DNA of 64,000 nucleotides. It comes from Bryoerythrophyllum caledonicum (Eukaryota; Streptophyta; Bryopsida; Pottiales; Pottiaceae). The position numbers were made by a program, and so were the translations under genes. Where the stretch lies: contig OZ020519.1 of NCBI GenBank assembly GCA_963971425.1, forward strand, positions 7,704,028 through 7,768,027, given 5' to 3'. Position 1 is the stretch's first letter, and each line of letters opens with the position of its first letter. The notes below the pieces were generated by a model that worked only from the letters and a program-made list of their open reading frames with translations, did not search any database and was not told the DNA's origin. Positions 1-64,000 of the stretch are shown here, one piece after another.

Positions 1-64
1 TAAGCTTTGAGCCCTAGTCTAGTTCTATGATTCATTTATTAAACCCTTGGTTGTTTGGCACCAG

Positions 65-799
65 ATGCACTGGCCAGCTGCGTTGAAGAAGGAGGCGGAA
101 GGCACTGCCCCGGAGGACTTTGCTCCGCTCAACATCAAGGGGACATGGGCAGCCATGGAGAAGTGCAACGACAGCGGCCTGGCGAGAGCCATCGGAATCA
201 GCAACTTCTCCGTCGAGAAGACCAAGTCCTTGTTGTCGCATAGCCGAGTGAGGCCGGCTGTGAACCAGGTGGAGTGCCACCCTCTGTGGCAGCAGAAGAA
301 ACTGTGGCCGTATCTCAAATCCGAGGGCATCCACATGACGGTGAGTCCAGTTGACAGACGTTCTAATCTCCATCCATGAAGCGCAACTTCAGATTGTTCA
401 AACTCTCATGCACATGTCGAAAGTGTTGCTGCATCTTATAAAAAACACTTCCATGTACAGGCGTACTCCCCGATCGGATCCTCCAACAGTCCGTTTGCGG
501 AAATCAACGTGCTGGAGCTGCCAACGCTCACAAAGTTGGCAGAGAAGTATGACAAGTCGCCGGCGCAGATTGCTCTCCGGTGGAACGTGCAGCAAGGGCA
601 CAGCGTGCTGCCCAAGAGTACGCACAGCGACCGGCTGGCGTCCAACATCGACATCTTCAGCTTCGAAATCTCGCAAAATGATCTGCAGGAGTTCGGCAAA
701 ATCGAACAGCACCGTCTCCTTCGCGGAGATGAGATGTGGGTGAACGACACGACGAGTCCTTACAAAACCGTGGAGGAGCTTTGGGATGGTGACTTGTAA
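65..799 (+). CDS. Aldo-keto reductase, AKR4C-like, 3' part (two exons)
   Basis: NADPH-dependent reductase of aldehydes and ketones, probably cytosolic. Two coding exons are visible: 65-340 after a CAG acceptor, ending at ACG|GTGAGT, and 461-799, ending in TAA. The first begins with MHWP, the family motif carrying the active-site His, followed by IKGTWAAMEKC, GLARAIGISNFS and VNQVECHPLWQQ. The second opens with AYSPIGS, has the cofactor-binding LPKSTHSDRLASN segment and ends SPYKTVEELWDGDL, the typical AKR4C tail. About 204 residues are present, so roughly the first third, including the catalytic Asp, Tyr and Lys, lies upstream of the window. The phase-0 junction joins cleanly. The family assignment is firm; substrate cannot be told from sequence. 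Confidence 0.93.
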
Positions 800-938
800 A
801 TGTTCTTGTGATACCCGATCGATATCCGGTTGTTCCCGGATGATATTCTGTTGATATCCGACCCTGGGAACCGGTCCGTACTGCCCTCAGGTTGTCAATC
901 GTACCCATTTTGCCGAGAACTTCTGTGCAGTGATGTGG

Positions 939-944
939 AATAAA
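939..944 (+). terminator. Likely polyadenylation signal of the aldo-keto reductase
   Basis: AATAAA lies about 140 bases after the stop codon, in a suitable position for 3' end formation. Position and motif only. Confidence 0.45.
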
Positions 945-1169
945 AACGGTGATCTTCTAAGGAAAATTTTGTCCTTGGAAGGAACTTTGTCTATTTGAAC
1001 TTCTTTTTTTAGTGGAGGTGTGCCATAGTAGTAACTTCGTATTTATTTTCCACACCATCTCTAATACATCTCTTAAAAATCGGGTATAAGCAACTAGCAT
1101 CAAGTTTTACTTTATCATTCTTTTGCCTCTTCAATATCATTTTTTCAGTTGTCCAATTTTTTTTCCTTA

Positions 1170-2102
1170 CCCTCTAGATTACCATGACAATTTCACACCA
1201 AAAACACTTCAAAATTGTTGGTTTTAGTGCAATGAGTAAGGAAGCAAAAACAAATTTTTGTTTATAATTTTAACTGTAGGATCTTACTTAAAAGTGATTG
1301 ACATAATCACAAACTTTTATAACCTTTGACTGCATGGATTGAAAGATTATAGTGTTTGAAGTAGCAAAAAGGGTTCATTTTCTTCCTTGCGTTTAGTGGT
1401 TCATTAGACTTTGACTTCAATTAGTGTCCAATTTTTGCACTACAAAAGGTTTAAATTAATTACCATCATCTTAAGCATGATATTAGTTCCTTGTACACCA
1501 ATTTTTAGAGGTAAAAAAAAGGGTATAGCATGTAGAAAAAACTGTGCAAAGGAGTAGAGGTTCAAAAGTTGTCAATTCACATTATATTTTTTTGGTGAAC
1601 TCAATATGTTTTAGAATGAGAATTTGAATGGTCCGTAAGAAGGTTTACACCACATAATGATGTGGAGAAAATAAAAGGTAAAAGATATGAAGATCTCTAA
1701 GTTTTATGTGGAAAGGAAGAAGATTCTTTGGTACCTTGCTTGACAATGTGTGAAAATGTTTGACTTGGATAATATGCTATTTTTCACTAATGACAAGAGT
1801 TTTATTTTCAAATATCAAAGGAAATACTATTATTTTCTAGTATAGAAAATCTCACATTTGATAAAGTGGTCTAGCAAAATCTTTTGAAGTTGCCCAACGT
1901 GCCCGCTCTCCCCATTTGAACTTCAAAACCCTATAACTTTTTCATTAATGTCAAAAAAATAAAATTTAAATGGATTCTCACAAACCTTTTAGTAATGTCC
2001 ATCTATAGTAAAAAAAATTAAAAATAATATTATAAATTGACACAATACGAACTTGCGCGAAACTTCAAAAGTCCTCCAAGGGGACGCTTGGTAATTTAGG
2101 GG
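1170..2102 (-). mobile_element. TTAA-type (piggyBac-like) non-autonomous element, family A, reverse copy
   Basis: A 933-bp non-coding block that is the reverse complement of the family A elements at 3381-4305, 5111-6051 and 12307-13240. Shared blocks run in the same order throughout: a GAAGTCAAAG block, a GGTGTAAACC block and a GCACGTYGGGCAC block. Its ends are CCCTC at the left and TTTAGGGG at the right. The flanking TTAA sites have decayed, which suggests an older copy. No transposase is encoded. Confidence 0.7.
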
Positions 2103-2572
2103 TAATATATTACAATACAGTTACAGTTACATTTAGCTAAGTATGTGCAACATCCTTATTCTTTACGAAATGAAAGTGCCAAAACCAATGCATGCATGTC
2201 AAACACAAAGCTAGAGGTAATGACTTCACAATTTTAAAAGAAGATTGTAGACTTTCCACAAGTGGAGCTAGGGAAGAATAAGTCCACTTTTCAATGGACA
2301 AGTCCACTTTTTGCAAATACATTGTTGAGAGTGATGTAGAAGAAGAATAGAATTAATGTTGCATTTATGTCTTACATTTATTCTTGAATGCCAAGATATT
2401 GAGTGTAACAAGTGAAGATAAACGTAGTGGAGCTTTAGTTGGTGGCAATGGAAAGGGCACTATCATTCCAATGTAGGGCTTCATTTTGTGGAACTCATAC
2501 CAACTTGTGTCTTGAATTGAAACCCTGAAATGTGATAATGTGAAAATAGAAGAAGGCCATGGAAAGGGCGCG
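2103..2572. other. Intergenic, no gene seen
   Basis: AT-rich sequence with only short chance ORFs. I recognise no feature in it. Confidence 0.5.
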
Positions 2573-2840
2573 GACAGGAAACCCCCCAAGCTCGGGCTTA
2601 CCCGAGGTGGGGCCCCATCTTAATTGCATGGGCTCATTTTTTTGGCCCTCCCATTTTGGGGGGGTCAAAGGCTTTTTTTGGCTTTTTTTTTACGAAATTG
2701 GGGCCTACGGCCTCAGTTTAGTCTACAGGTCCTCCTTTGGCTAAATTTAGGGCCCCATCCAAAAACAAAATAGGGGCCAGGTTTTGGCCCCACCACCTCC
2801 TCCCCCACCTGGTAAGTCTGAGCGTGGGGGGTTTCCTGTC
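2573..2840. mobile_element. TIR-bearing MITE, 268 bp
   Basis: The two ends are inverted copies for about 30 bases: GACAGGAAACCCCCCAAGCT at the left and its near-perfect reverse complement ending at 2840. The inside is G/C-run rich and non-coding. A clear target duplication is not visible, so I cannot assign a superfamily. Confidence 0.7.
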
Positions 2841-2989
2841 AAATCGCATGGAAAGGATATAGCCCACACCTGTGATTTGTTGTAGTCGGCACAACCTGAT
2901 AAACAATTACTATTTATTTGATTTTTCATTTTTAAAATTTTAAATTACGACGCAGTTAGCTAGACTTACATTGACATGGCTTGCAACCA

Positions 2990-3335
2990 GGGGTTTTTTT
3001 TTGGTTTCACAGTTTTCGCCAGAGTGGCGACACAAATTTTCTGGAGACGGCAACTTTGGCAACACAAAATTACTTTTGAAACCACTTAAAATTAATTTTT
3101 CTTCATGGATTTCTATTTTGGAGAATTCTTCTTTGAAAAACATAGATTTGTACATCTTTTTGGCGACGGAATAGAGTCCCCCCTCTTCATTAGTGGCAAT
3201 ATGGCGATACGATAATGGTCATCAATAAGAATCTGGCGATATAAAATCACAAATTTCCCACTTTTTTCGGGAGTATTCTTGTTTTAGAAAAAAAAATCGC
3301 CAATTTGGCCTCAGATCACAAAAAAAAAAGCCTGC
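2990..3335 (+). repeat. Dispersed repeat, inverted partner at about 9330-9610
   Basis: Shared words with the reverse strand of 9330-9610 include GGCGATA-, TAGTGG- and CGGGAGTATTCTT-type blocks in the same order. The sequence is non-coding. It is probably an old transposon fragment of unknown class. Confidence 0.5.
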
Positions 3336-3380
3336 TTGCAACTATCTATTCTATGCCCTATGTATGCCTATTGTTGTTAA

Positions 3381-4305
3381 CCCCTAAATGAAAAAGTTTG
3401 AGGTGGGCTTTTGCAAGTCTTGGGCACGTTCCCATGGTTGGAATTTATATTTTCAATTCTTGAAGTTTTGTATAGAGCTAATAGAAGACACGGGGCACAT
3501 GATAGTATAATTTTTACTCTCATTGGACATATAGAAAAAAAGCTATGCCTTTTTAAAGAAAAAATTGTCGAATGCGGGCACATCCGGCAACTTCAAAACT
3601 TTTGGGGTGGTAAATGTGAGATTTTCAATACTAACAAGTTATATTATCTCCTTTCATATTGTCAGAAAAACATTTTTTGTCTTTAGTGAAAAAATGCATT
3701 TTAACTCAAGTCAAACATTTTCTCACATTGAAGGGCAAGGAACCAAAAAATCTTCTTCTTTTCCTTATTAAACTTTGGGATCTTCATATACTTCAATTTT
3801 TATTTTTCTATTATATGACGTGGTGTAAACCTTCTTTTTGACGTCTCGGATCATCATTCTAGAACATATATTGTTCCCAATAGATTAAAATATGAACAAG
3901 CACTTTTTGAACCTCTAGACCTTGCACAATTTTTTTGAATGTGCTACACCCCTTTTCTACCTCTAAAATATGGTGTACAAGGAGTTTATATCATGATCAA
4001 TATAATGATATATTCAATTTAGACCTTGTGTAGTGCAAAACTTTGATACCAAGTGAAGTCAAAGTCTGCTAACCCACTCAACACAAGGATGAAAATGAAT
4101 CATTGTTTCTACTTCAAACACAATATTCATTCAATCCGTGTGGTCAAAGTTGATGAAATTTTGTGAGTATGTTATTTACAAAGTGTTTAATGAAATCCTA
4201 CAGATTGAACTAGAAATACAATTTTTTGTTTCCTTCCTAACTAATTGCACTAGAATTGAAGCTTTGAAGCGTTTCTAGTGTGAAATTGTCATGGAAATTC
4301 AAGGG
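3381..4305 (+). mobile_element. TTAA-type (piggyBac-like) element, family A
   Basis: A 925-bp element with TTAA at 3377-3380 and 4306-4309. The left end is CCCCTAAATG and the right end CAAGGG. It is homologous along its length to the 5111-6051 and 12307-13240 copies and carries no coding capacity. Its right TTAA is shared with the left TTAA of the next element at 4310. Confidence 0.75.
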
Positions 4306-4309
4306 TTAA

Positions 4310-4595
4310 TCCTTCAAGGCCTGATGTTCATGCTTGGGTTGTTTGGGCACATTAACTCCTACAGCAAGCGCTACAAGTCACCTCCATGGAAAAATTGAAC
4401 TATGGCTTCGAGGTGGAGCAAATGAGCATCTACCCCGACTGGAGCCACCAAAATTGATGCAAGCATTGGTAAGCTACAATGATTTTTGTAAAGTGGGGTC
4501 ACAATGAAATGTATATGTTGTGTAAATGATGTTATGCAAAATCTATTAGGCCCATAGATTCTCCTAGGACTTGTGAGTTCATCCGCCTTAGAGGG
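4310..4595 (+). mobile_element. TTAA-type element, family B
   Basis: A 286-bp element with TTAA at 4306-4309 and 4596-4599. The ends are TCCTTCAAGGCCTGA and CCGCCTTAGAGGG, inverted relative to each other. The interior shares the CTTCGAGGTGGAG and GATGCAAGCAT-like blocks with 14100-14397, and 20473-20761 belongs to the same family. Confidence 0.75.
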
Positions 4596-4764
4596 TTAAA
4601 TTGCCAAGAATGTTTAGGGCAATAATAAATTTTCTTCAAGCACCCAGTTAGATTTTTTTTTGTTCTCGCAAAAGAGGAGAATGTTCATCACTTTTGTTCA
4701 AACATAAATTAAAAATCTGGTCGTTTTTTACTTTGTAGAAACTAATCCAAATTTCATGGACAAT

Positions 4765-4856
4765 ATGTCCTTCAGGGACTAACCCTTATGTCCTTAAGGG
4801 ACTAACCCTTATGTCCTTAAGGGACTAACCCTTATGTCCTTGAGGGACTAACCCTT
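4765..4856. repeat. Minisatellite, 23-bp unit x 4
   Basis: Four direct copies of a 23-bp unit containing TCCTTAAGGGACTAACCCTT. Each unit holds TTAAGGG and CCCTT words like the ends of the neighbouring TTAA elements, so it may have grown from an element terminus. Confidence 0.85.
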
Positions 4857-5110
4857 AAAAGTCATGACAGAACTCTCCACAAGCACTCTAGAACTCCCCC
4901 CTTTGTGATTACACTAATTTAAATGAACTATTACTATTTTCCATAGGATCTTCCATTTTTGTACCTCAAAAAGACATTCAAAACATTTTGTAAACTTTGA
5001 CAATATAGATTATAAGTACATGTATTGAGGGGATAAAGGTAGTATCTTTAGCTCAAGTGCGACGACAATAAGGGGGTCAACTTTCCATCCAAGAGCTACA
5101 ATGTCATTAA

Positions 5111-6051
5111 CCCTTAAATGAAGAAAGTCCTTAGGTGGGCTTCCCCATATCTTGGGCACGTTCCCATGGAAGAAATTTACATTAGCAATTCTTGAAATTT
5201 TGTTCAAAGATGCAAGAAGTCAAGAGGTATGTGGGAGTATAACTTTATTCTCACCAGACTTCTAGAAAAATAGTTATGCCATCTTAAAGAAAAAACTGTC
5301 GAGTGTGGGCACGTCAGGCAACTCCAATTTTTTTTTCTAGGACATTCTAGTAGATTTGAGATTTTCAAAGCTAGCAAGTAATATCATTTCCTTTCAAATT
5401 GTCAAAAAAAATTCTTGTCTTTTGTGAAAAAATGCATTTTATCCCTAATCAAAGATTTTTACACATTGCTTCGTATTGTCGGGCAAGGAACAAAAAATCT
5501 TCTTCTTTTCCACATGAAACTTAGAGATCTTCATATTTTTTTTTATTTTTTTTTCTATTACAAGACATGGTACATACCTTCTTATCAACCGTTTGGATCA
5601 TCAATCTAAAACATATTTTGTTTCCTATACATTAAAATGTGAATTGGCACTTTTTGAACCTCCACTCCTTTGCACAATCTTTTTGAATATGCTACACCCC
5701 TTCTCCACCTCTAAAATTGGTGTTCAAGGAGTTCATATCATGATCAACATCATGATATAAAATTTAGACCTTGTGTAGCGAAAAACTTTGACTCCAAGTG
5801 AAGTCAAAGTCTGCTTATCAACTCAACATAGGGACAAAAATGAACCATTTTTCCAACTTCAATCACTGTGATCTTTCAAATTGTGCGGTCAAAGTTGATG
5901 AAAGTTTGTGAGTATGTTATTCTTCTAGTGTTGAATGAGATCCTACGGTCAAAACTAAAGATACTACTTTTTGTTTCCTTCCTAACTCATTGCACTAGAA
6001 TTAATAGTTTTGGAGTGCTTTCGGTGTGAAATTGTCAAGGAAATTTAGGGA
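5111..6051 (+). mobile_element. TTAA-type (piggyBac-like) element, family A, with proven target site
   Basis: A 941-bp element with ends CCCTTAAATG and ATTTAGGGA, flanked by TTAA at 5107-5110 and 6052-6055. The flanks (about 5025-5110 and 6052-6210) match one continuous stretch at about 6870-7110 that has a single TTAA at 6951-6954. That stretch is a paralogous empty site, showing that insertion duplicated TTAA exactly. No ORF of note. Confidence 0.88.
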
Positions 6052-6055
6052 TTAA

Positions 6056-7830
6056 TAAGTGGTTGATATTTGTTAATTTTGGTTTTAATTGCTTCTGGGG
6101 AAAATCTATCATTTAAATATTTGAATTTGGTAAATTGGATAGTCAGTTTTGTATTTATGTGGTCTGGTAGAGGAGTCTCTATATGGTAGTCCTTTGATGC
6201 ATAGTATGTATGGTTCAACCCATAAAGGTCAGAGAAGCCACATTTGGATTGCAACATGATGTTTTCTGTGTATTTAACGTACAAGGTGTAAGAATTGATG
6301 TATATGGTAGTTAAAAAAGTTTGTGTTTATGTTGAGCATGATGCAATGACACATGAAAAAATTAATTTAGATAATTATTACATCTACTCTATGCTTGAGA
6401 AGTTGCAAAATGGTCATATATTCTACATGTATGGTGTTGTATTTGAGCAGAAGAAGAAGAAGAACTCTAGTCTCCAAAGGAGTTAGGCCGAAGTGAATAA
6501 CATGTTTGTTCGTTCCACCACTAAATCAATGTCCACCAGACATAGGTTTAGTAGTATGGAACTACTCCCCCCTCTCGAGGGTAGACACTATGTAACCAAT
6601 AACCAGTAACCAATAACTAGTAACCAAGGACCGAGGACCGACAGGAGCCATAGGGCTCAATTCGAAGAGAATATAAGTAGGGTTTCTTGTGTGCTTTTGA
6701 GAGGTTTTAGGGGGCATCATTTAGCTTGGAGAGAGGTTGGTTATTTTCAATTTTTTGCTTGTGTAGGAGAATGGACATCGCATATTGGATAGCAATGGTG
6801 TTAATTTTTGTGAATATCTTTTTAATTGGATTAATAGGGAAATTGAATTTTTTTTTGAGACTTTTCATAGAGGAGATAAAGGTGGTAGCTCTAGCTCCAG
6901 CAATGATGAAAATAAGAGGGTCAACTTTCCATCCAAGGGCTCCAATGTCATTAATAAGTGGTTGGCATTTATTATTAAAAAAAATCGATTGCTTATGGTG
7001 AAAATCAATCATTACAATATTTGAATTCCATAAACTGGATAGTAAGGTTTGTGTTTATGTGGTCCGGTGGGGTCTTTATATGATAGTCCTTTGATGCATA
7101 TTATGTCTAGTTTAAATATGGCATTACAAGGGCATCTTTGGAGGTACTGTGTTTTCTTGTGGTTTGTTGTTGAAGGTTCTGGCGTTCATGAGTATGAAGC
7201 ATCGTGATTTATTTGAGGATATTATTAGTTTTCGGATTTTCCATACCGCTTTATTGTGCCTTTTGACGATTAGGAAGTATATGTGATGGTTTTGGCATTT
7301 GAGGAGTACGTGTAGCTATGTGTCTAGGACTATGGAGGTGCATATTGGGCATGTTACGGATGGAAATTGTTTTATTCCAAATAAGAGTTGTTTGCCACCA
7401 CTTCCCATGTATTGTTTTCGTACGAAATTTAATAAGGCATGTTTTTTGTGAATCTAAAATTATGAGATTTTCCAAAAGTTTGTAGAGAGTTCGTTATCAA
7501 TGTTATTGTTACCGGTCCATTTGTCTATCTTAGGGAAACTTTATGAGATTAAATCAAGGTTGTTAATTAGATCTTGTTTTTTTGAGATATTCATCTAGAA
7601 ATTTGATGGGGCCTTTGTCCAGGGTGTGTTCCATAGAAGACCAACTTTCTCTTGGGAAGTAGTACTTGGGAGCGTGAGCATGTTCATGCCGGTGTTTGGC
7701 ATTTCTATGGGATATACCTAGTCCTTCCTTAGATAATTTATCCGCTTGTTTGTTTCCTTCTATGTTGACATGTGCTCTAACATTGTGGAGGGTTGTAATT
7801 TGTTTCTGGTTTTGTAAAATTTGAACCATA
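6056..7830 (-). mobile_element. LINE-like retroelement remnants with RNase H
   Basis: The minus-strand ORF at 7563-7829 contains VRAHVNIEGNKQADKLSKEG, the C-terminal motif of LINE-type RNase H domains, where a conserved Asp follows the HxxxxGN signature. Further minus-strand pieces at 7251-7475 and 6707-7012 (with INDIGALGWKVDPLI) belong to the same debris. The last is repeated at 5010-5110 and 6056-6284, a second partial copy split by the family A element. No complete reverse transcriptase is seen, so this is a dead, fragmented copy. Confidence 0.55.
6480..6600 (+). repeat. Dispersed repeat, about 100 bp, four copies in window
   Basis: The block reads roughly GGCCGAAGTGAATAAC, a TGTTCGTTCCACCACTAAA word, then a CACCAGACATAGGTTTAGTA word. 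Related copies lie at about 14460-14600 (reverse), 10985-11045 (reverse, partial) and 51230-51330 (forward). Its class is unknown. Confidence 0.6.
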
Positions 7831-8401
7831 TATGTTAGTATGGCTAGGTGGGGGGGGTTTGTGGAGGGTAGGGTGTGTTATTTGTGTGTTTAATAGATAC
7901 AAGACGTTCATACAATATGTAAAGATGTGTGCGGGTTAAATAGTGTATTGTGTAGTGATCATTTGGAGGGTTTTGTAGAGGGCCATCATTTATGCACTGA
8001 GAGCACTTTGAAGTCTATGTAGTCTTTTGGATATTTATATTTCCTTGGTGAAGTTATTAATGCCATATCCGACTTTTTTTCTATACGAATGTTCGTTACT
8101 TCAACTCCATAGTACACTATCCAATTGCCCCAAAGTTCAGCTTTTGATGTCTACAACACCATGACTTTTTCTTCATAAATCCAAAAATAAAAATAAAAAT
8201 ACCGTGATGAAGCTTTTAAAATGCAGGTTCTCCTTAATATATTCAAAATCATATTTCAAAAACAAGTTTTTAGGAACCTATCAAGACTTTCAATAGTCCC
8301 CCAAATGGACACATGGTCCTTTAAAGGTTAACCACCTTTTACCTGCAGAACCATTATTTCAGCATAATTCAATATTCACCCATTCAATTATAATTTTTTA
8401 A
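7831..8401. other. Intergenic, no gene seen
   Basis: AT-rich sequence without a convincing ORF. A TTAA-element-type right end (GGTCCTTTAAAGG before TTAA) lies at about 8309-8326, but I cannot pair it with a left end. Confidence 0.4.
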
Positions 8402-8472
8402 CCCTTTAAGGCCAGACCTGCTCTAAATATATCCATGATAGACCTTGTTTGGGCTCTCCCGACCTTAAAGGG
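8402..8472. mobile_element. Very short TTAA-type MITE, 71 bp
   Basis: CCCTTTAAGGCC at the left and GACCTTAAAGGG at the right form inverted ends, with intact TTAA at 8398-8401 and 8473-8476. At 71 bp it is little more than two termini. Confidence 0.8.
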
Positions 8473-8476
8473 TTAA

Positions 8477-9197
8477 ACATCCCGAGTGATTGGATAACTT
8501 TCATTAGCTAGAAAGACCTCCACATTCATGATGGGAACAAATCTAAAACAAAATGGACCAGTTCCCTCTATTTGATTTCCACTACAAGTCATCTTTGGCT
8601 AAAGCTGAACACAAGAAGAAGAGGTGATTTTGATGAATTCCACAACTTTGATATAGCCCTTTCAAATTTTTGTCCAACCTAGATACAATCACTCTAATAA
8701 TGACATTTAGTGCAAAACATACTAATTCATATTGAAAGCAATAAGTTTTTCCTCCTACTGAATTTTTTGTTTACCATCTACGTTTACAATGCTCATCCTC
8801 TTTCAACAGTTGTGCTCGGTAAAAACCACCATCAAAAGTCATAATAAAATAATTATAGCATCTCTGGATCAACTATCGTATGAAGTGGTCACTTCCAAAC
8901 ACTACCTACCAACTAATTACTTTTCCTAGCCTAGTGGTTTGAAAACAATGGGTATCACAACCTAGGTATTATCCCTTAAAAGAACCAAATGTACAGTCCT
9001 ATACGGTATAAGTCTTTCCATTTCGACTACAATTATCTTTTAATCCTTAAGGTCAAATTTCACCAAAGTTTTGCCACATCATCTCATATAAGTTTAGAAG
9101 AAGATCCTGCGGTAACATCCTCAAAAAGTTCTTTCTGGCAGCTTTTAATCAATGGAGTAGAAATTCCTCTAAAATACCTTGGTCCTTTAGGGGTTAA
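8477..9197. other. Intergenic; right end of another TTAA element
   Basis: CCTTGGTCCTTTAGGGG followed by TTAA at 9194-9197 matches the family A terminus in reverse. I cannot place the opposite end with confidence. There is no gene. Confidence 0.4.
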
Positions 9198-9779
9198 ACA
9201 TGTACCACATTGATATTAAACAGGTATCATCTTGGAATAAAATCAATATCACCTCACCACAGATATCACACAGGTATCAAACAGACATCACCTTGGTAGC
9301 AAACAGACCTCACCTTGGCATCACACAGGTACCACCAACCCTAAATTTTTTTTAATCAATCTGTAGCCAAATTACAAATCCCCCCCCTAAAAAGAATATT
9401 CCCGAAAGAAGTGGAAAACTTATGATTCCATGTCGCCAAAACTTCATTAACGGCCGTTGCTATATCGTCATATCACCACTAACGAACAACCGGGACCCCA
9501 TCCTATCGCCAAAAAAGGACGTACAATTCTATATTCATAGAGATGACTCCTCCAAAATGGATATTTATGGAGAAAATTTGGTTATGTATAGTTTCAGGAG
9601 AAAGCCAGAAGTGCTAGAGCTCCCTGGCCTCTCGATATCCCACTAAAACAAAAAAAAAAAAATAAGGGTTGGATACCACCAAGACAAACCTCTTGAATTT
9701 TTTTAATTTTGGGGAATGATTGTGATGGGGGCTTGGAGGCCGGATTCGCTCATAATGTTTGAGAAGTGGTGGAGGGGAG

Positions 9780-10085
9780 TGAAAGAGGTGGGGGCCCACG
9801 AGGCACACTCATGAGACGAGGCCCGCAAGAGGACAGAGAGGAAGCATCAGAAAGGGACGCAGTCGTGTGGCTGCCACGAGCCTTATCCTGAGGCCTGGCC
9901 CGCTCATTGGCGCGAGGCGTGGGCGCGGCGTGTGCCAGCCTTTCAACCACTCCTCCCCTCGATATTCCCTCCACCGTATCCCTACGCTATACGGCCACGC
10001 CCAAATATCATGCTCGTGGATGGCCTTCATCCGCCGCCGCTGCTGTACGCGGATGAATTTCATCCGCCTCTCCCCCTAGAACCGA
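9780..10085. other. GC-rich island without a recognised gene
   Basis: A locally GC-rich block in AT-rich surroundings, with overlapping short ORFs on both strands but no recognisable protein. It could be a lost exon or promoter, or the body of an unidentified transposon. Confidence 0.35.
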
Positions 10086-10437
10086 TAAGGTAAGGAATGT
10101 GCATATACGGAGGGAGGAGATGATTATATTATTATTTTTCAGTGATAGCCAATGGAGTTACGATTCCAACCCAAGTGGTTTCATATTGTTTCGATGAAAA
10201 TTGAATTAGTTGTGAATTTTCAAACTGTGGAGCCATGTTTCGTGGGTACCCGCCGTAACCAACGACCAGAAGTAAGGGGCTTGGCTAATGGCAAACCTCC
10301 ATTTGGAGCTCAATTGGTGGTAATGGGATGGAAGAGGGTTGGATATACGCCGATTTTATAGGGGTTGGCTATGGGATTTTGTTGGTTATTGGGGGGGGTT
10401 TACTTTAAATGCTACAACCTACACTTTGGAGTAGTTG

Positions 10438-10672
10438 AGGACGCTATTCTAGCACATTGTGTGTGGAGATATCTAGGCCATATCCTGCAATATCCGTCAT
10501 GTGTCTATATGATATCCGTGATATACCTATGTAATCCCCGTGGATATCATCTCCAAAGGTGGCTAAATACTTATTATTAGTTGGTTAGTATTCTGGCTGA
10601 ATTTCATTATTTTTTTTCAAATTTTAACAGTGTATTATTAGGAGGCCAATTTTTCTTGTAGCATTGGTGCTA
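10438..10672 (+). repeat. One arm of a long-range inverted repeat
   Basis: Contains GTGTGGAGATATCTAGGCC, ATATCCTGCAATATC, GATATCATCTCCAAAGGTGG and a final TTCTTGTAGCA. The same blocks occur in reverse order and strand at about 13858-14095. The 3.2-kb interval holds unrelated elements, so these are probably two insertions of one element in opposite orientation. Confidence 0.75.
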
Positions 10673-11242
10673 AAATTAGCCAATTTTAGGAATCGCCGGT
10701 AGTGTGGGTCGTTTGGATGGACTCGTGTCTTACCTTGGGTGGGCTCGTGTCTTACTTTGGATGGAAGTTGGGGGATGATGGTAGCCTTTCTCTTCTTGCT
10801 TAAACCCTTTAACAACGAGCGGTTGTGTACAAAATTTGAAATGAGAACAACAGATACATTTCAGACAAGGAAATGACGGCACCAAGTACATTTCAGGTCT
10901 GTACATGGTCGCTTCGCTGTTAAAGGGTTAAGAATGAGGCTCGGAGTATCCACAGGTGGAACTTACGAGAGTTTGTAGAATATGTTTATTGTACACTTTA
11001 TTCACTCCGGCCTTTCTACAAAGACCAGAGTTCTTCTTCTTATGCACTGTGTTGCTTCATACTTTGTCAAATGGTGGTCGTGTAGATGTTGATAATGTTT
11101 TTGTTCATGTTGTTGGTTGTAGGTTAGGCAAGATGAGAAATGTAACCATTGTCCTCCACTTCTATTTAAGGTGGGATAAATGAGGGGCAATCTCACTCTC
11201 ACGAGCATGAGTAATGCTTCTCTTACTTATGGCCCGTATTAA

Positions 11243-11470
11243 CCTTTAAGCATCAGAAGGTGCCGCTGGTGGCCACCGTATTCTACATGTACGGTGCCCT
11301 ATTTGAACATGATAAGGTTCAAATACTGAAATGACTCTCAAATGAAAAACGTTAGCTGAAGATTCTTCAATCCAAAGGTGTAAATCTTGCTAAACTTTAA
11401 CACATTTTTTTATATCCTACATAGTAAAATACGGTCCTATACATACAAATTCCCGGCTGATGTTTAAGGG
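11243..11470 (+). mobile_element. TTAA-type element, family C
   Basis: A 228-bp element with TTAA at 11239-11242 and a decayed TTGA at 11471-11474. The ends are CCTTTAAGCATCAGAAGG and CTGATGTTTAAGGG. The interior words GAACATGATAAGGTTCA and TCTTCAATCCAAAGGTGTAA recur at 25108-25307. Confidence 0.7.
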
Positions 11471-11474
11471 TTGA

Positions 11475-12302
11475 CTTACATGACTTCTACCCTATGAAGT
11501 AATGAGAACTAAGCCACTGCTTGCACTAATTTACGTCTAGCAGGGCTGCAGAAGTATATTCACTTAATATGAATAAATTTGAAATAGCTCTAGCACCCAT
11601 TCAAGAGCCGGAATAAGTGAAACACCGCAAAAGGTACCAAATTGAACTCCATGTGCCGTAAATCTACATACAATGCTGTAACCGTTCCTATTATCTACTG
11701 CAGAGGTGAATTTTAGGGCTCTGTGAATGGCCATTACAGTTGCTTTCGCTTGTAATGTCATATTCTTGTCCTCAGGCGTTGGATTATTCTGTGTAGAAAT
11801 GATGGATGCAGCACATTAATCATACAGCTAAGTACAATCATGGATGTCTTTGTTCAAAACTCACTCCCTCCTAATTCTCCCTCCATCGCTAAGTTTGAAT
11901 TGAGCCATCATCCATGTCACATATCTCTTCATCATGCACTGCATGTTTCCATCCATTAGCAATCATTTGACACCATCCATGGTTTGCGATATATTGGCTC
12001 ATACATGAAATCATGTAGGTACACATACATAGACCCTAACATTAAGGATTTTTTTTTTTTTCGTATGAAAATTTAATATTGCATCTTGTAATGTTGCATG
12101 ACATCTTTTAATCTTGCATAGCATTTTCATATCAACTAGAGTAAGTTTGATATTAGTTTAACCCCGAAAGGTGCTCGAAAATGCAATGTAAACTAGAAAT
12201 GGGAATCCACACTTCTCTTGGGAGATTGGGGAAATTAGAGGTGGAATTAGAGGTGGTAACCACGAGCATGATATCTTGAGTAGTAACCAACCTTTAAAGT
12301 GT
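11475..12302. other. Intergenic, no gene seen
   Basis: AT-rich; only short chance ORFs. Confidence 0.4.
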
Positions 12303-12306
12303 TTAA

Positions 12307-13240
12307 CCCCTAAAGGACCAAGGGTCATAAAATGGCATTTTGAAGGTTTGGTCAAGTTCCAATGGTGTCAATTTCTATCATTCTTCTTTAAATTTTTTAC
12401 TATAGAAGGGCATTACTTTAACCTTAGTGGGAGATTTTTTTTTTCTCTTGAATCCAACATTTATTGAAAAATTTATAGGGTTTTGAATTTCAAATGAGGA
12501 GAGCCGGCACGTTGGGCACCTCCAAAAACTTTTGCTAGGACACTCTATTGATTGTGAGATTTTCAATACTTGCAAGTAATATTATTTCCTTACATATTGT
12601 CAAAAAAACGTCTTGTCTTTGGTGAAAACTAGCATATTAACCCAAGTCAAACATTTTTATACATTGTCACACATTGTTGGGCAAGGTACCAAAAAAACTT
12701 CTTATTTTCCATGTAAAACTTAGAGATCTTCATATATTTGACCTTTTATTTTTTCCACAACAATATGGTGTAAACCTTCTTATTGACCATTCGGATTATC
12801 AATCTAAAACATATTAAGTCCACAAAAAATATAATTGTGAATTGGCAATTTTTGAACCTCCATTCCTTGCACAATTGTATTAAATATGCTACATCCCTTC
12901 CATACCTCTAAAATTGGTGCACAAGGAACTAACATCACGGCTATCTTGATGGTAATGAATTTAGACCTTGTGTACTACAAAAACTTGACACCAAGTGAAG
13001 TCAAAGTTTGTTGGTCTACACAACGCATGAACCATTTTGCTTGACTTCAAACACTATAATCTTTCAATCCCTGCAGTCAAAGTTTATGAAATTTTATGAG
13101 GATGTTACTTAATAAGTCTTAGTTGACATCCTAGAGTTAGATGTAGAAATAAAAGTTTTGATTTTGCTCCTTACTTATTGCCCTAGAACAAGCAGTTTTG
13201 AAGTGTTTTTGGTGTGAAAAACGCCTCGGGCCTTTAGGGG
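12307..13240 (+). mobile_element. TTAA-type element, family A, well-preserved termini
   Basis: A 934-bp element with TTAA at 12303-12306 and 13241-13244. The left end CCCCTAAAGGACCAAG and right end CGGGCCTTTAGGGG are inverted. It is the best reference copy for the family in this window. Non-coding. Confidence 0.82.
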
Positions 13241-13857
13241 TTAAACCTCTAGGTGAGGCATATTTAGGATGACAACTCTTAGGCAACATCAATCCCATGA
13301 TTGTACATTTAACTGTGATCCAATATTGACCAAAGTTTCAATTCAAGCAAAATATGCATGATAGCCTATTTAAATCCTATACATTACTAAGATTGGGGAG
13401 AGAAATCACCTAGCATAGATCAAATGTAGCAGTTTTTGAAATTTCAAGGAATGTTCAGTTGAAAGAATACAACTTTTCTCACTTGCTTGGGTGAAGTAGA
13501 GTATTAAAGAAAAAATTTGATTTCTTTGACATGCTCAATACTCTTCATTGTTCATTTTGTTCATCTTTGAATACATGGTATAACAAAACTCAATGCAAAA
13601 AAAAATCAAGAGTATTGAGCATATCAAAGATAGACTTGTCAATATAAAAAAAATCTTGTTTTTCTCTATTAGCAATTTCCAAAATTAAAATGGCCTTAAA
13701 CACCTTGAAAAAGAACAAAATGATTTTTTCCATTTCCATATTTGTCCACAATTTTTTTCAAAATCACCCTCCTTTAAAGTGATTGTTTGGACTAACTAGG
13801 TTTTAGGGTTTAGGATGGTCCGGTAACACAAAACTTGTAGCAATTCCTAAACTAACT

Positions 13858-14095
13858 AATTTTAATAGCGATGCTACAAGAAAAGTTGGGCTGCAAATAA
13901 TACACTATTAAAATTTGAAAAAAATAATGAAATTCAACCAGAATGCTAACCATCTTATAATAAGTATTTAGCCACCTTTTGAGATGATATCCACGGGTAT
14001 TACATAGGTATATCATGGGTATCATGTAGACACATGATAGATATTGCAGGATATGGCCTAGGTATCTCCACACACTATGCGCTTGAATAGCTTCA
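13858..14095 (-). repeat. Second arm of the long-range inverted repeat
   Basis: Reverse-strand counterpart of 10438-10672, with matching blocks in inverted order. It directly abuts the TTAA of the family B element at 14100. Confidence 0.75.
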
Positions 14096-14099
14096 TTAA

Positions 14100-14397
14100 C
14101 CCTTCAAGGCCGATCGACCATATATTGGTCGACTCTGGACAAAAACCTTAATAAAAAGCGCTGTAGGCCACCTCAAACAAAATAATTGACCATGACTTCG
14201 AGGTGGAGGAAGATGGGCATCTTTTGAGACCATCGCCACCGCAATCAGTGCAAGCATCAACGAGCTACAAAGATTTCCATGAAATAAGTTCGTAGAATTT
14301 TTGTTCTGAAATGTAACCTCTGTGTAGATGCCGTTCTATATGACCTAGAACACTTGTAGATCCTCATAGGCCAGAAAAGCTCATCGGCCTTAAAGGA
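14100..14397 (+). mobile_element. TTAA-type element, family B
   Basis: A 298-bp element with TTAA at 14096-14099 and 14398-14401. The ends CCCTTCAAGGCCGA and TCGGCCTTAAAGGA are inverted over 14 bases with few mismatches. Confidence 0.8.
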
Positions 14398-14583
14398 TTA
14401 ACCACTTCAAAGTGTAGGTTGAAACATTTACACTAATTCTCAGAAATTGATTCTAAGATTGCCGTCTATCCTCGAGAAGGGGGAGCAACTCCATACTACT
14501 AAACCTATGTCTAGTGGACATGGATTTAGTCGTGGAACAAACATACACTTTATTCACTCCGGCCCTCTTTAGGACATGAGTTC

Positions 14584-14706
14584 TTCTTCTCTTTTTTGTT
14601 TTTTTTGTTATTTTATTTTTTGAGTTTTTTTAGTTTTTTTAGTTTTGTTTTTTGTTTTTTTGTTTTTTTTTGGTTTTTTTGGTTTTTTTTTTGCTTCTTC
14701 TTCTTC
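14584..14706. repeat. T-rich simple sequence tract
   Basis: Runs of T interrupted by G or C. They generate low-complexity Phe-rich or Lys-rich ORFs on the two strands that are not genes. Confidence 0.85.
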
Positions 14707-15189
14707 TATGACCGCTGCACAGAAGGGGTCACGGATGAAAGACGGATGAGCAGAATCGAAAATTACCACCACAACTCGAGGAAAATACTCACCCACCAAA
14801 GCCGTACGCGTATACGTACCCGCAACCAACCGTATTCTACGAGTATCCCGCCAAGTAGGATATAGAGGCCACACTCTTCAGAGGAACTGTGCCTCGCGCT
14901 CACTTCTGTCCACGCTCTTCCTCACCATCGCTCATCTCACGCTCCGCGTTTCGACACCGGAGCCTTCCAGTAGCGCTGTTCGGATCAACTGGTTTGATGC
15001 GCTCTGCCGTTTTCAGTCGTTAACCGTTTTTGTAAAGTTTTGTTGGATTTTTCTATTGCTGGCGAGTGGTTTTTTTCCCGATGCTGTTTTTGTTTCTTAC
15101 CTTTGTTTTTTTGAGAGTTTGTTTGAGTGTTGTGCGTGTGCGAGGGAGAGATTTTCTTGTGTGAGCCTTGACCACCGTTTTTTGAAATT

Positions 15190-15350
15190 GGAGGTTTCGG
15201 TGCGTTTGGTTTTAGTTGAGGCTCTGTTTTGGTTCTGTGAGTTGGAGTCCTTGAGCACAGTTACAAAGGGACTCAAGCGCCTCTGCACAGTGCCTCCGTC
15301 ACACTAATCAAAACAGAGCCTCATCCGAAAGCAAACGCTCCGAAACCTCC
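15190..15350 (+). ncRNA. Long imperfect hairpin in the ferritin leader region, candidate small-RNA precursor
   Basis: A 41-base arm at 15190-15230 (starting GGAGGTTTCGG) pairs with 15310-15350 (ending CCGAAACCTCC) with about 36 Watson-Crick pairs. The loop is about 80 bases. It lies upstream of the ferritin ATG, probably in the 5' leader or a leader intron. The fold would suit a MIRNA precursor or an inverted duplication, but nothing here shows processing. Confidence 0.4.
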
Positions 15351-15650
15351 AGAAGCGCACCGACGATTAGAGAAAAGGCGGAGATGCATCTGCGCTGTCA
15401 GGATCGCTTACCATGTTCTTTTGATTGATCCAGTGGAGAGAGTTCGATAGTTATTTACGTTGTAGGAGATGTTTTCCCTGTTTTGCTCTGTTTTGTGTTG
15501 TTAATAATCCTTTGAGCTGTGATGGAGTTCCGGAAGCAGAGGGCGATCTCTGAAGTAGAGTGTAGATGTAGCTCTTAATGAGACGGAATAACTTGTCATG
15601 TCAGTTAATTTGTACTTCGTGTGGTTTCGCTTGGTTTGTGCAGTTTCGTC

Positions 15651-17536
15651 ATGGCGCAGGCAGCAACGGCCACAGCTCCAGGCGCTCTGCGTGCCTTCTC
15701 CTCATCTTTCACTGCTGGCAATGCCTCTTCAAAGGCGTCGTCAGTGAACGTGGTCTTCTGGACTTCGCAGCCAAGACGCTCGCTGACAGTGCGCGCTGCC
15801 GGAGGAAGTGAGAACGCTAAAGTCGGGTTCGCCAAAGCGGAGACAGGCATCTTATTTGAGCCATTTTCTGAAGTGCAAAGCGAGCTTGTCAAGGTCTCGT
15901 CTGTGCACCTCGAGTCTCTGGCTCGCCAGCGGTTCTCTTCCTCCTGCGAGGCTGCGATCAATGACCAAATCAAGTATGAAACCTACTGTGTCCTAGACCT
16001 TCCTTTGCGTCAAATTTTATTTACTTTGTAATCTTGCTTTCTGTCTCTGATGTGTTTTTTCACATAGTTTCCTTTAGGCTTTCGTTGATTTTGCTTATTT
16101 TGCAACTTGTTATGTGTTACGTGTCGATGATTGCCAAAACCTGATTCAGCGTTTTATGAATGCAGTGTGGAATACAACGTCTCATACGTCTACCACGCAT
16201 TGTACGCGTTCTTCGATCGTGACAATGTCGGCCTTCCAGGATTTGCCAAGTAAGTTGGTCCCTACGACTAACGGCCATTCCACGACATCTACTAAAGCTT
16301 TTCCATTATGCTCATGCTGAACGCTTGAGTGTGTGCCTGGATGTAGGTTTTTCCAGGAAAGCAGTTTGGAAGAACGAGAACATGCCGAGAAGCTGATGCA
16401 GTACCAGGTATGACTAAAGATAGCTGCCATCGAGTCGTTTGCTCCTTATTGAGTCTTGCTGCTTTGGCCTCGTAGTGTAGTATGGTCTTCTGTATCTACG
16501 TCACTAGTACACTGATTCAGTGATTGCTGCTGCCACAGAACAAGCGTGGAGGAAGAGTGAAATTGAGCACCATCCAGTCAACTGTCATGGAATTCGACCA
16601 TGCAGAGAAAGGAGATGCTCTTTACTGTAAGCAACTCCAGTATGTTCAAGACAGTCTTCATCTTGTGGTTACCAACAACTCTTTTGACTACGAAGTAGAT
16701 TGTAATGGACTTGCGTTAACTTGATTCTGTGTTTTTCTATGCAGCAATGGAGCTCGCTCTTGCTATGGAAAAACTCGTCAATGAGAAGCTGTTGTCGCTT
16801 CATCAGGTAAACTGCCCTCTACATTTTTTTTCTAGAATCAAATTGCTTGTTCATTTGGTTGAGATCTCAAACGCCGGAGAGTGGCGCACAGTATTTTCGT
16901 GGATGTAATTCTATCTCTATTATGGGTTTCTGAGCAGTGATTCATTTGTGTAGGTAGCTGCGGACAACAACGATCCCGAAATGTGTGATTACATCGAAGG
17001 AGAATTCTTGAATGAGCAGGTATATCTACTCTCGGTTTGGGTGATAGTTTTCTAAGCCCTGGTGATCCATGAATTCGTGTGTAAGTGTGCCTGTTTATGT
17101 TGGACTGACCTGTTTTGGCTGCTACTAAAACTGTCCCATCGCTGGAATTTTGACCAGTTCACTCGATAGTACATCATCATGGTCGAAATGTTTCAGAAAT
17201 AGGAAATCTCTAATCCTCTTGCGGACTAGTCTTGAAATTGTTTGTTTTACCGAGTTTGATCCTGAGATTTATGTTCTGCTGTTAATAGGTGGAAGCTATC
17301 AAGAAAATATCAGGATACGTCTCACAGCTGAGGAGAATTGGGAAAGGACACGGTAAGTTGGAACCTTACACCGATCATGTCTTCATTCGAGTAGACAGTT
17401 ACTAAGCATTCCATAGATGCTCATTTATTGCTACTGTCTAATTCCTCCCACTTCTTCCCATCGTTGTACTATGTGTTGATTATGTTGTCTGGACATTGCA
17501 GGTGTGTATCACTTCGATTTGCAGCTGCAAGCGTAA
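15651..17536 (+). CDS. Plastid ferritin, 8 coding exons
   Basis: Iron-storage protein; ferroxidase subunits form a 24-mer shell in the plastid stroma. Exons: 15651-15973, 16166-16249, 16347-16407, 16539-16626, 16745-16806, 16954-17019, 17289-17352 and 17502-17536; every junction keeps frame and GT-AG. The product is about 260 residues. A Ser/Ala-rich plastid transit peptide (about residues 1-48, ending near SLTVRAA) precedes the plant extension peptide ([20 protein letters not shown]). The ferritin core shows [21 protein letters not shown] and NKRGGRVKL, and ends [17 protein letters not shown]. The Glu and His residues of the ferroxidase site are visible in VEYN and EREHAE. The ATG at 15651 is chosen because it starts the transit peptide. 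A TTTGTGCAG acceptor just before it suggests a leader intron. I see no clear iron-response element. Confidence 0.96.
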
Positions 17537-17965
17537 ACCGAGTTGGAATTCACGCCCATGCGAATCATTACTACATTCTTCAGCTTCCAACATCGGTTAG
17601 AAGATTGTCGCAACCTTCCGGTTGACCTGGGAACTGAAGAGTTGGGTTTGCTGTTGGTGGTCTTCAATTTTGATAGAGGTATATAGCACATCTAAGAGCC
17701 CCATTTTGTGCGGCAGAATCGGCAGATGAGTCTTTTACCCCCAGAGCCCACTGTCGACAGGTAATATTACACTGGCATGAGACAAGTTTGACACTCACTA
17801 GATTTTCGAATGTGTCAACTGCGTCTGTTTTTTTCCAAGAGTTTGAGCAACTCTTGTCTGATACAAACTGTTTCTCGTAGGAATTGTTCCTTGTCTAGTA
17901 CAGACTGTTTCTCAAGTTCTAATATTCATGTGTATTTGAGTGGCCATTAAACTGTATTGCGAACA

Positions 17966-18669
17966 CCGAAATTCAGATTTGCACATATTGTATGTACACT
18001 TATAATAAGCAAATCACGATTTTGGAGTTACACAAATCGTGGAATAATTTTGAATACTTTGCTAGAAACATCAAGTACAATGAACTAGAATGAATATTCA
18101 CAAGTACATTACCACAAATCATGTGATATTTCATGAAAAATGGCTATCATGGTTTAAAACTTTGATTAAAATTTGTCTCTAATAAAACTCTTCATTGTCT
18201 TATAATTGGTGACTTCTTCCATTACATATAAAACTTTCGTTTTGATACGTATAAGTTTTTGAACATCCTCGTATAAGTTTTTGAACATCCTCGTATACAA
18301 TCAAGTAGACAAGTGATGAAATGAAATAAGAAAATTATGCAAGAATGTAGAGTACTTCACATGTTCCATAACCATGTAAAGCTATTAATACATTGCACTT
18401 ATAACCCTCTTCCATTAAAAGTATAAATTTTCTTGTGAAATTCTATTGATTGATAAAATAGTACATCCTTTGAAATCTATAATTTTCCACTGCTAAGACA
18501 TGGTAACTTCAATCACTACAATATACTCCATCAACTCTTGGATGTAGTACAAAATATCCCCAAAATTCAGAACATGGATAAAGTCTGATTTGTAAAGGGT
18601 AGATACTAGAAATTAGAAACTTCACTTACCTTAAAAAAAATCAGCGAACATGCCCTCAGTATTAAAGGA
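17966..18669 (+). repeat. Dispersed repeat, second copy at about 36885-37290
   Basis: Shared ordered words include AGATTTGCACA, a CTAAGACATGGTAACTTCAA-type block and an AAAATTCAGAACATGGAT-type block. The right end reads AAAGGA followed by TTAA at 18670-18673, which is also the left TTAA of the next element. It is probably another TTAA-type family; the left end is unclear. Confidence 0.5.
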
Positions 18670-18673
18670 TTAA

Positions 18674-19261
18674 CCCCTAAAGGACCAAGTGTCCACAAAT
18701 GGCAATTTGAAAGTTCAATTAGGTTCCTTTGATGCCAATTTCTAACATTCCTCTTTGAAATTTTTACTCTAGAAGGGCATTACTAAAACCTAAGTGGGAG
18801 AACAAATTTTTTCTAGATCCGACATTTGATGAAAAAGTTATAGAATTTTCAATCTCAAATAGGGAGAATAGGCACGTCGGGCACCTTCAAAAACTTTTGC
18901 TAGGACACTCTATTAAATGTGGGATTTTCAGTATTCGCAAGTAATATTATTTCCTTCCATGTTGTCAAAAAAATTCTTGTCTTCAGTGAAAATAGCATTC
19001 TAACCCAAGTCAAATACTTTCACACATTGTCAAGCCCAAGGGGGAAAAAAACTTTTTCTTGCACTTCAAACGCTATAATCTTCAAATCCGTGTAGTGGAT
19101 TGCAACAAAAAAAACTATGGTATGTTTAATTAGAAGTCCATTTTAAGATCTTATGGCTAAAAGTACAAAATTATACTGAAATACATGATTTTCATGCCTC
19201 TTTATAGTGGTGGCAGTTTTGGACTAATTTTTCCCTCTAAAATGCCTTGGTCCTTTTGGAG
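18674..19261 (+). mobile_element. TTAA-type element, family A, internally deleted
   Basis: The left end CCCCTAAAGGACCAAG follows TTAA at 18670-18673. The right end is CCTTGGTCCTTTTGGAG with a decayed flank. At 588 bp it lacks part of the middle present in the 934-bp copy. Confidence 0.7.
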
Positions 19262-19536
19262 ATAACCAATATACTGCTCCCCAATCAACTCACAAGCATT
19301 AAATTATAAATCTGCACTCCACAATTTGCAACTCCATAACAATCACAAGGTAGGATGAACCTTTACCTTGGAGATGGTGACAAACCGCGGACATAAATGA
19401 GCTTTCTCTGAATTCAATCTCTACCATAAATTACCTTTAGCCAAAACTGAATAAAAGTAGAAGGGGCTGATTTCATTGATTCCCCAATTTATTAATTTTT
19501 ATTAGGGAGACCTCATCTTTCTTCTCCCTTTTCTTA

Positions 19537-19674
19537 GGGGCGGTTTACACTATGGACCAAGAACTCGTCCCATGCACCTCTAAAATCTCTGATTGGCTCC
19601 ATCAACTCGATTGGCCAATCACAAATTTTAGAGGTGCATGGGACGAGCTCTTGGTCCGTAGTGTAAACCGCCCC
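19537..19674. mobile_element. Fold-back MITE with TTA target duplication (PIF/Harbinger-like)
   Basis: A 138-bp near-perfect inverted repeat. The left arm starts GGGGCGGTTTACACTA and the right arm ends TAGTGTAAACCGCCCC, with arms of roughly 60 bases and a short loop. TTA flanks both sides (19534-19536 and 19675-19677), the target duplication typical of PIF/Harbinger MITEs. The close arm match points to a young copy. Confidence 0.85.
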
Positions 19675-20472
19675 TTATTAAAACCCCCACTTTTTCATTC
19701 TAAATCTAAGTACAACTGCTAAGGTAGAGGCACCCAATTCCATTCGGCCACCAATTCCGATCAGTAGAGTATGCATGGCATGGTGCATGAAAATGGTAAA
19801 TGTATGAATGGTACATGAAATCGAAAACTCAAAATTTGAAAACCCCAGTTATTATCGGCATTGGATCATGAAGTGTGCGATTTTGGGTTGCTCCACCTCA
19901 ATTGAGCTCTCATTGATGGCCTTGCCTTGAAAGTCAAACATGGCTGATCGGCATTGGGTACCCTCCATGAGTTGGTTATCCATGGCATGTCTTCTCTCTT
20001 TAACTCACTGTCACTTGTTGGCATTGAGTGAAGGAGGGCACCAAATCTCACCTACTCTACAGTTTGATTATGGGCTCCGGTGGATTCTAGGCTTCTAAAT
20101 TCAATATCAATTCCAAATCTTTGAGATTAAATTTGAAAAAATATTTGTTGAGTTTCATTCCTAATTCCGCATCTTTCTACATGAATGTTTTTGACATACA
20201 ATGTCATTTGAGTCCACAACTAGCCTAAGTGATTGGAATTAGGTGCCTCTACCTTAACTAATGTTGTGATTATATTCATCCCTCCAACTCCACCAAAAAT
20301 AAGAAAACCCACAATCCAAAACTCAACCAACCCTTGGAATACAATTAGCTCCCTCTACAACATTCCATTGGAAAAATATGAAATCACTTGGGTTGAAATT
20401 ATAATTATATCGGCTATCACTAAAAAACAAATATATAATTCTTTCTTCTCTCTATATATGCACAATTCTTAA

Positions 20473-20761
20473 TCCTTTAAGGCCTAACAAGCTCACGAGG
20501 CCCGGGAGAATTTATGAGGGTAATAGCTTATGTAGGATATCACCTAAACAAATGGGTACATTTTATCACAACCCCATTTCACAAAAAACAATGTGCCTTG
20601 CCAATGCTAGCATCGATTTTGGTGGCACCGGTCTTGATAGATGCACATCTTACTCGGCCTCTAAATTTTCCTCACATCGTCCTCGGAGATGGCTTTTAGA
20701 ACTTGCTATAGAGGTTAACGTATCCAAAACGACCCAAAAATGGTCATTAGGCCTTCAAGGG
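20473..20761 (-). mobile_element. TTAA-type element, family B
   Basis: A 289-bp element with TTAA at 20469-20472 and 20762-20765. The ends TCCTTTAAGGCCTAA and TTAGGCCTTCAAGGG are inverted. It lies in reverse orientation relative to the other two family B copies. Confidence 0.78.
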
Positions 20762-20828
20762 TTAACTTGTCGCTTGCCAGGGGGGGTTTACCTTAGCTCC
20801 CTTCACAACACCATCTGGGCTATTCTAA

Positions 20829-21411
20829 GAGCATCTCTTCCCCTGATGCCAACCCAACCACGCCAAGCCAGGTGACATCTATGTGGAGTGGGCGTAGTCG
20901 GGAGCGTGCCGGAAATTTCATGCACCGACATCAAAGACAAACGAAAAGTCGGAAATCAAGTTTAGGCAGAAGCTACCATCAAGTGTTGCACGACTCGGTC
21001 GCAGAGGGTCAGGGTGAGCTTCTCGTGCCGCCACTAAGTAATTTGCAATTTACAAAAAAACATTTTTTTGAGAGGGGGGGAAGCTGCAACCACTCCCACG
21101 TTGCCATGTGGCCCCACAAGAGCAAGGGAAAATGGAGAACATCCGGCAAAATCACGATTTTTGGCATCACGTACAGAGCGGAACAAGAGGTCGACAGAGC
21201 AAGTCCCTAGGGAGGTGGTTGCCGTGGGTAGAGTTTTCTAAAAATCAATGGTATCGGCCTCGCCGAACTTGGCATGGTCTGCCCGGTCCCTTTGTGTTCA
21301 CCCGTTTCTTGCAGTAAAGGTCCTCTTTACTTGTGTCAAAAAAAAATTAAAAATAAAATCAATGGTATTGCAGTTAATCTGCCGGTGCCGCGTGCCCCAG
21401 TGGAGATGCTC
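20829..21411. mobile_element. MITE with GAGCATCTC ends and TAA target duplication
   Basis: The left end is GAGCATCTCTTCCCCTG and the right end CCCCAGTGGAGATGCTC, inverted. TAA flanks both sides (20826-20828 and 21412-21414). It is 583 bp and GC-richer than its surroundings, with no transposase. The termini match the element inside the hAT copy at 29767-30156. Confidence 0.75.
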
Positions 21412-21417
21412 TAACAG

Positions 21418-21560
21418 ATGTAAAAGGAGGCTGATTGGACACGGCTGTAGGTACAAGCACCTATTTCCGGGCCAAACAAAGAGAGAAATAGAAAGGGAGC
21501 TGACTGTACACGGCTGTAGGCACAATCGCCTATTTCCGTGGCAAACAAAGAGAGAACAAA
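21418..21560. repeat. Tandem duplication, about 70-bp unit x 2
   Basis: Two direct copies of a block containing ACACGGCTGTAGG, CCTATTTCCG and CAAACAAAGAGAGA. It lies about 250 bp upstream of the RCC1 gene start. Confidence 0.85.
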
Positions 21561-21808
21561 GAAGGGACAGTTGTGTCGGTAAACCGTTGTCGGTACAGAC
21601 AGAAGCTAATACTTTTATATAAAAAAATGTCGTAGCTTGACGCCCACGCGCACTTGTCCTTAATTTACCACCAAGCCAAACCTTAGGGTTTCATCATTCA
21701 ACAATCCTGTAAGAAATCCATGAAAATCAGTCTCTCCGACTGGTTTTAGGGTTCGAATGGACGATTGTAGTAGTCTAGATTGGTGGTTGATTAGGGTTTG
21801 AAGACTTC

Positions 21809-24171
21809 ATGGCGATGGTGATGAAGAAGATGAGAGACGGTGATGGCGGTGCCATCGAGCTGCTGCCTCCGGTGATTTTGCAGGACATTCTGACCATGGG
21901 GCGGTTGGAGGCGGCGGACCTGGCGGCCTTGGACGTGTGCTCGTCCGTGTTCCGCAACGTTCCGTGCGGCGGATTCGCGTCCGTCACGGAGGCGGCTGCG
22001 CATCACTACTGTCAGGGCAACCAGCTGTTCGCGAGGCTCGCCGCGAGCGCGCAGGCGGAGCTTGCGGCGCGGTGCGAGGGCAAGTGGAAGCTCGTGTTGC
22101 ACTTCCTGGAGTGCTTGGACCGGTCGTCGGGCCGCGTTCGTAGTACTGGAAACCAAGGTGGAACCACCAATGTAAGCATCATCGTCTAGATCGTCCCGCA
22201 GAATTGTTTTCATCTGTCTAGAATAACAGGTTCTTCATCTTCTTCGTTTGTTGATTGGTTTTCGATTGATTGATTGATTGCAGCCCTACCTTCTCATCTG
22301 CTTCGTTTTTATCGTGGTTTGGGATGGTGGATTGCAGGTTCTCATGGCGGGGGGGATGTTCCACACGCTCATGGTGAACGGAAAAGGGGAGTTGTATGCT
22401 TGTGGGAAGGGAGGGGCCGTGCTTGGGCAGGGGCTGGGCTCCAACACCACACTAGAAACTCCGAAGCTGATCAGTTTGCCGCCATCCGCGACCCGAATTG
22501 TGCAGATCTCCGCAACTTTCGAACATGCTGCTTTCGTCACAGAATCTGGACAGGTGATGACTATTGGTGGTTGAATTCCTGTAACTGTAAGATCATCAGT
22601 ACTTGTTTAGAAATGATATCAGAATGCTTGAATTTGCTTGTACCATTGCTACTAACATGTCATTTTCTGTGTATTGGACGTCTCCAGGTGTACACGTTTG
22701 GGGACAACGCGTACGGGTGCTGCGGCATCGGAATGCGAGCCGCAGAGCTGAAGACGGTCCTGAAGCCCACTTTGGTAAGACAGCTGCGCAACATCCCCTG
22801 CCACCAGGTGACGACGGGGAAGTCGTTCACCATGGCCATCACGCGGCGCGGCGAGGTGTTCTCGTGGGGCTGCAACGTGCACGGGCAGTTGGGCCACGGC
22901 AACACGCGCGAAAAGTGCCGACCGAGGCAGATCGACGGTCTGTTCGAGGAGGCGGATCCGGCGGTGCAAGTCTCGGCCGGGGAGCGCCATAGCTTGGCGG
23001 TCACCCAGTCCGGGAAGCTCTTCTCCTGGGGCTACGGCTGCAACTTCGCCCTGGGCCATGACGTCTCTCCTGTCCTCAACAAGCTGTACCCCAAGCGCGT
23101 GGAGCATGGCGGGTTCCATGACCTTTTCATAGTCTCCGCTGTCGCTGGCGACAACCACTCCCTCGCCATCGACTCGTGTGGACGGGTAATAACATTCTCG
23201 CATGACTCCCTATGCTAGTTTTTTCTTATCAGAACTCTGCTGGTCAACAACACATGATGTTGATGTGATTGCTTGCTCCATCTGCACAGGTGTACAGATG
23301 GGGAAAGGAGGACTACTTCCCGGCGTACAGTGTGTCAACCTCTCGCACAGAACGGCGGCGCGAGGCTGACAAAAACAAACACGTTCCAGTGCTGCTCCTC
23401 AGCTTGAAGTTTCACCGCGCCATCCAGGTCAGCTCATCTCTCCGCCCATCCATCGGTAACCCGCAAACGTCAAAACGACCCGCCCGTGGCCACAATATCC
23501 TCCATCTTTTCTACTCTGTACAACACAAAAAAATGTGTCAAAAGATCAGCAAAACTTACACCTTAACATTAGCAAGACTTAACACCTTAAGATTAGCAAG
23601 ACTTACACCATTTGGAGGTCACTTCAATCAATCTGAACCTTATCATGTGTTCAAATACAACTCCATACATGTAGAATACTGTGGCACCTTGTGACGTGCA
23701 AGGGTTGATCAGGCGGTGAGAACCAAAACTAACACGAGGGTGAGCTTGGTGCAGGTTGTAGCGAGAGGGTCGACGTTTGTGCTGCTCGACAACGGGACGG
23801 TGACGTGCTTGAGCGGCGTGTGCCCCTTCGAGCTGTGGCAAGGCAGGTCGTACGCCATTGCGGGAGGCGGAGCGCACTCGATCGCGTGCGGCCTCGAGCA
23901 CGCCCTGGTGGCGACCAAGAGAGGCACCATGCTGGGGCTCGGCTACAACGACTCGAAGCAGTTGGGCGTCGTCTGGGGCAGCAGCTCCAAGGCGCCTCTC
24001 AAGCTCAGCTTGGCCATCGTCGATCGCCCAACCGAGGTGTTCACCGAAGTCCACCTCCCACACAAAAGTGTGGCAAGCATCAGCCACTCTTGTGCTCTCC
24101 CCCAACCTGGTCATGAGATCGACCGGAGGAGGCGGTTCGGGAGACGATGCTTGACGGGCTACCTCCGGTGA
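21809..24171 (+). CDS. F-box-like/RCC1 repeat protein, 5 coding exons
   Basis: Plant RCC1-family protein with an F-box-like N-terminus; partners and cellular role are unknown to me. Exons: 21809-22171, 22338-22553, 22688-23185, 23290-23427 and 23755-24171, all phase 0 with GT-AG, giving about 543 residues. Residues about 15-50 (IELLPPVILQDILTMGRLEA) look like a degenerate F-box helix pair, followed by a GKWKLVLHFLECLDRSSG segment seen in plant RCC1 proteins of this type. The rest are RCC1 propeller blades: FHTLMVNGKGELYACGKGG, GEVFSWGCNVHGQLGHGN, RHSLAVTQSGKLFSWGYG, NHSLAIDSCGRVYRWGKE and GGGAHSIACGLEHALVATK. Exon junctions fall between blades. Intron 4 holds a family C transposon piece. An alternative acceptor near 22284 would shift frame and is less likely. 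Confidence 0.9.
23590..23704 (-). mobile_element. TTAA-type element family C fragment inside RCC1 intron 4
   Basis: Reverse copy of the 11243 element: CATGTAGAATACTGTGGCACC and TGAACCTTATCATGTG match in order. The right end is CAAGGG followed by TTGA. It fits within the 327-bp intron without harming the splice sites. Confidence 0.65.
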
Positions 24172-24229
24172 GACTGCTTTCTTTTCTTACTCATTTTGAA
24201 GTTTGGAGGAAGTCAAAAAACTCGTACGA

Positions 24230-24570
24230 GGTTTATTAATAACCAACCAAAACCCATAACCGACACCTATAATATTTGGGTATATCCAACCCACTTTCAT
24301 CCCATTACCACCCGGCGCTTCTAGGGGCTACCGGCTATTGGCGCTTCTAGGGGCTACCCACTTTCATCCCATTACCTATTGGCGGCCACCGGCTAAACAT
24401 GGCAGTGCAATTTGGAGATTCATAATTGATTCACATTTGATTGGGAAAATATGAGATCACTTGGGTTGAAATTGTGATTTTGTTGGTTGTCATTATGATT
24501 CTTTCCTCTGTCCATATATTGCTTAACTTGTCGGTTATTGGGGGGTTTACCTTACTGACATACTTTTTTT
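24230..24570. repeat. Dispersed repeat related to 10140-10410 and 20350-20410
   Basis: Shared blocks are ATCACTTGGGTTGAAATT, GGTAATGGGATGGAA (inverted here) and GGTTATTGGGGGG. A short internal duplication, GGCGCTTCTAGGGGCTACC, occurs twice at about 24314-24356. Class unknown. Confidence 0.55.
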
Positions 24571-25107
24571 TTTTTTTCTCAATGTGACATCAGGTCTTGA
24601 GAGGATGTGTGACAACATGTAAATAATGATATAGATGTGCGCAATGTAATGATCAGGTATTTACCATTTGCTTGTAAGTTGGTAGGCCCGGATGGTTACC
24701 TAGTTTACTTTTAAATAAAAAATTGTTTTCTTAGAGTTGAGTAATTTATTGGACATTTAAGGTATCATTTGTTTTTGGTTTTGGACTTTTTGAATTCAGG
24801 TTGTACAGAAGAGCAAGTTTGTGATTTTCTATCCGGTGTGAAATTATTTGTTGTTTTGTGTCCACTTCCCATGAACATTATAGTAGTTATTTGTTGCACT
24901 ACTTTCCTTGCCACAAAGCGCATACAAAGGCGGCATTGAAGGAAATATTAAAGGAGTATTAAAAGTTGTGTTATGGTCTTGAAGGATTGGTCATTGTTGT
25001 ACTAAAAATTAAAGAAGACACACATTTTAACAAATGCCAAAGAAGATGCAACTTAACAAGGGTTGTGAACAAGGGTTTTTGTGCTTGTGAACAAGCACAA
25101 ATATTAA

Positions 25108-25307
25108 CCCTTGGATGTTAGAAGGTGGCCGTAATATTTGATCATGATAAGGTTCAGATTGATTGGAATGACCTCCAAATAGAAGATGTTAGTTGAAGAA
25201 TCTTCAATCCAAAGGTGTAATCCTTACTAAACTTTAATACATTTTTTTGGTATTTTATAGAGTAGAATAAGTGCTTGTGTATGCGGTTCCCGATTGGCGT
25301 TTAAGGG
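25108..25307 (+). mobile_element. TTAA-type element, family C
   Basis: A 200-bp element with TTAA at 25104-25107 and TTGA at 25308-25311. The ends are CCCTTGGATGTTAGAAGG and GGCGTTTAAGGG. Its interior matches 11243-11470. Confidence 0.72.
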
Positions 25308-25436
25308 TTGAGCATATCTAAAAATCACTTGAAATTATAATATATTACGTGATATATGATGACAAGGTGTGCAGTTATGCATGTGGTCTTTCCATATCTT
25401 TCCACACTTGTCCCTCAATTTCAAAATTCCATTTAA

Positions 25437-25634
25437 TCCCTAAAGGACAAGGCATTATAGAGGTTAAAAACCGTCAAGAGTACTTTTTGTGAATGTAAGT
25501 GTAGAATTTTCTCTTAAACTTCTATAAGATGGTGAGGTACATAAATTTGTGAATTTTGACCATATCAATTGAAAGATAACTGCATTCAAAGTAAAAATAT
25601 TTGTCACCCAAATGGACATTTGGTTTTTTAGGGG
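25437..25634 (+). mobile_element. Short TTAA-type element, family A-like ends
   Basis: TTAA at 25433-25436 is followed by TCCCTAAAGGACAAGG. The right end is GGTTTTTTAGGGG followed by TTTA. About 198 bp, non-coding, with partly decayed flanks. Confidence 0.55.
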
Positions 25635-25639
25635 TTTAC

Positions 25640-27540
25640 AAGTATGGAAATCACTTGCTGAATAAAATGCCCAAGAACATATCCTTTCATATAAGTTAAT
25701 TATAATTAATTGAAGTTAATTATGATTCTTGTTTTTCTTTCTTTTTAAATTTCAGACACCGAAACTTATTTGACATAAGCATAATAGTAGTAAAAATATC
25801 ATATTGCTTATAAAAATTATTTGAAATGATTTTTTTTAATATATAATTAACCAACCAAAATTCTACTAGATAGAAACACTTTCTAAAGAATTCCAATAAT
25901 CTAATTCATAAATCCTAAATTTTGTTGAGTATAAGAATAATTACCAAAAAAATTAGTACTAAAATTAAATATATAAGCATTTATGTGTCTAAACAGTAGA
26001 TTTGAACATTATACTAGTTTCTTTGAAATGTGAAATTTTTATCTTTATCCATTTGCAATAGAATAATTATATCAGTATTTGATTTAAATCTCAAATAATA
26101 TTTTATATATTGTATACTTAGAGTATTCTATTAATATATGTTACTATTTATTATATTCATTATATTAATGTTGTTGATACTATATTTTTATTTGATATAA
26201 TATATTGATAATGTATGATTATTATTTAAAAAAATATTGATATAAAAATTTATAGAAGTCTAGCATTCATCAAAAAGATGATAAATTTATTTTTTGCATT
26301 AAAAAAGAATTGAGAGACAATAAATGTTAAAGTTTTTCTATCTTATTCAATATTAGTTTTAATACAATATTGTATTAGAAGTTTTTATACATGTAAGATT
26401 TTTATACATGTAGGCAATATGACTTTATTTGGAATTGTCAAAAGAAGTTGCAAGTTTTTCTCACTTTGTTAAGGAAGGTGCTATTTTTTTCATTTCTACA
26501 TAAGAACTAGAGATTTTGATTCTTTTCTCATTTTATCCTTCTACTTGAAGAAAACCTTAATTTTTTTCATCATTTGATTTAATTGGCTATATTAAAATCA
26601 ATCCTTTTTAAACTTAAAACATTTTTTGGCAAAATTTTGACCACCCTTTATTGTTTTGTACTAATGTTCTTTGTTTAACATTGTAATCTTCTAACCTAGA
26701 TAGTCAAAAATTTTAGTATTATAAATTAACATTTGACTTTCGGAGATAGGAAAAATATATTTTGTCTTGATTTTCCATTTTTTAAAAACAACATAAGTAG
26801 TTTTGAAGGATTTTATACTTAAACCAGTAAAAAAACATGCTCCCATTTTTCATTAAATTTGACTACACAATTGAAAAATTATAGTGAAAAAGTAGAAGTT
26901 CAAGAATGTTTGTTCTTCATTACATCAATACGGTAGGATCAATAGACTTTGAGTTATGCCAAATTCAATCTTATACACTTATACAATTTTTCACTCTGCA
27001 TGTAGCTTTTTCACTAAGTCTTCAAGTATAATGATTAAATTTTGGTCATCCTCCCTATCTACAGATGACAACTCACTAATAATCAACTCATAGACATTCG
27101 GAACAACATATTCCACCATATAGATATAGAATATTAAAAATGAAAGGATATATGCCAATGATAGCATACGGACTCAACAATGCTCTAGAAGAAAGCTCAT
27201 CGTCTACGACAAGCACATAACAATGATGAATATCTCTAGCACCATCCCTTGGAGGAAAGAAAGTGGTAATTGGAAGTACAAAATATTGGCTATAAGGATG
27301 TGACCTCACGTAAACCACGGGTCTCTATTAGAATTGACGCTTCATACTTGAAATGATCAGCAATTTTGTGCCATAAATCCTACCTACAATAAGATTTATT
27401 GGGCCTACCTTCCTTGATTGGGCCTACCATCCTCAAGGAATGACGCCACCGCCTCGGGGGATGACATCACCTCCTCCACCTCTTGATCTATTGACTACTC
27501 TGCCATTAATTAGCTACTACAAGCTCATGAAAATCCAGAG
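25640..27540. other. AT-rich intergenic stretch, no gene seen
   Basis: Very AT-rich, with no ORF that resembles a protein. Weak family A-like words occur at about 26870-26960. I see no structure otherwise. Confidence 0.5.
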
Positions 27541-27559
27541 ATGCTTCAAATAGGGTAAT

Positions 27560-30380
27560 GTAGGTGTTGGCATCATGCCAAGTTCCAAGTTTTGGAGAAT
27601 GGGAGATCAATGGTAGAGTATGAACAACGAGAGGCTCTCTACAAATACTTGGAGTTCCATGACATTCCAAGAATGCATTGAACAGACTCCTCCGGCTGGT
27701 GCATTGCAGAGTCTATATATGACATGGTGTGTATCCATTTACCTTGTTTTGTTTACAACTCATATGATTGTGGTTCTTTGAGTTTGATTATGTTAATATG
27801 GTTGCCATGCTTGTTAGGTATATGTGGGTAACAAATTGCATGAGCTGTAGCAAATGTTATATTTCTGTCCATCACCTCTATTGGCTAATGTTTTGTTCAT
27901 GGCATGCAGGTTAAAGAACACATGAAGCTCATAATAAAGACCTCTAACTACGTGGCTCTAAGTTGTGATGAAGTTACAGCCATCGACACGACATCATGGA
28001 TCTCCATCCATGCTTATGTCGTACAAAATTGGCAGCGCATCCCACTGTTGCTGAAGGTTCACAAGGTTGTGGATGGGACTAAGGCTGATGACCTTGTTGC
28101 CGTCTTGATTAGGGTGTTGAAGGAGCGTGGTGGTATGAAGAACCAAGATATTCAGCGTCGTTTGGTGAGCTTTGGCACGGATGTTGCTGTAGTGATGCAA
28201 GGCAAGGTCACAAAAGTTTCTATCCAGATTCGGGGAGTGTATGTGCCATTTGCATAGTTCGTGTATTGTTTTGCACACCGTTGTAATTTAGCATTCAAAA
28301 GTCTCAATCAAGTAAAGGTAATGGAAGATATCGAGAGGCTTCTAGCCTCTACTTATCTTTATTTTAATAAAAGCCCTAGGCGTGTTCTAGATTTCAAGGA
28401 ATTGGCGGAGACAATGGACTGTCGCGGTTTGAAGCTGCTGCGAAATGTCCAAACAAGGATCCCCTACACCAATTGGTATCGCAATATTGAGTGGTTCTAG
28501 CTAAAATGTACCAATCAAAGGACTTCAAGGCTGCTGCCCAGGTGAATTTTATTGTTTTGTCCTTTTTGAAATTATGGAATGTCTTTGCGTTACTTCATGG
28601 GCTGAATGTTGTATGTGTACCTATTCTATATGTTTTACTGCATTAATTTCAAGGAATGTCTTTGTCAATGTTCAATACGGCTATGAATGGTGTCAAAGTG
28701 GTTTATGTGTAGTACATAGGCTAAATGTTGACAATTCAGCCCTTGATTGTGGTTTTTTTAATTTTGAAATATGCAATTCTAAGAACATTACATGAGCTGG
28801 ATGTTGTCTCCTTTGTGTATGTTGTTATTCTCTTTCATGTGTTTATGTAATTGGTAAATCAATGCATGTGCTGAATTGAATTTTTCTTTACTGATTTACC
28901 TTTGTTTATATTCACTTTTCAGGCTTGCTTTGTGGACATGATCGATCCAAGCATTCTATTAGGGATGGCTGCTATCATTCCCATGATAGAATCGATTGAC
29001 GTGTTGATCTCATTTGCTCAAAAACAAAATGTTCTTGTATGTGATTTTGTTGCGGCTTTGGGAGCGTATGAGGCCCAATTTTTCCAATACCACATTGACG
29101 CATCGACTGCATTATCTATGGATGAGTTCACAAACTTCCGAGCGTTGATGGAATTGTCCTATTACAACATTTTCCTCCGATAGGATGTTGATCTCAACAC
29201 ACAATCTGAGTATTTGATGTGGAGATTGGAAAGGGTACTGGTACCAGCCCTCCACAAGGGAAACATGATTGATAGAGCAATGTTCGCAGCAATGGGTGCA
29301 TCCATCAAAGCTAATTGCAAAGGTATTCACTTTCACTTCTTTCTATTTTAGTTGTTTGTGGTTTTTGTTGATTAATTTTGAACTCACATGCTTGTGCGAT
29401 GTATAATGTTTAGGGGGAGCAATGCACCTCAATGCCGAGTTGCGCCGCCGCTTTCCAAGTGTGGATACACTCAATGCCATGGGCATTGTGTATTCGTAGT
29501 ATTGGGCGGCGGAAGATTGTTTGGATACTTTTCCGATTCATCTTAAGATCATCAAACGGTTTTTTTGCGATGCCAAAGAAGTGAAGGGTGAAGGATCAAC
29601 TGAAAAGATCACAGTGCGTCCATTGCTGAATGAAGATGTTCTTAATGCGGAGCAAAGTCTCTTTAAACTATTTATGAGCAGTAACTTCCATCGCGCTTTT
29701 GAGCCCCCCTTCATTTTTAATCCGCTCACAAGAATTTGGTGTGCTGTCCAAGCTAATGGACCTTTAGAGCATCTCCACTCAGAGACAGAGAACCATCAAA
29801 TGGGAGTTTTGTGAGGTCAAAAAGTTGCACCCAACACCTTGAAACGGGGAAACTTCATAAAATTTTAGAAGTTTTGGTGCATGGCACACCAAAATCTCCT
29901 TGGATGGGGAGAGTGCGCCATTTTTTGATGTTGGCGACTCACCCATACCCTCGCGACACGTGGCGCCATGTCATTGATGACGACACGTGGCGCTGTGTCA
30001 TTGGTGGGGGGAGGCGAAAGGTGAAAGTGTTTTTTTGGGTTGAAAAATTTGGAGCTTGCGGTGGAGCTCTTATGACGCCAAACCCTAAATCACTCCTGGC
30101 GTGGAGTAGATTTTCCGACCTAGCGTGGAAATTCCATGTCAGAAGTGGAAATGCTCTTAGCGAGCAGATTTCTCAATTACATGAAGTTGGCAGAAGTGGC
30201 AGTTGTGATGGTTTTGGGCTAGGTGGAAGATGAGAGGGTCTTTAGTTCCCTCTCATTTATGAAGAATAGAGTCCGGAGTTCTTTGGATGCATATCTCGAT
30301 GTTGCCATGGGTATGTATTCACAGAAATTGTTTGATGTGCAGTCTTTACCCTATGATGCTACTTATAATCACTAGTATCG
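27560..30380 (+). mobile_element. hAT-family transposon (copy 1), degenerate transposase
   Basis: Transposase of a plant hAT type, encoded in pieces. VALSCDEVTAIDTTSWISIH (27950-28015) carries the first acidic residue of the RNase H fold. A histidine/cysteine block, YCFAHRCNLAFKSLNQ, lies at 28261-28320, and 28902-29300 covers the middle. The C-terminal hATC dimerisation block lies at about 30220-30310 (VEDERVFSSLSFMKNRV). In-frame stops occur within otherwise matching stretches (for example after VYVPFA), so it is inactive. It is interrupted by a MITE at 29767-30156. Terminal repeats and the 8-bp target duplication were not identified, so the ends are approximate. Confidence 0.82.
29767..30156. 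mobile_element. MITE nested in the hAT copy, TTA target duplication
   Basis: A 390-bp element with ends GAGCATCTCCACTC and AAGTGGAAATGCTC and TTA on both sides (29764-29766 and 30157-30159). The sister hAT copy at about 35160-35190 runs straight through the corresponding site, so the insertion point is directly visible. The termini match those of 20829-21411. Confidence 0.85.
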
Positions 30381-32690
30381 CACCCCAAATAGAAGCCGTC
30401 ATGGCTGCAAGGATTAGGTTCTTATGATCTAATTTTGTTTGTGTTTAAAATTCTGTCTTTAGTTTTATGTCATGCACTATATGTGCTTTGAACATTCATG
30501 TTGGATTGTGCACTTTATATGACATAGAGCATTTGTGCTTTGAACTTGTAAATGATTCTTGTGTTTTAAAGCTGCAGCTGCAGCCGAGAAGGTGCAATGG
30601 CTGAGGAGAGTGTTGTTTGTATGTTAGATTTTTTTTTATCATCTTTGACTAATGTTGATTTTGCTGCCATCCACTTGGACGTTTAACTAGCTTTTGTTGC
30701 TTTAAGACTTTAAATCAATATTGTCTTTGGCTTTGTACTTTGTAGCCAAAATGTGTGCAAAAGTTTTTATTAATTTGTAGCCAGTAAGTGGTTTTTTCTT
30801 AAACTTGATCGCCTCTTCAAAGATCACGAAGATGCTGCTAGAACCAGATTGCACCTCTCGAAACCTTTCAAATGCCTAAATGATATTCAACAACAAAGAA
30901 GAATTTGCCAATGTATTCAATATCGTTTTAAACTAAAGAGCCAACTTGCTACCACAATTTCACATAAGAGGCCACATGTTTTTCTTAAACTGAGAGCATT
31001 CATCGCTGAAACTATTGCCACGTTCCACCCTTTGTAGCCAGTGTGGCAATATTACTGGATTAAAAAAAAAGGCAAGTTGACATGTATAAATCTTATACCC
31101 AGCACTCCACAAAAATGTACTCACAATCATTGTATCATTAACAAAAATTATTAATGATATATGAACAACTTAATACCTAGATATTTTTGAATCCTAAAAA
31201 ATCACTTTGTTTATGTTAATGGTATGAATTTAAGGTGCTGAGAATAATTTGACTATTTATACTTAAAAATATTCTATATCAAAGTTTATTCTAGAAACTT
31301 TAAACCTTTATTAACTATAAAGGTGATTATATGAAGGAAGCAATCCGCAGGACCAGTGGTGAGGGAGCAGAAGATGTAGTAAGTGAAATTGCCACCAACA
31401 ACGTTGCAGGAAAACGACATATAGAAGAAAACGTCGTGGACAACGAATGTATAGTCCCCATTGATGTGGATTTCAATGTTGACACATGGCTTGCCTTTTC
31501 ACCCGCGACCCGAGGTTGTAAGAGGTAGCAGAAGAGGTTCTCAACACTTAGAGTGGGGTATCTCAAACCTTGAGAGGGATATTGAAGTGTTTAAAAAATG
31601 TTTGCTCTCTTTAGAAGAGCCTCCGATTTTTTTGACAGAGGTGAAATCGCCAATTAGTGATCAAAATTGTAAGAATAATTTTTTTTCTAAATTTAAGATT
31701 TTTAACTTTGAAAAAATAAACTAGCTCAATTTTGAAAAATGTTTAGGAACTTATAATATAGTAGACATATAATTGAGATTTACAATAATAATATTTAACC
31801 AAAAATTTACGAAATCTATAAAAATTAAAATGTATAAAAAGGATTTATTAGATTAAATCTTATACGACCACAAGATTTTATAAATTATAAAAATAAATTT
31901 ATTTTCAAGAATAATCATTTAGTTATTATAAGATTATAAATTTCTCTTCTAAGATTAGATCTTAGAAGATTATAAGATTAAGATAATATTTATAAGATTA
32001 AGAGTTTATAAGATTGTGTTATAAGATATATAAGATTGAAAGGAAAAATTACCTTCATATAAATATAAAAGTAATCAAATTAAAAAAAATCTTGTACGCT
32101 TGCACCATTAAATTGTTGATGTTGCATCAACTTTTGGATGATAAATTAACAAGAAATGAACTTTATTACCAATGAATAATTGTATTGTTTAAATTATTGA
32201 TGGAATAGTAATGAATATTATTGAATTTTTGAAGAAAATCGGATTTTCAAGAATAGTTAGGATTAAGTTGAAGAATACCCTTGTAATATCTAGTGATCCT
32301 TCGATCTCTATAATGTGAACATAATCATCATTGAAGTAAAAGTTCTCCTTTGTCCCAATCAATAGTGTAATTTGACATTAATATCGTTGCATAAATGCAC
32401 ACACAATAAATTCACTTTAACTCACAAACAAAAAGACAAAAAGTATTATTACATGCAAAATCATACCTCAAGCCATTATTGGTTGGTTCCCAGTCGAATC
32501 TTCAACTTGTAAATAGTATTGAACTTCAATGCAAGACCTGCGCAATCGTAATAATGGAAACACAATTCATTAACAAATAAACACCCTAGATATTCAATTT
32601 GGACCTACATTTGCAAAAGAAAACTTCAATTTTTAACTTGTTCTAAATATCAAATTTGATTCATTCTTTGTTGGATTGCAGGGCCTCTCT
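30381..32690. other. Spacer between the two hAT copies
   Basis: AT-rich; at 31900-32040 TTATAAGAT-type words recur as a degenerate microsatellite. A 65-codon ORF at 31331-31528 has no recognised homology. No host gene is seen. Confidence 0.45.
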
Positions 32691-35395
32691 GACGATGAGC
32701 TTCAAGAGTCGTCAGACTCCGACTTTGATTAGACTCCACCAATAGCCAAGCAGAAGACCCGACAATATGATAGAAACCGTCGCTACTACTATGAGTGGGC
32801 AACGCGGTTTCCATGGGCAGAAGGGGTTATGCAAGATGGCTACGACTTTGTGGAGTGCATCATGTGCACTAAAATTGAGGGTCGGCCTAAGCTGATGGCA
32901 GCAAAGACTGACACACTTTTCAAGCATGAGGGTAATTGCAAGATACATTCATATATCCTTGTGGTACTTCACTATAATTCGTGGAAAACAACTCTAATAT
33001 GCTTGTTATTTGTGTGCAGGCTAAAAAAGATGATCTGGCCAAGGGGCTCATGAAGAGACACAACTTCCTTGCAAAGAATTGTCACCATCAGAAAAATGTT
33101 GTCATGTTTGCAAAGAAACCTCTTGAGTCAATCTTACAACAAGTGAACAACATCAATGGAAAAAAAAGAAAATTCAATTTGCAACCCTCTTGCAAGTTCT
33201 TCAGAAAGGGAGGCCCATGCAAAACTTTCAAGATATGGAGGCTTTATTCAATTACTTGGAGTTCCCTAAAATTCCGCGGATGCATTGAACCCACTATTCG
33301 GGCTGGAACATGGCAGCGTCTATGTTTGATGTGGTATGTTTGTTGATGTCAACTTTTGTCAATCAACAATGAATGAATTTTTTTGGAGGAAATAGCTTCT
33401 TTTGTCTTTGACTTTAGGACTTTTGGTTGGAGTCATGACAATAATTTGCAAGTCTTTCAATTTAGGTCTTTGAGTTGGACTGCCATGAATGTAATTTGCA
33501 ATAGTTTGTTTTTGTGGACACAAAGGTTCTACATGTTCTCTAATGTGTTCTCAATGTGTTTGCAGCTGCAATGACACATCAAGGACAATGATAGCGCTGC
33601 TAACTTCGTCGCCTTTAGTTGCAATGAAGTTACTACGAATGATATCACCTCATGGATGTCAATTCATGCATATATGATGCATAATTGACAATGTTTGCCC
33701 TTGTTGTTGAAAGTCCACGAAGTTGTGGATGGGACGAGGACAGATGACCTTCTTGTTGTCCTTATTAACGTCCTTAAGGAGTTTGGAGGCTTGAACACGT
33801 TAAAGATTCAGCGCAAGTTGGTTAGTTTTGAAGCGGATGGAGCAACGGTGATGTAAGGGAAGGTTATCGGAGTCTCTACACAACTTCGTGAATCTCATGC
33901 GCCTTTTGCACAAGCAGTGCATTGTTTTGCTCACAGGTGTAACTTGGCTTTCAAGAGCCTGAGCCAACTGAAGGTGATGGAAGCCATTGAGAGAGTCCTT
34001 GCATCCACGTACTTGTACTTTAGCAAGAGCCTGAGGAGAGTTCAAGACTTCAAGGAACTCGCGGAGACAATGGAGTGTAGAGGTTTGAAGCTCTTACGCA
34101 ATATATCTACGAGGTGGATTAATTTGCTAGACCCTCTCCGCTGGTTGGTCTCATAGTACAAGTTGGTTTTAACCAAAATGTACCAATCAAAGGCTTCAGA
34201 CGCAATTGCTTAGATGCTTATCTCATCATTCTCTCTCTTTATGTATTAATAATATTGTGATTGAGTGCATTTCAAATTCAAGTTCAGTTGTATTAATTTT
34301 GTGTGTTCTCATGTGTATTTTTTAGACTTGTTTCGATGAAATGATTGATCCTACTGTCCTTTTAGGCATGGTTGCCTTAATCCCGTTGGTGGAGACCATT
34401 GATGTTCTCATTAACTTTGCCTAGAAACAGAACGTGTTCATACAGGACTTCGTAGCTACGCTTGGCACATGTGAGTTGCAGCTGTTCAAGTTGTACATTG
34501 ATTCATCTACGGCGTTTGCAACTGATGACTTCAACAATTTCAAGGCGTTGATGGAGTTGGCGCATTACAACATATTTCTTCGATGGGATGTGGACTTGAA
34601 CACTCAAACTGAACGTTTGATGTGGAGGCTCCATCGCACCGAGGTGTCCGCCTTCTACAAGGACAAATCCATTGACATGACAATGTTCTCAGAAATGGCA
34701 ATGGCCATTCAAGCAGATTGCAAAGGTAACTTCTCTTTCTAATTTGAATTTTAATTTCCTTTGAGGTTTTAGTATGCATTCATTGAGCTCACTTGATTTT
34801 GATGTTTGTTGGTTGTAGAGGCAGCAGTGCATCTCACTGAAGAGCTACAACATCGATTCCCGTCTGTAGATATGCTTAATGCCCTTGGCATAGTGTATCC
34901 GCAGTATTGGGCAACTCCAGATTGTTTGGACACATTTCCACAACATCTCGAGATTGTGAAGCGTTTTTTTTGCGAGACCAAGAAAATCAAAGGTGATGGG
35001 GCAGCTGCTCCGAGGATAGTAGTGCCTGCACTACTAAACGGGTATGATCTTGAATCTGTGCAAAGTCTATTCAAACTCTTCATGCGAAGTAACTTTCAAC
35101 GTGCATGTGAGCCTTCATTTGACTTGAACCCACTTACAAAAATATGACGAGTTGCCCAATCTAATGGGCCTCTTGCGGGCCGATTTCCCACGTACATGAA
35201 ACTTGCTGAGGTGGTGATTGTGATGGTGTTGGATTCAGTGGAAGACGAGCATGTCTTCAGTTCCTTGTCATTTTTGAAGTCCAAAGTGCGAAGTTCTCTA
35301 GATACTAACCTTGGCATTGTGGTTGGGATGTGCTGTCAGAAGTTGTTTCATGTAGACTTTCCCATATGGAAAGGCTTATGATCATTAGTACAATA
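32690..35395 (+). mobile_element. hAT-family transposon (copy 2), degenerate transposase
   Basis: More complete than copy 1. The N-terminal zinc-finger segment (FVECIMCTKIEGRPKLMAAK, then a KHEG Cys/His tail) lies at about 32840-32940. The catalytic-fold pieces at 33590-34150 include FSCNEVT-like and HCFAHRCNLAFKSLSQL. The middle region is at 34330-34740, and the hATC block at 35196-35380 reads VEDEHVFSSLSFLKSKV. Coding pieces are separated by short GT-AG introns. Several in-frame stops (for example after the SDSDFD acidic start and in the EADGATVM segment) mark it as dead. It is a close paralogue of copy 1, with the same order and direction. Confidence 0.85.
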
Positions 35396-37816
35396 GCCTG
35401 GACGGCGCCGGACGTTATGGCGGCGAGAAATAGGTCCTTATTGTGGATCATTGTTTGTGTTCAAAACTCTTTTCCTTCAGTTTTATGTCATGCACTCTAT
35501 GTGCATTGAACATTGATGTTGATTTATACATATTATGTGAAATTTTATGTTTCGAAATTGATACTTGATTTTTGTTGTTCTCTGCTTGTGCTGTAGAGAA
35601 TGGCTGATGGTAGACAATGACTCATGGAAGGCCTCTGCAGCTGTTGTGGAGTGGCTGGAAGCCTTCCATGTATGCTTTTCATGTTTTTTTTCTTCTTTTT
35701 TCTTCTTTTTTCTTCTCATTTCTCCTTCATTGTATTTTGAGGTTGTGTACAAGATGGTGTATGGATGCTGCAACTGCTTGGGAGGTATAAAGGGTTTGAA
35801 TTCACTTCAAGTATGGTTTTTTTCCTCATTTCTCCATCACTGTAATTTGATAGAGGTGCACAAACTTGTCTATGTATGCTGTAGCCCCTTGGGAGAGGCA
35901 TCAGGTTTTAGTTCATTACATGTACATGATTTTTTTCTTTTATTTGGGCCACCTTTGAAATGGCTGTGGAGGTGGGATGCTAGACTGGCATGAGTACTGC
36001 GGTTGCATGATTGTGATTTTGGGAGGATTCAAAAGCCTTTCTATATGCCACTTTGAAGCCAAATTGATTTGTTCATGTTTTTTCTACCTTCATAGCCACT
36101 TGGCCTTTTTTTTCCCAATTGAATCGCCTCTTCACAGATCACAAAGTCGTTGCAAGAGCCAATTTGCACCATGCTCGTATTTATAAATAGCCAAATGGAT
36201 ATTTCTAATTTTCTAAAAAATCGCCATTATATTCATTCCCATTTTCTTAGAAGGGGCCAATTTGTCTTTTTTTTTCCCCTTTTAAGGCCAAATGTTTTTC
36301 CTTCATCAGAGTAGTGGATGCCAAAACCGCTACAGTCCTAAACCTGTCGCAGCCATTATAGCTATCAGGTCTAAAACGATAAAACAAAAGGCCTGGTCTT
36401 GGCCATTTTAAACTTTTGTTCTTTTAACAACGTTTAGGAAATACTACACCTTCTTTTAATTTTTAAAATTGATATTCAAGGATCACAATGATATGAACCA
36501 TAATGATAATATTACTACAAATATTTGACACCAAATGTAGTGTAAGTGGAGGTGCGCGACTTTGAAAGTACCACCATTTGTTGTAGATAGGCAAGGAATT
36601 TCATGGACATTTTGTTATATCCTCAAAAAAATTCTAGGCTATTATATTGAAAGAACTCAGTGCATGCAAGTGTCCATCCCTACCCATCCTCAAAACCACA
36701 ATTCCTTTTCAAAAACACTCACACAAATTGCCTATTAATTGGATTTCATCTCCACAATTTTGCTTTTATAAACTGAATTCCTTGCAAGTTACTTAATCTT
36801 TAATGACAAAGTGATCAGTTTTTGATCTCTAGAAGTATTAAATTACAATTTGCACAAAATCCATAAGAAACTAGATTGTGAACTCTGAAGTTTAGATTTG
36901 CACACATTATTTGCACACTTTAAAAAAATTAAATCATGACTTGGACTTATAGCATTCTTGGAATGCCTAGGAATACATTGCCAAATCCACCAAATATACT
37001 CAAATACAATGTCAAATACCTACAAATATAATACTACACATTATGTAGTATTTCAAAACAAGTAGAAAGTCATTTTGGTCTAAAACTTTGATTGGTCTAA
37101 ATTTTTTTATTGATTGATAAAGTGGTACACCCTCCAAAATTCACAATTTTCACTACCAATATATGTTGACTTCAAACACTCTAATTTATTACATCAACCA
37201 TTGAATGTTGTACAGACTTTCCTTTCCCCAAAGTTAAGATCATGGATTAAGTTAAATTTTGATACTACAATTACCAATTCTATTTCCATCAGAAGCAACT
37301 CAAAGAAAAAAATCTTGAGAAAGACCCTGGGCTAAGCACCAAAGTCACAATTCCTTAACCAAATGATTGAAATCTTAGTGTTTTATTAACAGATTCCTTG
37401 ATCCTAGCTTGTACAAAGCGTGTACCGTACAAAGAAACGGCTTGTGCCGGAATGCTGCACAAGACCTGCAACGAGAAAAACAGAAGACAAAGCGTTAGAC
37501 ACAGCCAACAACAGTCACTGCAAGCTCCAAAAGATTGAACACTTCCAATTCATGAAACTGTTAAAGAGGATAACACGATAGAGTAGAGTGCTTTCTTGAA
37601 ATCAACTAATTTGGTGAATGATTGATTGCTACATACTTGTGATAAAACCAATAGCCTGATAAGACAAAGATTGACCTGGAGAGCGTACCTGAGGCATCAT
37701 AAGCAGATGTTGGAACACAATGTCGTTGAGTATATTTTTAACGAACCAAAGAGCAGCATGAATTCGAGAATTAATCCCATGCTTTAGGAATTTTGAGGTC
37801 GCGTACATAACCTCAG
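35396..37816. other. Intergenic repeats, no gene seen
   Basis: Diverged ~110-bp duplicates occur at 35700-35930, a family A-like fragment at about 36430-36620, and a copy of the 17966-18669 repeat at about 36885-37290. The last 400 bases before UVSSA should contain that gene's 3' UTR. Confidence 0.5.
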
Positions 37817-40800
37817 CTATTTCATGCTCCAGTTGTTGGCAGTTGCATCTCGGTGTCTAGCCTCTTCCACTCTGGCGAGCTCATTTACCGCATTATCCCG
37901 AACTCGGCTGTTGAGGAGTCGTTGAGCAATTCGTTCCTTGGCAGTGGGGGTCTTCTTCAACAATGCAGTCAGTCCACCTCGTGCCTTCTTCCTTCCTCCC
38001 CCAATCTTTACACTGTCTTCTAACTCTTCGCCATATCCTTGATGGCTCTGTGACAAAGCGGCCGTTCTCAGAACGGTATCGTTATGCTCTCTGTCTCTCT
38101 TGGATTGTTTCCGCTTGGATTCGTCTCTTTTCTTCCTTGCCTCAGCTTCATCCCTCTCTCGCACATTAGCAATAGCTTGCATAGCCAACTCGACCTCAGA
38201 AGGCACACCCACTGATGAACTTGAGGCGATGAGCTCCTTCTCTTTAGATGCTGCATCAATTTCTGGTGTTTGCTGCAAGGGTTCACCATTGTCATCGCGT
38301 GGGATGATAGGTCCGTGAAGGGGACACCGGCGCAGGTCCCTTCGCGGGCAAAGTCCTCCTCCTTTCTTAAGTGGTGCTCGACATGGCGTGATTTCCGTCT
38401 CCGGTGGCTTGTAAAAAGAAGCACGTACATTCATTTCCGCAATTCTCTCGACTGGAATCATTGCGTCGGTGTCAACCCTGCCCCAATGATTCTCCATCTC
38501 TAAGCCTCGCTGATTGGCAGGAACGTCACTCTTTGAACCCCAACTGTCCAGGAATGAACCGTAAGAAAGAACAGGGGCCTTTTCTAATAACTCCGCCCTT
38601 GGACCGGTTTCCTCTTTCTTCTTCTTCGCTTCAGACTGATTAACTGCTGATGAACTGGCTGCCAGGTCCTTATTTCTTGGAGCAGACATTTTCGAATCTG
38701 GACAGGCCAAATTACCACGTCAGAGATTGGTGATGGCTTAAGAAACGAGGTTCAAAATACTTGGTAAATACTGTTTACACCCACAGTACTTGGACAAGTC
38801 GAGGGATCTACATAAAGAGTCGAGCGAAACCGAAAAGAAGTCCCCAAATGTAATCGAATAAGAAGTTGAAGGCCAAAACAACAGAAACTCTTTGATCGAT
38901 TTGCCGCTCACCTTACGCTACCGAGTCACGTAAGAAACGTTCATAAAAGGCTCACCTTTTTCAATAATAACACGATGTGATGTGCTTGTCGTTTCAACTA
39001 GGTCACTATCTGTCTCCGCATCTCCTGCTTCCCATATAATATCCTCATCATCAACTTCATCAATTGCAGTTCTGCTGGTTGAGGCTCTTTCTGTGCGGTC
39101 AATGCCTAAGCTTTCGCACTTGCCGAGCGAATCCAGCAGTTGTGTCCTCAAGTCAATCACCTCTTTCAGCAATGCATCCCGAGGTCGAGTATCCGACGTG
39201 TCCACCCTCATAAGAATCGAAAGCCACTCCTGAGTGGTTCGAAGATGACTTGAAGCCACCAATTTGTAGAGGTCCCGAAGAGATTCAAACACTGCTGAAT
39301 TATCCGCGGTTTCTGCCTGCATCAATCAAATGATCAATAGTTAGAGCTTAAGAAGCACTTCGTAGCACGAGAGGTTAAAATTGACCTCTGAAACGCTTCC
39401 GCATCTGACGACTGCACTCCAAATACCTACACGTTATCCAATCGCACCACATCCACATAAACGCCAATGCTAAAAGTCCACAAAAAAATATTGTCGAGAC
39501 GTACCGGCTTCTCAGAAATAGGGAGCTCTTCCGAAACCTCCTCATGAAGTTGCCGCCTCAGACTGGAGTCACCGTATTCTGCATAAACATCGTCGTCTCC
39601 GAAAGCAAAACTCTCCAAACCTGCTTCAGACACAAGGTCGTTCCCTTCTGCATCTGGTGCAGACACAGTCTCAGGCTCAAGTATTTTGCAGCACTCAGCT
39701 ATTTCGTTCAGGGTTGATTGAATCTCTACTCTCAACTCAGGAAAGTCTTTGCATAAGCTCTCGTACTTCTTCTGGATCAGTGCCTGGACAACATAAAATT
39801 TGAAGACAATCAAATGTCGATGATTGGAACATATCTACCTATTCCAGCAATACCACACTTAAATCAAAGTCCTGCTCTGCAGCTGAATGAAATGTTGACG
39901 AATCTGGGAATGATATCACCCCGACAAGATCAGACACTCTCTCACGGACACACCTGTGTTCTAGCTTCTTTTTCTTGTCGCTGCTGCTCCGCCAACGCAG
40001 CTGCAGCTCTAAGATTGGGAAATTGCAGCCTGAGAGTCTTCTTCAAATACTCGTACCCCAAACGAACTTGCTTGTAGTGCACTCCAAAGGAATCGTTCCA
40101 CTTCTCCACAAGCTCCATGCTCGAGGTTTTCAGCAAGGTAGCTCGATCCGGCGGCTTCGGAAGAGGGTAGTCATCTCTGTACCCAATCGTCAGCAGCATG
40201 AACGTCTCGAACTTCGGAACAAGCAGCGATCGGAAAAGCTTCGACCGCATGAAAAGCTCATCGATGAGTAGAACTGCGAGGAAACGCACCTGTCAAGAGT
40301 AACACATCTCATCAACATCCGCCACATGAAAAAGGCTTCACACATAACAACAATTCCGCAGACGTACAGTGAAAAACAAGCACAATATACCTCACCTCCA
40401 ATCCACCAGCTTCACAATATAAAAAAAATGCCTAAAGCCCTAGCTAGCTAAATAAAATAAAACCCTCTACAATCAACATTCAAAAAATCTCGTCCATTAT
40501 CAATTCTTAACAGTGCGCTTTCCAAACACATCTCACCATTGCCACCATTTCCACTAACTTTACCAAAAACTAACTCCCAATGAACATCAAATTCCGCAAT
40601 AATAAAGATAAAACTGCGATTCCAGTGACTTCAACATCTCATATCCAAAATCAATTACACTAATCCTTGTTAATTCAAATCATTCTCCCTTCTAAATAGA
40701 AATTAACGATACTTTTTCCAGAACAAACAACCATTGCCACCATTTCATCAGTGAAACCTAATCAGCCCAAAAACCTTGATTCTCATGTCCATAATCGATT

Positions 40801-41092
40801 CTACAAATTCTCACCTTCTCTGCCGAGCAAAAGTTCTGAATTAACCACAAAGACGCAATCTAACCCTAATTTGACACCAATTTGTCTCACGGTGCCTGAC
40901 CTGCGAGTGATTCTTCTTGAGCTTGTCGAACAAGGAGTCGAAGGCGGTGCGGACGTTGGCGTCGGAGGCGCGCACCAGGCTCTTGATGGAGTGCAGCAGT
41001 CCGACGTCCAGGCTCTTCCCGGGCGACACCGTGGCCTCCTCGATGAGATCCATGAGGCGGCGCCGGTCTCGCCCGTCCTCGCCTGACTCCAT
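37817..41092 (-). CDS. UVSSA: UV-stimulated scaffold protein A homologue, 5 coding exons
   Basis: Acts in transcription-coupled nucleotide excision repair, where the human protein links stalled RNA polymerase II to TFIIH. Exons (5' to 3'): 41092-40901, 40289-39954, 39783-39505, 39316-38956 and 38697-37817; phases agree and the product is about 682 residues, close to the human length. The N-terminal VHS/ENTH-like helices span about residues 1-150 (LHSIKSLVRASDANVRTAF, VRFLAVLLIDELFMRSKLF). The C-terminal DUF2043 region carries the diagnostic zinc finger, PCRAPLKKGGGLCPRRDL followed by RRCPLHGPIIPRDDNG. A basic coiled stretch (EARKKRDESKRKQSKRD) follows. The ATG at 41090-41092 directly precedes the VHS region. 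The assignment is firm from the zinc finger. Confidence 0.93.
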
Positions 41093-41455
41093 CGCTGCGT
41101 GAAAGTGCGTATGTAAGAGAGATTTTGTATATGTTTCTGTTTCGTCGCTCCGCCATCGCCATCGCCATCGCCTTTGTTGGCTTCTGTGTTTCCATGAGAA
41201 GTGAGGATCATGGATGAAAGTGACGGGTTCCGGATGGATGATTCAGTCATGGATGGATGAAGAAATGGCTTGACAAGCAAGAAATTGGCCATGACTACTG
41301 ACGAATCATGACGTAATCACAGTGGATAATAGAAGATGGATTTGGATTCTAGCTTGTGTTGTCAAAAATCGAATTAAGGTGCGTTATTTGACAGATTTAC
41401 AACGTCTTGTTATGTGTTGGTATGTGGTCAGGCATTAGATCCTGAACCAGATGGT
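41093..41455. promoter_or_regulatory. UVSSA upstream region
   Basis: Holds the probable 5' UTR and promoter of UVSSA. A short CATCGC repeat lies at about 41153-41172. No clear TATA box on the minus strand. Confidence 0.3.
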
Positions 41456-41459
41456 TTAA

Positions 41460-42125
41460 CCCTTAAACGCCGAAGCAGCCAGAAATTGGCTTCTCGGATG
41501 ACATTGTAGGATGATAATAAACGTGAACAACTATTTTTCATCCAATTTCTTTTAAGGAGAGTTCCTTGTATGTACAAACATTAGGTGATGAAAATGCTTG
41601 TGACACGGATCTCAATACAGGGAAATCGAGAAAATTCTATATTTAGCTTTAGATCTAAATTCAAGCCATCAAACTGATATTTTTTGAATTTGAGTCCAAC
41701 TAATGAAATGAAGCTAATGATGTCTAGTTTCCATACCATTTTGAAAATAAAAAAAACACCTAAAATTGAATAAGTTATTACAATTTTAACTTGGACCTGT
41801 AACCGTGGTTCTAATTTTAACCAAACACGGAACTTTCATTTACACCACAAGTTTTGGCACTATAATGTCCACCTTTGGTGAAATTTTCAGAATTTTTTAG
41901 CATAATTCGTATTTAAAATGGATTTTCTTCACTTTTTCTTCAGAAAATCACAATAAATTCAAATTTCCACAAAAAAATCTGTGATTTTTGTAACATAATT
42001 GAGACATATGATCTCATCTCTGAATTTTCTAAAAAAATTCCACTAATATTTTATGAGAAACTAGAGCATACAGTTGATTGAAAATTTAGATTCATGCCAC
42101 GGTCATAGGCTCCGTCGTATAAGGG
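41460..42125. mobile_element. TTAA-type element, family D
   Basis: A 666-bp element with perfect TTAA at 41456-41459 and 42126-42129. The ends CCCTTAAACGCCGAAGC and CTCCGTCGTATAAGGG are inverted. The interior is unlike families A-C and non-coding. Confidence 0.78.
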
Positions 42126-42164
42126 TTAAGGTCTGGACAATGGAGCATTTTTTTTTTTCTAGAT

Positions 42165-42930
42165 TTATTTTTTGACACAAATAAAGGAGACCTTCCCTTT
42201 TATTTGGAAAAAAATAAGATACAAGGCAAGCCATCGTTAGGGCTGGTGAGGCCAAACAAGACGTGGGCTCAATTAGTGGTTAGTGTTCGAACTAAGAGAA
42301 CTTGTAAACAACCAGCGCGGTCGTTCGTCCGCCCAAGAGGCAAGCACCTCGTTGCAACACTAGAGTTTTTCACTCTTTTCGAGTGCTTGCAAACACTTGG
42401 CATGTGTCTTCAACCAAGCAGCTCTACCATAATGAATGAACCCAAGCCAGAGCCGAGCGCGAAGTTTCCAACGAACGTTGTTGAAAGCCACTATCATTGC
42501 ATTCGCTCTAGAGGTGGTACCACATGATAATACCTTATATAAGTAACCAGATCCTGCTAACCGCCTTCAAGAAATGTGAAGGGAGGGCCCTGGGAGCCAC
42601 CAGCGGTAGGCGGCAGGCTCTCTGTTTCACTAACGCCTTCTCCGGGGGAAGCACCACCACGTCCGACTTGCCATCTCTGCTGATCACTCTGCAGACGACG
42701 TGGCTGAGTGAGTCTGCGGCCCATGTGCACAGGCAAGTGGTTTCGTGGCAGCATTTGAGCCATAAGCTCGGCACCCCACTGCCAGGCTTGCTTCATTGTA
42801 AAGCATTCCCAGAAGCGGTGAAGAAGTGCATATTTTAAAGAACAGCCACAGGGAATCAGGGAGAGTATGCTCAAGCTCAAACGAAGAGCCGTTGACGACT
42901 TGGAATCTCAGTAGTTCCAGCATTAAGACT
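42165..42930 (-). mobile_element. LINE tail fragment
   Basis: The minus strand around 42800-42880 encodes LLHRFWECFTMKQAWQW, which matches the zinc-binding segment (HxxWxC...AW) after the reverse transcriptase in plant LINEs. The rest is broken by stops and frame changes. Confidence 0.5.
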
Positions 42931-43482
42931 CCAACATCCTGAGATCCTGTCGAAATTAGGGGAAGGACCCCTGAATTCCGCGTCGCTTGGATATTCTAAG
43001 AGACGTCTCCATTTGTCTCGGATTCAGGTTGTGGCACTGTTGAGGGCTTGAGGCACTGTTGAGAGCTTGAGAGGGTAAGGTACAGTACCACAACTTGTGC
43101 ATTAGAAAATTGTTAAAACGTGACTTTTGATACGGTGTCGACACTCAAAGAAAAGGTGAGTTCATATCCGAACCAGAAAAAAGGATATGCCAGCATGCTT
43201 GCCCAAATATCAGTCCTCGAAATGCGGTCCCACTGCAAAATTGACACTTCAGAAAAACCCGGTGGTTATGATGCAACACATAGGTTACGTGAACCTGAGC
43301 TTTACAATCCAACAAGTGATTCCCCTGGCCAATGATCCTATTCTATGATGTTGACGCACCCACTACTTACATAAGGGTAATGACTATCTGAAATGGGCTG
43401 GAAGTACAAAGCTATCCCCTCGCAGAATGTACATTTTTTGTTCTCTCTCCGCAGAAGCCCCAGACGACTAAAATACACTGAA
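42931..43482. other. Intergenic; probably includes the SPL7-like 3' UTR
   Basis: I see no gene. The part nearest 43482 should be the 3' UTR of the SPL7-like gene. Confidence 0.4.
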
Positions 43483-46400
43483 TCAGTTACTCCAAAAGCA
43501 ACGCCGCAACGATGTTGAGAATAGAGCGACCTGTTCCGGATGTTGTAAGACAACACACAGTCCTGCACATGCCGCTGTTGCACTTGCAACAGCGAGAGCA
43601 AGCCTGTAGGAGCGCCCACCCCATGGAGAGCGAGGGCCCGCTCTCATGCCTCGTTGTGATAACAGAGAGGCTGTCAATAAATCCTCGCTGCTGCTACTGC
43701 AAGTTATTATATGCGTATGCTTGTCCTCATCTATCTGGTCCCGAAAAGCACCCACAGAGAACATGAGCTTAGAAATGAAAGCTTTTGCAGCTGGGAACGA
43801 GGAACAGGAAGCGGAAAAGACTTCCACACCGCGACAATAATATGAATCATTAGAACTACAAGACGCCCATTGTTTTCTCATACCAAAATGAACTGGACGA
43901 GATTGGCAAGTGACAAACCTCGCTTTGAGCTGAAGATGGAATGAGATGACCACGGCTCAACTCTGGAGCCGCGAATGGTAGAGGTTTGTAGGATTGGTGT
44001 TCATATCCAACGCTTCCAACTTCGATGTTGCTCCAGTCCAAAGAGTAACTGTCAGCAGTTCCCACATTGTTCCAGTCCAAAGAGAAACTGTCAGCAGCTC
44101 CCACAAGTTTGTGCGAGACACCTTTTCTTTCGGCTGCTTCCAGGATGCGTTCCGCGACTCGTTCCCACCCTTTCGCGTGTGCGTAAGAAAGCAGCGATTG
44201 AAGACGTTGAGTTAAAACATGCGAATCGAGAGTGGTCTCTTTCAACATCCAGCCCAAATCGTAGAGCAGGTCTTGTGCTTCACAGCTACTCGTGCATAAC
44301 TCCAGGCTCTCCACCTCGTTGCAGAATTCTCCATCCCCGACTAGCACAACCATAGTGTTGCTAGGTCTCCCTTCGTTCTCAACCTGGTGTAGACAAATCC
44401 GGTATTATGAGGTTGATCTGGCATGTCGACAAGTATTTTGCAGACAAACCAATGCTCAGAAGAAATCTACAAATGATATACAATGAGTATTTGGTTAAGC
44501 CAAATGATACCTCGATAAAAACAGGACCAGCCTGACGAATGTCGAGAGGAGGAACAACGACCTGCCATTTATCCTCTGTCTTGCTCTCAGAACTTGCTTG
44601 TAGTATCCAAGCAGGTATGTACTTTCCTCCGTGAGACATCAATAATCTGCGATAAATATTAATTGCATGAGATCCAACCACGGTAACGAGGCACTCCATG
44701 GATTACACTGTAAGAGACTCTCCATGAACTACTAAATTGACTACGAAAAAAAGGTTCAAAAAATAAACACTTGATCAGTTACAATGCTGTGTGCAACAGA
44801 TTATACGAAGAGATGCACGAGAAGGTGTACTTTGTATCTCTTTGTAGCAAGTTGCGGCCAGTGATGTTTAGCATGCAGCCTGTGCCGGCCCGGATACATA
44901 CGGGCTCAACAGATTGCAGGGCGGGCATGCAGGGCATACAATCCTCCTTTCCGCCACTCCTACTCACCACCTTCCCTGTTTCCAAAAAGCAACTATTTCA
45001 GCACAAAAATTGCACATAAACATATGAAAGCAGATAAGTTACTACCAACAGCAGACAGAGAATGAAATAACGTGCCCGATGAACTTAGAACTTTGCAATG
45101 CAGGTGCGTTCATGGATTCTAGAAATCTCATTAAAAAAAATCCATGTGAGAAAAAGGCTTGCCATTTTCAACGTGTACTGTCTGCCGACCAAGCTTGGCC
45201 TTGAAGTATCCTTTTTCCCAGAAGCCTGATGTGTTTAGAGGACTGCGAACAAGCCTTGCAACAGCACTTTGCCAGTCTGCGTTAAGCTGTACACATCAAC
45301 AGTCACTGCATTAATTCCTCAATAATCTAGTCTTTGGGACCCCAAAAAACAGAAAATTGCAAAACGTATAGAACACTTTGAATACAAAGAAAAACTCTGT
45401 ATGAAATATAGAGAGGAAATAAATAAATAAATAAATAAAATGAGTTCAGTGTTCATTACCTCCTCCCACATAGATTGAGGCATAGAAATAAAAAGCGTGA
45501 GGATGGTGCAGCCAGAGCGTATATAGCCCTCAAGATCTACAGGCATATTCGATAACCACTCCAAAATCTGCAGTACAAGTATCGACACCGTCAACCCATC
45601 ACAGATATAGGCATCGTGTCTAATCTTAAACTGAGCAAATCAATGACGAGATTCTATATAAAACCTCAGAAAATGAAATAAGTATGGAAATAGTACCTGT
45701 TGCCGTAAATTTCGAGGAAAATCCCCTGGATTCCAATCATACAACTTGAAGGAGATCCGGCCGGTTGGACACTGACGGAGAGAAAAAAAAAAACACTTAG
45801 TAATGTATAAAACTCAATACATGCATGCAATAGATAAAATATCGACACAGCAGTATGCATTTATGTGAATTTGAGAAGATTTGAAATCAAAAAGACACCC
45901 TGCAGAACTCACCGATGACTTGTACGAATTTGGCTTGTTGATTTGTTGAAACCTTGACGGCACAGGAGATGCCGACTCGAAACCATGCGAGGGCAAGCTC
46001 TCATTAACATTTGAAGAGTCTTCCAACAACAATGCGAGCAAAGACTCTTCATCAACTCCACTTTTAGTACCACCAACTTTTTCTTGGGAGTTCCACAGCG
46101 GAGACGACTCTGCAGTCACAGGAACATCAAGACCAGACGTGCCATGTTGCTGGGTCGTTGGTGCAGAAAGAGCTTCTTGCGCAACTGCATTAATTACATG
46201 ATATATCAAAAACTACAATCCATGTAGGAGCCAATATTTTCCAAAAAAAACTGCACTGCACTCCCATATTCCCCAAGTCAGAGAATCCTTCGTGATCTAT
46301 AACAAATTCCAACAGAGAAAAAGGTGATGAAAGGGTCGGACATGACTTAGAGCATGAATGCAGGCATTTAGGAACAAATACACGAGAAGAAGAAAAGAGT

Positions 46401-47809
46401 GAATGAAAATTTAAAGACATCGTCACTAACCAGATAAAAATTTAATGGCTCGGTAAATTTATAGTTCTTACCATCAGATTTAGATTCAGAACCATCAACT
46501 GCCCCAGCAGAAAGAATCTGTGTAGTATCTGTTGTGCCAGATTGTTCAACAGGAGAAGAAACCTCCTTCGAAACCTGCACGACAACACTGCGCTCTACCT
46601 CTGGCTGAACTTCGCTTTCAACTGCAGAATTCTCGTCCCCATTCACTCTTGCTTCACCTTGAAAATTCAACAACAAACCTATCAGTGCGCAGAAAAACAG
46701 ATGCTGTTCAAAAGCTGACAACTATCCACTTAATAAAAACAAGAAAGATATCATGAACGATGACAAGGTAGTATTAAACATACCGGTGATAAGGCTGGCT
46801 TTGTCATTCTCGCCGGCTGGAGATGCAGCATCTTCTCCAGATTCTTGCACTTTCCTGCGCCGCCTATTATTGTGGCGTTGTAGCTTGAACCGGCAGCTCC
46901 GTTTACCTTCGTCGAAATCTCCCAACACATGAAACCTACTCGATCAACTATTCCGTGAGAAAACCATGACAAAAGGAAATGATGCCCCCATAAAGTCATG
47001 AAACTCTACATCCTCAAGCCATGTGACACCAAACAGCACTGTCATACTAGAATAAATATGACAGTCGCTCCAACTTAAGCTACTTGCATTCCACATCATC
47101 CCCACCTGCTTAAAGAAAACTCGGTACAATTACTAATCCACTCGAGATGATGATCACAATGTCTGTGAAAGCTTCCACATGCTGTCATTTGCCCAACTAC
47201 ATAAGAAAGATAAAATACTCTGCCTGCACCCTTGGCCTAGTTAAACTCTCGTTACATCACTGCACTAGTAGTTGACCACAAAAACTTCCCTTGCTGGAGA
47301 ACAACCACGAACAGAAACATGGATTCTGAAACTTACTTGCCACACTGTTGACAGTATCGATGGGCAATATCACGCAAGATAACCGTCGTCGAATTCGCAC
47401 ATTGCAAACAAACCCGGTGCCGCTGATGATACCCCTTCAAGCGAGCCAGGTCGGCTCCGCAGGCCGGAACCTGGCACCGAGCAGACACCTTGGCCCTCTT
47501 CGAGATCCGGCTCCCTCCCTCTTGGTCATCATCTTCATCCGTACACGCACAAGGAACTCTCCCGGCGAGGAAATTCGGGCAATCGAGGCGTGGATCGCGA
47601 AACAACTCGTACGAAGAGCTCGATTGAGGCGCCTTTCCCTCCGACAAACTCGGCGAGTTCAACCCGGTCCACGACTCGCCTACAGCAAAGTCTCTGCTCT
47701 GCTCGAGATTAGATTGCAACTCGGGAGTCGCGTCAAACGGAGGGTTCGCCAGAAGGAGCACGCTGTCCCACTCCCAACCTGCCACTGAATCACCTAAATG
47801 TTGTCCCAT
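43483..47809 (-). CDS. SPL7: SBP-box transcription factor, SPL7 (copper response) type, 11 coding exons
   Basis: Nuclear regulator of copper-deficiency genes through GTAC elements (known for SPL7/CRR1). Exons (5' to 3'): 47809-47337, 46935-46784, 46657-46472, 46184-45913, 45771-45697, 45567-45460, 45286-45163, 44975-44831, 44646-44511, 44383-43919 and 43734-43483. All phases agree; the product is about 795 residues, against 801 in Arabidopsis SPL7. The SBP domain (about 110-185) has both zinc sites (RCQVPACGADL, HRVC, RYCQQCGKFH, KRSC) and the basic tail RHNNRRRRK. Downstream blocks match SPL7: CPTGRISFKLYDWNPGDFP, LEGYIRSGCTILTLF, GRNLLQRDTK and GPVFIEVEN. A C-terminal hydrophobic helix (about ALAVASATAACAGLCVVL) is also a family trait. 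The intron after exon 7 uses a GC donor (45162-45161). The last acceptor is the least certain. Confidence 0.92.
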
Positions 47810-48440
47810 AGCTCCACCGCCGCATAGAGACCCTCCTCTCTCTCGAAACCCCTAACCACACACTCCTCACCAAAAGAAAAAAAAAAGAAAAAAAAGTTCC
47901 TAAAACTAAACTAAACCATCACGAAGCTCCGAGCACCACCAAATATAGCGGCATCCACTCCACTCCACGAACACAGGCTCTCGCAAATCCGGGTGACAGC
48001 AGATAGAGATGCACGGTATCTACAACTACGATTCGGGACCAAATCCAACCAAAACTCCGCCTCCAGAAAACCGGGAGCAGCAGAATCTCCCCGGCTCTGA
48101 TCTGCTTTCAAAGCTCAACGTAACGAAATCCTGAATCGGAGTCTCCGCTCTCCGGAGCGGGAATGCGAGAAGGAGAAAGCAAGCCCTAGGTGCGAATGAT
48201 TGGAGCGATTCGGCACCAAACCAAACGGCGAAGCGAGGAGAACCGCCGCGCGACGCCGCGGAGGTCAGGGAAGCTCGCTAGCGAGGGCGCTCCGTCGCCA
48301 TAGCCACGACCGGGCGCTCATTCGCCATCGCCAATCCTTGCTCCGCTCTCGACTTCAGTTTGCCTCCATTGCGGTCTGAATCCGAGTTTGTGCCTCCGTT
48401 CGTCGAATCGTCGGATATATTTCGTCGATAATACATGGAT
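47810..48440. promoter_or_regulatory. 5' leader and promoter region of the SPL7-like gene
   Basis: GC-rich relative to its surroundings, with a purine/pyrimidine run at about 47873-47895. No ORF with support. A leader intron is possible. No discrete promoter element could be assigned. Confidence 0.35.
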
Positions 48441-49009
48441 GATCACCGTCTCACACTCACATCACATGTCCACCTGTCGAACATTTTGGGTTGGTGTTCG
48501 GGAGGGTTTTGGGGTGCATTATTGGACTCAAAGGCGTCGTTATCTATAAAAAATGCAGATTTAATTCTAATGTAGTAGAATTTGGTGGATTCTTGGGGGG
48601 CTGTGACGCAATTGAGGTCTTCAAGAATGGATGGATGAGCGACGTTCATTTGCAGTGGGTGTCCGTGTGAGGTTGACGTGTGGGGTGGAGTTGAGACCCG
48701 CGGTTGATATTCTGCACGGCGGCGGATCGTCACGGGTTTACGCTTTATGTGCCATCAGAAAGGAATCATACTATACGGAAGAGGTACCGAAATACGTTAC
48801 AGTTCCACACTTGCCAACGGAAATAGAGTAGTTTGTAAAGTTGGAATAATACCGTAGGTGAAAGGCAGGTTCAGCACCTTTGCCCCAAATTATTTATTAG
48901 AGTCCAAGACGTTGGCCCGGCTCTTACACAGAAAATTAAGCAAGAAATCACAGATTACTACATTTAGTTTGTTTCGACAGCCAGGGGTTGAACCCAACAT
49001 ACCCCTGAA

Positions 49010-49147
49010 GGTCAAGTTCAATAAATTCACTTAATAGTTCCCAAATAATTTAGCATGCCTTTCTGGAATTCCCTAAAAGGTCAAGTTCAATAAATTCACT
49101 TAATAGTTCCCAAATAATTAAGCATGCCTTTCTGGAATTCCCTAAAG
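49010..49147. repeat. Tandem duplication, 69-bp unit x 2
   Basis: Two almost identical direct copies, each containing TCAAGTTCAATAAATTCACT and GCATGCCTTTCTGGAATTCC. This is a recent local duplication in non-coding DNA. Confidence 0.92.
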
Positions 49148-49501
49148 CTGAAAGTGACCTTCACCTATGGTATATCAAGAGTTTTGACTTCTTTTCTTGT
49201 TTTTAATTGTTCCAAGTAGCTCTCAATCTGGGTATCAATATTGAGCCTCTCTCTGGATACTGATACCCGGTCTCTCTCTCTTGTGCACAGGTTGTTGTGT
49301 GTGAGAGAGTGAGAGACCTGTGTGTGTGAGCATCAGAATTCATCTCAGGAGGAGCGAGTTACCAAGCTCATCCGAAAGCTGGTTGAAAATTAGCAGGGCA
49401 CATAACTCAGCTGCTTGCAACATGTGTGTACATCATGGTGGGAGGTACACTCCTGCTCTTTAGTTCGTATTCGCTTCCAGAACGCTACAAAACCGTTTGC
49501 T

Positions 49502-49690
49502 GCACTTAATTTAGTTAACTCTGAGAGTACTTAGTCATGGCTATTCATGTTCATGGTCGGTCTCTATGTTGCTAATGGCAGTGGAAGTCTTGTGATGCAC
49601 TTGAGTTGACTCTAAGAGAATTCAGTCCTGGATATTCATGTCCATGATCGGTCTCTATGTTGCTAATTGCAGTGGGAGTCTCGACGTGAT
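49502..49690. repeat. Tandem duplication, about 95-bp unit x 2
   Basis: Two diverged direct copies sharing TATTCATGT, GGTCGGTCTCTATGTTGCTA-like and GCAGTGG words. Non-coding. The rest of 48440-50090 shows no gene. Confidence 0.75.
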
Positions 49691-50099
49691 GCAGGCTGGA
49701 GTTTATGGAAGAAGATATTTAGTGCTACGTTGGAGCTGAGGGTGTCGCTTTGGTACACAAACACGCATGATGACTTTTCTACCTTCACTTATTGAGCAAG
49801 GCCGTGTCCAGGAGTACTCATCGGCAAAGACCAAGTAGGGCCGGTTGTAGTGTTCACCTGGATGAGCGCATCTGATACAAAATCTGATATACGACTGAGG
49901 TACAGAAAGACGCGGACTTCACCTAGCCTATTGTAATGAACAATGAAGTGTTGCGAATGTCCAAGAGATCTGATATTCAATTTAAGTAGCTTTCTATAAC
50001 CACCCGCTTTAACCCAGGTCACTGAGCAGTATTATATGATCTAATGATTGTTTCCACCGAGAAGCAATGCTTACAGAGCTTGGCCAATCGGCAGACCTT

Positions 50100-50740
50100 T
50101 TATTCTGCGAAGCTGGCCGAGGCGCGGCACTGATACCCAGATGGGCGGTGGGAGTCCGCGGTGCAGTAGCACCAGTAGTGCGGAGAGCAGAGCGGAAAGT
50201 AGTCCGGGCCCTTCCTGTGCAACACCTGGGCAAACAGCTCAGGCTCGAAAACTCTCCTCGGATCGTGTAGCTGCTGCATCTGCAGAACCTCCGCGATGTT
50301 GGCAGCCGGGAGGTTGTCTCGCACCTTGCACTTGGGGTGGCGCATGATGCGCTCATGGTTTTTGCCCCAGTGCGGTCGGCCGTGGTACTTGCACAGCGTC
50401 AGCTGCTCCACCGTCTCCACCAACGCCGACAGTTTCGACGACTTGTAGGGAACAAGGGCAGAGTGCGAATGGAGGAATTCGACGTAAACAACGTCCTCGT
50501 AGCCTCTGGCCGTGGCCACCAAGTTCTGGTTCCCTTGACCGAACCGAAGCACGAAGTACCCGGGCGACAGGCACCGCGTGATGTTGCGCTCCGCCAGGCA
50601 AGCGTCGGCTATTGCTAGCTCCGTGCTCAATACCATCTTCACGTCCTCCACCCAGTCGCCAAACTGGGACAACTTGATGGCGAACTCAGCGTCTTTCGTG
50701 AACACGCCCGGGAATTGCACGTCGAAGCTGCAGAGACTTC
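50100..50740 (-). pseudogene. L-gulonolactone oxidase-like, 3' fragment
   Basis: About 210 residues of the C-terminal half of a plant L-gulono-1,4-lactone oxidase-like protein. The enzymes are FAD-linked and act in ascorbate-related metabolism, often secreted. Evidence: CKYHGRPHWGKNHERI, matching the family HWGKN motif; DPRRVFEPELFAQVL, matching the DPxxxF segment; and a Cys-rich tail, PLCSPHYWCYC then SGYQC, before the stop. The N-terminal FAD-binding domain (about 350 residues) is not found in the 500 bases upstream, where the reading frame breaks. An acceptor-like CTCTGCAG just before CSFDVQF could mean an upstream exon beyond what I can see, but the likelier reading is a truncated copy. 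Confidence 0.75.
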
Positions 50741-51229
50741 AGAGACTTTCGGAATCCCGGTTACAATGACGCCAATCCTCAAGATTGTCGACAGCCCCAG
50801 CAGCACCCATGTCCCCACTCCAGATGACCGCTTCATTGTTTTGTGAGTACTCCAGCTCCTTTACAAGTAGCACATGTATTAGCTTGAGAAAACTAGGCGT
50901 TTCACACATGCAGAAGAACAAACATTCATACTGACCATGTTATTCACCTTTCCTTGCAGATGATTACGAAGTTTAGAGGTTGAATAGTTCGTGACCCTGG
51001 TGAGCAAGTGAGAAACTTCAGCAACAACACCATACCAACAACACAGTATTCGTGAAACAACTGATCGCATCTGCAAACGTCATATGACGTTATCTACATG
51101 ACCATGTCAACTTGAGTTCAAATGGCCTTCTTATTCATAGGCAAATTGGATGGTTGAAGGTGTTCAATTCTTTAAAGTTCTACACAATTTCACACCAAAA
51201 ACACTGTTAAAGTGCTGATTCTGGTTCAA

Positions 51230-51690
51230 AGAAGAACGCCGATCTCCGAAGGAGACCGGCGTGAATAAAGTATCTGTTCGTTCCACTACTAAGACCATGC
51301 CCACCGGACAAGGAATTAGTAACATTCTGGTTCAATAAATATACGGCTGCTTTTTTTTCAGGTTTAGCCTTAGGATTTTAATTTGGACTTATCAAGTAAT
51401 ATACTCACACGGATTGAAAGATTGTAGGTATTGAAGTAGAAAAAATGGTTCATTTTCTTCCGAGTGTTGAGTGGATCAACAGACTTTGACAAAGTCTTGC
51501 ACTATGCAAGGTCAAAATTTGTTACCATCGTGGTAAGCATTTTATTAGTTCCTTGTATCTAATGACTAGAGGTAGAGAAGGGGTCGAGTATATAAAAAAC
51601 AATTGTGCTGGAAGTGGAGGTTCAAAAACTACCATTTCACGTTCAATATATGCACATTGCTTACTTGTTGGTTAAGGGGTGGGTTTATCT
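51230..51690. repeat. Dispersed ~100-bp repeat plus family A fragment
   Basis: 51230-51330 is a copy of the 6480-6600 repeat. 51400-51640 contains words from the reverse strand of family A (GGATTGAAAGATTGTAGG, TTAGTTCCTTGTA). No ends are preserved. Confidence 0.55.
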
Positions 51691-51783
51691 TGAAACCCCT
51701 TGAAAACCCAGGCATCAATCCCTGATACCCGTCTTTATACCAAAAGCCTTATACCAATCGGAAGCCCCAAACGTCCGCCGTGG

Positions 51784-51919
51784 ACCTCCTATTACCGTGC
51801 ACCTCCTATTACTGTGCACCTCCTATTACTGTGCACCTCCTATTACCGTGCACCTCCTATTACCGTGCACCTCCTATTACCGTGCACCTCCTATTACCGT
51901 GCACCTCCTATTTCCGTGC
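51784..51919. repeat. Minisatellite, 17-bp unit x 8
   Basis: Eight direct copies of ACCTCCTATTACCGTGC with single-base variants. It yields a Tyr/Pro/His repeat ORF in all frames that is not a gene. Confidence 0.95.
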
Positions 51920-52008
51920 ATCTCCAACATATTTTGCTCCCATTAGAGCATCCTCAATGCATACCCTGGACTCGACCGTGAATTGCACCTTCCAGGATTG
52001 CTATCTTG

Positions 52009-52045
52009 TGAGCGGCGAGCGGCGAGCGGCGAGCGGCGAGCGGTG
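52009..52045. repeat. Short tandem repeat, 7-bp unit GAGCGGC
   Basis: About five direct copies of GAGCGGC. Non-coding. Confidence 0.9.
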
Positions 52046-52783
52046 AGCACTGATTTTTTGCAATTTATTTGGTACTATTTTTTGAAGAATTTGGAAAGGG
52101 TCGCCTATGGCCGTGGGTTCTATTAAAACTGTGTTGACATATGAAAAAAAAACTGAAATTTTCGACGACAATGTACTTGGACGTATGGAAGTATGAGTTT
52201 TTTAGGATTGATTGCAACAATTCTCACCTCATTGGAAGGGACGCTTATGGGTGAGGATTTAGATTTCAGGGTACCGCGACAAGTCAATAGAATATGAAAT
52301 ACAACAGAAAAAATTGAAGTAATATTGTTTAGGGTGGCAGGCAGTATCCATGTGATACTTAGTTCATACCCTTATAATACCTTGGTGATATCCATGAAAT
52401 ACCTAGGTGGAAAAAAATAGATACCATGGAGATACCCGTTGGGTCCGAACCACTCTAAATTGAAACAATCTAATTCTTAGCGAACGGTTGTTTAAAAAAG
52501 AGCAATGCCTAAGATACAAAGCCTATAAACTTAGAGGACATGTAACCAAGTTACAAAGGTTTTTTTATTATGAATCAAGTTTTAAATCGTAGATAGAACG
52601 ATATCTTTTAATATCGAAGCATGCCGTACGATGTTTTACGTAAGACATACGTGAAAAGAAAGGGATTTTGACAGGAATGAAGATGATTCACGATGGGACA
52701 ATATTGAAGACAACCAGCTGGTAGTGTGATGGTAAACAAAGCAATAAACCAATGCAATGGAATCAAGATTCCTCCGCGAAAAG
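52046..52783. other. Intergenic; probably includes 3' UTR of the minus-strand gene
   Basis: No gene seen. The stretch near 52784 is expected to be 3' UTR of the ParB/methyltransferase-like gene. Confidence 0.4.
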
Positions 52784-55700
52784 TCAGCTGGAATCACTAT
52801 CGTCAGAAAAACTATCACTACGCTCCGAGCCACTAACGTAAGCCTCCCCATCTATGAACGGACATGTAGTAACTCTACGTGAGACTATCGTTTGAAGACG
52901 TGGAGGGGAATGTTGTGCGGCCATGGCGTCTGCAACCTGGGCATCCCAGGGATTCAAATGGAATCGTCGTGTGGGGCTCTTCACCTCCAATAATAATGGA
53001 GACAGCACTCCAACATGAGTCCTTGACAATGATGCCATCAACGACGAAGGCCGACTGCACAAATTAAAGTCTCGTTAAGAATTTAAGCTTGAGACAAGCT
53101 AGAACTAAAACCGCATTCCAAAACTAGAACCGAATCAGGGTAGGACTTACTCACAATGTCTCTTGGGGACGGTCTTCACCTCTGGCTCGTCGTCATCAAC
53201 CTCCAAGGGGCGCTTGCGAGAGCCCTCTGCCACCACCGGTGGCGGTGCTGACTCGACCTCAACAATGTTCGGGACCAAAGGAAGAAGGACTTCATCCACC
53301 AACTCTCGGTCCTCCTCCAGTGCCAAAATGTGCCGCTTTAGCGCCTTGCAGGCTTTAATAGACGCCCCTTCATTCAAAAAAACAAATCATACGATGTTAG
53401 CTATGATACGAAGGTAAAACTAAAGAATTTTGTAATGGAATGAACTAACCTGTAGATGCTGTGAGATCCAAGACAATGTCCTCGTGCTGTGTGCAGAGAT
53501 CAATCAGAGCCTCCATGAGGTTCGTAGACTTTTCGCGAGCACCACGCCATGGTACGTCGCTATCGGCCCTCATAGTCAACGTCTCATGAGTAATGAGATT
53601 GGTCATGTGACCATCTGAAGACAGATGAATCCCGTCTCTTTGCAACTCCATCCTATCAAAGAATGAGAAAGGAACCGCGGGATCCAGTTTCCTCACGAAG
53701 CACTTCACAAGAAAGCACTTGTGAGTGCGCCCAGGGTGGCCATCGCGAAAAAGTGGTAGCCCGTTGATGGCAAACCACTTTGTCTCCTCGACAAATCCTG
53801 CCCAATCAGCCCAGGCTGAAAGTTCATTGGAGATGAACTTCGAATCCGGGTAGAACACGATAAGCGGCGCCCCGTCACGAAGCAACGCCCCAACTATCTC
53901 AAATGCCCGGTAAATCCAATGGGATTCTTTCTTCCCTCCGTCTGATAATCGGGTTGGAAGCTTGTTCCAATTTGGTACGTCGATGCCGCCATCAATGTCG
54001 GGGACCGGTAAATCCTCTGGTACGTCCAAGAGTACCATATCCGCCAAACCTAGAGCACAATCCAGATCCTCATGTCGCCAATGCCGTGAGCCCGAGTGCT
54101 CCTTCAAAAACTTGCGAAGCTCCTTCCAGGCCTCTGGTTCGTCATCCTCCACAACGACGCTGTCAAATTGAGACATAATGGAGAGGGCACTCTCACACAT
54201 CACCTTCACAGCAGCAGAAGACTGAGGAAGATCAAATAATGGTATCGAATACACCGTCTGAGAGGGCTTCACATCAAAGGTAGAAGGTCGGCTGCTAGCT
54301 GAGGGTGAAACGCCCATCGTCAAAGTCACCGCAGGAGGGACTGCGAATCCCCCCAATCCCCCCAATTGAGTAAACAGCTTCTGGGGACCTTCCTTCGCCA
54401 CCAACGCCGCGAACTCCTTGTACCTCTCCTTCGTCTCTTTCTTCTCCTTCTTCGAACTCTCCTTCTCCAGCCTTGCAGCCTCCCTCTCTTGTTCCTTGAT
54501 TACTGCCTTAGCGGCTTTCTCGGCAGCCTTGGCTTTGGCCTTCTCGGATTGCTCCTCAGACGCTGCCAACGGAGCCGCCAACAAGGGAAGGACGCTGCCA
54601 ACCACAGGAGGCACCGCCATGGACTCGCATGCCACTCGAAGCTGGACCTCGTCTCCAGGTGTGGGATCCACCTCACGCATCTCCAAGTACCACGGGCATT
54701 GGAGGAGGTGGTGAACAGAGAACCGACGCCTCTGTGAATCTGTGAAGATACACTCTGGTGCAGAAGTATCTATCCACTTTGTGAAACGGGTGGGTAGATC
54801 TCCGGGCAACAAGGATCCCTGTGCCACGAGCACCCTCCAAAAATATCGCATCACAGCTCGCTTCAGAGCCTTCTCGCATCCGTCTTGCGCCATAAACTCC
54901 TCGCCCTTCGTGTAGGAGCCCCCCTTGCCGATGAGAGTACAGAACACCTTTGTCCACAACGTCATGCTCTTTGCCTCAATCCATTTCCCAATGGCAGGAA
55001 CGGGATTTGGAAGCCCGGCAGTCTGGAGGACAATGTTGTCCTCAAGAAGAATCTCTGCGTAGAGTTTCTCAGACTCTTCTTCTAGCTGTGAAACGAAATC
55101 CACATAGTTAAGAATTGATGATAAAGATAACATTCGGAAATAATGAGAATATCAAGAAAAATTAAACATTACCCCAGCCCAGAACGCTGCCTTGTCAATC
55201 CAGCCTCGAAGAACCTTGTCAGACGCGGGCGATGCGGGGAAGTTATACTCCATCCTACTGCCCTTGCTCATGTTCCACCACCTGCACCAGCGCGTCTTGA
55301 ACTTCGCAGCTACCCTAGCTGTAGCGATGAGCTGGAGTTTTTCGGGAGTCATCTCGGGCCGCACCTGATAAACATCATAGTGCCGATTCACCTATACTCC
55401 AATATCAATAATTAGAGTGGACTCTACAAGGTCAGAAGTTAAAAATTTGATATCGATAGGAATGGAGTATATACATATACCCTACCTCCTTGAAGAAATC
55501 CTCCCCGTTTGCCGGGTTGGCAATTGCCAACAACCGAGTGAGCATGGTCTAACAAGTCGTCTTCTTCTTTTGTACAGCCTCAGTGCAGCGGCTCACCAAC
55601 TCTGCAGCACTTCCACGCCGATCCTCACTGACACCCGTGACCAAGGTATCCTTAAACTTTTGGATCTGCTCCTCTTGAACAGCAATCAGGTCCCGCTGTG

Positions 55701-58700
55701 GACAACATAAGGTCGTGATCAGTATCAATATTCTGAACTAGAATATTGAAGGGAGAGTAATGGCAAGAGCTACATGTTCATCATAATCATAACGTACCTC
55801 AAACATGAGCTTCACAAATGCTTCGAGTCATATGATACCACTTTCGTTGTCCCTTCTTTGACCACTCAAGGACACTCAGTTCGTAATCATCATCGCTGAT
55901 GAGCCCCTTTAATTGCTCAAACTCTAAGAGCCCGAAATGCTGAACACGCTTTAGATCGTGAGTGAGGTGTTGCACAACGTGGTCTGATTCTTTTTGCCTT
56001 CGACAAAAGAGAATTTCAATGTCAAAAAATGAAGTACAATGGTGAAAGCAGCTGAAACAAACGAATGCCAGGAGTATCTAAGTTCGTGCGCACCTGTTCA
56101 AGTCGGTCATCACGTTGAGCAAGATGTGTCGGTTCTCGATAGTTGGCTCAATCACCACGGCTCTAACGGGCACATGAAAGCTGACATCGGATGGGTACAG
56201 TTGGGATATCACCTCTGTCCAAGCCATATGGCGATGATTGCCATCCCACACGAAGAAGAATTTCTCTGAAAACGCCGAGTACTCCGGTCGAGTCTTCAAC
56301 AGCTCCTCGAACTTCCGGTCCTCTTCAATCCAAAGCTCTGACCATGATGACCTGTCTACTGGTTGCACCCGCTTCTCGACAAGGGAGAAACTCCTCACCG
56401 ACACATAAAAACAAGCAGAACCAGGCCGATACCCATTGACGAACTCCCCCTTCAACTTCTCGACATCACTTCTAAGAGGTAACCTCACCTCAGTCATGGG
56501 CACCATTCGGCAGAGAGGAATTGGGAGATCACCACCAAAAGAGCAAATGCTGCTCTGTAGGATGTCGTATGAGGTCCCACGGATGGACCTCCGCAAAGAT
56601 TGAAGTGTTGGAGCCAGCCCATGCTCATCAACAAGTTCACCAACGCGTTCTTCGTCCTCTAGAATCTCAAGATCCTCACGCGAAGAAGAAGCTGTGGGTC
56701 CCAAACTCTCAACCTGCAATAAGTATGCATAAGAAATCCAAGCAACAAACTGCATCCACCTGTCACATATACTTGAAATGAATCTAGATATATATCTTGA
56801 CCAGACCAGTCAACTTAATTCTACCGCATGAATTGCTACTTGTATGGCAAACCATGGTCATGAAATAGCTCGGTACGAAACGAACCAATGACCCATCCAC
56901 ACCCCAGCCTAGACCTCACCATCCATCCCACACCCACTCCCCACCCCGCCTACACACCCCAGCCTCCCACCCACAATCCGCACTCTCACTCTCACGACAA
57001 GCTGCACGTTCCCAGCTCATAGTTCTGGATCATTGACGCAAGAATTATCGAATCCATGAACATAAGAATGATCTCATGTTCGTGACCATCAAAGGATAGA
57101 ATGATATGCACGCGCGTCGACGACTTTAGCCAGCAGGGATAGGACTCTTGAATTTTTACGAAAATCAGTGACCCCTGAAAATGGCTTTCGGATCCGAAAG
57201 CCATTTTCAGGGGTCACTGATTTTCGTAAAAATTCAAGATTCCCTCCCCTGCTGGCTAAGGTCCATCGCGCGCGCACGAGCAACGACGAATCTAGCATAA
57301 ATGCATGCACACAAGGCAGAGCTCAATACAGTCTCTTACCCCTACCCCCCCCGGCCTTGAGATCAACAACACTCAAAGACTAGAGAATGTTTTCCCTGGA
57401 CCACCCCTCGCACACTCCCACGTCGAGCCCCACCCACACATCCCAGCCTCGCACCCACACTCCCCACCCTTCCCTCACTCACTCATCACCCTCCCACCTA
57501 CTCTCCTCACCCTCACTCCCTCTCCTGTATGCATGATATGAGCTTATAGACCTCGAACACTGATGCAATAATTTCGGAATCCATGAAACCGATCCTGTGA
57601 TCGTGATCACCACAGGAATGAAAGATATCCATGCGAGTCAAAGACCTTAGCCAGCAGGGATAGGATTCTCAAATTTTTACGAAAATCAGTGACCCCTGAA
57701 AATGGCTTTCGGATCCGAAAGCCATTTTCAGGGGTCACTGATTTTCGTAAAAATTCATGATTCCCTCCCCAGCTGGCTAAGGTCCATCGCGCGCGCTCGA
57801 GCAACGACAAGATTACCATTCATGCACGCACACGAGGCAGAGCTCAATACAGTATCTTACCCCAACCCCCCCGGCCTTGAGATCAACATCACTCCTAGGC
57901 TAGAGAATATTTTCCCTCGACCACCCCTCGCACACTCCCACGTCGAGCCCCACCCACACATCCCAGCCTCGCACCCACACTCCCCACCCTTCCCTCACTC
58001 ACTCATCACCCTCCCACCTACTCTCCTCACCCTCACTCCCTCTCCTGTATGCATGATATGAGCATATAGACCTCGATCACCGATGCAATAATCTCCAAAT
58101 CCATGAACACGATCCTATGAACGTGACCATCAAAGGATTGAATGATATGCACGCGCGTCGACGACTTTAGCCAGCAGGGGAGGGAATCATGAATTTTAAC
58201 AAAAATCAGTGATCCCTGAAAATGGCTTTCGGATCCGAAAGCCATTTTCAGGGGTCACTGATTTTTGTTAAAATTCATGATTCCCTCCCCTGCTGGCTAA
58301 GGTCCATCGCGCGCGCACGAGCAACGACAAAACTAGCATGAATGCATGCACACGAGGCAGAGCTCAATGCAGTCTCTTACCCCTACCCCCCCCGGCCTTG
58401 AGATCAACAGCACTCACAGACTATAAAATGTTTTCCCTGGACCACCCCTCGCACACTCCCACGTCGAGCCTTACCCAGACTTCCCAGCCTCGCACCCACA
58501 CTCTCCACCCTTCCCTCACCCTGTCATCACCCTCCCACCCACTCTCCCCACCTTCACTCGCTCTCCAATATGCATGAAACGAGCTCATTGACATAGACCT
58601 GGATCACCGACGCATGAATTTCTGAATCCATGAACACGATCTCATAATCGTGACCATCACAGGAAGAATAATATGCACGTGCGTCGAAGACCACAGCCAG

Positions 58701-61700
58701 CAGGCATAGGAATCTCAAATTTTTACGAAAATCAGTGACCCCCGAAAATGGCTTTCGGATCCGAAAGCCACTTTCAGGGATCACTGATTTTCGTATAAAA
58801 CCATGATTCACTCCCCTGCTGGCTAAGGTCCATCGCGCGCGCACGAGCAACAACAAGACTAGCATACATGCATGCACACGAGGCAGAGCTCAAAACAGTA
58901 TCATACCCCTACCCCCCTCAGCCATGACATCAACAACACTCACAGACTAGAGAAAATATTCACTGGACCACCCCTCGCACACTCTCACGTCGAGCCTTAC
59001 CCACACTTCCCAGCCTCGCACCAATACACCCCACCCATTCCTCACCCACTCATCAACCTCCCAACCACTCTCCCCACCCTTACTCCCTCTCCAGAATGCA
59101 TGAAATCAGCTCATTCCCCTGGATCACCGACGCAAGAATTACCAAATCCATGAATACGATCTTATGATCGTGACCACCACAGGAATGAAAGATAAGCACG
59201 AACGTCGAAGACCTTGGCCAGCAGGGGAGGGAATCATGAATTTTTACGAAAATCAGTGACCCCTGAAAATGGCTTTCGGATCCGAAAGCCATTTTCAGGG
59301 GTCACTGATTTTCGTAAAAATTCATAATTCCCTCCCCTGCTGGCTAAGGTCCATCGCGCGCGCACAATCAACGACAAAACTAGCATGAATGCATGCACAC
59401 AAGGCAGAGCTCAATACATTCTCTTACCCCTACCCCCCCCGGCCTTGAGATCAACAACACTCAAAGACTAGAGAATGTTTTCCCTGGACCACCCCTCGCA
59501 CACTCCCACGTCGAGCCCCACCCACACATCCCAGCCTCGCACCCACACTCCCCACCCTTCCCTCACTCACTCATCACCCTCCCACCTACTCTCCTCACCC
59601 TCACTCCCTCTCCTGTATGCATGATATGAGCTTATAGACCTCGAACACTGATGCAATAATTTCGGAATCCATGAAACCGATCCTGTGATCGTGATCACCA
59701 CAGGAATGAAAGATATCCATGCGAGTCAAAGACCTTAGCCAGCAGGGATAGGATTCTCAAATTTTTACGAAAATCAGTGACCCCTGAAAATGGCTTTCGG
59801 ATCCGAAAGCCATTTTCAGGGGTCACTGATTTTCGTAAAAATTCATGATTCCCTCCTCTGCTGGCTAAGGTCCTTCGCGCGCGCACGAGCAACGACAAGA
59901 TTACCATTCATGCACGCACACGAGGCAGAGCTCAATACATTATCTTACCCCAACCCCCCCGGCCTTGAGATCAACAACAAGGTCAGACTAGAGAATATTT
60001 TCCCTCGACCACCCCTCGCATACTCACACGTCGAGCCCCACCCACACATCCCAGCCTCGCACCCACACTCCCCACCCCACCCTCACCCACCCATCACCCT
60101 CCCACCCACTCACCCCACTCTCACTTCCTCTCAGTATGCATGATTTGAGCTCATAGACTGGGTTCACCGACGCATGAATTACCGAACTCATGAACACGAT
60201 CTTATGATCGTCACCACCACAGGAATGAAAGATAATCACGCGCGTCGAAGAACTTAGCCAGCAGGGGCAGGAATCTCAAAATGTTACGAAAATCAGTGAC
60301 CCCTGAAAATGGCTTTCGGATCCGAAAGCCATTTTTAGGGGTCACTGATTTTTGTTACATATCATGATTCCCTCCCCTGCTGGCTAAGGTCCATCGTGCG
60401 CGCACTCTTGACAGCAAGACTAACATCCTTTCTTGCGCTCAAGGCAGAGCTGGAAACGAATTCAACCCCGTACCCCCACAGCCAAGACCTCAACGAAACA
60501 CACAGTCTTTGGAATTTATTCGCTGGACCTCACGACGCACACTCTCACGTCGCGCCCATCCTGCACTTCCCATCCTCTGACCGACACTCTCTCTTCGTGC
60601 CCGTGCAACACCACAGAAAAAGCGCACCAAAACCCTAACGAATTCTCCCAGATCAACCAAATTACAAGGAATGGCAAATACGGAACACGGAGATGTGAAG
60701 AAGACGTACTTGAAGTCCTGCCATTTTCTCCAGCTCCGAATCTGCTGCCACCAAACTCCGCCGCTTACTCCCCGTGCACGCAACCTGCAAGAACAGAGAT
60801 TTTCACTACATTCAGCAACTCCGCCATGAAGACTAACAAAATTTCAGTGAACATCTCCCGAGAAGCAGGTGTGAAAACATGAGAAGTTCTCGAATGCTTG
60901 AAGAACCGAACCCGGATGAAGAAGGAGATCCTGAACCCTGCTCGAGGTTGCAACGTGAGCCGTCTGCAGATGAGTGACTACCGACCGATGAGACGAACCA
61001 ACGGGCCCCACATTAATCCTAAACCCTAATTATCGGAGGCAGTATGGCCTTTTTGGGAGCCCAATATCGAATATGTAAGGTTCTGAAACCAAATATGTGA
61101 CGTATGTCATTAATGCACTGATTCTCGGGAGCTCTATAACAGGTCGGTAGCTCATTGACTAAACTGAACCACGACGATAAGAGTCACTCGTGGTCTTAGA
61201 ACAGGTACAAGAACGGGAACTGATTGATTGAAAATTTATCTAATTGTGACATACCTGATTTAGTGGGTCCCTTTGAAGTTCCAACAATTTGTCCGCGAGG
61301 TCCTCAACGCTTCTTCGATGAGACGTTACTCCTTTGCCGGATGCCTTTGATGAGGAACCGTCTCCGACCAGTGTGGGTCGTGATTGATTTCTCAGCCTCC
61401 CGTTTTCTTCGCTTGAGTCACTATTTTGGCAGTCAGAATGGCCTTCACTGTCTTCAGAACCTTTATCCACTTGTAACGAGGTCTCACTGGTACTAGATCT
61501 TTGATACATTTTCCTGGAGTTTCCTTCTATAGTGTTTGCCTCTTCAAAATGCTCATGAATACTTACGATTGTGCAAGACTCCTGATTATCAATACAGGAT
61601 GCCAGAATCAGATGAACCATTGGACTCTCTTCTATTCAGCCACATAAAATGATCTAAATATATTGAATATTTAAACATACCTGAATCTGTGATTGGACTG

Positions 61701-61884
61701 GCTGCGGTCCCTGGTGGATACTTGACAAAGCCCGAAAACGTTCGCCCGATTCCGATGTATCGACTTCCAGGTTCTGAGCAGCCAACAATGACTGTTGTCT
61801 GCGCCGATCCTTTCGAGCCCGCGTCTGCTTCGGATTGGAGAAATTGGTACTTCGCTTCTTCCGGCCACCTATCTTAGTCATCAT
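52784..61884 (-). CDS. Large gene with ParB-like domain and beta-class DNA methyltransferase-like domain
   Basis: Unrecognised as a named gene. Proposed exons (5' to 3'): 61884-61681, 61581-61255, 60784-60710, 56713-56094, 55997-55798, 55695-55486, 55391-55173, 55085-53450, 53367-53151 and 53054-52784; about 1,325 residues. Residues 1-200 are basic then acidic/Ser-rich. About residues 270-395 look ParB/sulfiredoxin-fold: MTEVRLPLRSDVEKL, then FFVWDGNHRHMAWTEV with the DGxHR signature. A Lys/Ala/Glu coiled coil lies near residue 820. The C-terminal half follows beta-class amino-methyltransferase order: ADMVLLDVPEDLP where (D/N/S)PP(Y/F) is expected, GAPLIVFYPDSKF, then NLMEALIDLC, DIVLDLTASTG (SAM motif I position) and ILALEEDRELVDEV. 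The acidic tail ends SDSFSDDSDSS. The motif IV and I changes suggest a non-catalytic or altered enzyme. The exon 5-6 stretch does not read cleanly (about two breaks), so the gene may be decaying or that part of the model is wrong. Whether exons 1-3 belong rests on phase agreement across a 4-kb intron. Confidence 0.6.
57120..60385. repeat. Tandem array, ~520-bp unit x 7, each with a long palindrome
   Basis: Palindrome centres (GGATCC) lie at about 57192, 57713, 58233, 58759, 59280, 59801 and 60320, so the period is 519-526 bp. Each palindrome has arms of about 65-70 bases with few mismatches; the core GGCTTTCGGATCCGAAAGCC is kept in all seven. Between palindromes each unit carries GCGCGCGCACGAGCAACGAC-like sequence and a C-rich tract (CACCCACACTCCCC type). 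57305-57650 and 59393-59738 are almost identical at a distance of 2,088 bp (four units), a higher-order duplication. ORFs here are repeat artefacts. It lies in the proposed intron 3 of the ParB/methyltransferase-like gene. A degenerate C-rich partial unit lies at 56880-57000. Confidence 0.93.
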
Positions 61885-62559
61885 CTACAAGATAGCCAAA
61901 CCACTCATCCGTTCTCTCTTTTAACATCCGAGCCTCCCTATGCATCCAAACAACTCAGTGCAATACTCCTGCGTTGCGGTGATAGAGCCCCTCTTCTACT
62001 CAATCTTGCTTCCGTTTACACCAAAGATCTACTATTTAATATTAAGCTCTTCTCAGATCTAGTTTGTTACACGCTATCGCAAAGCCCTACAATAGCTCTC
62101 CAATATAATCCGCTGATCCATCCGTCAATTACGGGGCACAATTATTGTTAAGCATCTTCATGTTTGGAAATATACGATCCGGAAAATCTAAAGTTGTATT
62201 CATTATGTAACTACAACAAGACAATTAACAAAATTGGTAATCGGTATTCCAGCTCACTCCTTTCTTAATCCAATTTAATCTGGAAGATAAACTAGTGTCA
62301 TTGTACACTCAAGCCACCAACAGGCTAGAATGGAAGCACTCTCTATAGATTTAAGTATTTCCGCCCTAATTTCACTCATTCGTAATTTATAGATTTCCAC
62401 GTATGTTGCTATATATAAGAAAATATATTCTCTCAGTAATCAATTCTTTACCAGTTCAGTATTTGAACAAGCACAACAAGCTAGTTCTTACTCTCTTTCG
62501 CAATTCAGTTGTCATTGCACCCCACCCTCCTTTAACACCGCCTCTGATAGTCGTTGTGC
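61885..62559. promoter_or_regulatory. Shared upstream region between two divergent genes
   Basis: 675 bases separate the proposed start of the minus-strand ParB/methyltransferase-like gene from the ATG of the plus-strand ORF. AT-rich, no ORF of its own with support. It could act as a bidirectional promoter. Confidence 0.4.
62412..62419 (+). promoter_or_regulatory. Candidate TATA box for the plus-strand ORF
   Basis: TATATAAG, about 148 bases before the ATG at 62560, allowing a leader of roughly 115 bases. Motif and spacing only. Confidence 0.45.
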
Positions 62560-64000
62560 ATGGCGTCTCTTACTTCTCATCAAGGCGGTGCTCCATTTGT
62601 CGTGCCCATTGGCGACAATGGCACAGTCAGTATCTCCGAGTCAATGCTATGTGTTCGTTTTGGTTATCGGGCTGGCACAGTCCACATTGAACAAGAGGTC
62701 TATGATAGCAAAGGTATTCATGAGCAGTCCATTTATCAAGTGAAAGACAGTGACATTGGAGGATTTTTTTGGAGCTTGTGTCGTGGTTCATTCAAAGTAT
62801 TTGGTGTTACAGATGTTCAATTCGCCGCTCATGCGTCCGTAGCCGTCATGACTCCTCCGACCGATTCTGGTGATACCGTACTCGTGCCCGGTTTAGGCAC
62901 TAGGTCTAACCCAAGCGTCCATGTCCTTAGCGATACAGAGGAAGATGAACTATCTGATGTGAACCTTGCAGAGTCAAAGATCCCATGGACCTCAGCTCAT
63001 GAATTAGGTACTCGTACTAATACTAAACTGGTTCCATCATATGCTCAAGCATCTCCGTCTTATTCCTCAGGTAAGCCCCCCGTTTATCCTGGCTCGCGCA
63101 ACGTCAGGAGCATACTAATTCATGTACGGCATACATGTAATAGGAAAGGGTCCAGGTCTGAGTTGTCTAGAATTGATATTGATAGTTTCGATTTGAAACA
63201 TGTTAAGTATTTGCCTCCAAAGTATGATGGGGACGTGGTATTTGAACTTCCACCGCTCCCAGAGGGTATTCCTACACAGTACGGAGGGGGCCTAGATGGA
63301 ATGAGTAAACAGCACGATGGTCACACGTGGTGCAAGACAATGACTACAAATATCAAGAACGATTTTGGTCTGACGTATCGAAAATCTGTATATACGGGGC
63401 ATCTACAGTGCCCTAACATCAGTTGTGATTATCAGTCACGAAACGGTGGGCGCTCAAATCAGACCGAGTGGAGCGGGTTCGCGTTCACTCCATTTTCAGT
63501 GAAGGGAGCACCATCCGAGAAATCTACGCTCTCATGTAAGGTTTGCCAAACCCCTCCAATTTGTCTTGCTCTTTGTGATGCACGTATATACTACGTGACA
63601 TCTATCGATCACGATCGGACGCGCGCTGCAATTCATTTAGGTCATCATCTTCATCCTATCTCGAAAGGTGTAGATCAAGATGCCATGGACGTCATGCACG
63701 ATTGCGTAGCAAAAGAAGTCCAACGTACGCCCAAGGCTACTAATTCTGCAATTGTCATGGCCGCGAGCAAGAATTTCCTCTCCGACTACCTGATCCGTCC
63801 ACAGTCTAACTTGCCCAACCTTGAAGAAGCATCTTTGGATGCTGTCCTCGATCAATTCGAGACCCTTTCGTCTCCGAATATAAGGAATCTAGTGTCCACG
63901 TGCAAGAGGTTCTACAGTGGTGGGAAGGGTGTAATGGACAACATCATGGAGCTGAAAGAGTCGTCGAAATTCGTGTTCATTCACGAAAACAAGTTTTCCG
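62560..64000 (+). CDS. Long ORF, zinc-binding transposase-like protein, truncated by window end
   Basis: Open for 480 codons from the ATG at 62560 to the window end with no stop. I do not recognise a named family. The first ~170 residues (MASLTSHQGGAPFVVPIGDN start) end in an acidic DTEEDEL patch. From about residue 255 there is DGHTWCKTM, then Cys pairs CPNISC and CKVC, IYYVTSIDHDRTRAAIHLG and HHLHPISKGV. This Cys/Cys/His/His layout resembles the WRKY-GCM1/FLYWCH-type finger at the front of MULE-like transposases. The end, KESSKFVFIHENKF, may lead into a DDE domain beyond the window. Codon use and the long clean frame suggest a young or functional gene. A host regulator with a GCM-like finger is the alternative. 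Confidence 0.55.
   Translation, partial: MASLTSHQGGAPFVVPIGDNGTVSISESMLCVRFGYRAGTVHIEQEVYDSKGIHEQSIYQVKDSDIGGFFWSLCRGSFKVFGVTDVQFAAHASVAVMTPPTDSGDTVLVPGLGTRSNPSVHVLSDTEEDELSDVNLAESKIPWTSAHELGTRTNTKLVPSYAQASPSYSSGKPPVYPGSRNVRSILIHVRHTCNRKGSRSELSRIDIDSFDLKHVKYLPPKYDGDVVFELPPLPEGIPTQYGGGLDGMSKQHDGHTWCKTMTTNIKNDFGLTYRKSVYTGHLQCPNISCDYQSRNGGRSNQTEWSGFAFTPFSVKGAPSEKSTLSCKVCQTPPICLALCDARIYYVTSIDHDRTRAAIHLGHHLHPISKGVDQDAMDVMHDCVAKEVQRTPKATNSAIVMAASKNFLSDYLIRPQSNLPNLEEASLDAVLDQFETLSSPNIRNLVSTCKRFYSGGKGVMDNIMELKESSKFVFIHENKFS

Follow-up and report, generated by a model that had tools for sequence, protein, structure and literature searches.

A spliced moss gene with a probable ParB-like domain, a methyltransferase-like fold and an intronic palindrome array

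The B. cereus protein Bce_0392 is a known ParB-methylase (described in PMC5512222). Bacterial-type amino-methyltransferases have also been acquired by eukaryotes, according to the reports on rotifer N4CMT and on the 4mC methyltransferase of the bryophyte Marchantia (PMC8885841, PMC12344493). Detailed knowledge of how transposons recognize themselves and escape silencing exists for few plant elements. The VANC proteins of Arabidopsis VANDAL elements are described as binding motifs that are tandemly repeated in the introns and upstream regions of their own element's genes and that evolve in concert (PMC5735166). Among the matches listed in the open-access full-text literature, judged by titles and the beginnings of abstracts, we found no plant or eukaryotic ParB-methyltransferase gene.

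The locus analyzed here lies in a 64,000-nucleotide stretch of DNA from the moss Bryoerythrophyllum caledonicum, the whole of which is called the window. The initial annotation had described one spliced minus-strand gene with a DGNHR ParB/sulfiredoxin signature, followed by a beta-class methyltransferase fold whose VLDLTASTG and ILALEEDRE segments are split by an intron. Both landmarks are present: the motif lies in exon 4 (FFFVWDGNHRHMAW), and the two segments are interrupted by an intron at 53450/53367. Ten exons and nine GT-AG introns, running from 61884 to 52784 on the minus strand, can be joined into a single intact frame of 1301 aa, as follows.

61681 to 61884, minus strand: putative exon 1, basic N terminus; ATG-started open frame with a GT donor
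61255 to 61626, minus strand: putative exon 2, acidic and Ser-rich; phase-compatible GT-AG exon
60710 to 60784, minus strand: putative exon 3; phase-compatible GT-AG exon
56714 to 60709, minus strand: intron 3, 3996 nt, with seven tandem repeats of about 521 bp
56094 to 56713, minus strand: exon 4, ParB/DGxHR-like domain; WDGNHR at 56231-56248
55798 to 55997, minus strand: exon 5; compared with L002 and L003 (see below), the frame is broken near the 3′ end
55486 to 55695, minus strand: exon 6; in-frame TAG that is missing in L002 and L003
55173 to 55391, minus strand: exon 7, from the ten-exon model and the intron comparison with relatives
53450 to 55085, minus strand: exon 8, a helical-looking Lys/Glu-rich middle region leading into the methyltransferase-like domain (DVPE in the place of motif IV, motif X and the start of motif I)
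53151 to 53367, minus strand: exon 9, remainder of the motif I region and an acidic strand, then a conserved RKRPLEVDDDEPEVKT.PKR stretch
52784 to 53054, minus strand: exon 10, acidic Ser-rich tail and stop

The conserved stretch of exon 9 looks like a nuclear localization signal. In the ten-exon model, the exons have a mean GC content of 0.517 and, leaving intron 3 aside, the other eight introns range from 0.24 to 0.45. The window contains no tRNA and no Rfam match at the gathering score.

A single search of genome contigs with exon 8 retrieved two contigs, L002 and L003, which are 67% and 66% identical to the window, respectively, over the 545 aa of this exon. Both belong to a metagenome-assembled genome (MAG; G001) titled uncultured Synechococcales cyanobacterium AVDCRST_MAG81, and this same MAG was the only one matched by the exon 8 profile among 388 genomes of the class. 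Introns occur at the positions used in the window, after exons 4 to 9 in L002 and after exons 5 to 9 in L003, though their sequences have drifted apart, with 66% identity over the aligned part of intron 7. Because their introns match those of the window, we took L002 and L003 as contamination; they are apparently eukaryotic contigs, most likely from a plant, in a cyanobacterial MAG. The spliced minus-strand gene is real. Its structure is established from exon 4 on, and exons 1 to 3 are putative, the relatives covering none of them; the lack of a match to exon 2 in G001, the sole genome searched, carries little weight.

The proposal of one spliced gene thus stands as far as the ten-exon frame and the coinciding introns of the relatives go, but the frame is not intact at the most obvious splice sites. 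With the stronger-looking donors, exon 5 goes out of frame and exon 6 contains a TAG; to keep the frame intact, exon 5 must use a donor that looks weak and exon 6 must be shortened. In both relatives, L002 and L003, exon 5 ends in WYHMTLDAFVKLMHE and exon 6 reads KKKTSCTTQFQRYL with no stop, and the window copy has 2 nt fewer than both in that 3′ part of exon 5. Judged against the relatives, whose exons 5 and 6 read on otherwise, the window copy is frameshifted and contains a stop. It may have been broken recently or may be spliced differently, a sequence error being another possible cause, and it is probably decayed.

The gene, its methyltransferase-like part included, is under purifying selection. 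For the methyltransferase part, dN/dS was 0.029 between L002 and L003 and 0.071 between the window and L002. For the whole of exon 8, it was 0.098 between L002 and L003, 0.128 between the window and L002, and 0.151 between the window and L003; dS in the comparisons with the window is about 1.6-1.9, near saturation, so their ratios are rough.

Sequence comparison identifies the C-terminal domain as a DNA methyltransferase fold of the beta class. The METHYLTRANSFERASE-like domain of the spliced exons 8 and 9 matched Pfam N6_N4_Mtase (PF01555) with an E value of 5.2e-6 and 27.0 bits against a cutoff of 26.7, which was passed only after splicing (exon 8 alone, E 0.76); the L002 equivalent reached 25.3 bits, just under this cutoff. 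Further matches were to phrog_3008 (E 3.9e-6), to PADLOC MTase_II (E 9.2e-8) and to the NCBIfam CcrM model (E 1.1e-4, although its 21 bits fall far below the cutoff of 830), and the nearest solved chains were those of DpnA (E 0.0016-0.0022). Motifs IV, X and I follow one another in the beta-class order, and both halves of the domain align in register. When compared by hhalign with five bacterial ParB-methyltransferase fusions, the motif X/I block aligned with an E value of 1.9e-4, or of 6.7e-5 against their methyltransferase part, albeit at low probabilities (48 and 64%). The N-terminal half aligned separately and in register, with DVPE on DPPY, and alone gave only P 0.018. None of 200 column shuffles reached the profile score of either half.

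The match of exons 8 and 9 to methyltransferases is therefore significant, in Pfam as well as in the alignment with the bacterial fusions, and the fold named in the initial annotation is borne out. Its activity is doubtful: the catalytic [DNS]PP[YFW] is absent and replaced by DVPE, and the S-adenosylmethionine (SAM) motif I F.G.G is absent and replaced by LD[LI]TASTG, each in all three copies, among which DVPEDLPVP and TASTG are invariant. As DVPE rather than DPPY or SPPY is found in every copy, "methyltransferase-like" is the apt term, and catalysis appears to have been lost. The altered catalytic motif together with the constraint suggests that a noncatalytic role has been kept. METTL14 beside METTL3 offers an analogy for such a retained role.

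We consider it probable that exon 4 encodes a ParB/sulfiredoxin domain. Over the aligned exon, the window and L002 are 59% identical (69% between the rows of alignment A4), with pN 0.208, pS 0.797 and pN/pS 0.261, synonymous sites being saturated. WDGNHRH is invariant between the two, and a strand, WDGNHRH and a helix follow one another in this order, as judged by eye and, at low confidence, from a structural model. Exon 4 of the window had no match in Pfam, NCBIfam, PHROG or PADLOC. Its relative in L002 had no fitting match in Pfam or NCBIfam, and phrog_1033, "ParB-like partition protein," was the best of 38,880 PHROG families, over the motif and with an E value of 0.12-0.24. The score of a first DGQHR profile was reached by 4 of 300 full shuffles and 41 of 300 motif-keeping shuffles. 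That of a second, domain-only profile, for which 7 of 10 sequences were kept and whose search pattern missed L031 (which has DGNHR), was reached by 0 of 300 and 17 of 300, respectively. Because motif-keeping shuffles reach these scores, the ParB signal comes largely from the motif. The profiles are thin, with two rows each in alignments A2, A4 and A7 and three each in A1 and A5; A3 comprises 5 of 11 retrieved proteins, picked by eye for having both domains, and A6 comprises 6 of 12 rows, leaving out duplicates, the plant relative and L032. AlphaFold models of exon 4 alone (pLDDT 38) and from a two-row alignment (pLDDT 33) were both unusable, and a Foldseek list obtained from the former was discarded as meaningless. 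A search of 386 bacterial genomes for the WDGNHR pattern gave 11 sites, spread over 10 of them; in a frame of at least 60 aa, WDGNHR is read only at the site on the contaminant contig. For the ParB signature first reported in exon 4, confirmation is weak. Relative to the DGQHR/DndB-like family (TIGR03187), DG[NQ]HR follows a strand and precedes a helix, in register; exon 4 differs from this family in giving no NCBIfam match and in a similarity outside the motif that is nonsignificant.

Its likeness to bacterial ParB plus amino-methyltransferase fusions, also pointed out initially, holds for the domain order: a ParB-like domain precedes the methyltransferase-like domain in five bacterial proteins (L057, L058, L061, L062 and L076), which were retrieved by their ParB domain and whose methyltransferase part was assigned by eye. 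As in the window gene, ParB is followed by a beta-class methyltransferase in a single polypeptide, and the motif X/I block aligns. However, the window gene is eukaryotic, with introns and a large middle insert. The bacterial proteins have an AG[HE].R-type ParB block, whereas that of the window is of the DGNHR type, and the exon 4 block gave no alignment with the ParB part of the fusions when hhalign profiles were compared. They also carry DPPY and F.GSG where the window gene has DVPE and TASTG. Compared by description, rotifer N4CMT differs in being active with SPPY and in having a chromodomain (PMC8885841), and the Marchantia 4mC enzyme differs in being described as lacking added domains (PMC12344493).

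Beside the gene reading, we newly noticed a palindrome array within intron 3, in which each of the seven units of about 521 bp holds one palindrome. The arms span 68 to 71 bases in six of them and 40 in one, as listed.

57122 to 57263: palindrome 1, centre 57192/57193, arms of 71, 5 mismatched pairs
57643 to 57784: palindrome 2, centre 57713/57714, arms of 71, 8 mismatched pairs
58163 to 58304: palindrome 3, centre 58233/58234, arms of 71, 2 mismatched pairs
58720 to 58799: palindrome 4, centre 58759/58760, arms of 40, 4 mismatched pairs
59210 to 59351: palindrome 5, centre 59280/59281, arms of 71, 2 mismatched pairs
59731 to 59872: palindrome 6, centre 59801/59802, arms of 71, 8 mismatched pairs
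60253 to 60388: palindrome 7, centre 60320/60321, arms of 68, 9 mismatched pairs

These are the sole loopless palindromes scoring at least 16 within the 64 kb. A 50-bp palindrome pattern (up to 3 mismatches) found 7 sites in the window and 0 in 100 shuffles. Over the inner 80 bases, four of the seven are perfect and the others pair at 36, 37 and 39 of 40 positions. Mean pairwise identity among the units falls from 0.971 in the central 50 bp to 0.877 over the adjoining 50 on either side and to 0.778 farther out.

L002 carries four homologous palindromes upstream of exon 4, in the same place as in the window and spaced by about 107 bp. Over their best 50 bp, identity to the window palindromes is 86% (E 5e-10), and this similarity of the core persists although synonymous sites between the window and L002 are near saturation. 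The L002 palindromes are less perfect, with 18 to 21 of 25 inner pairs symmetric, and only two of the four reach the score applied to the window. In MAG G001, the motif (up to 3 mismatches) did not occur outside the L002 contig. The bases beside TCGGA are CTT in all 14 window arms and GTC in 7 of 8 L002 arms; two bases thus differ between the copies on both arms, which reads as a concerted, symmetric change. The centre, TCGGATCCGA, is intact in 7/7 window copies and in three of four in L002. Palindrome arrays could be satellites or hairpin RNAs. As an RNA hairpin needs no pairing of its central four bases, the kept centre favors action as a DNA dyad over an RNA hairpin. No domain expected to bind palindromes, such as a helix-turn-helix (HTH), was recognized in the protein.

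A second feature newly noticed beside the original gene reading is a divergent neighbor.

62551 to 63999, plus strand: divergent neighbor, the 5′ portion of a transposase-like protein whose frame is still open where the window ends

This frame is 73% identical to a frame of 719 aa on G001:C80, a contig of the MAG that also contains L002 and L003, with a dN/dS of 0.117. The C80 relative has, in our own reading, a further exon. Beyond the point at which the window ends, the best Pfam match of the C80 protein is Transposase_mut (E 0.013-0.038; 13.3-14.9 bits against a cutoff of 21), and the part of the neighbor within the window has no fitting Pfam match. By eye, the neighbor has what we take to be a MULE-like pattern of D, D with C..H, and E. 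Its sequence suggests a transposase-like protein that is weakly Mutator-like and below threshold by Pfam. Only in the window do the transposase-like and ParB/methyltransferase-like genes stand on one contig. No repeat pair fitting terminal inverted repeats was found in 50700-57000 or in 60700-64000, each range searched alone; the element would exceed the window. Likewise, no target duplication or element ends were found within the window, one side lying beyond it.

The transposase-like neighbor, the two divergent copies in one MAG, the palindrome array and the damaged copy lean toward a mobile element. Of the two origins suggested in the initial annotation, cargo of a mobile element is thus the one we lean to, and old domestication is less favored. 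Our tentative reading, to which we assign a probability of roughly 0.4, is an accessory gene of a multicopy Mutator-like DNA transposon that serves noncatalytic recognition of the element's own DNA through the intronic palindromes. Both genes would then belong to one multicopy element. The protein, in which a ParB/DGxHR-like domain would be followed by a middle region and then by an amino-methyltransferase fold of the beta class with DVPE, would most likely not methylate in the ordinary way. Its two nucleic acid folds may be used to recognize DNA, presumably by binding the array of dyad-symmetric palindromes that its own gene carries in an intron. Such recognition could mark its own element for anti-silencing in a VANC-like manner, the outcome that we infer; alternatively, it could assemble a transposition complex with the divergent transposase. 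As in VANDAL elements, this would be an accessory gene next to a Mutator-like transposase, with concerted tandem repeats of a motif in the element's introns. The window motif is a long palindrome whereas the VANC motif is a directional 9-mer. If true, transposon self-recognition would have found an independent and directly testable solution with prokaryotic DNA-modification folds, a changed catalytic motif and a palindrome array in the gene's own intron, and bacterial ParB-methyltransferase parts would have been reused as DNA readers in plants. A more specific version, in which a bacterial ParB-methyltransferase fusion gave rise to a catalytically altered protein that reads a centromere-like array of long, nearly perfect palindromes in its own intron, co-evolving with it, to protect, count or mobilize the transposon, is unlikely.

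Rather unlikely, yet the strongest of the alternatives, is that the host domesticated an old bacterial or phage ParB-methyltransferase fusion as a chromatin or DNA recognition gene, now nuclear and noncatalytic, with the transposase-like gene a chance neighbor and the window copy a decayed paralogue. The very strong constraint on the methyltransferase-like domain (the dN/dS of 0.029 between L002 and L003), the conserved basic/acidic stretch in exon 9 and the introns common to divergent copies would all be accommodated. However, genes of transposons also show purifying selection, as the value for the neighbor indicates, and the transposase-like and ParB/methyltransferase-like genes co-occur in the window and again within one MAG.

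The frameshift and stop of the window copy, the ease with which tandem repeats amplify and the motif-keeping shuffles that reach the ParB scores (41/300 and 17/300) could instead be read as decayed repeat sequence, in which the palindromes represent a satellite or foldback MITE without relation to the gene, the ParB motif arose by chance and the methyltransferase-like part is a dead relic. We regard this as quite improbable, given purifying selection in each exon 8 comparison and in that of the neighbor, the invariance of the WDGNHRH block between divergent copies and a palindrome core that is alike at the same place despite near-saturated synonymous sites. Even less probable is that the protein, despite its unusual motifs, works as an N6A or N4C amino-methyltransferase and marks element or host DNA in the way of the Marchantia 4mC and rotifer N4CMT enzymes. 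The fold is complete in order; it retains the acidic residue that follows motif I, the Lys of motif X and, in motif IV, the Asp and the second Pro. Nevertheless, DVPE replaces D/S/NPPY in all three copies, motif I lacks F.G.G, and a change of SPPY to APPA is reported to have abolished the activity of rotifer N4CMT (PMC8885841). A fragment of an endogenized large virus or prophage-like element is very unlikely: although ParB and methylase domains are described as recurring in phage and conjugative-element proteins (PMC5512222) and giant-virus insertions are reported in Physcomitrium (PMC12344493), neither the gene (four scans) nor the neighbor (one scan) had an IMG/VR relative, there was no significant match among 50,697 phage records, tblastn of the gene against phages and plasmids gave nothing significant, and the introns lie at identical places in other copies.

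The name of the MAG suggests the Avdat desert crust study as its source, the label "AVDCRST" being absent from the main text of that article. The crusts described there had little to no moss (PMC7901476). If the MAG does come from such a sample, the assembly of two divergent copies from it would fit a high copy number.

Three stretches deposited under the cyanobacterial MAG AVDCRST_MAG81 (L002:1-4691, L003, and L008, listed as G001:C58, C134, and C80, respectively) look eukaryotic, with introns and relatives of genes from the plant window, and would represent contamination. Such contigs within a cyanobacterial MAG could mislead gene catalogues. A possible prokaryotic parallel is the bacterial protein encoded by L075:1456-2796, in which a ParB domain precedes what appears by eye to be a degenerate methyltransferase, with APFIGHG in the place of motif I.

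According to their Pfam domains, five other genes of the window are ordinary host genes, including one with an SBP domain, a marker of green-plant genomes:

380-796, aldo/keto reductase
22274-23215, RCC1
37820-38719, DUF2043
47336-47851, SBP
50103-50738, ALO

Two series of broken frames (27889-29811 and 33857-35144) resemble hAT-type transposase remnants; three fragments gave no Pfam matches over the cut-off. The window also carries repeats:

51408-51643, dispersed repeat of ~240 bp, with further copies near 1333-1583, 3904-4142, 5636-5879, and 12837-13073
51778-51925, minisatellite a short way downstream of the ParB-like/methyltransferase-like gene (17-bp unit, 8.7 copies)

Copies of the dispersed family are 69-72% identical and occur in both orientations.
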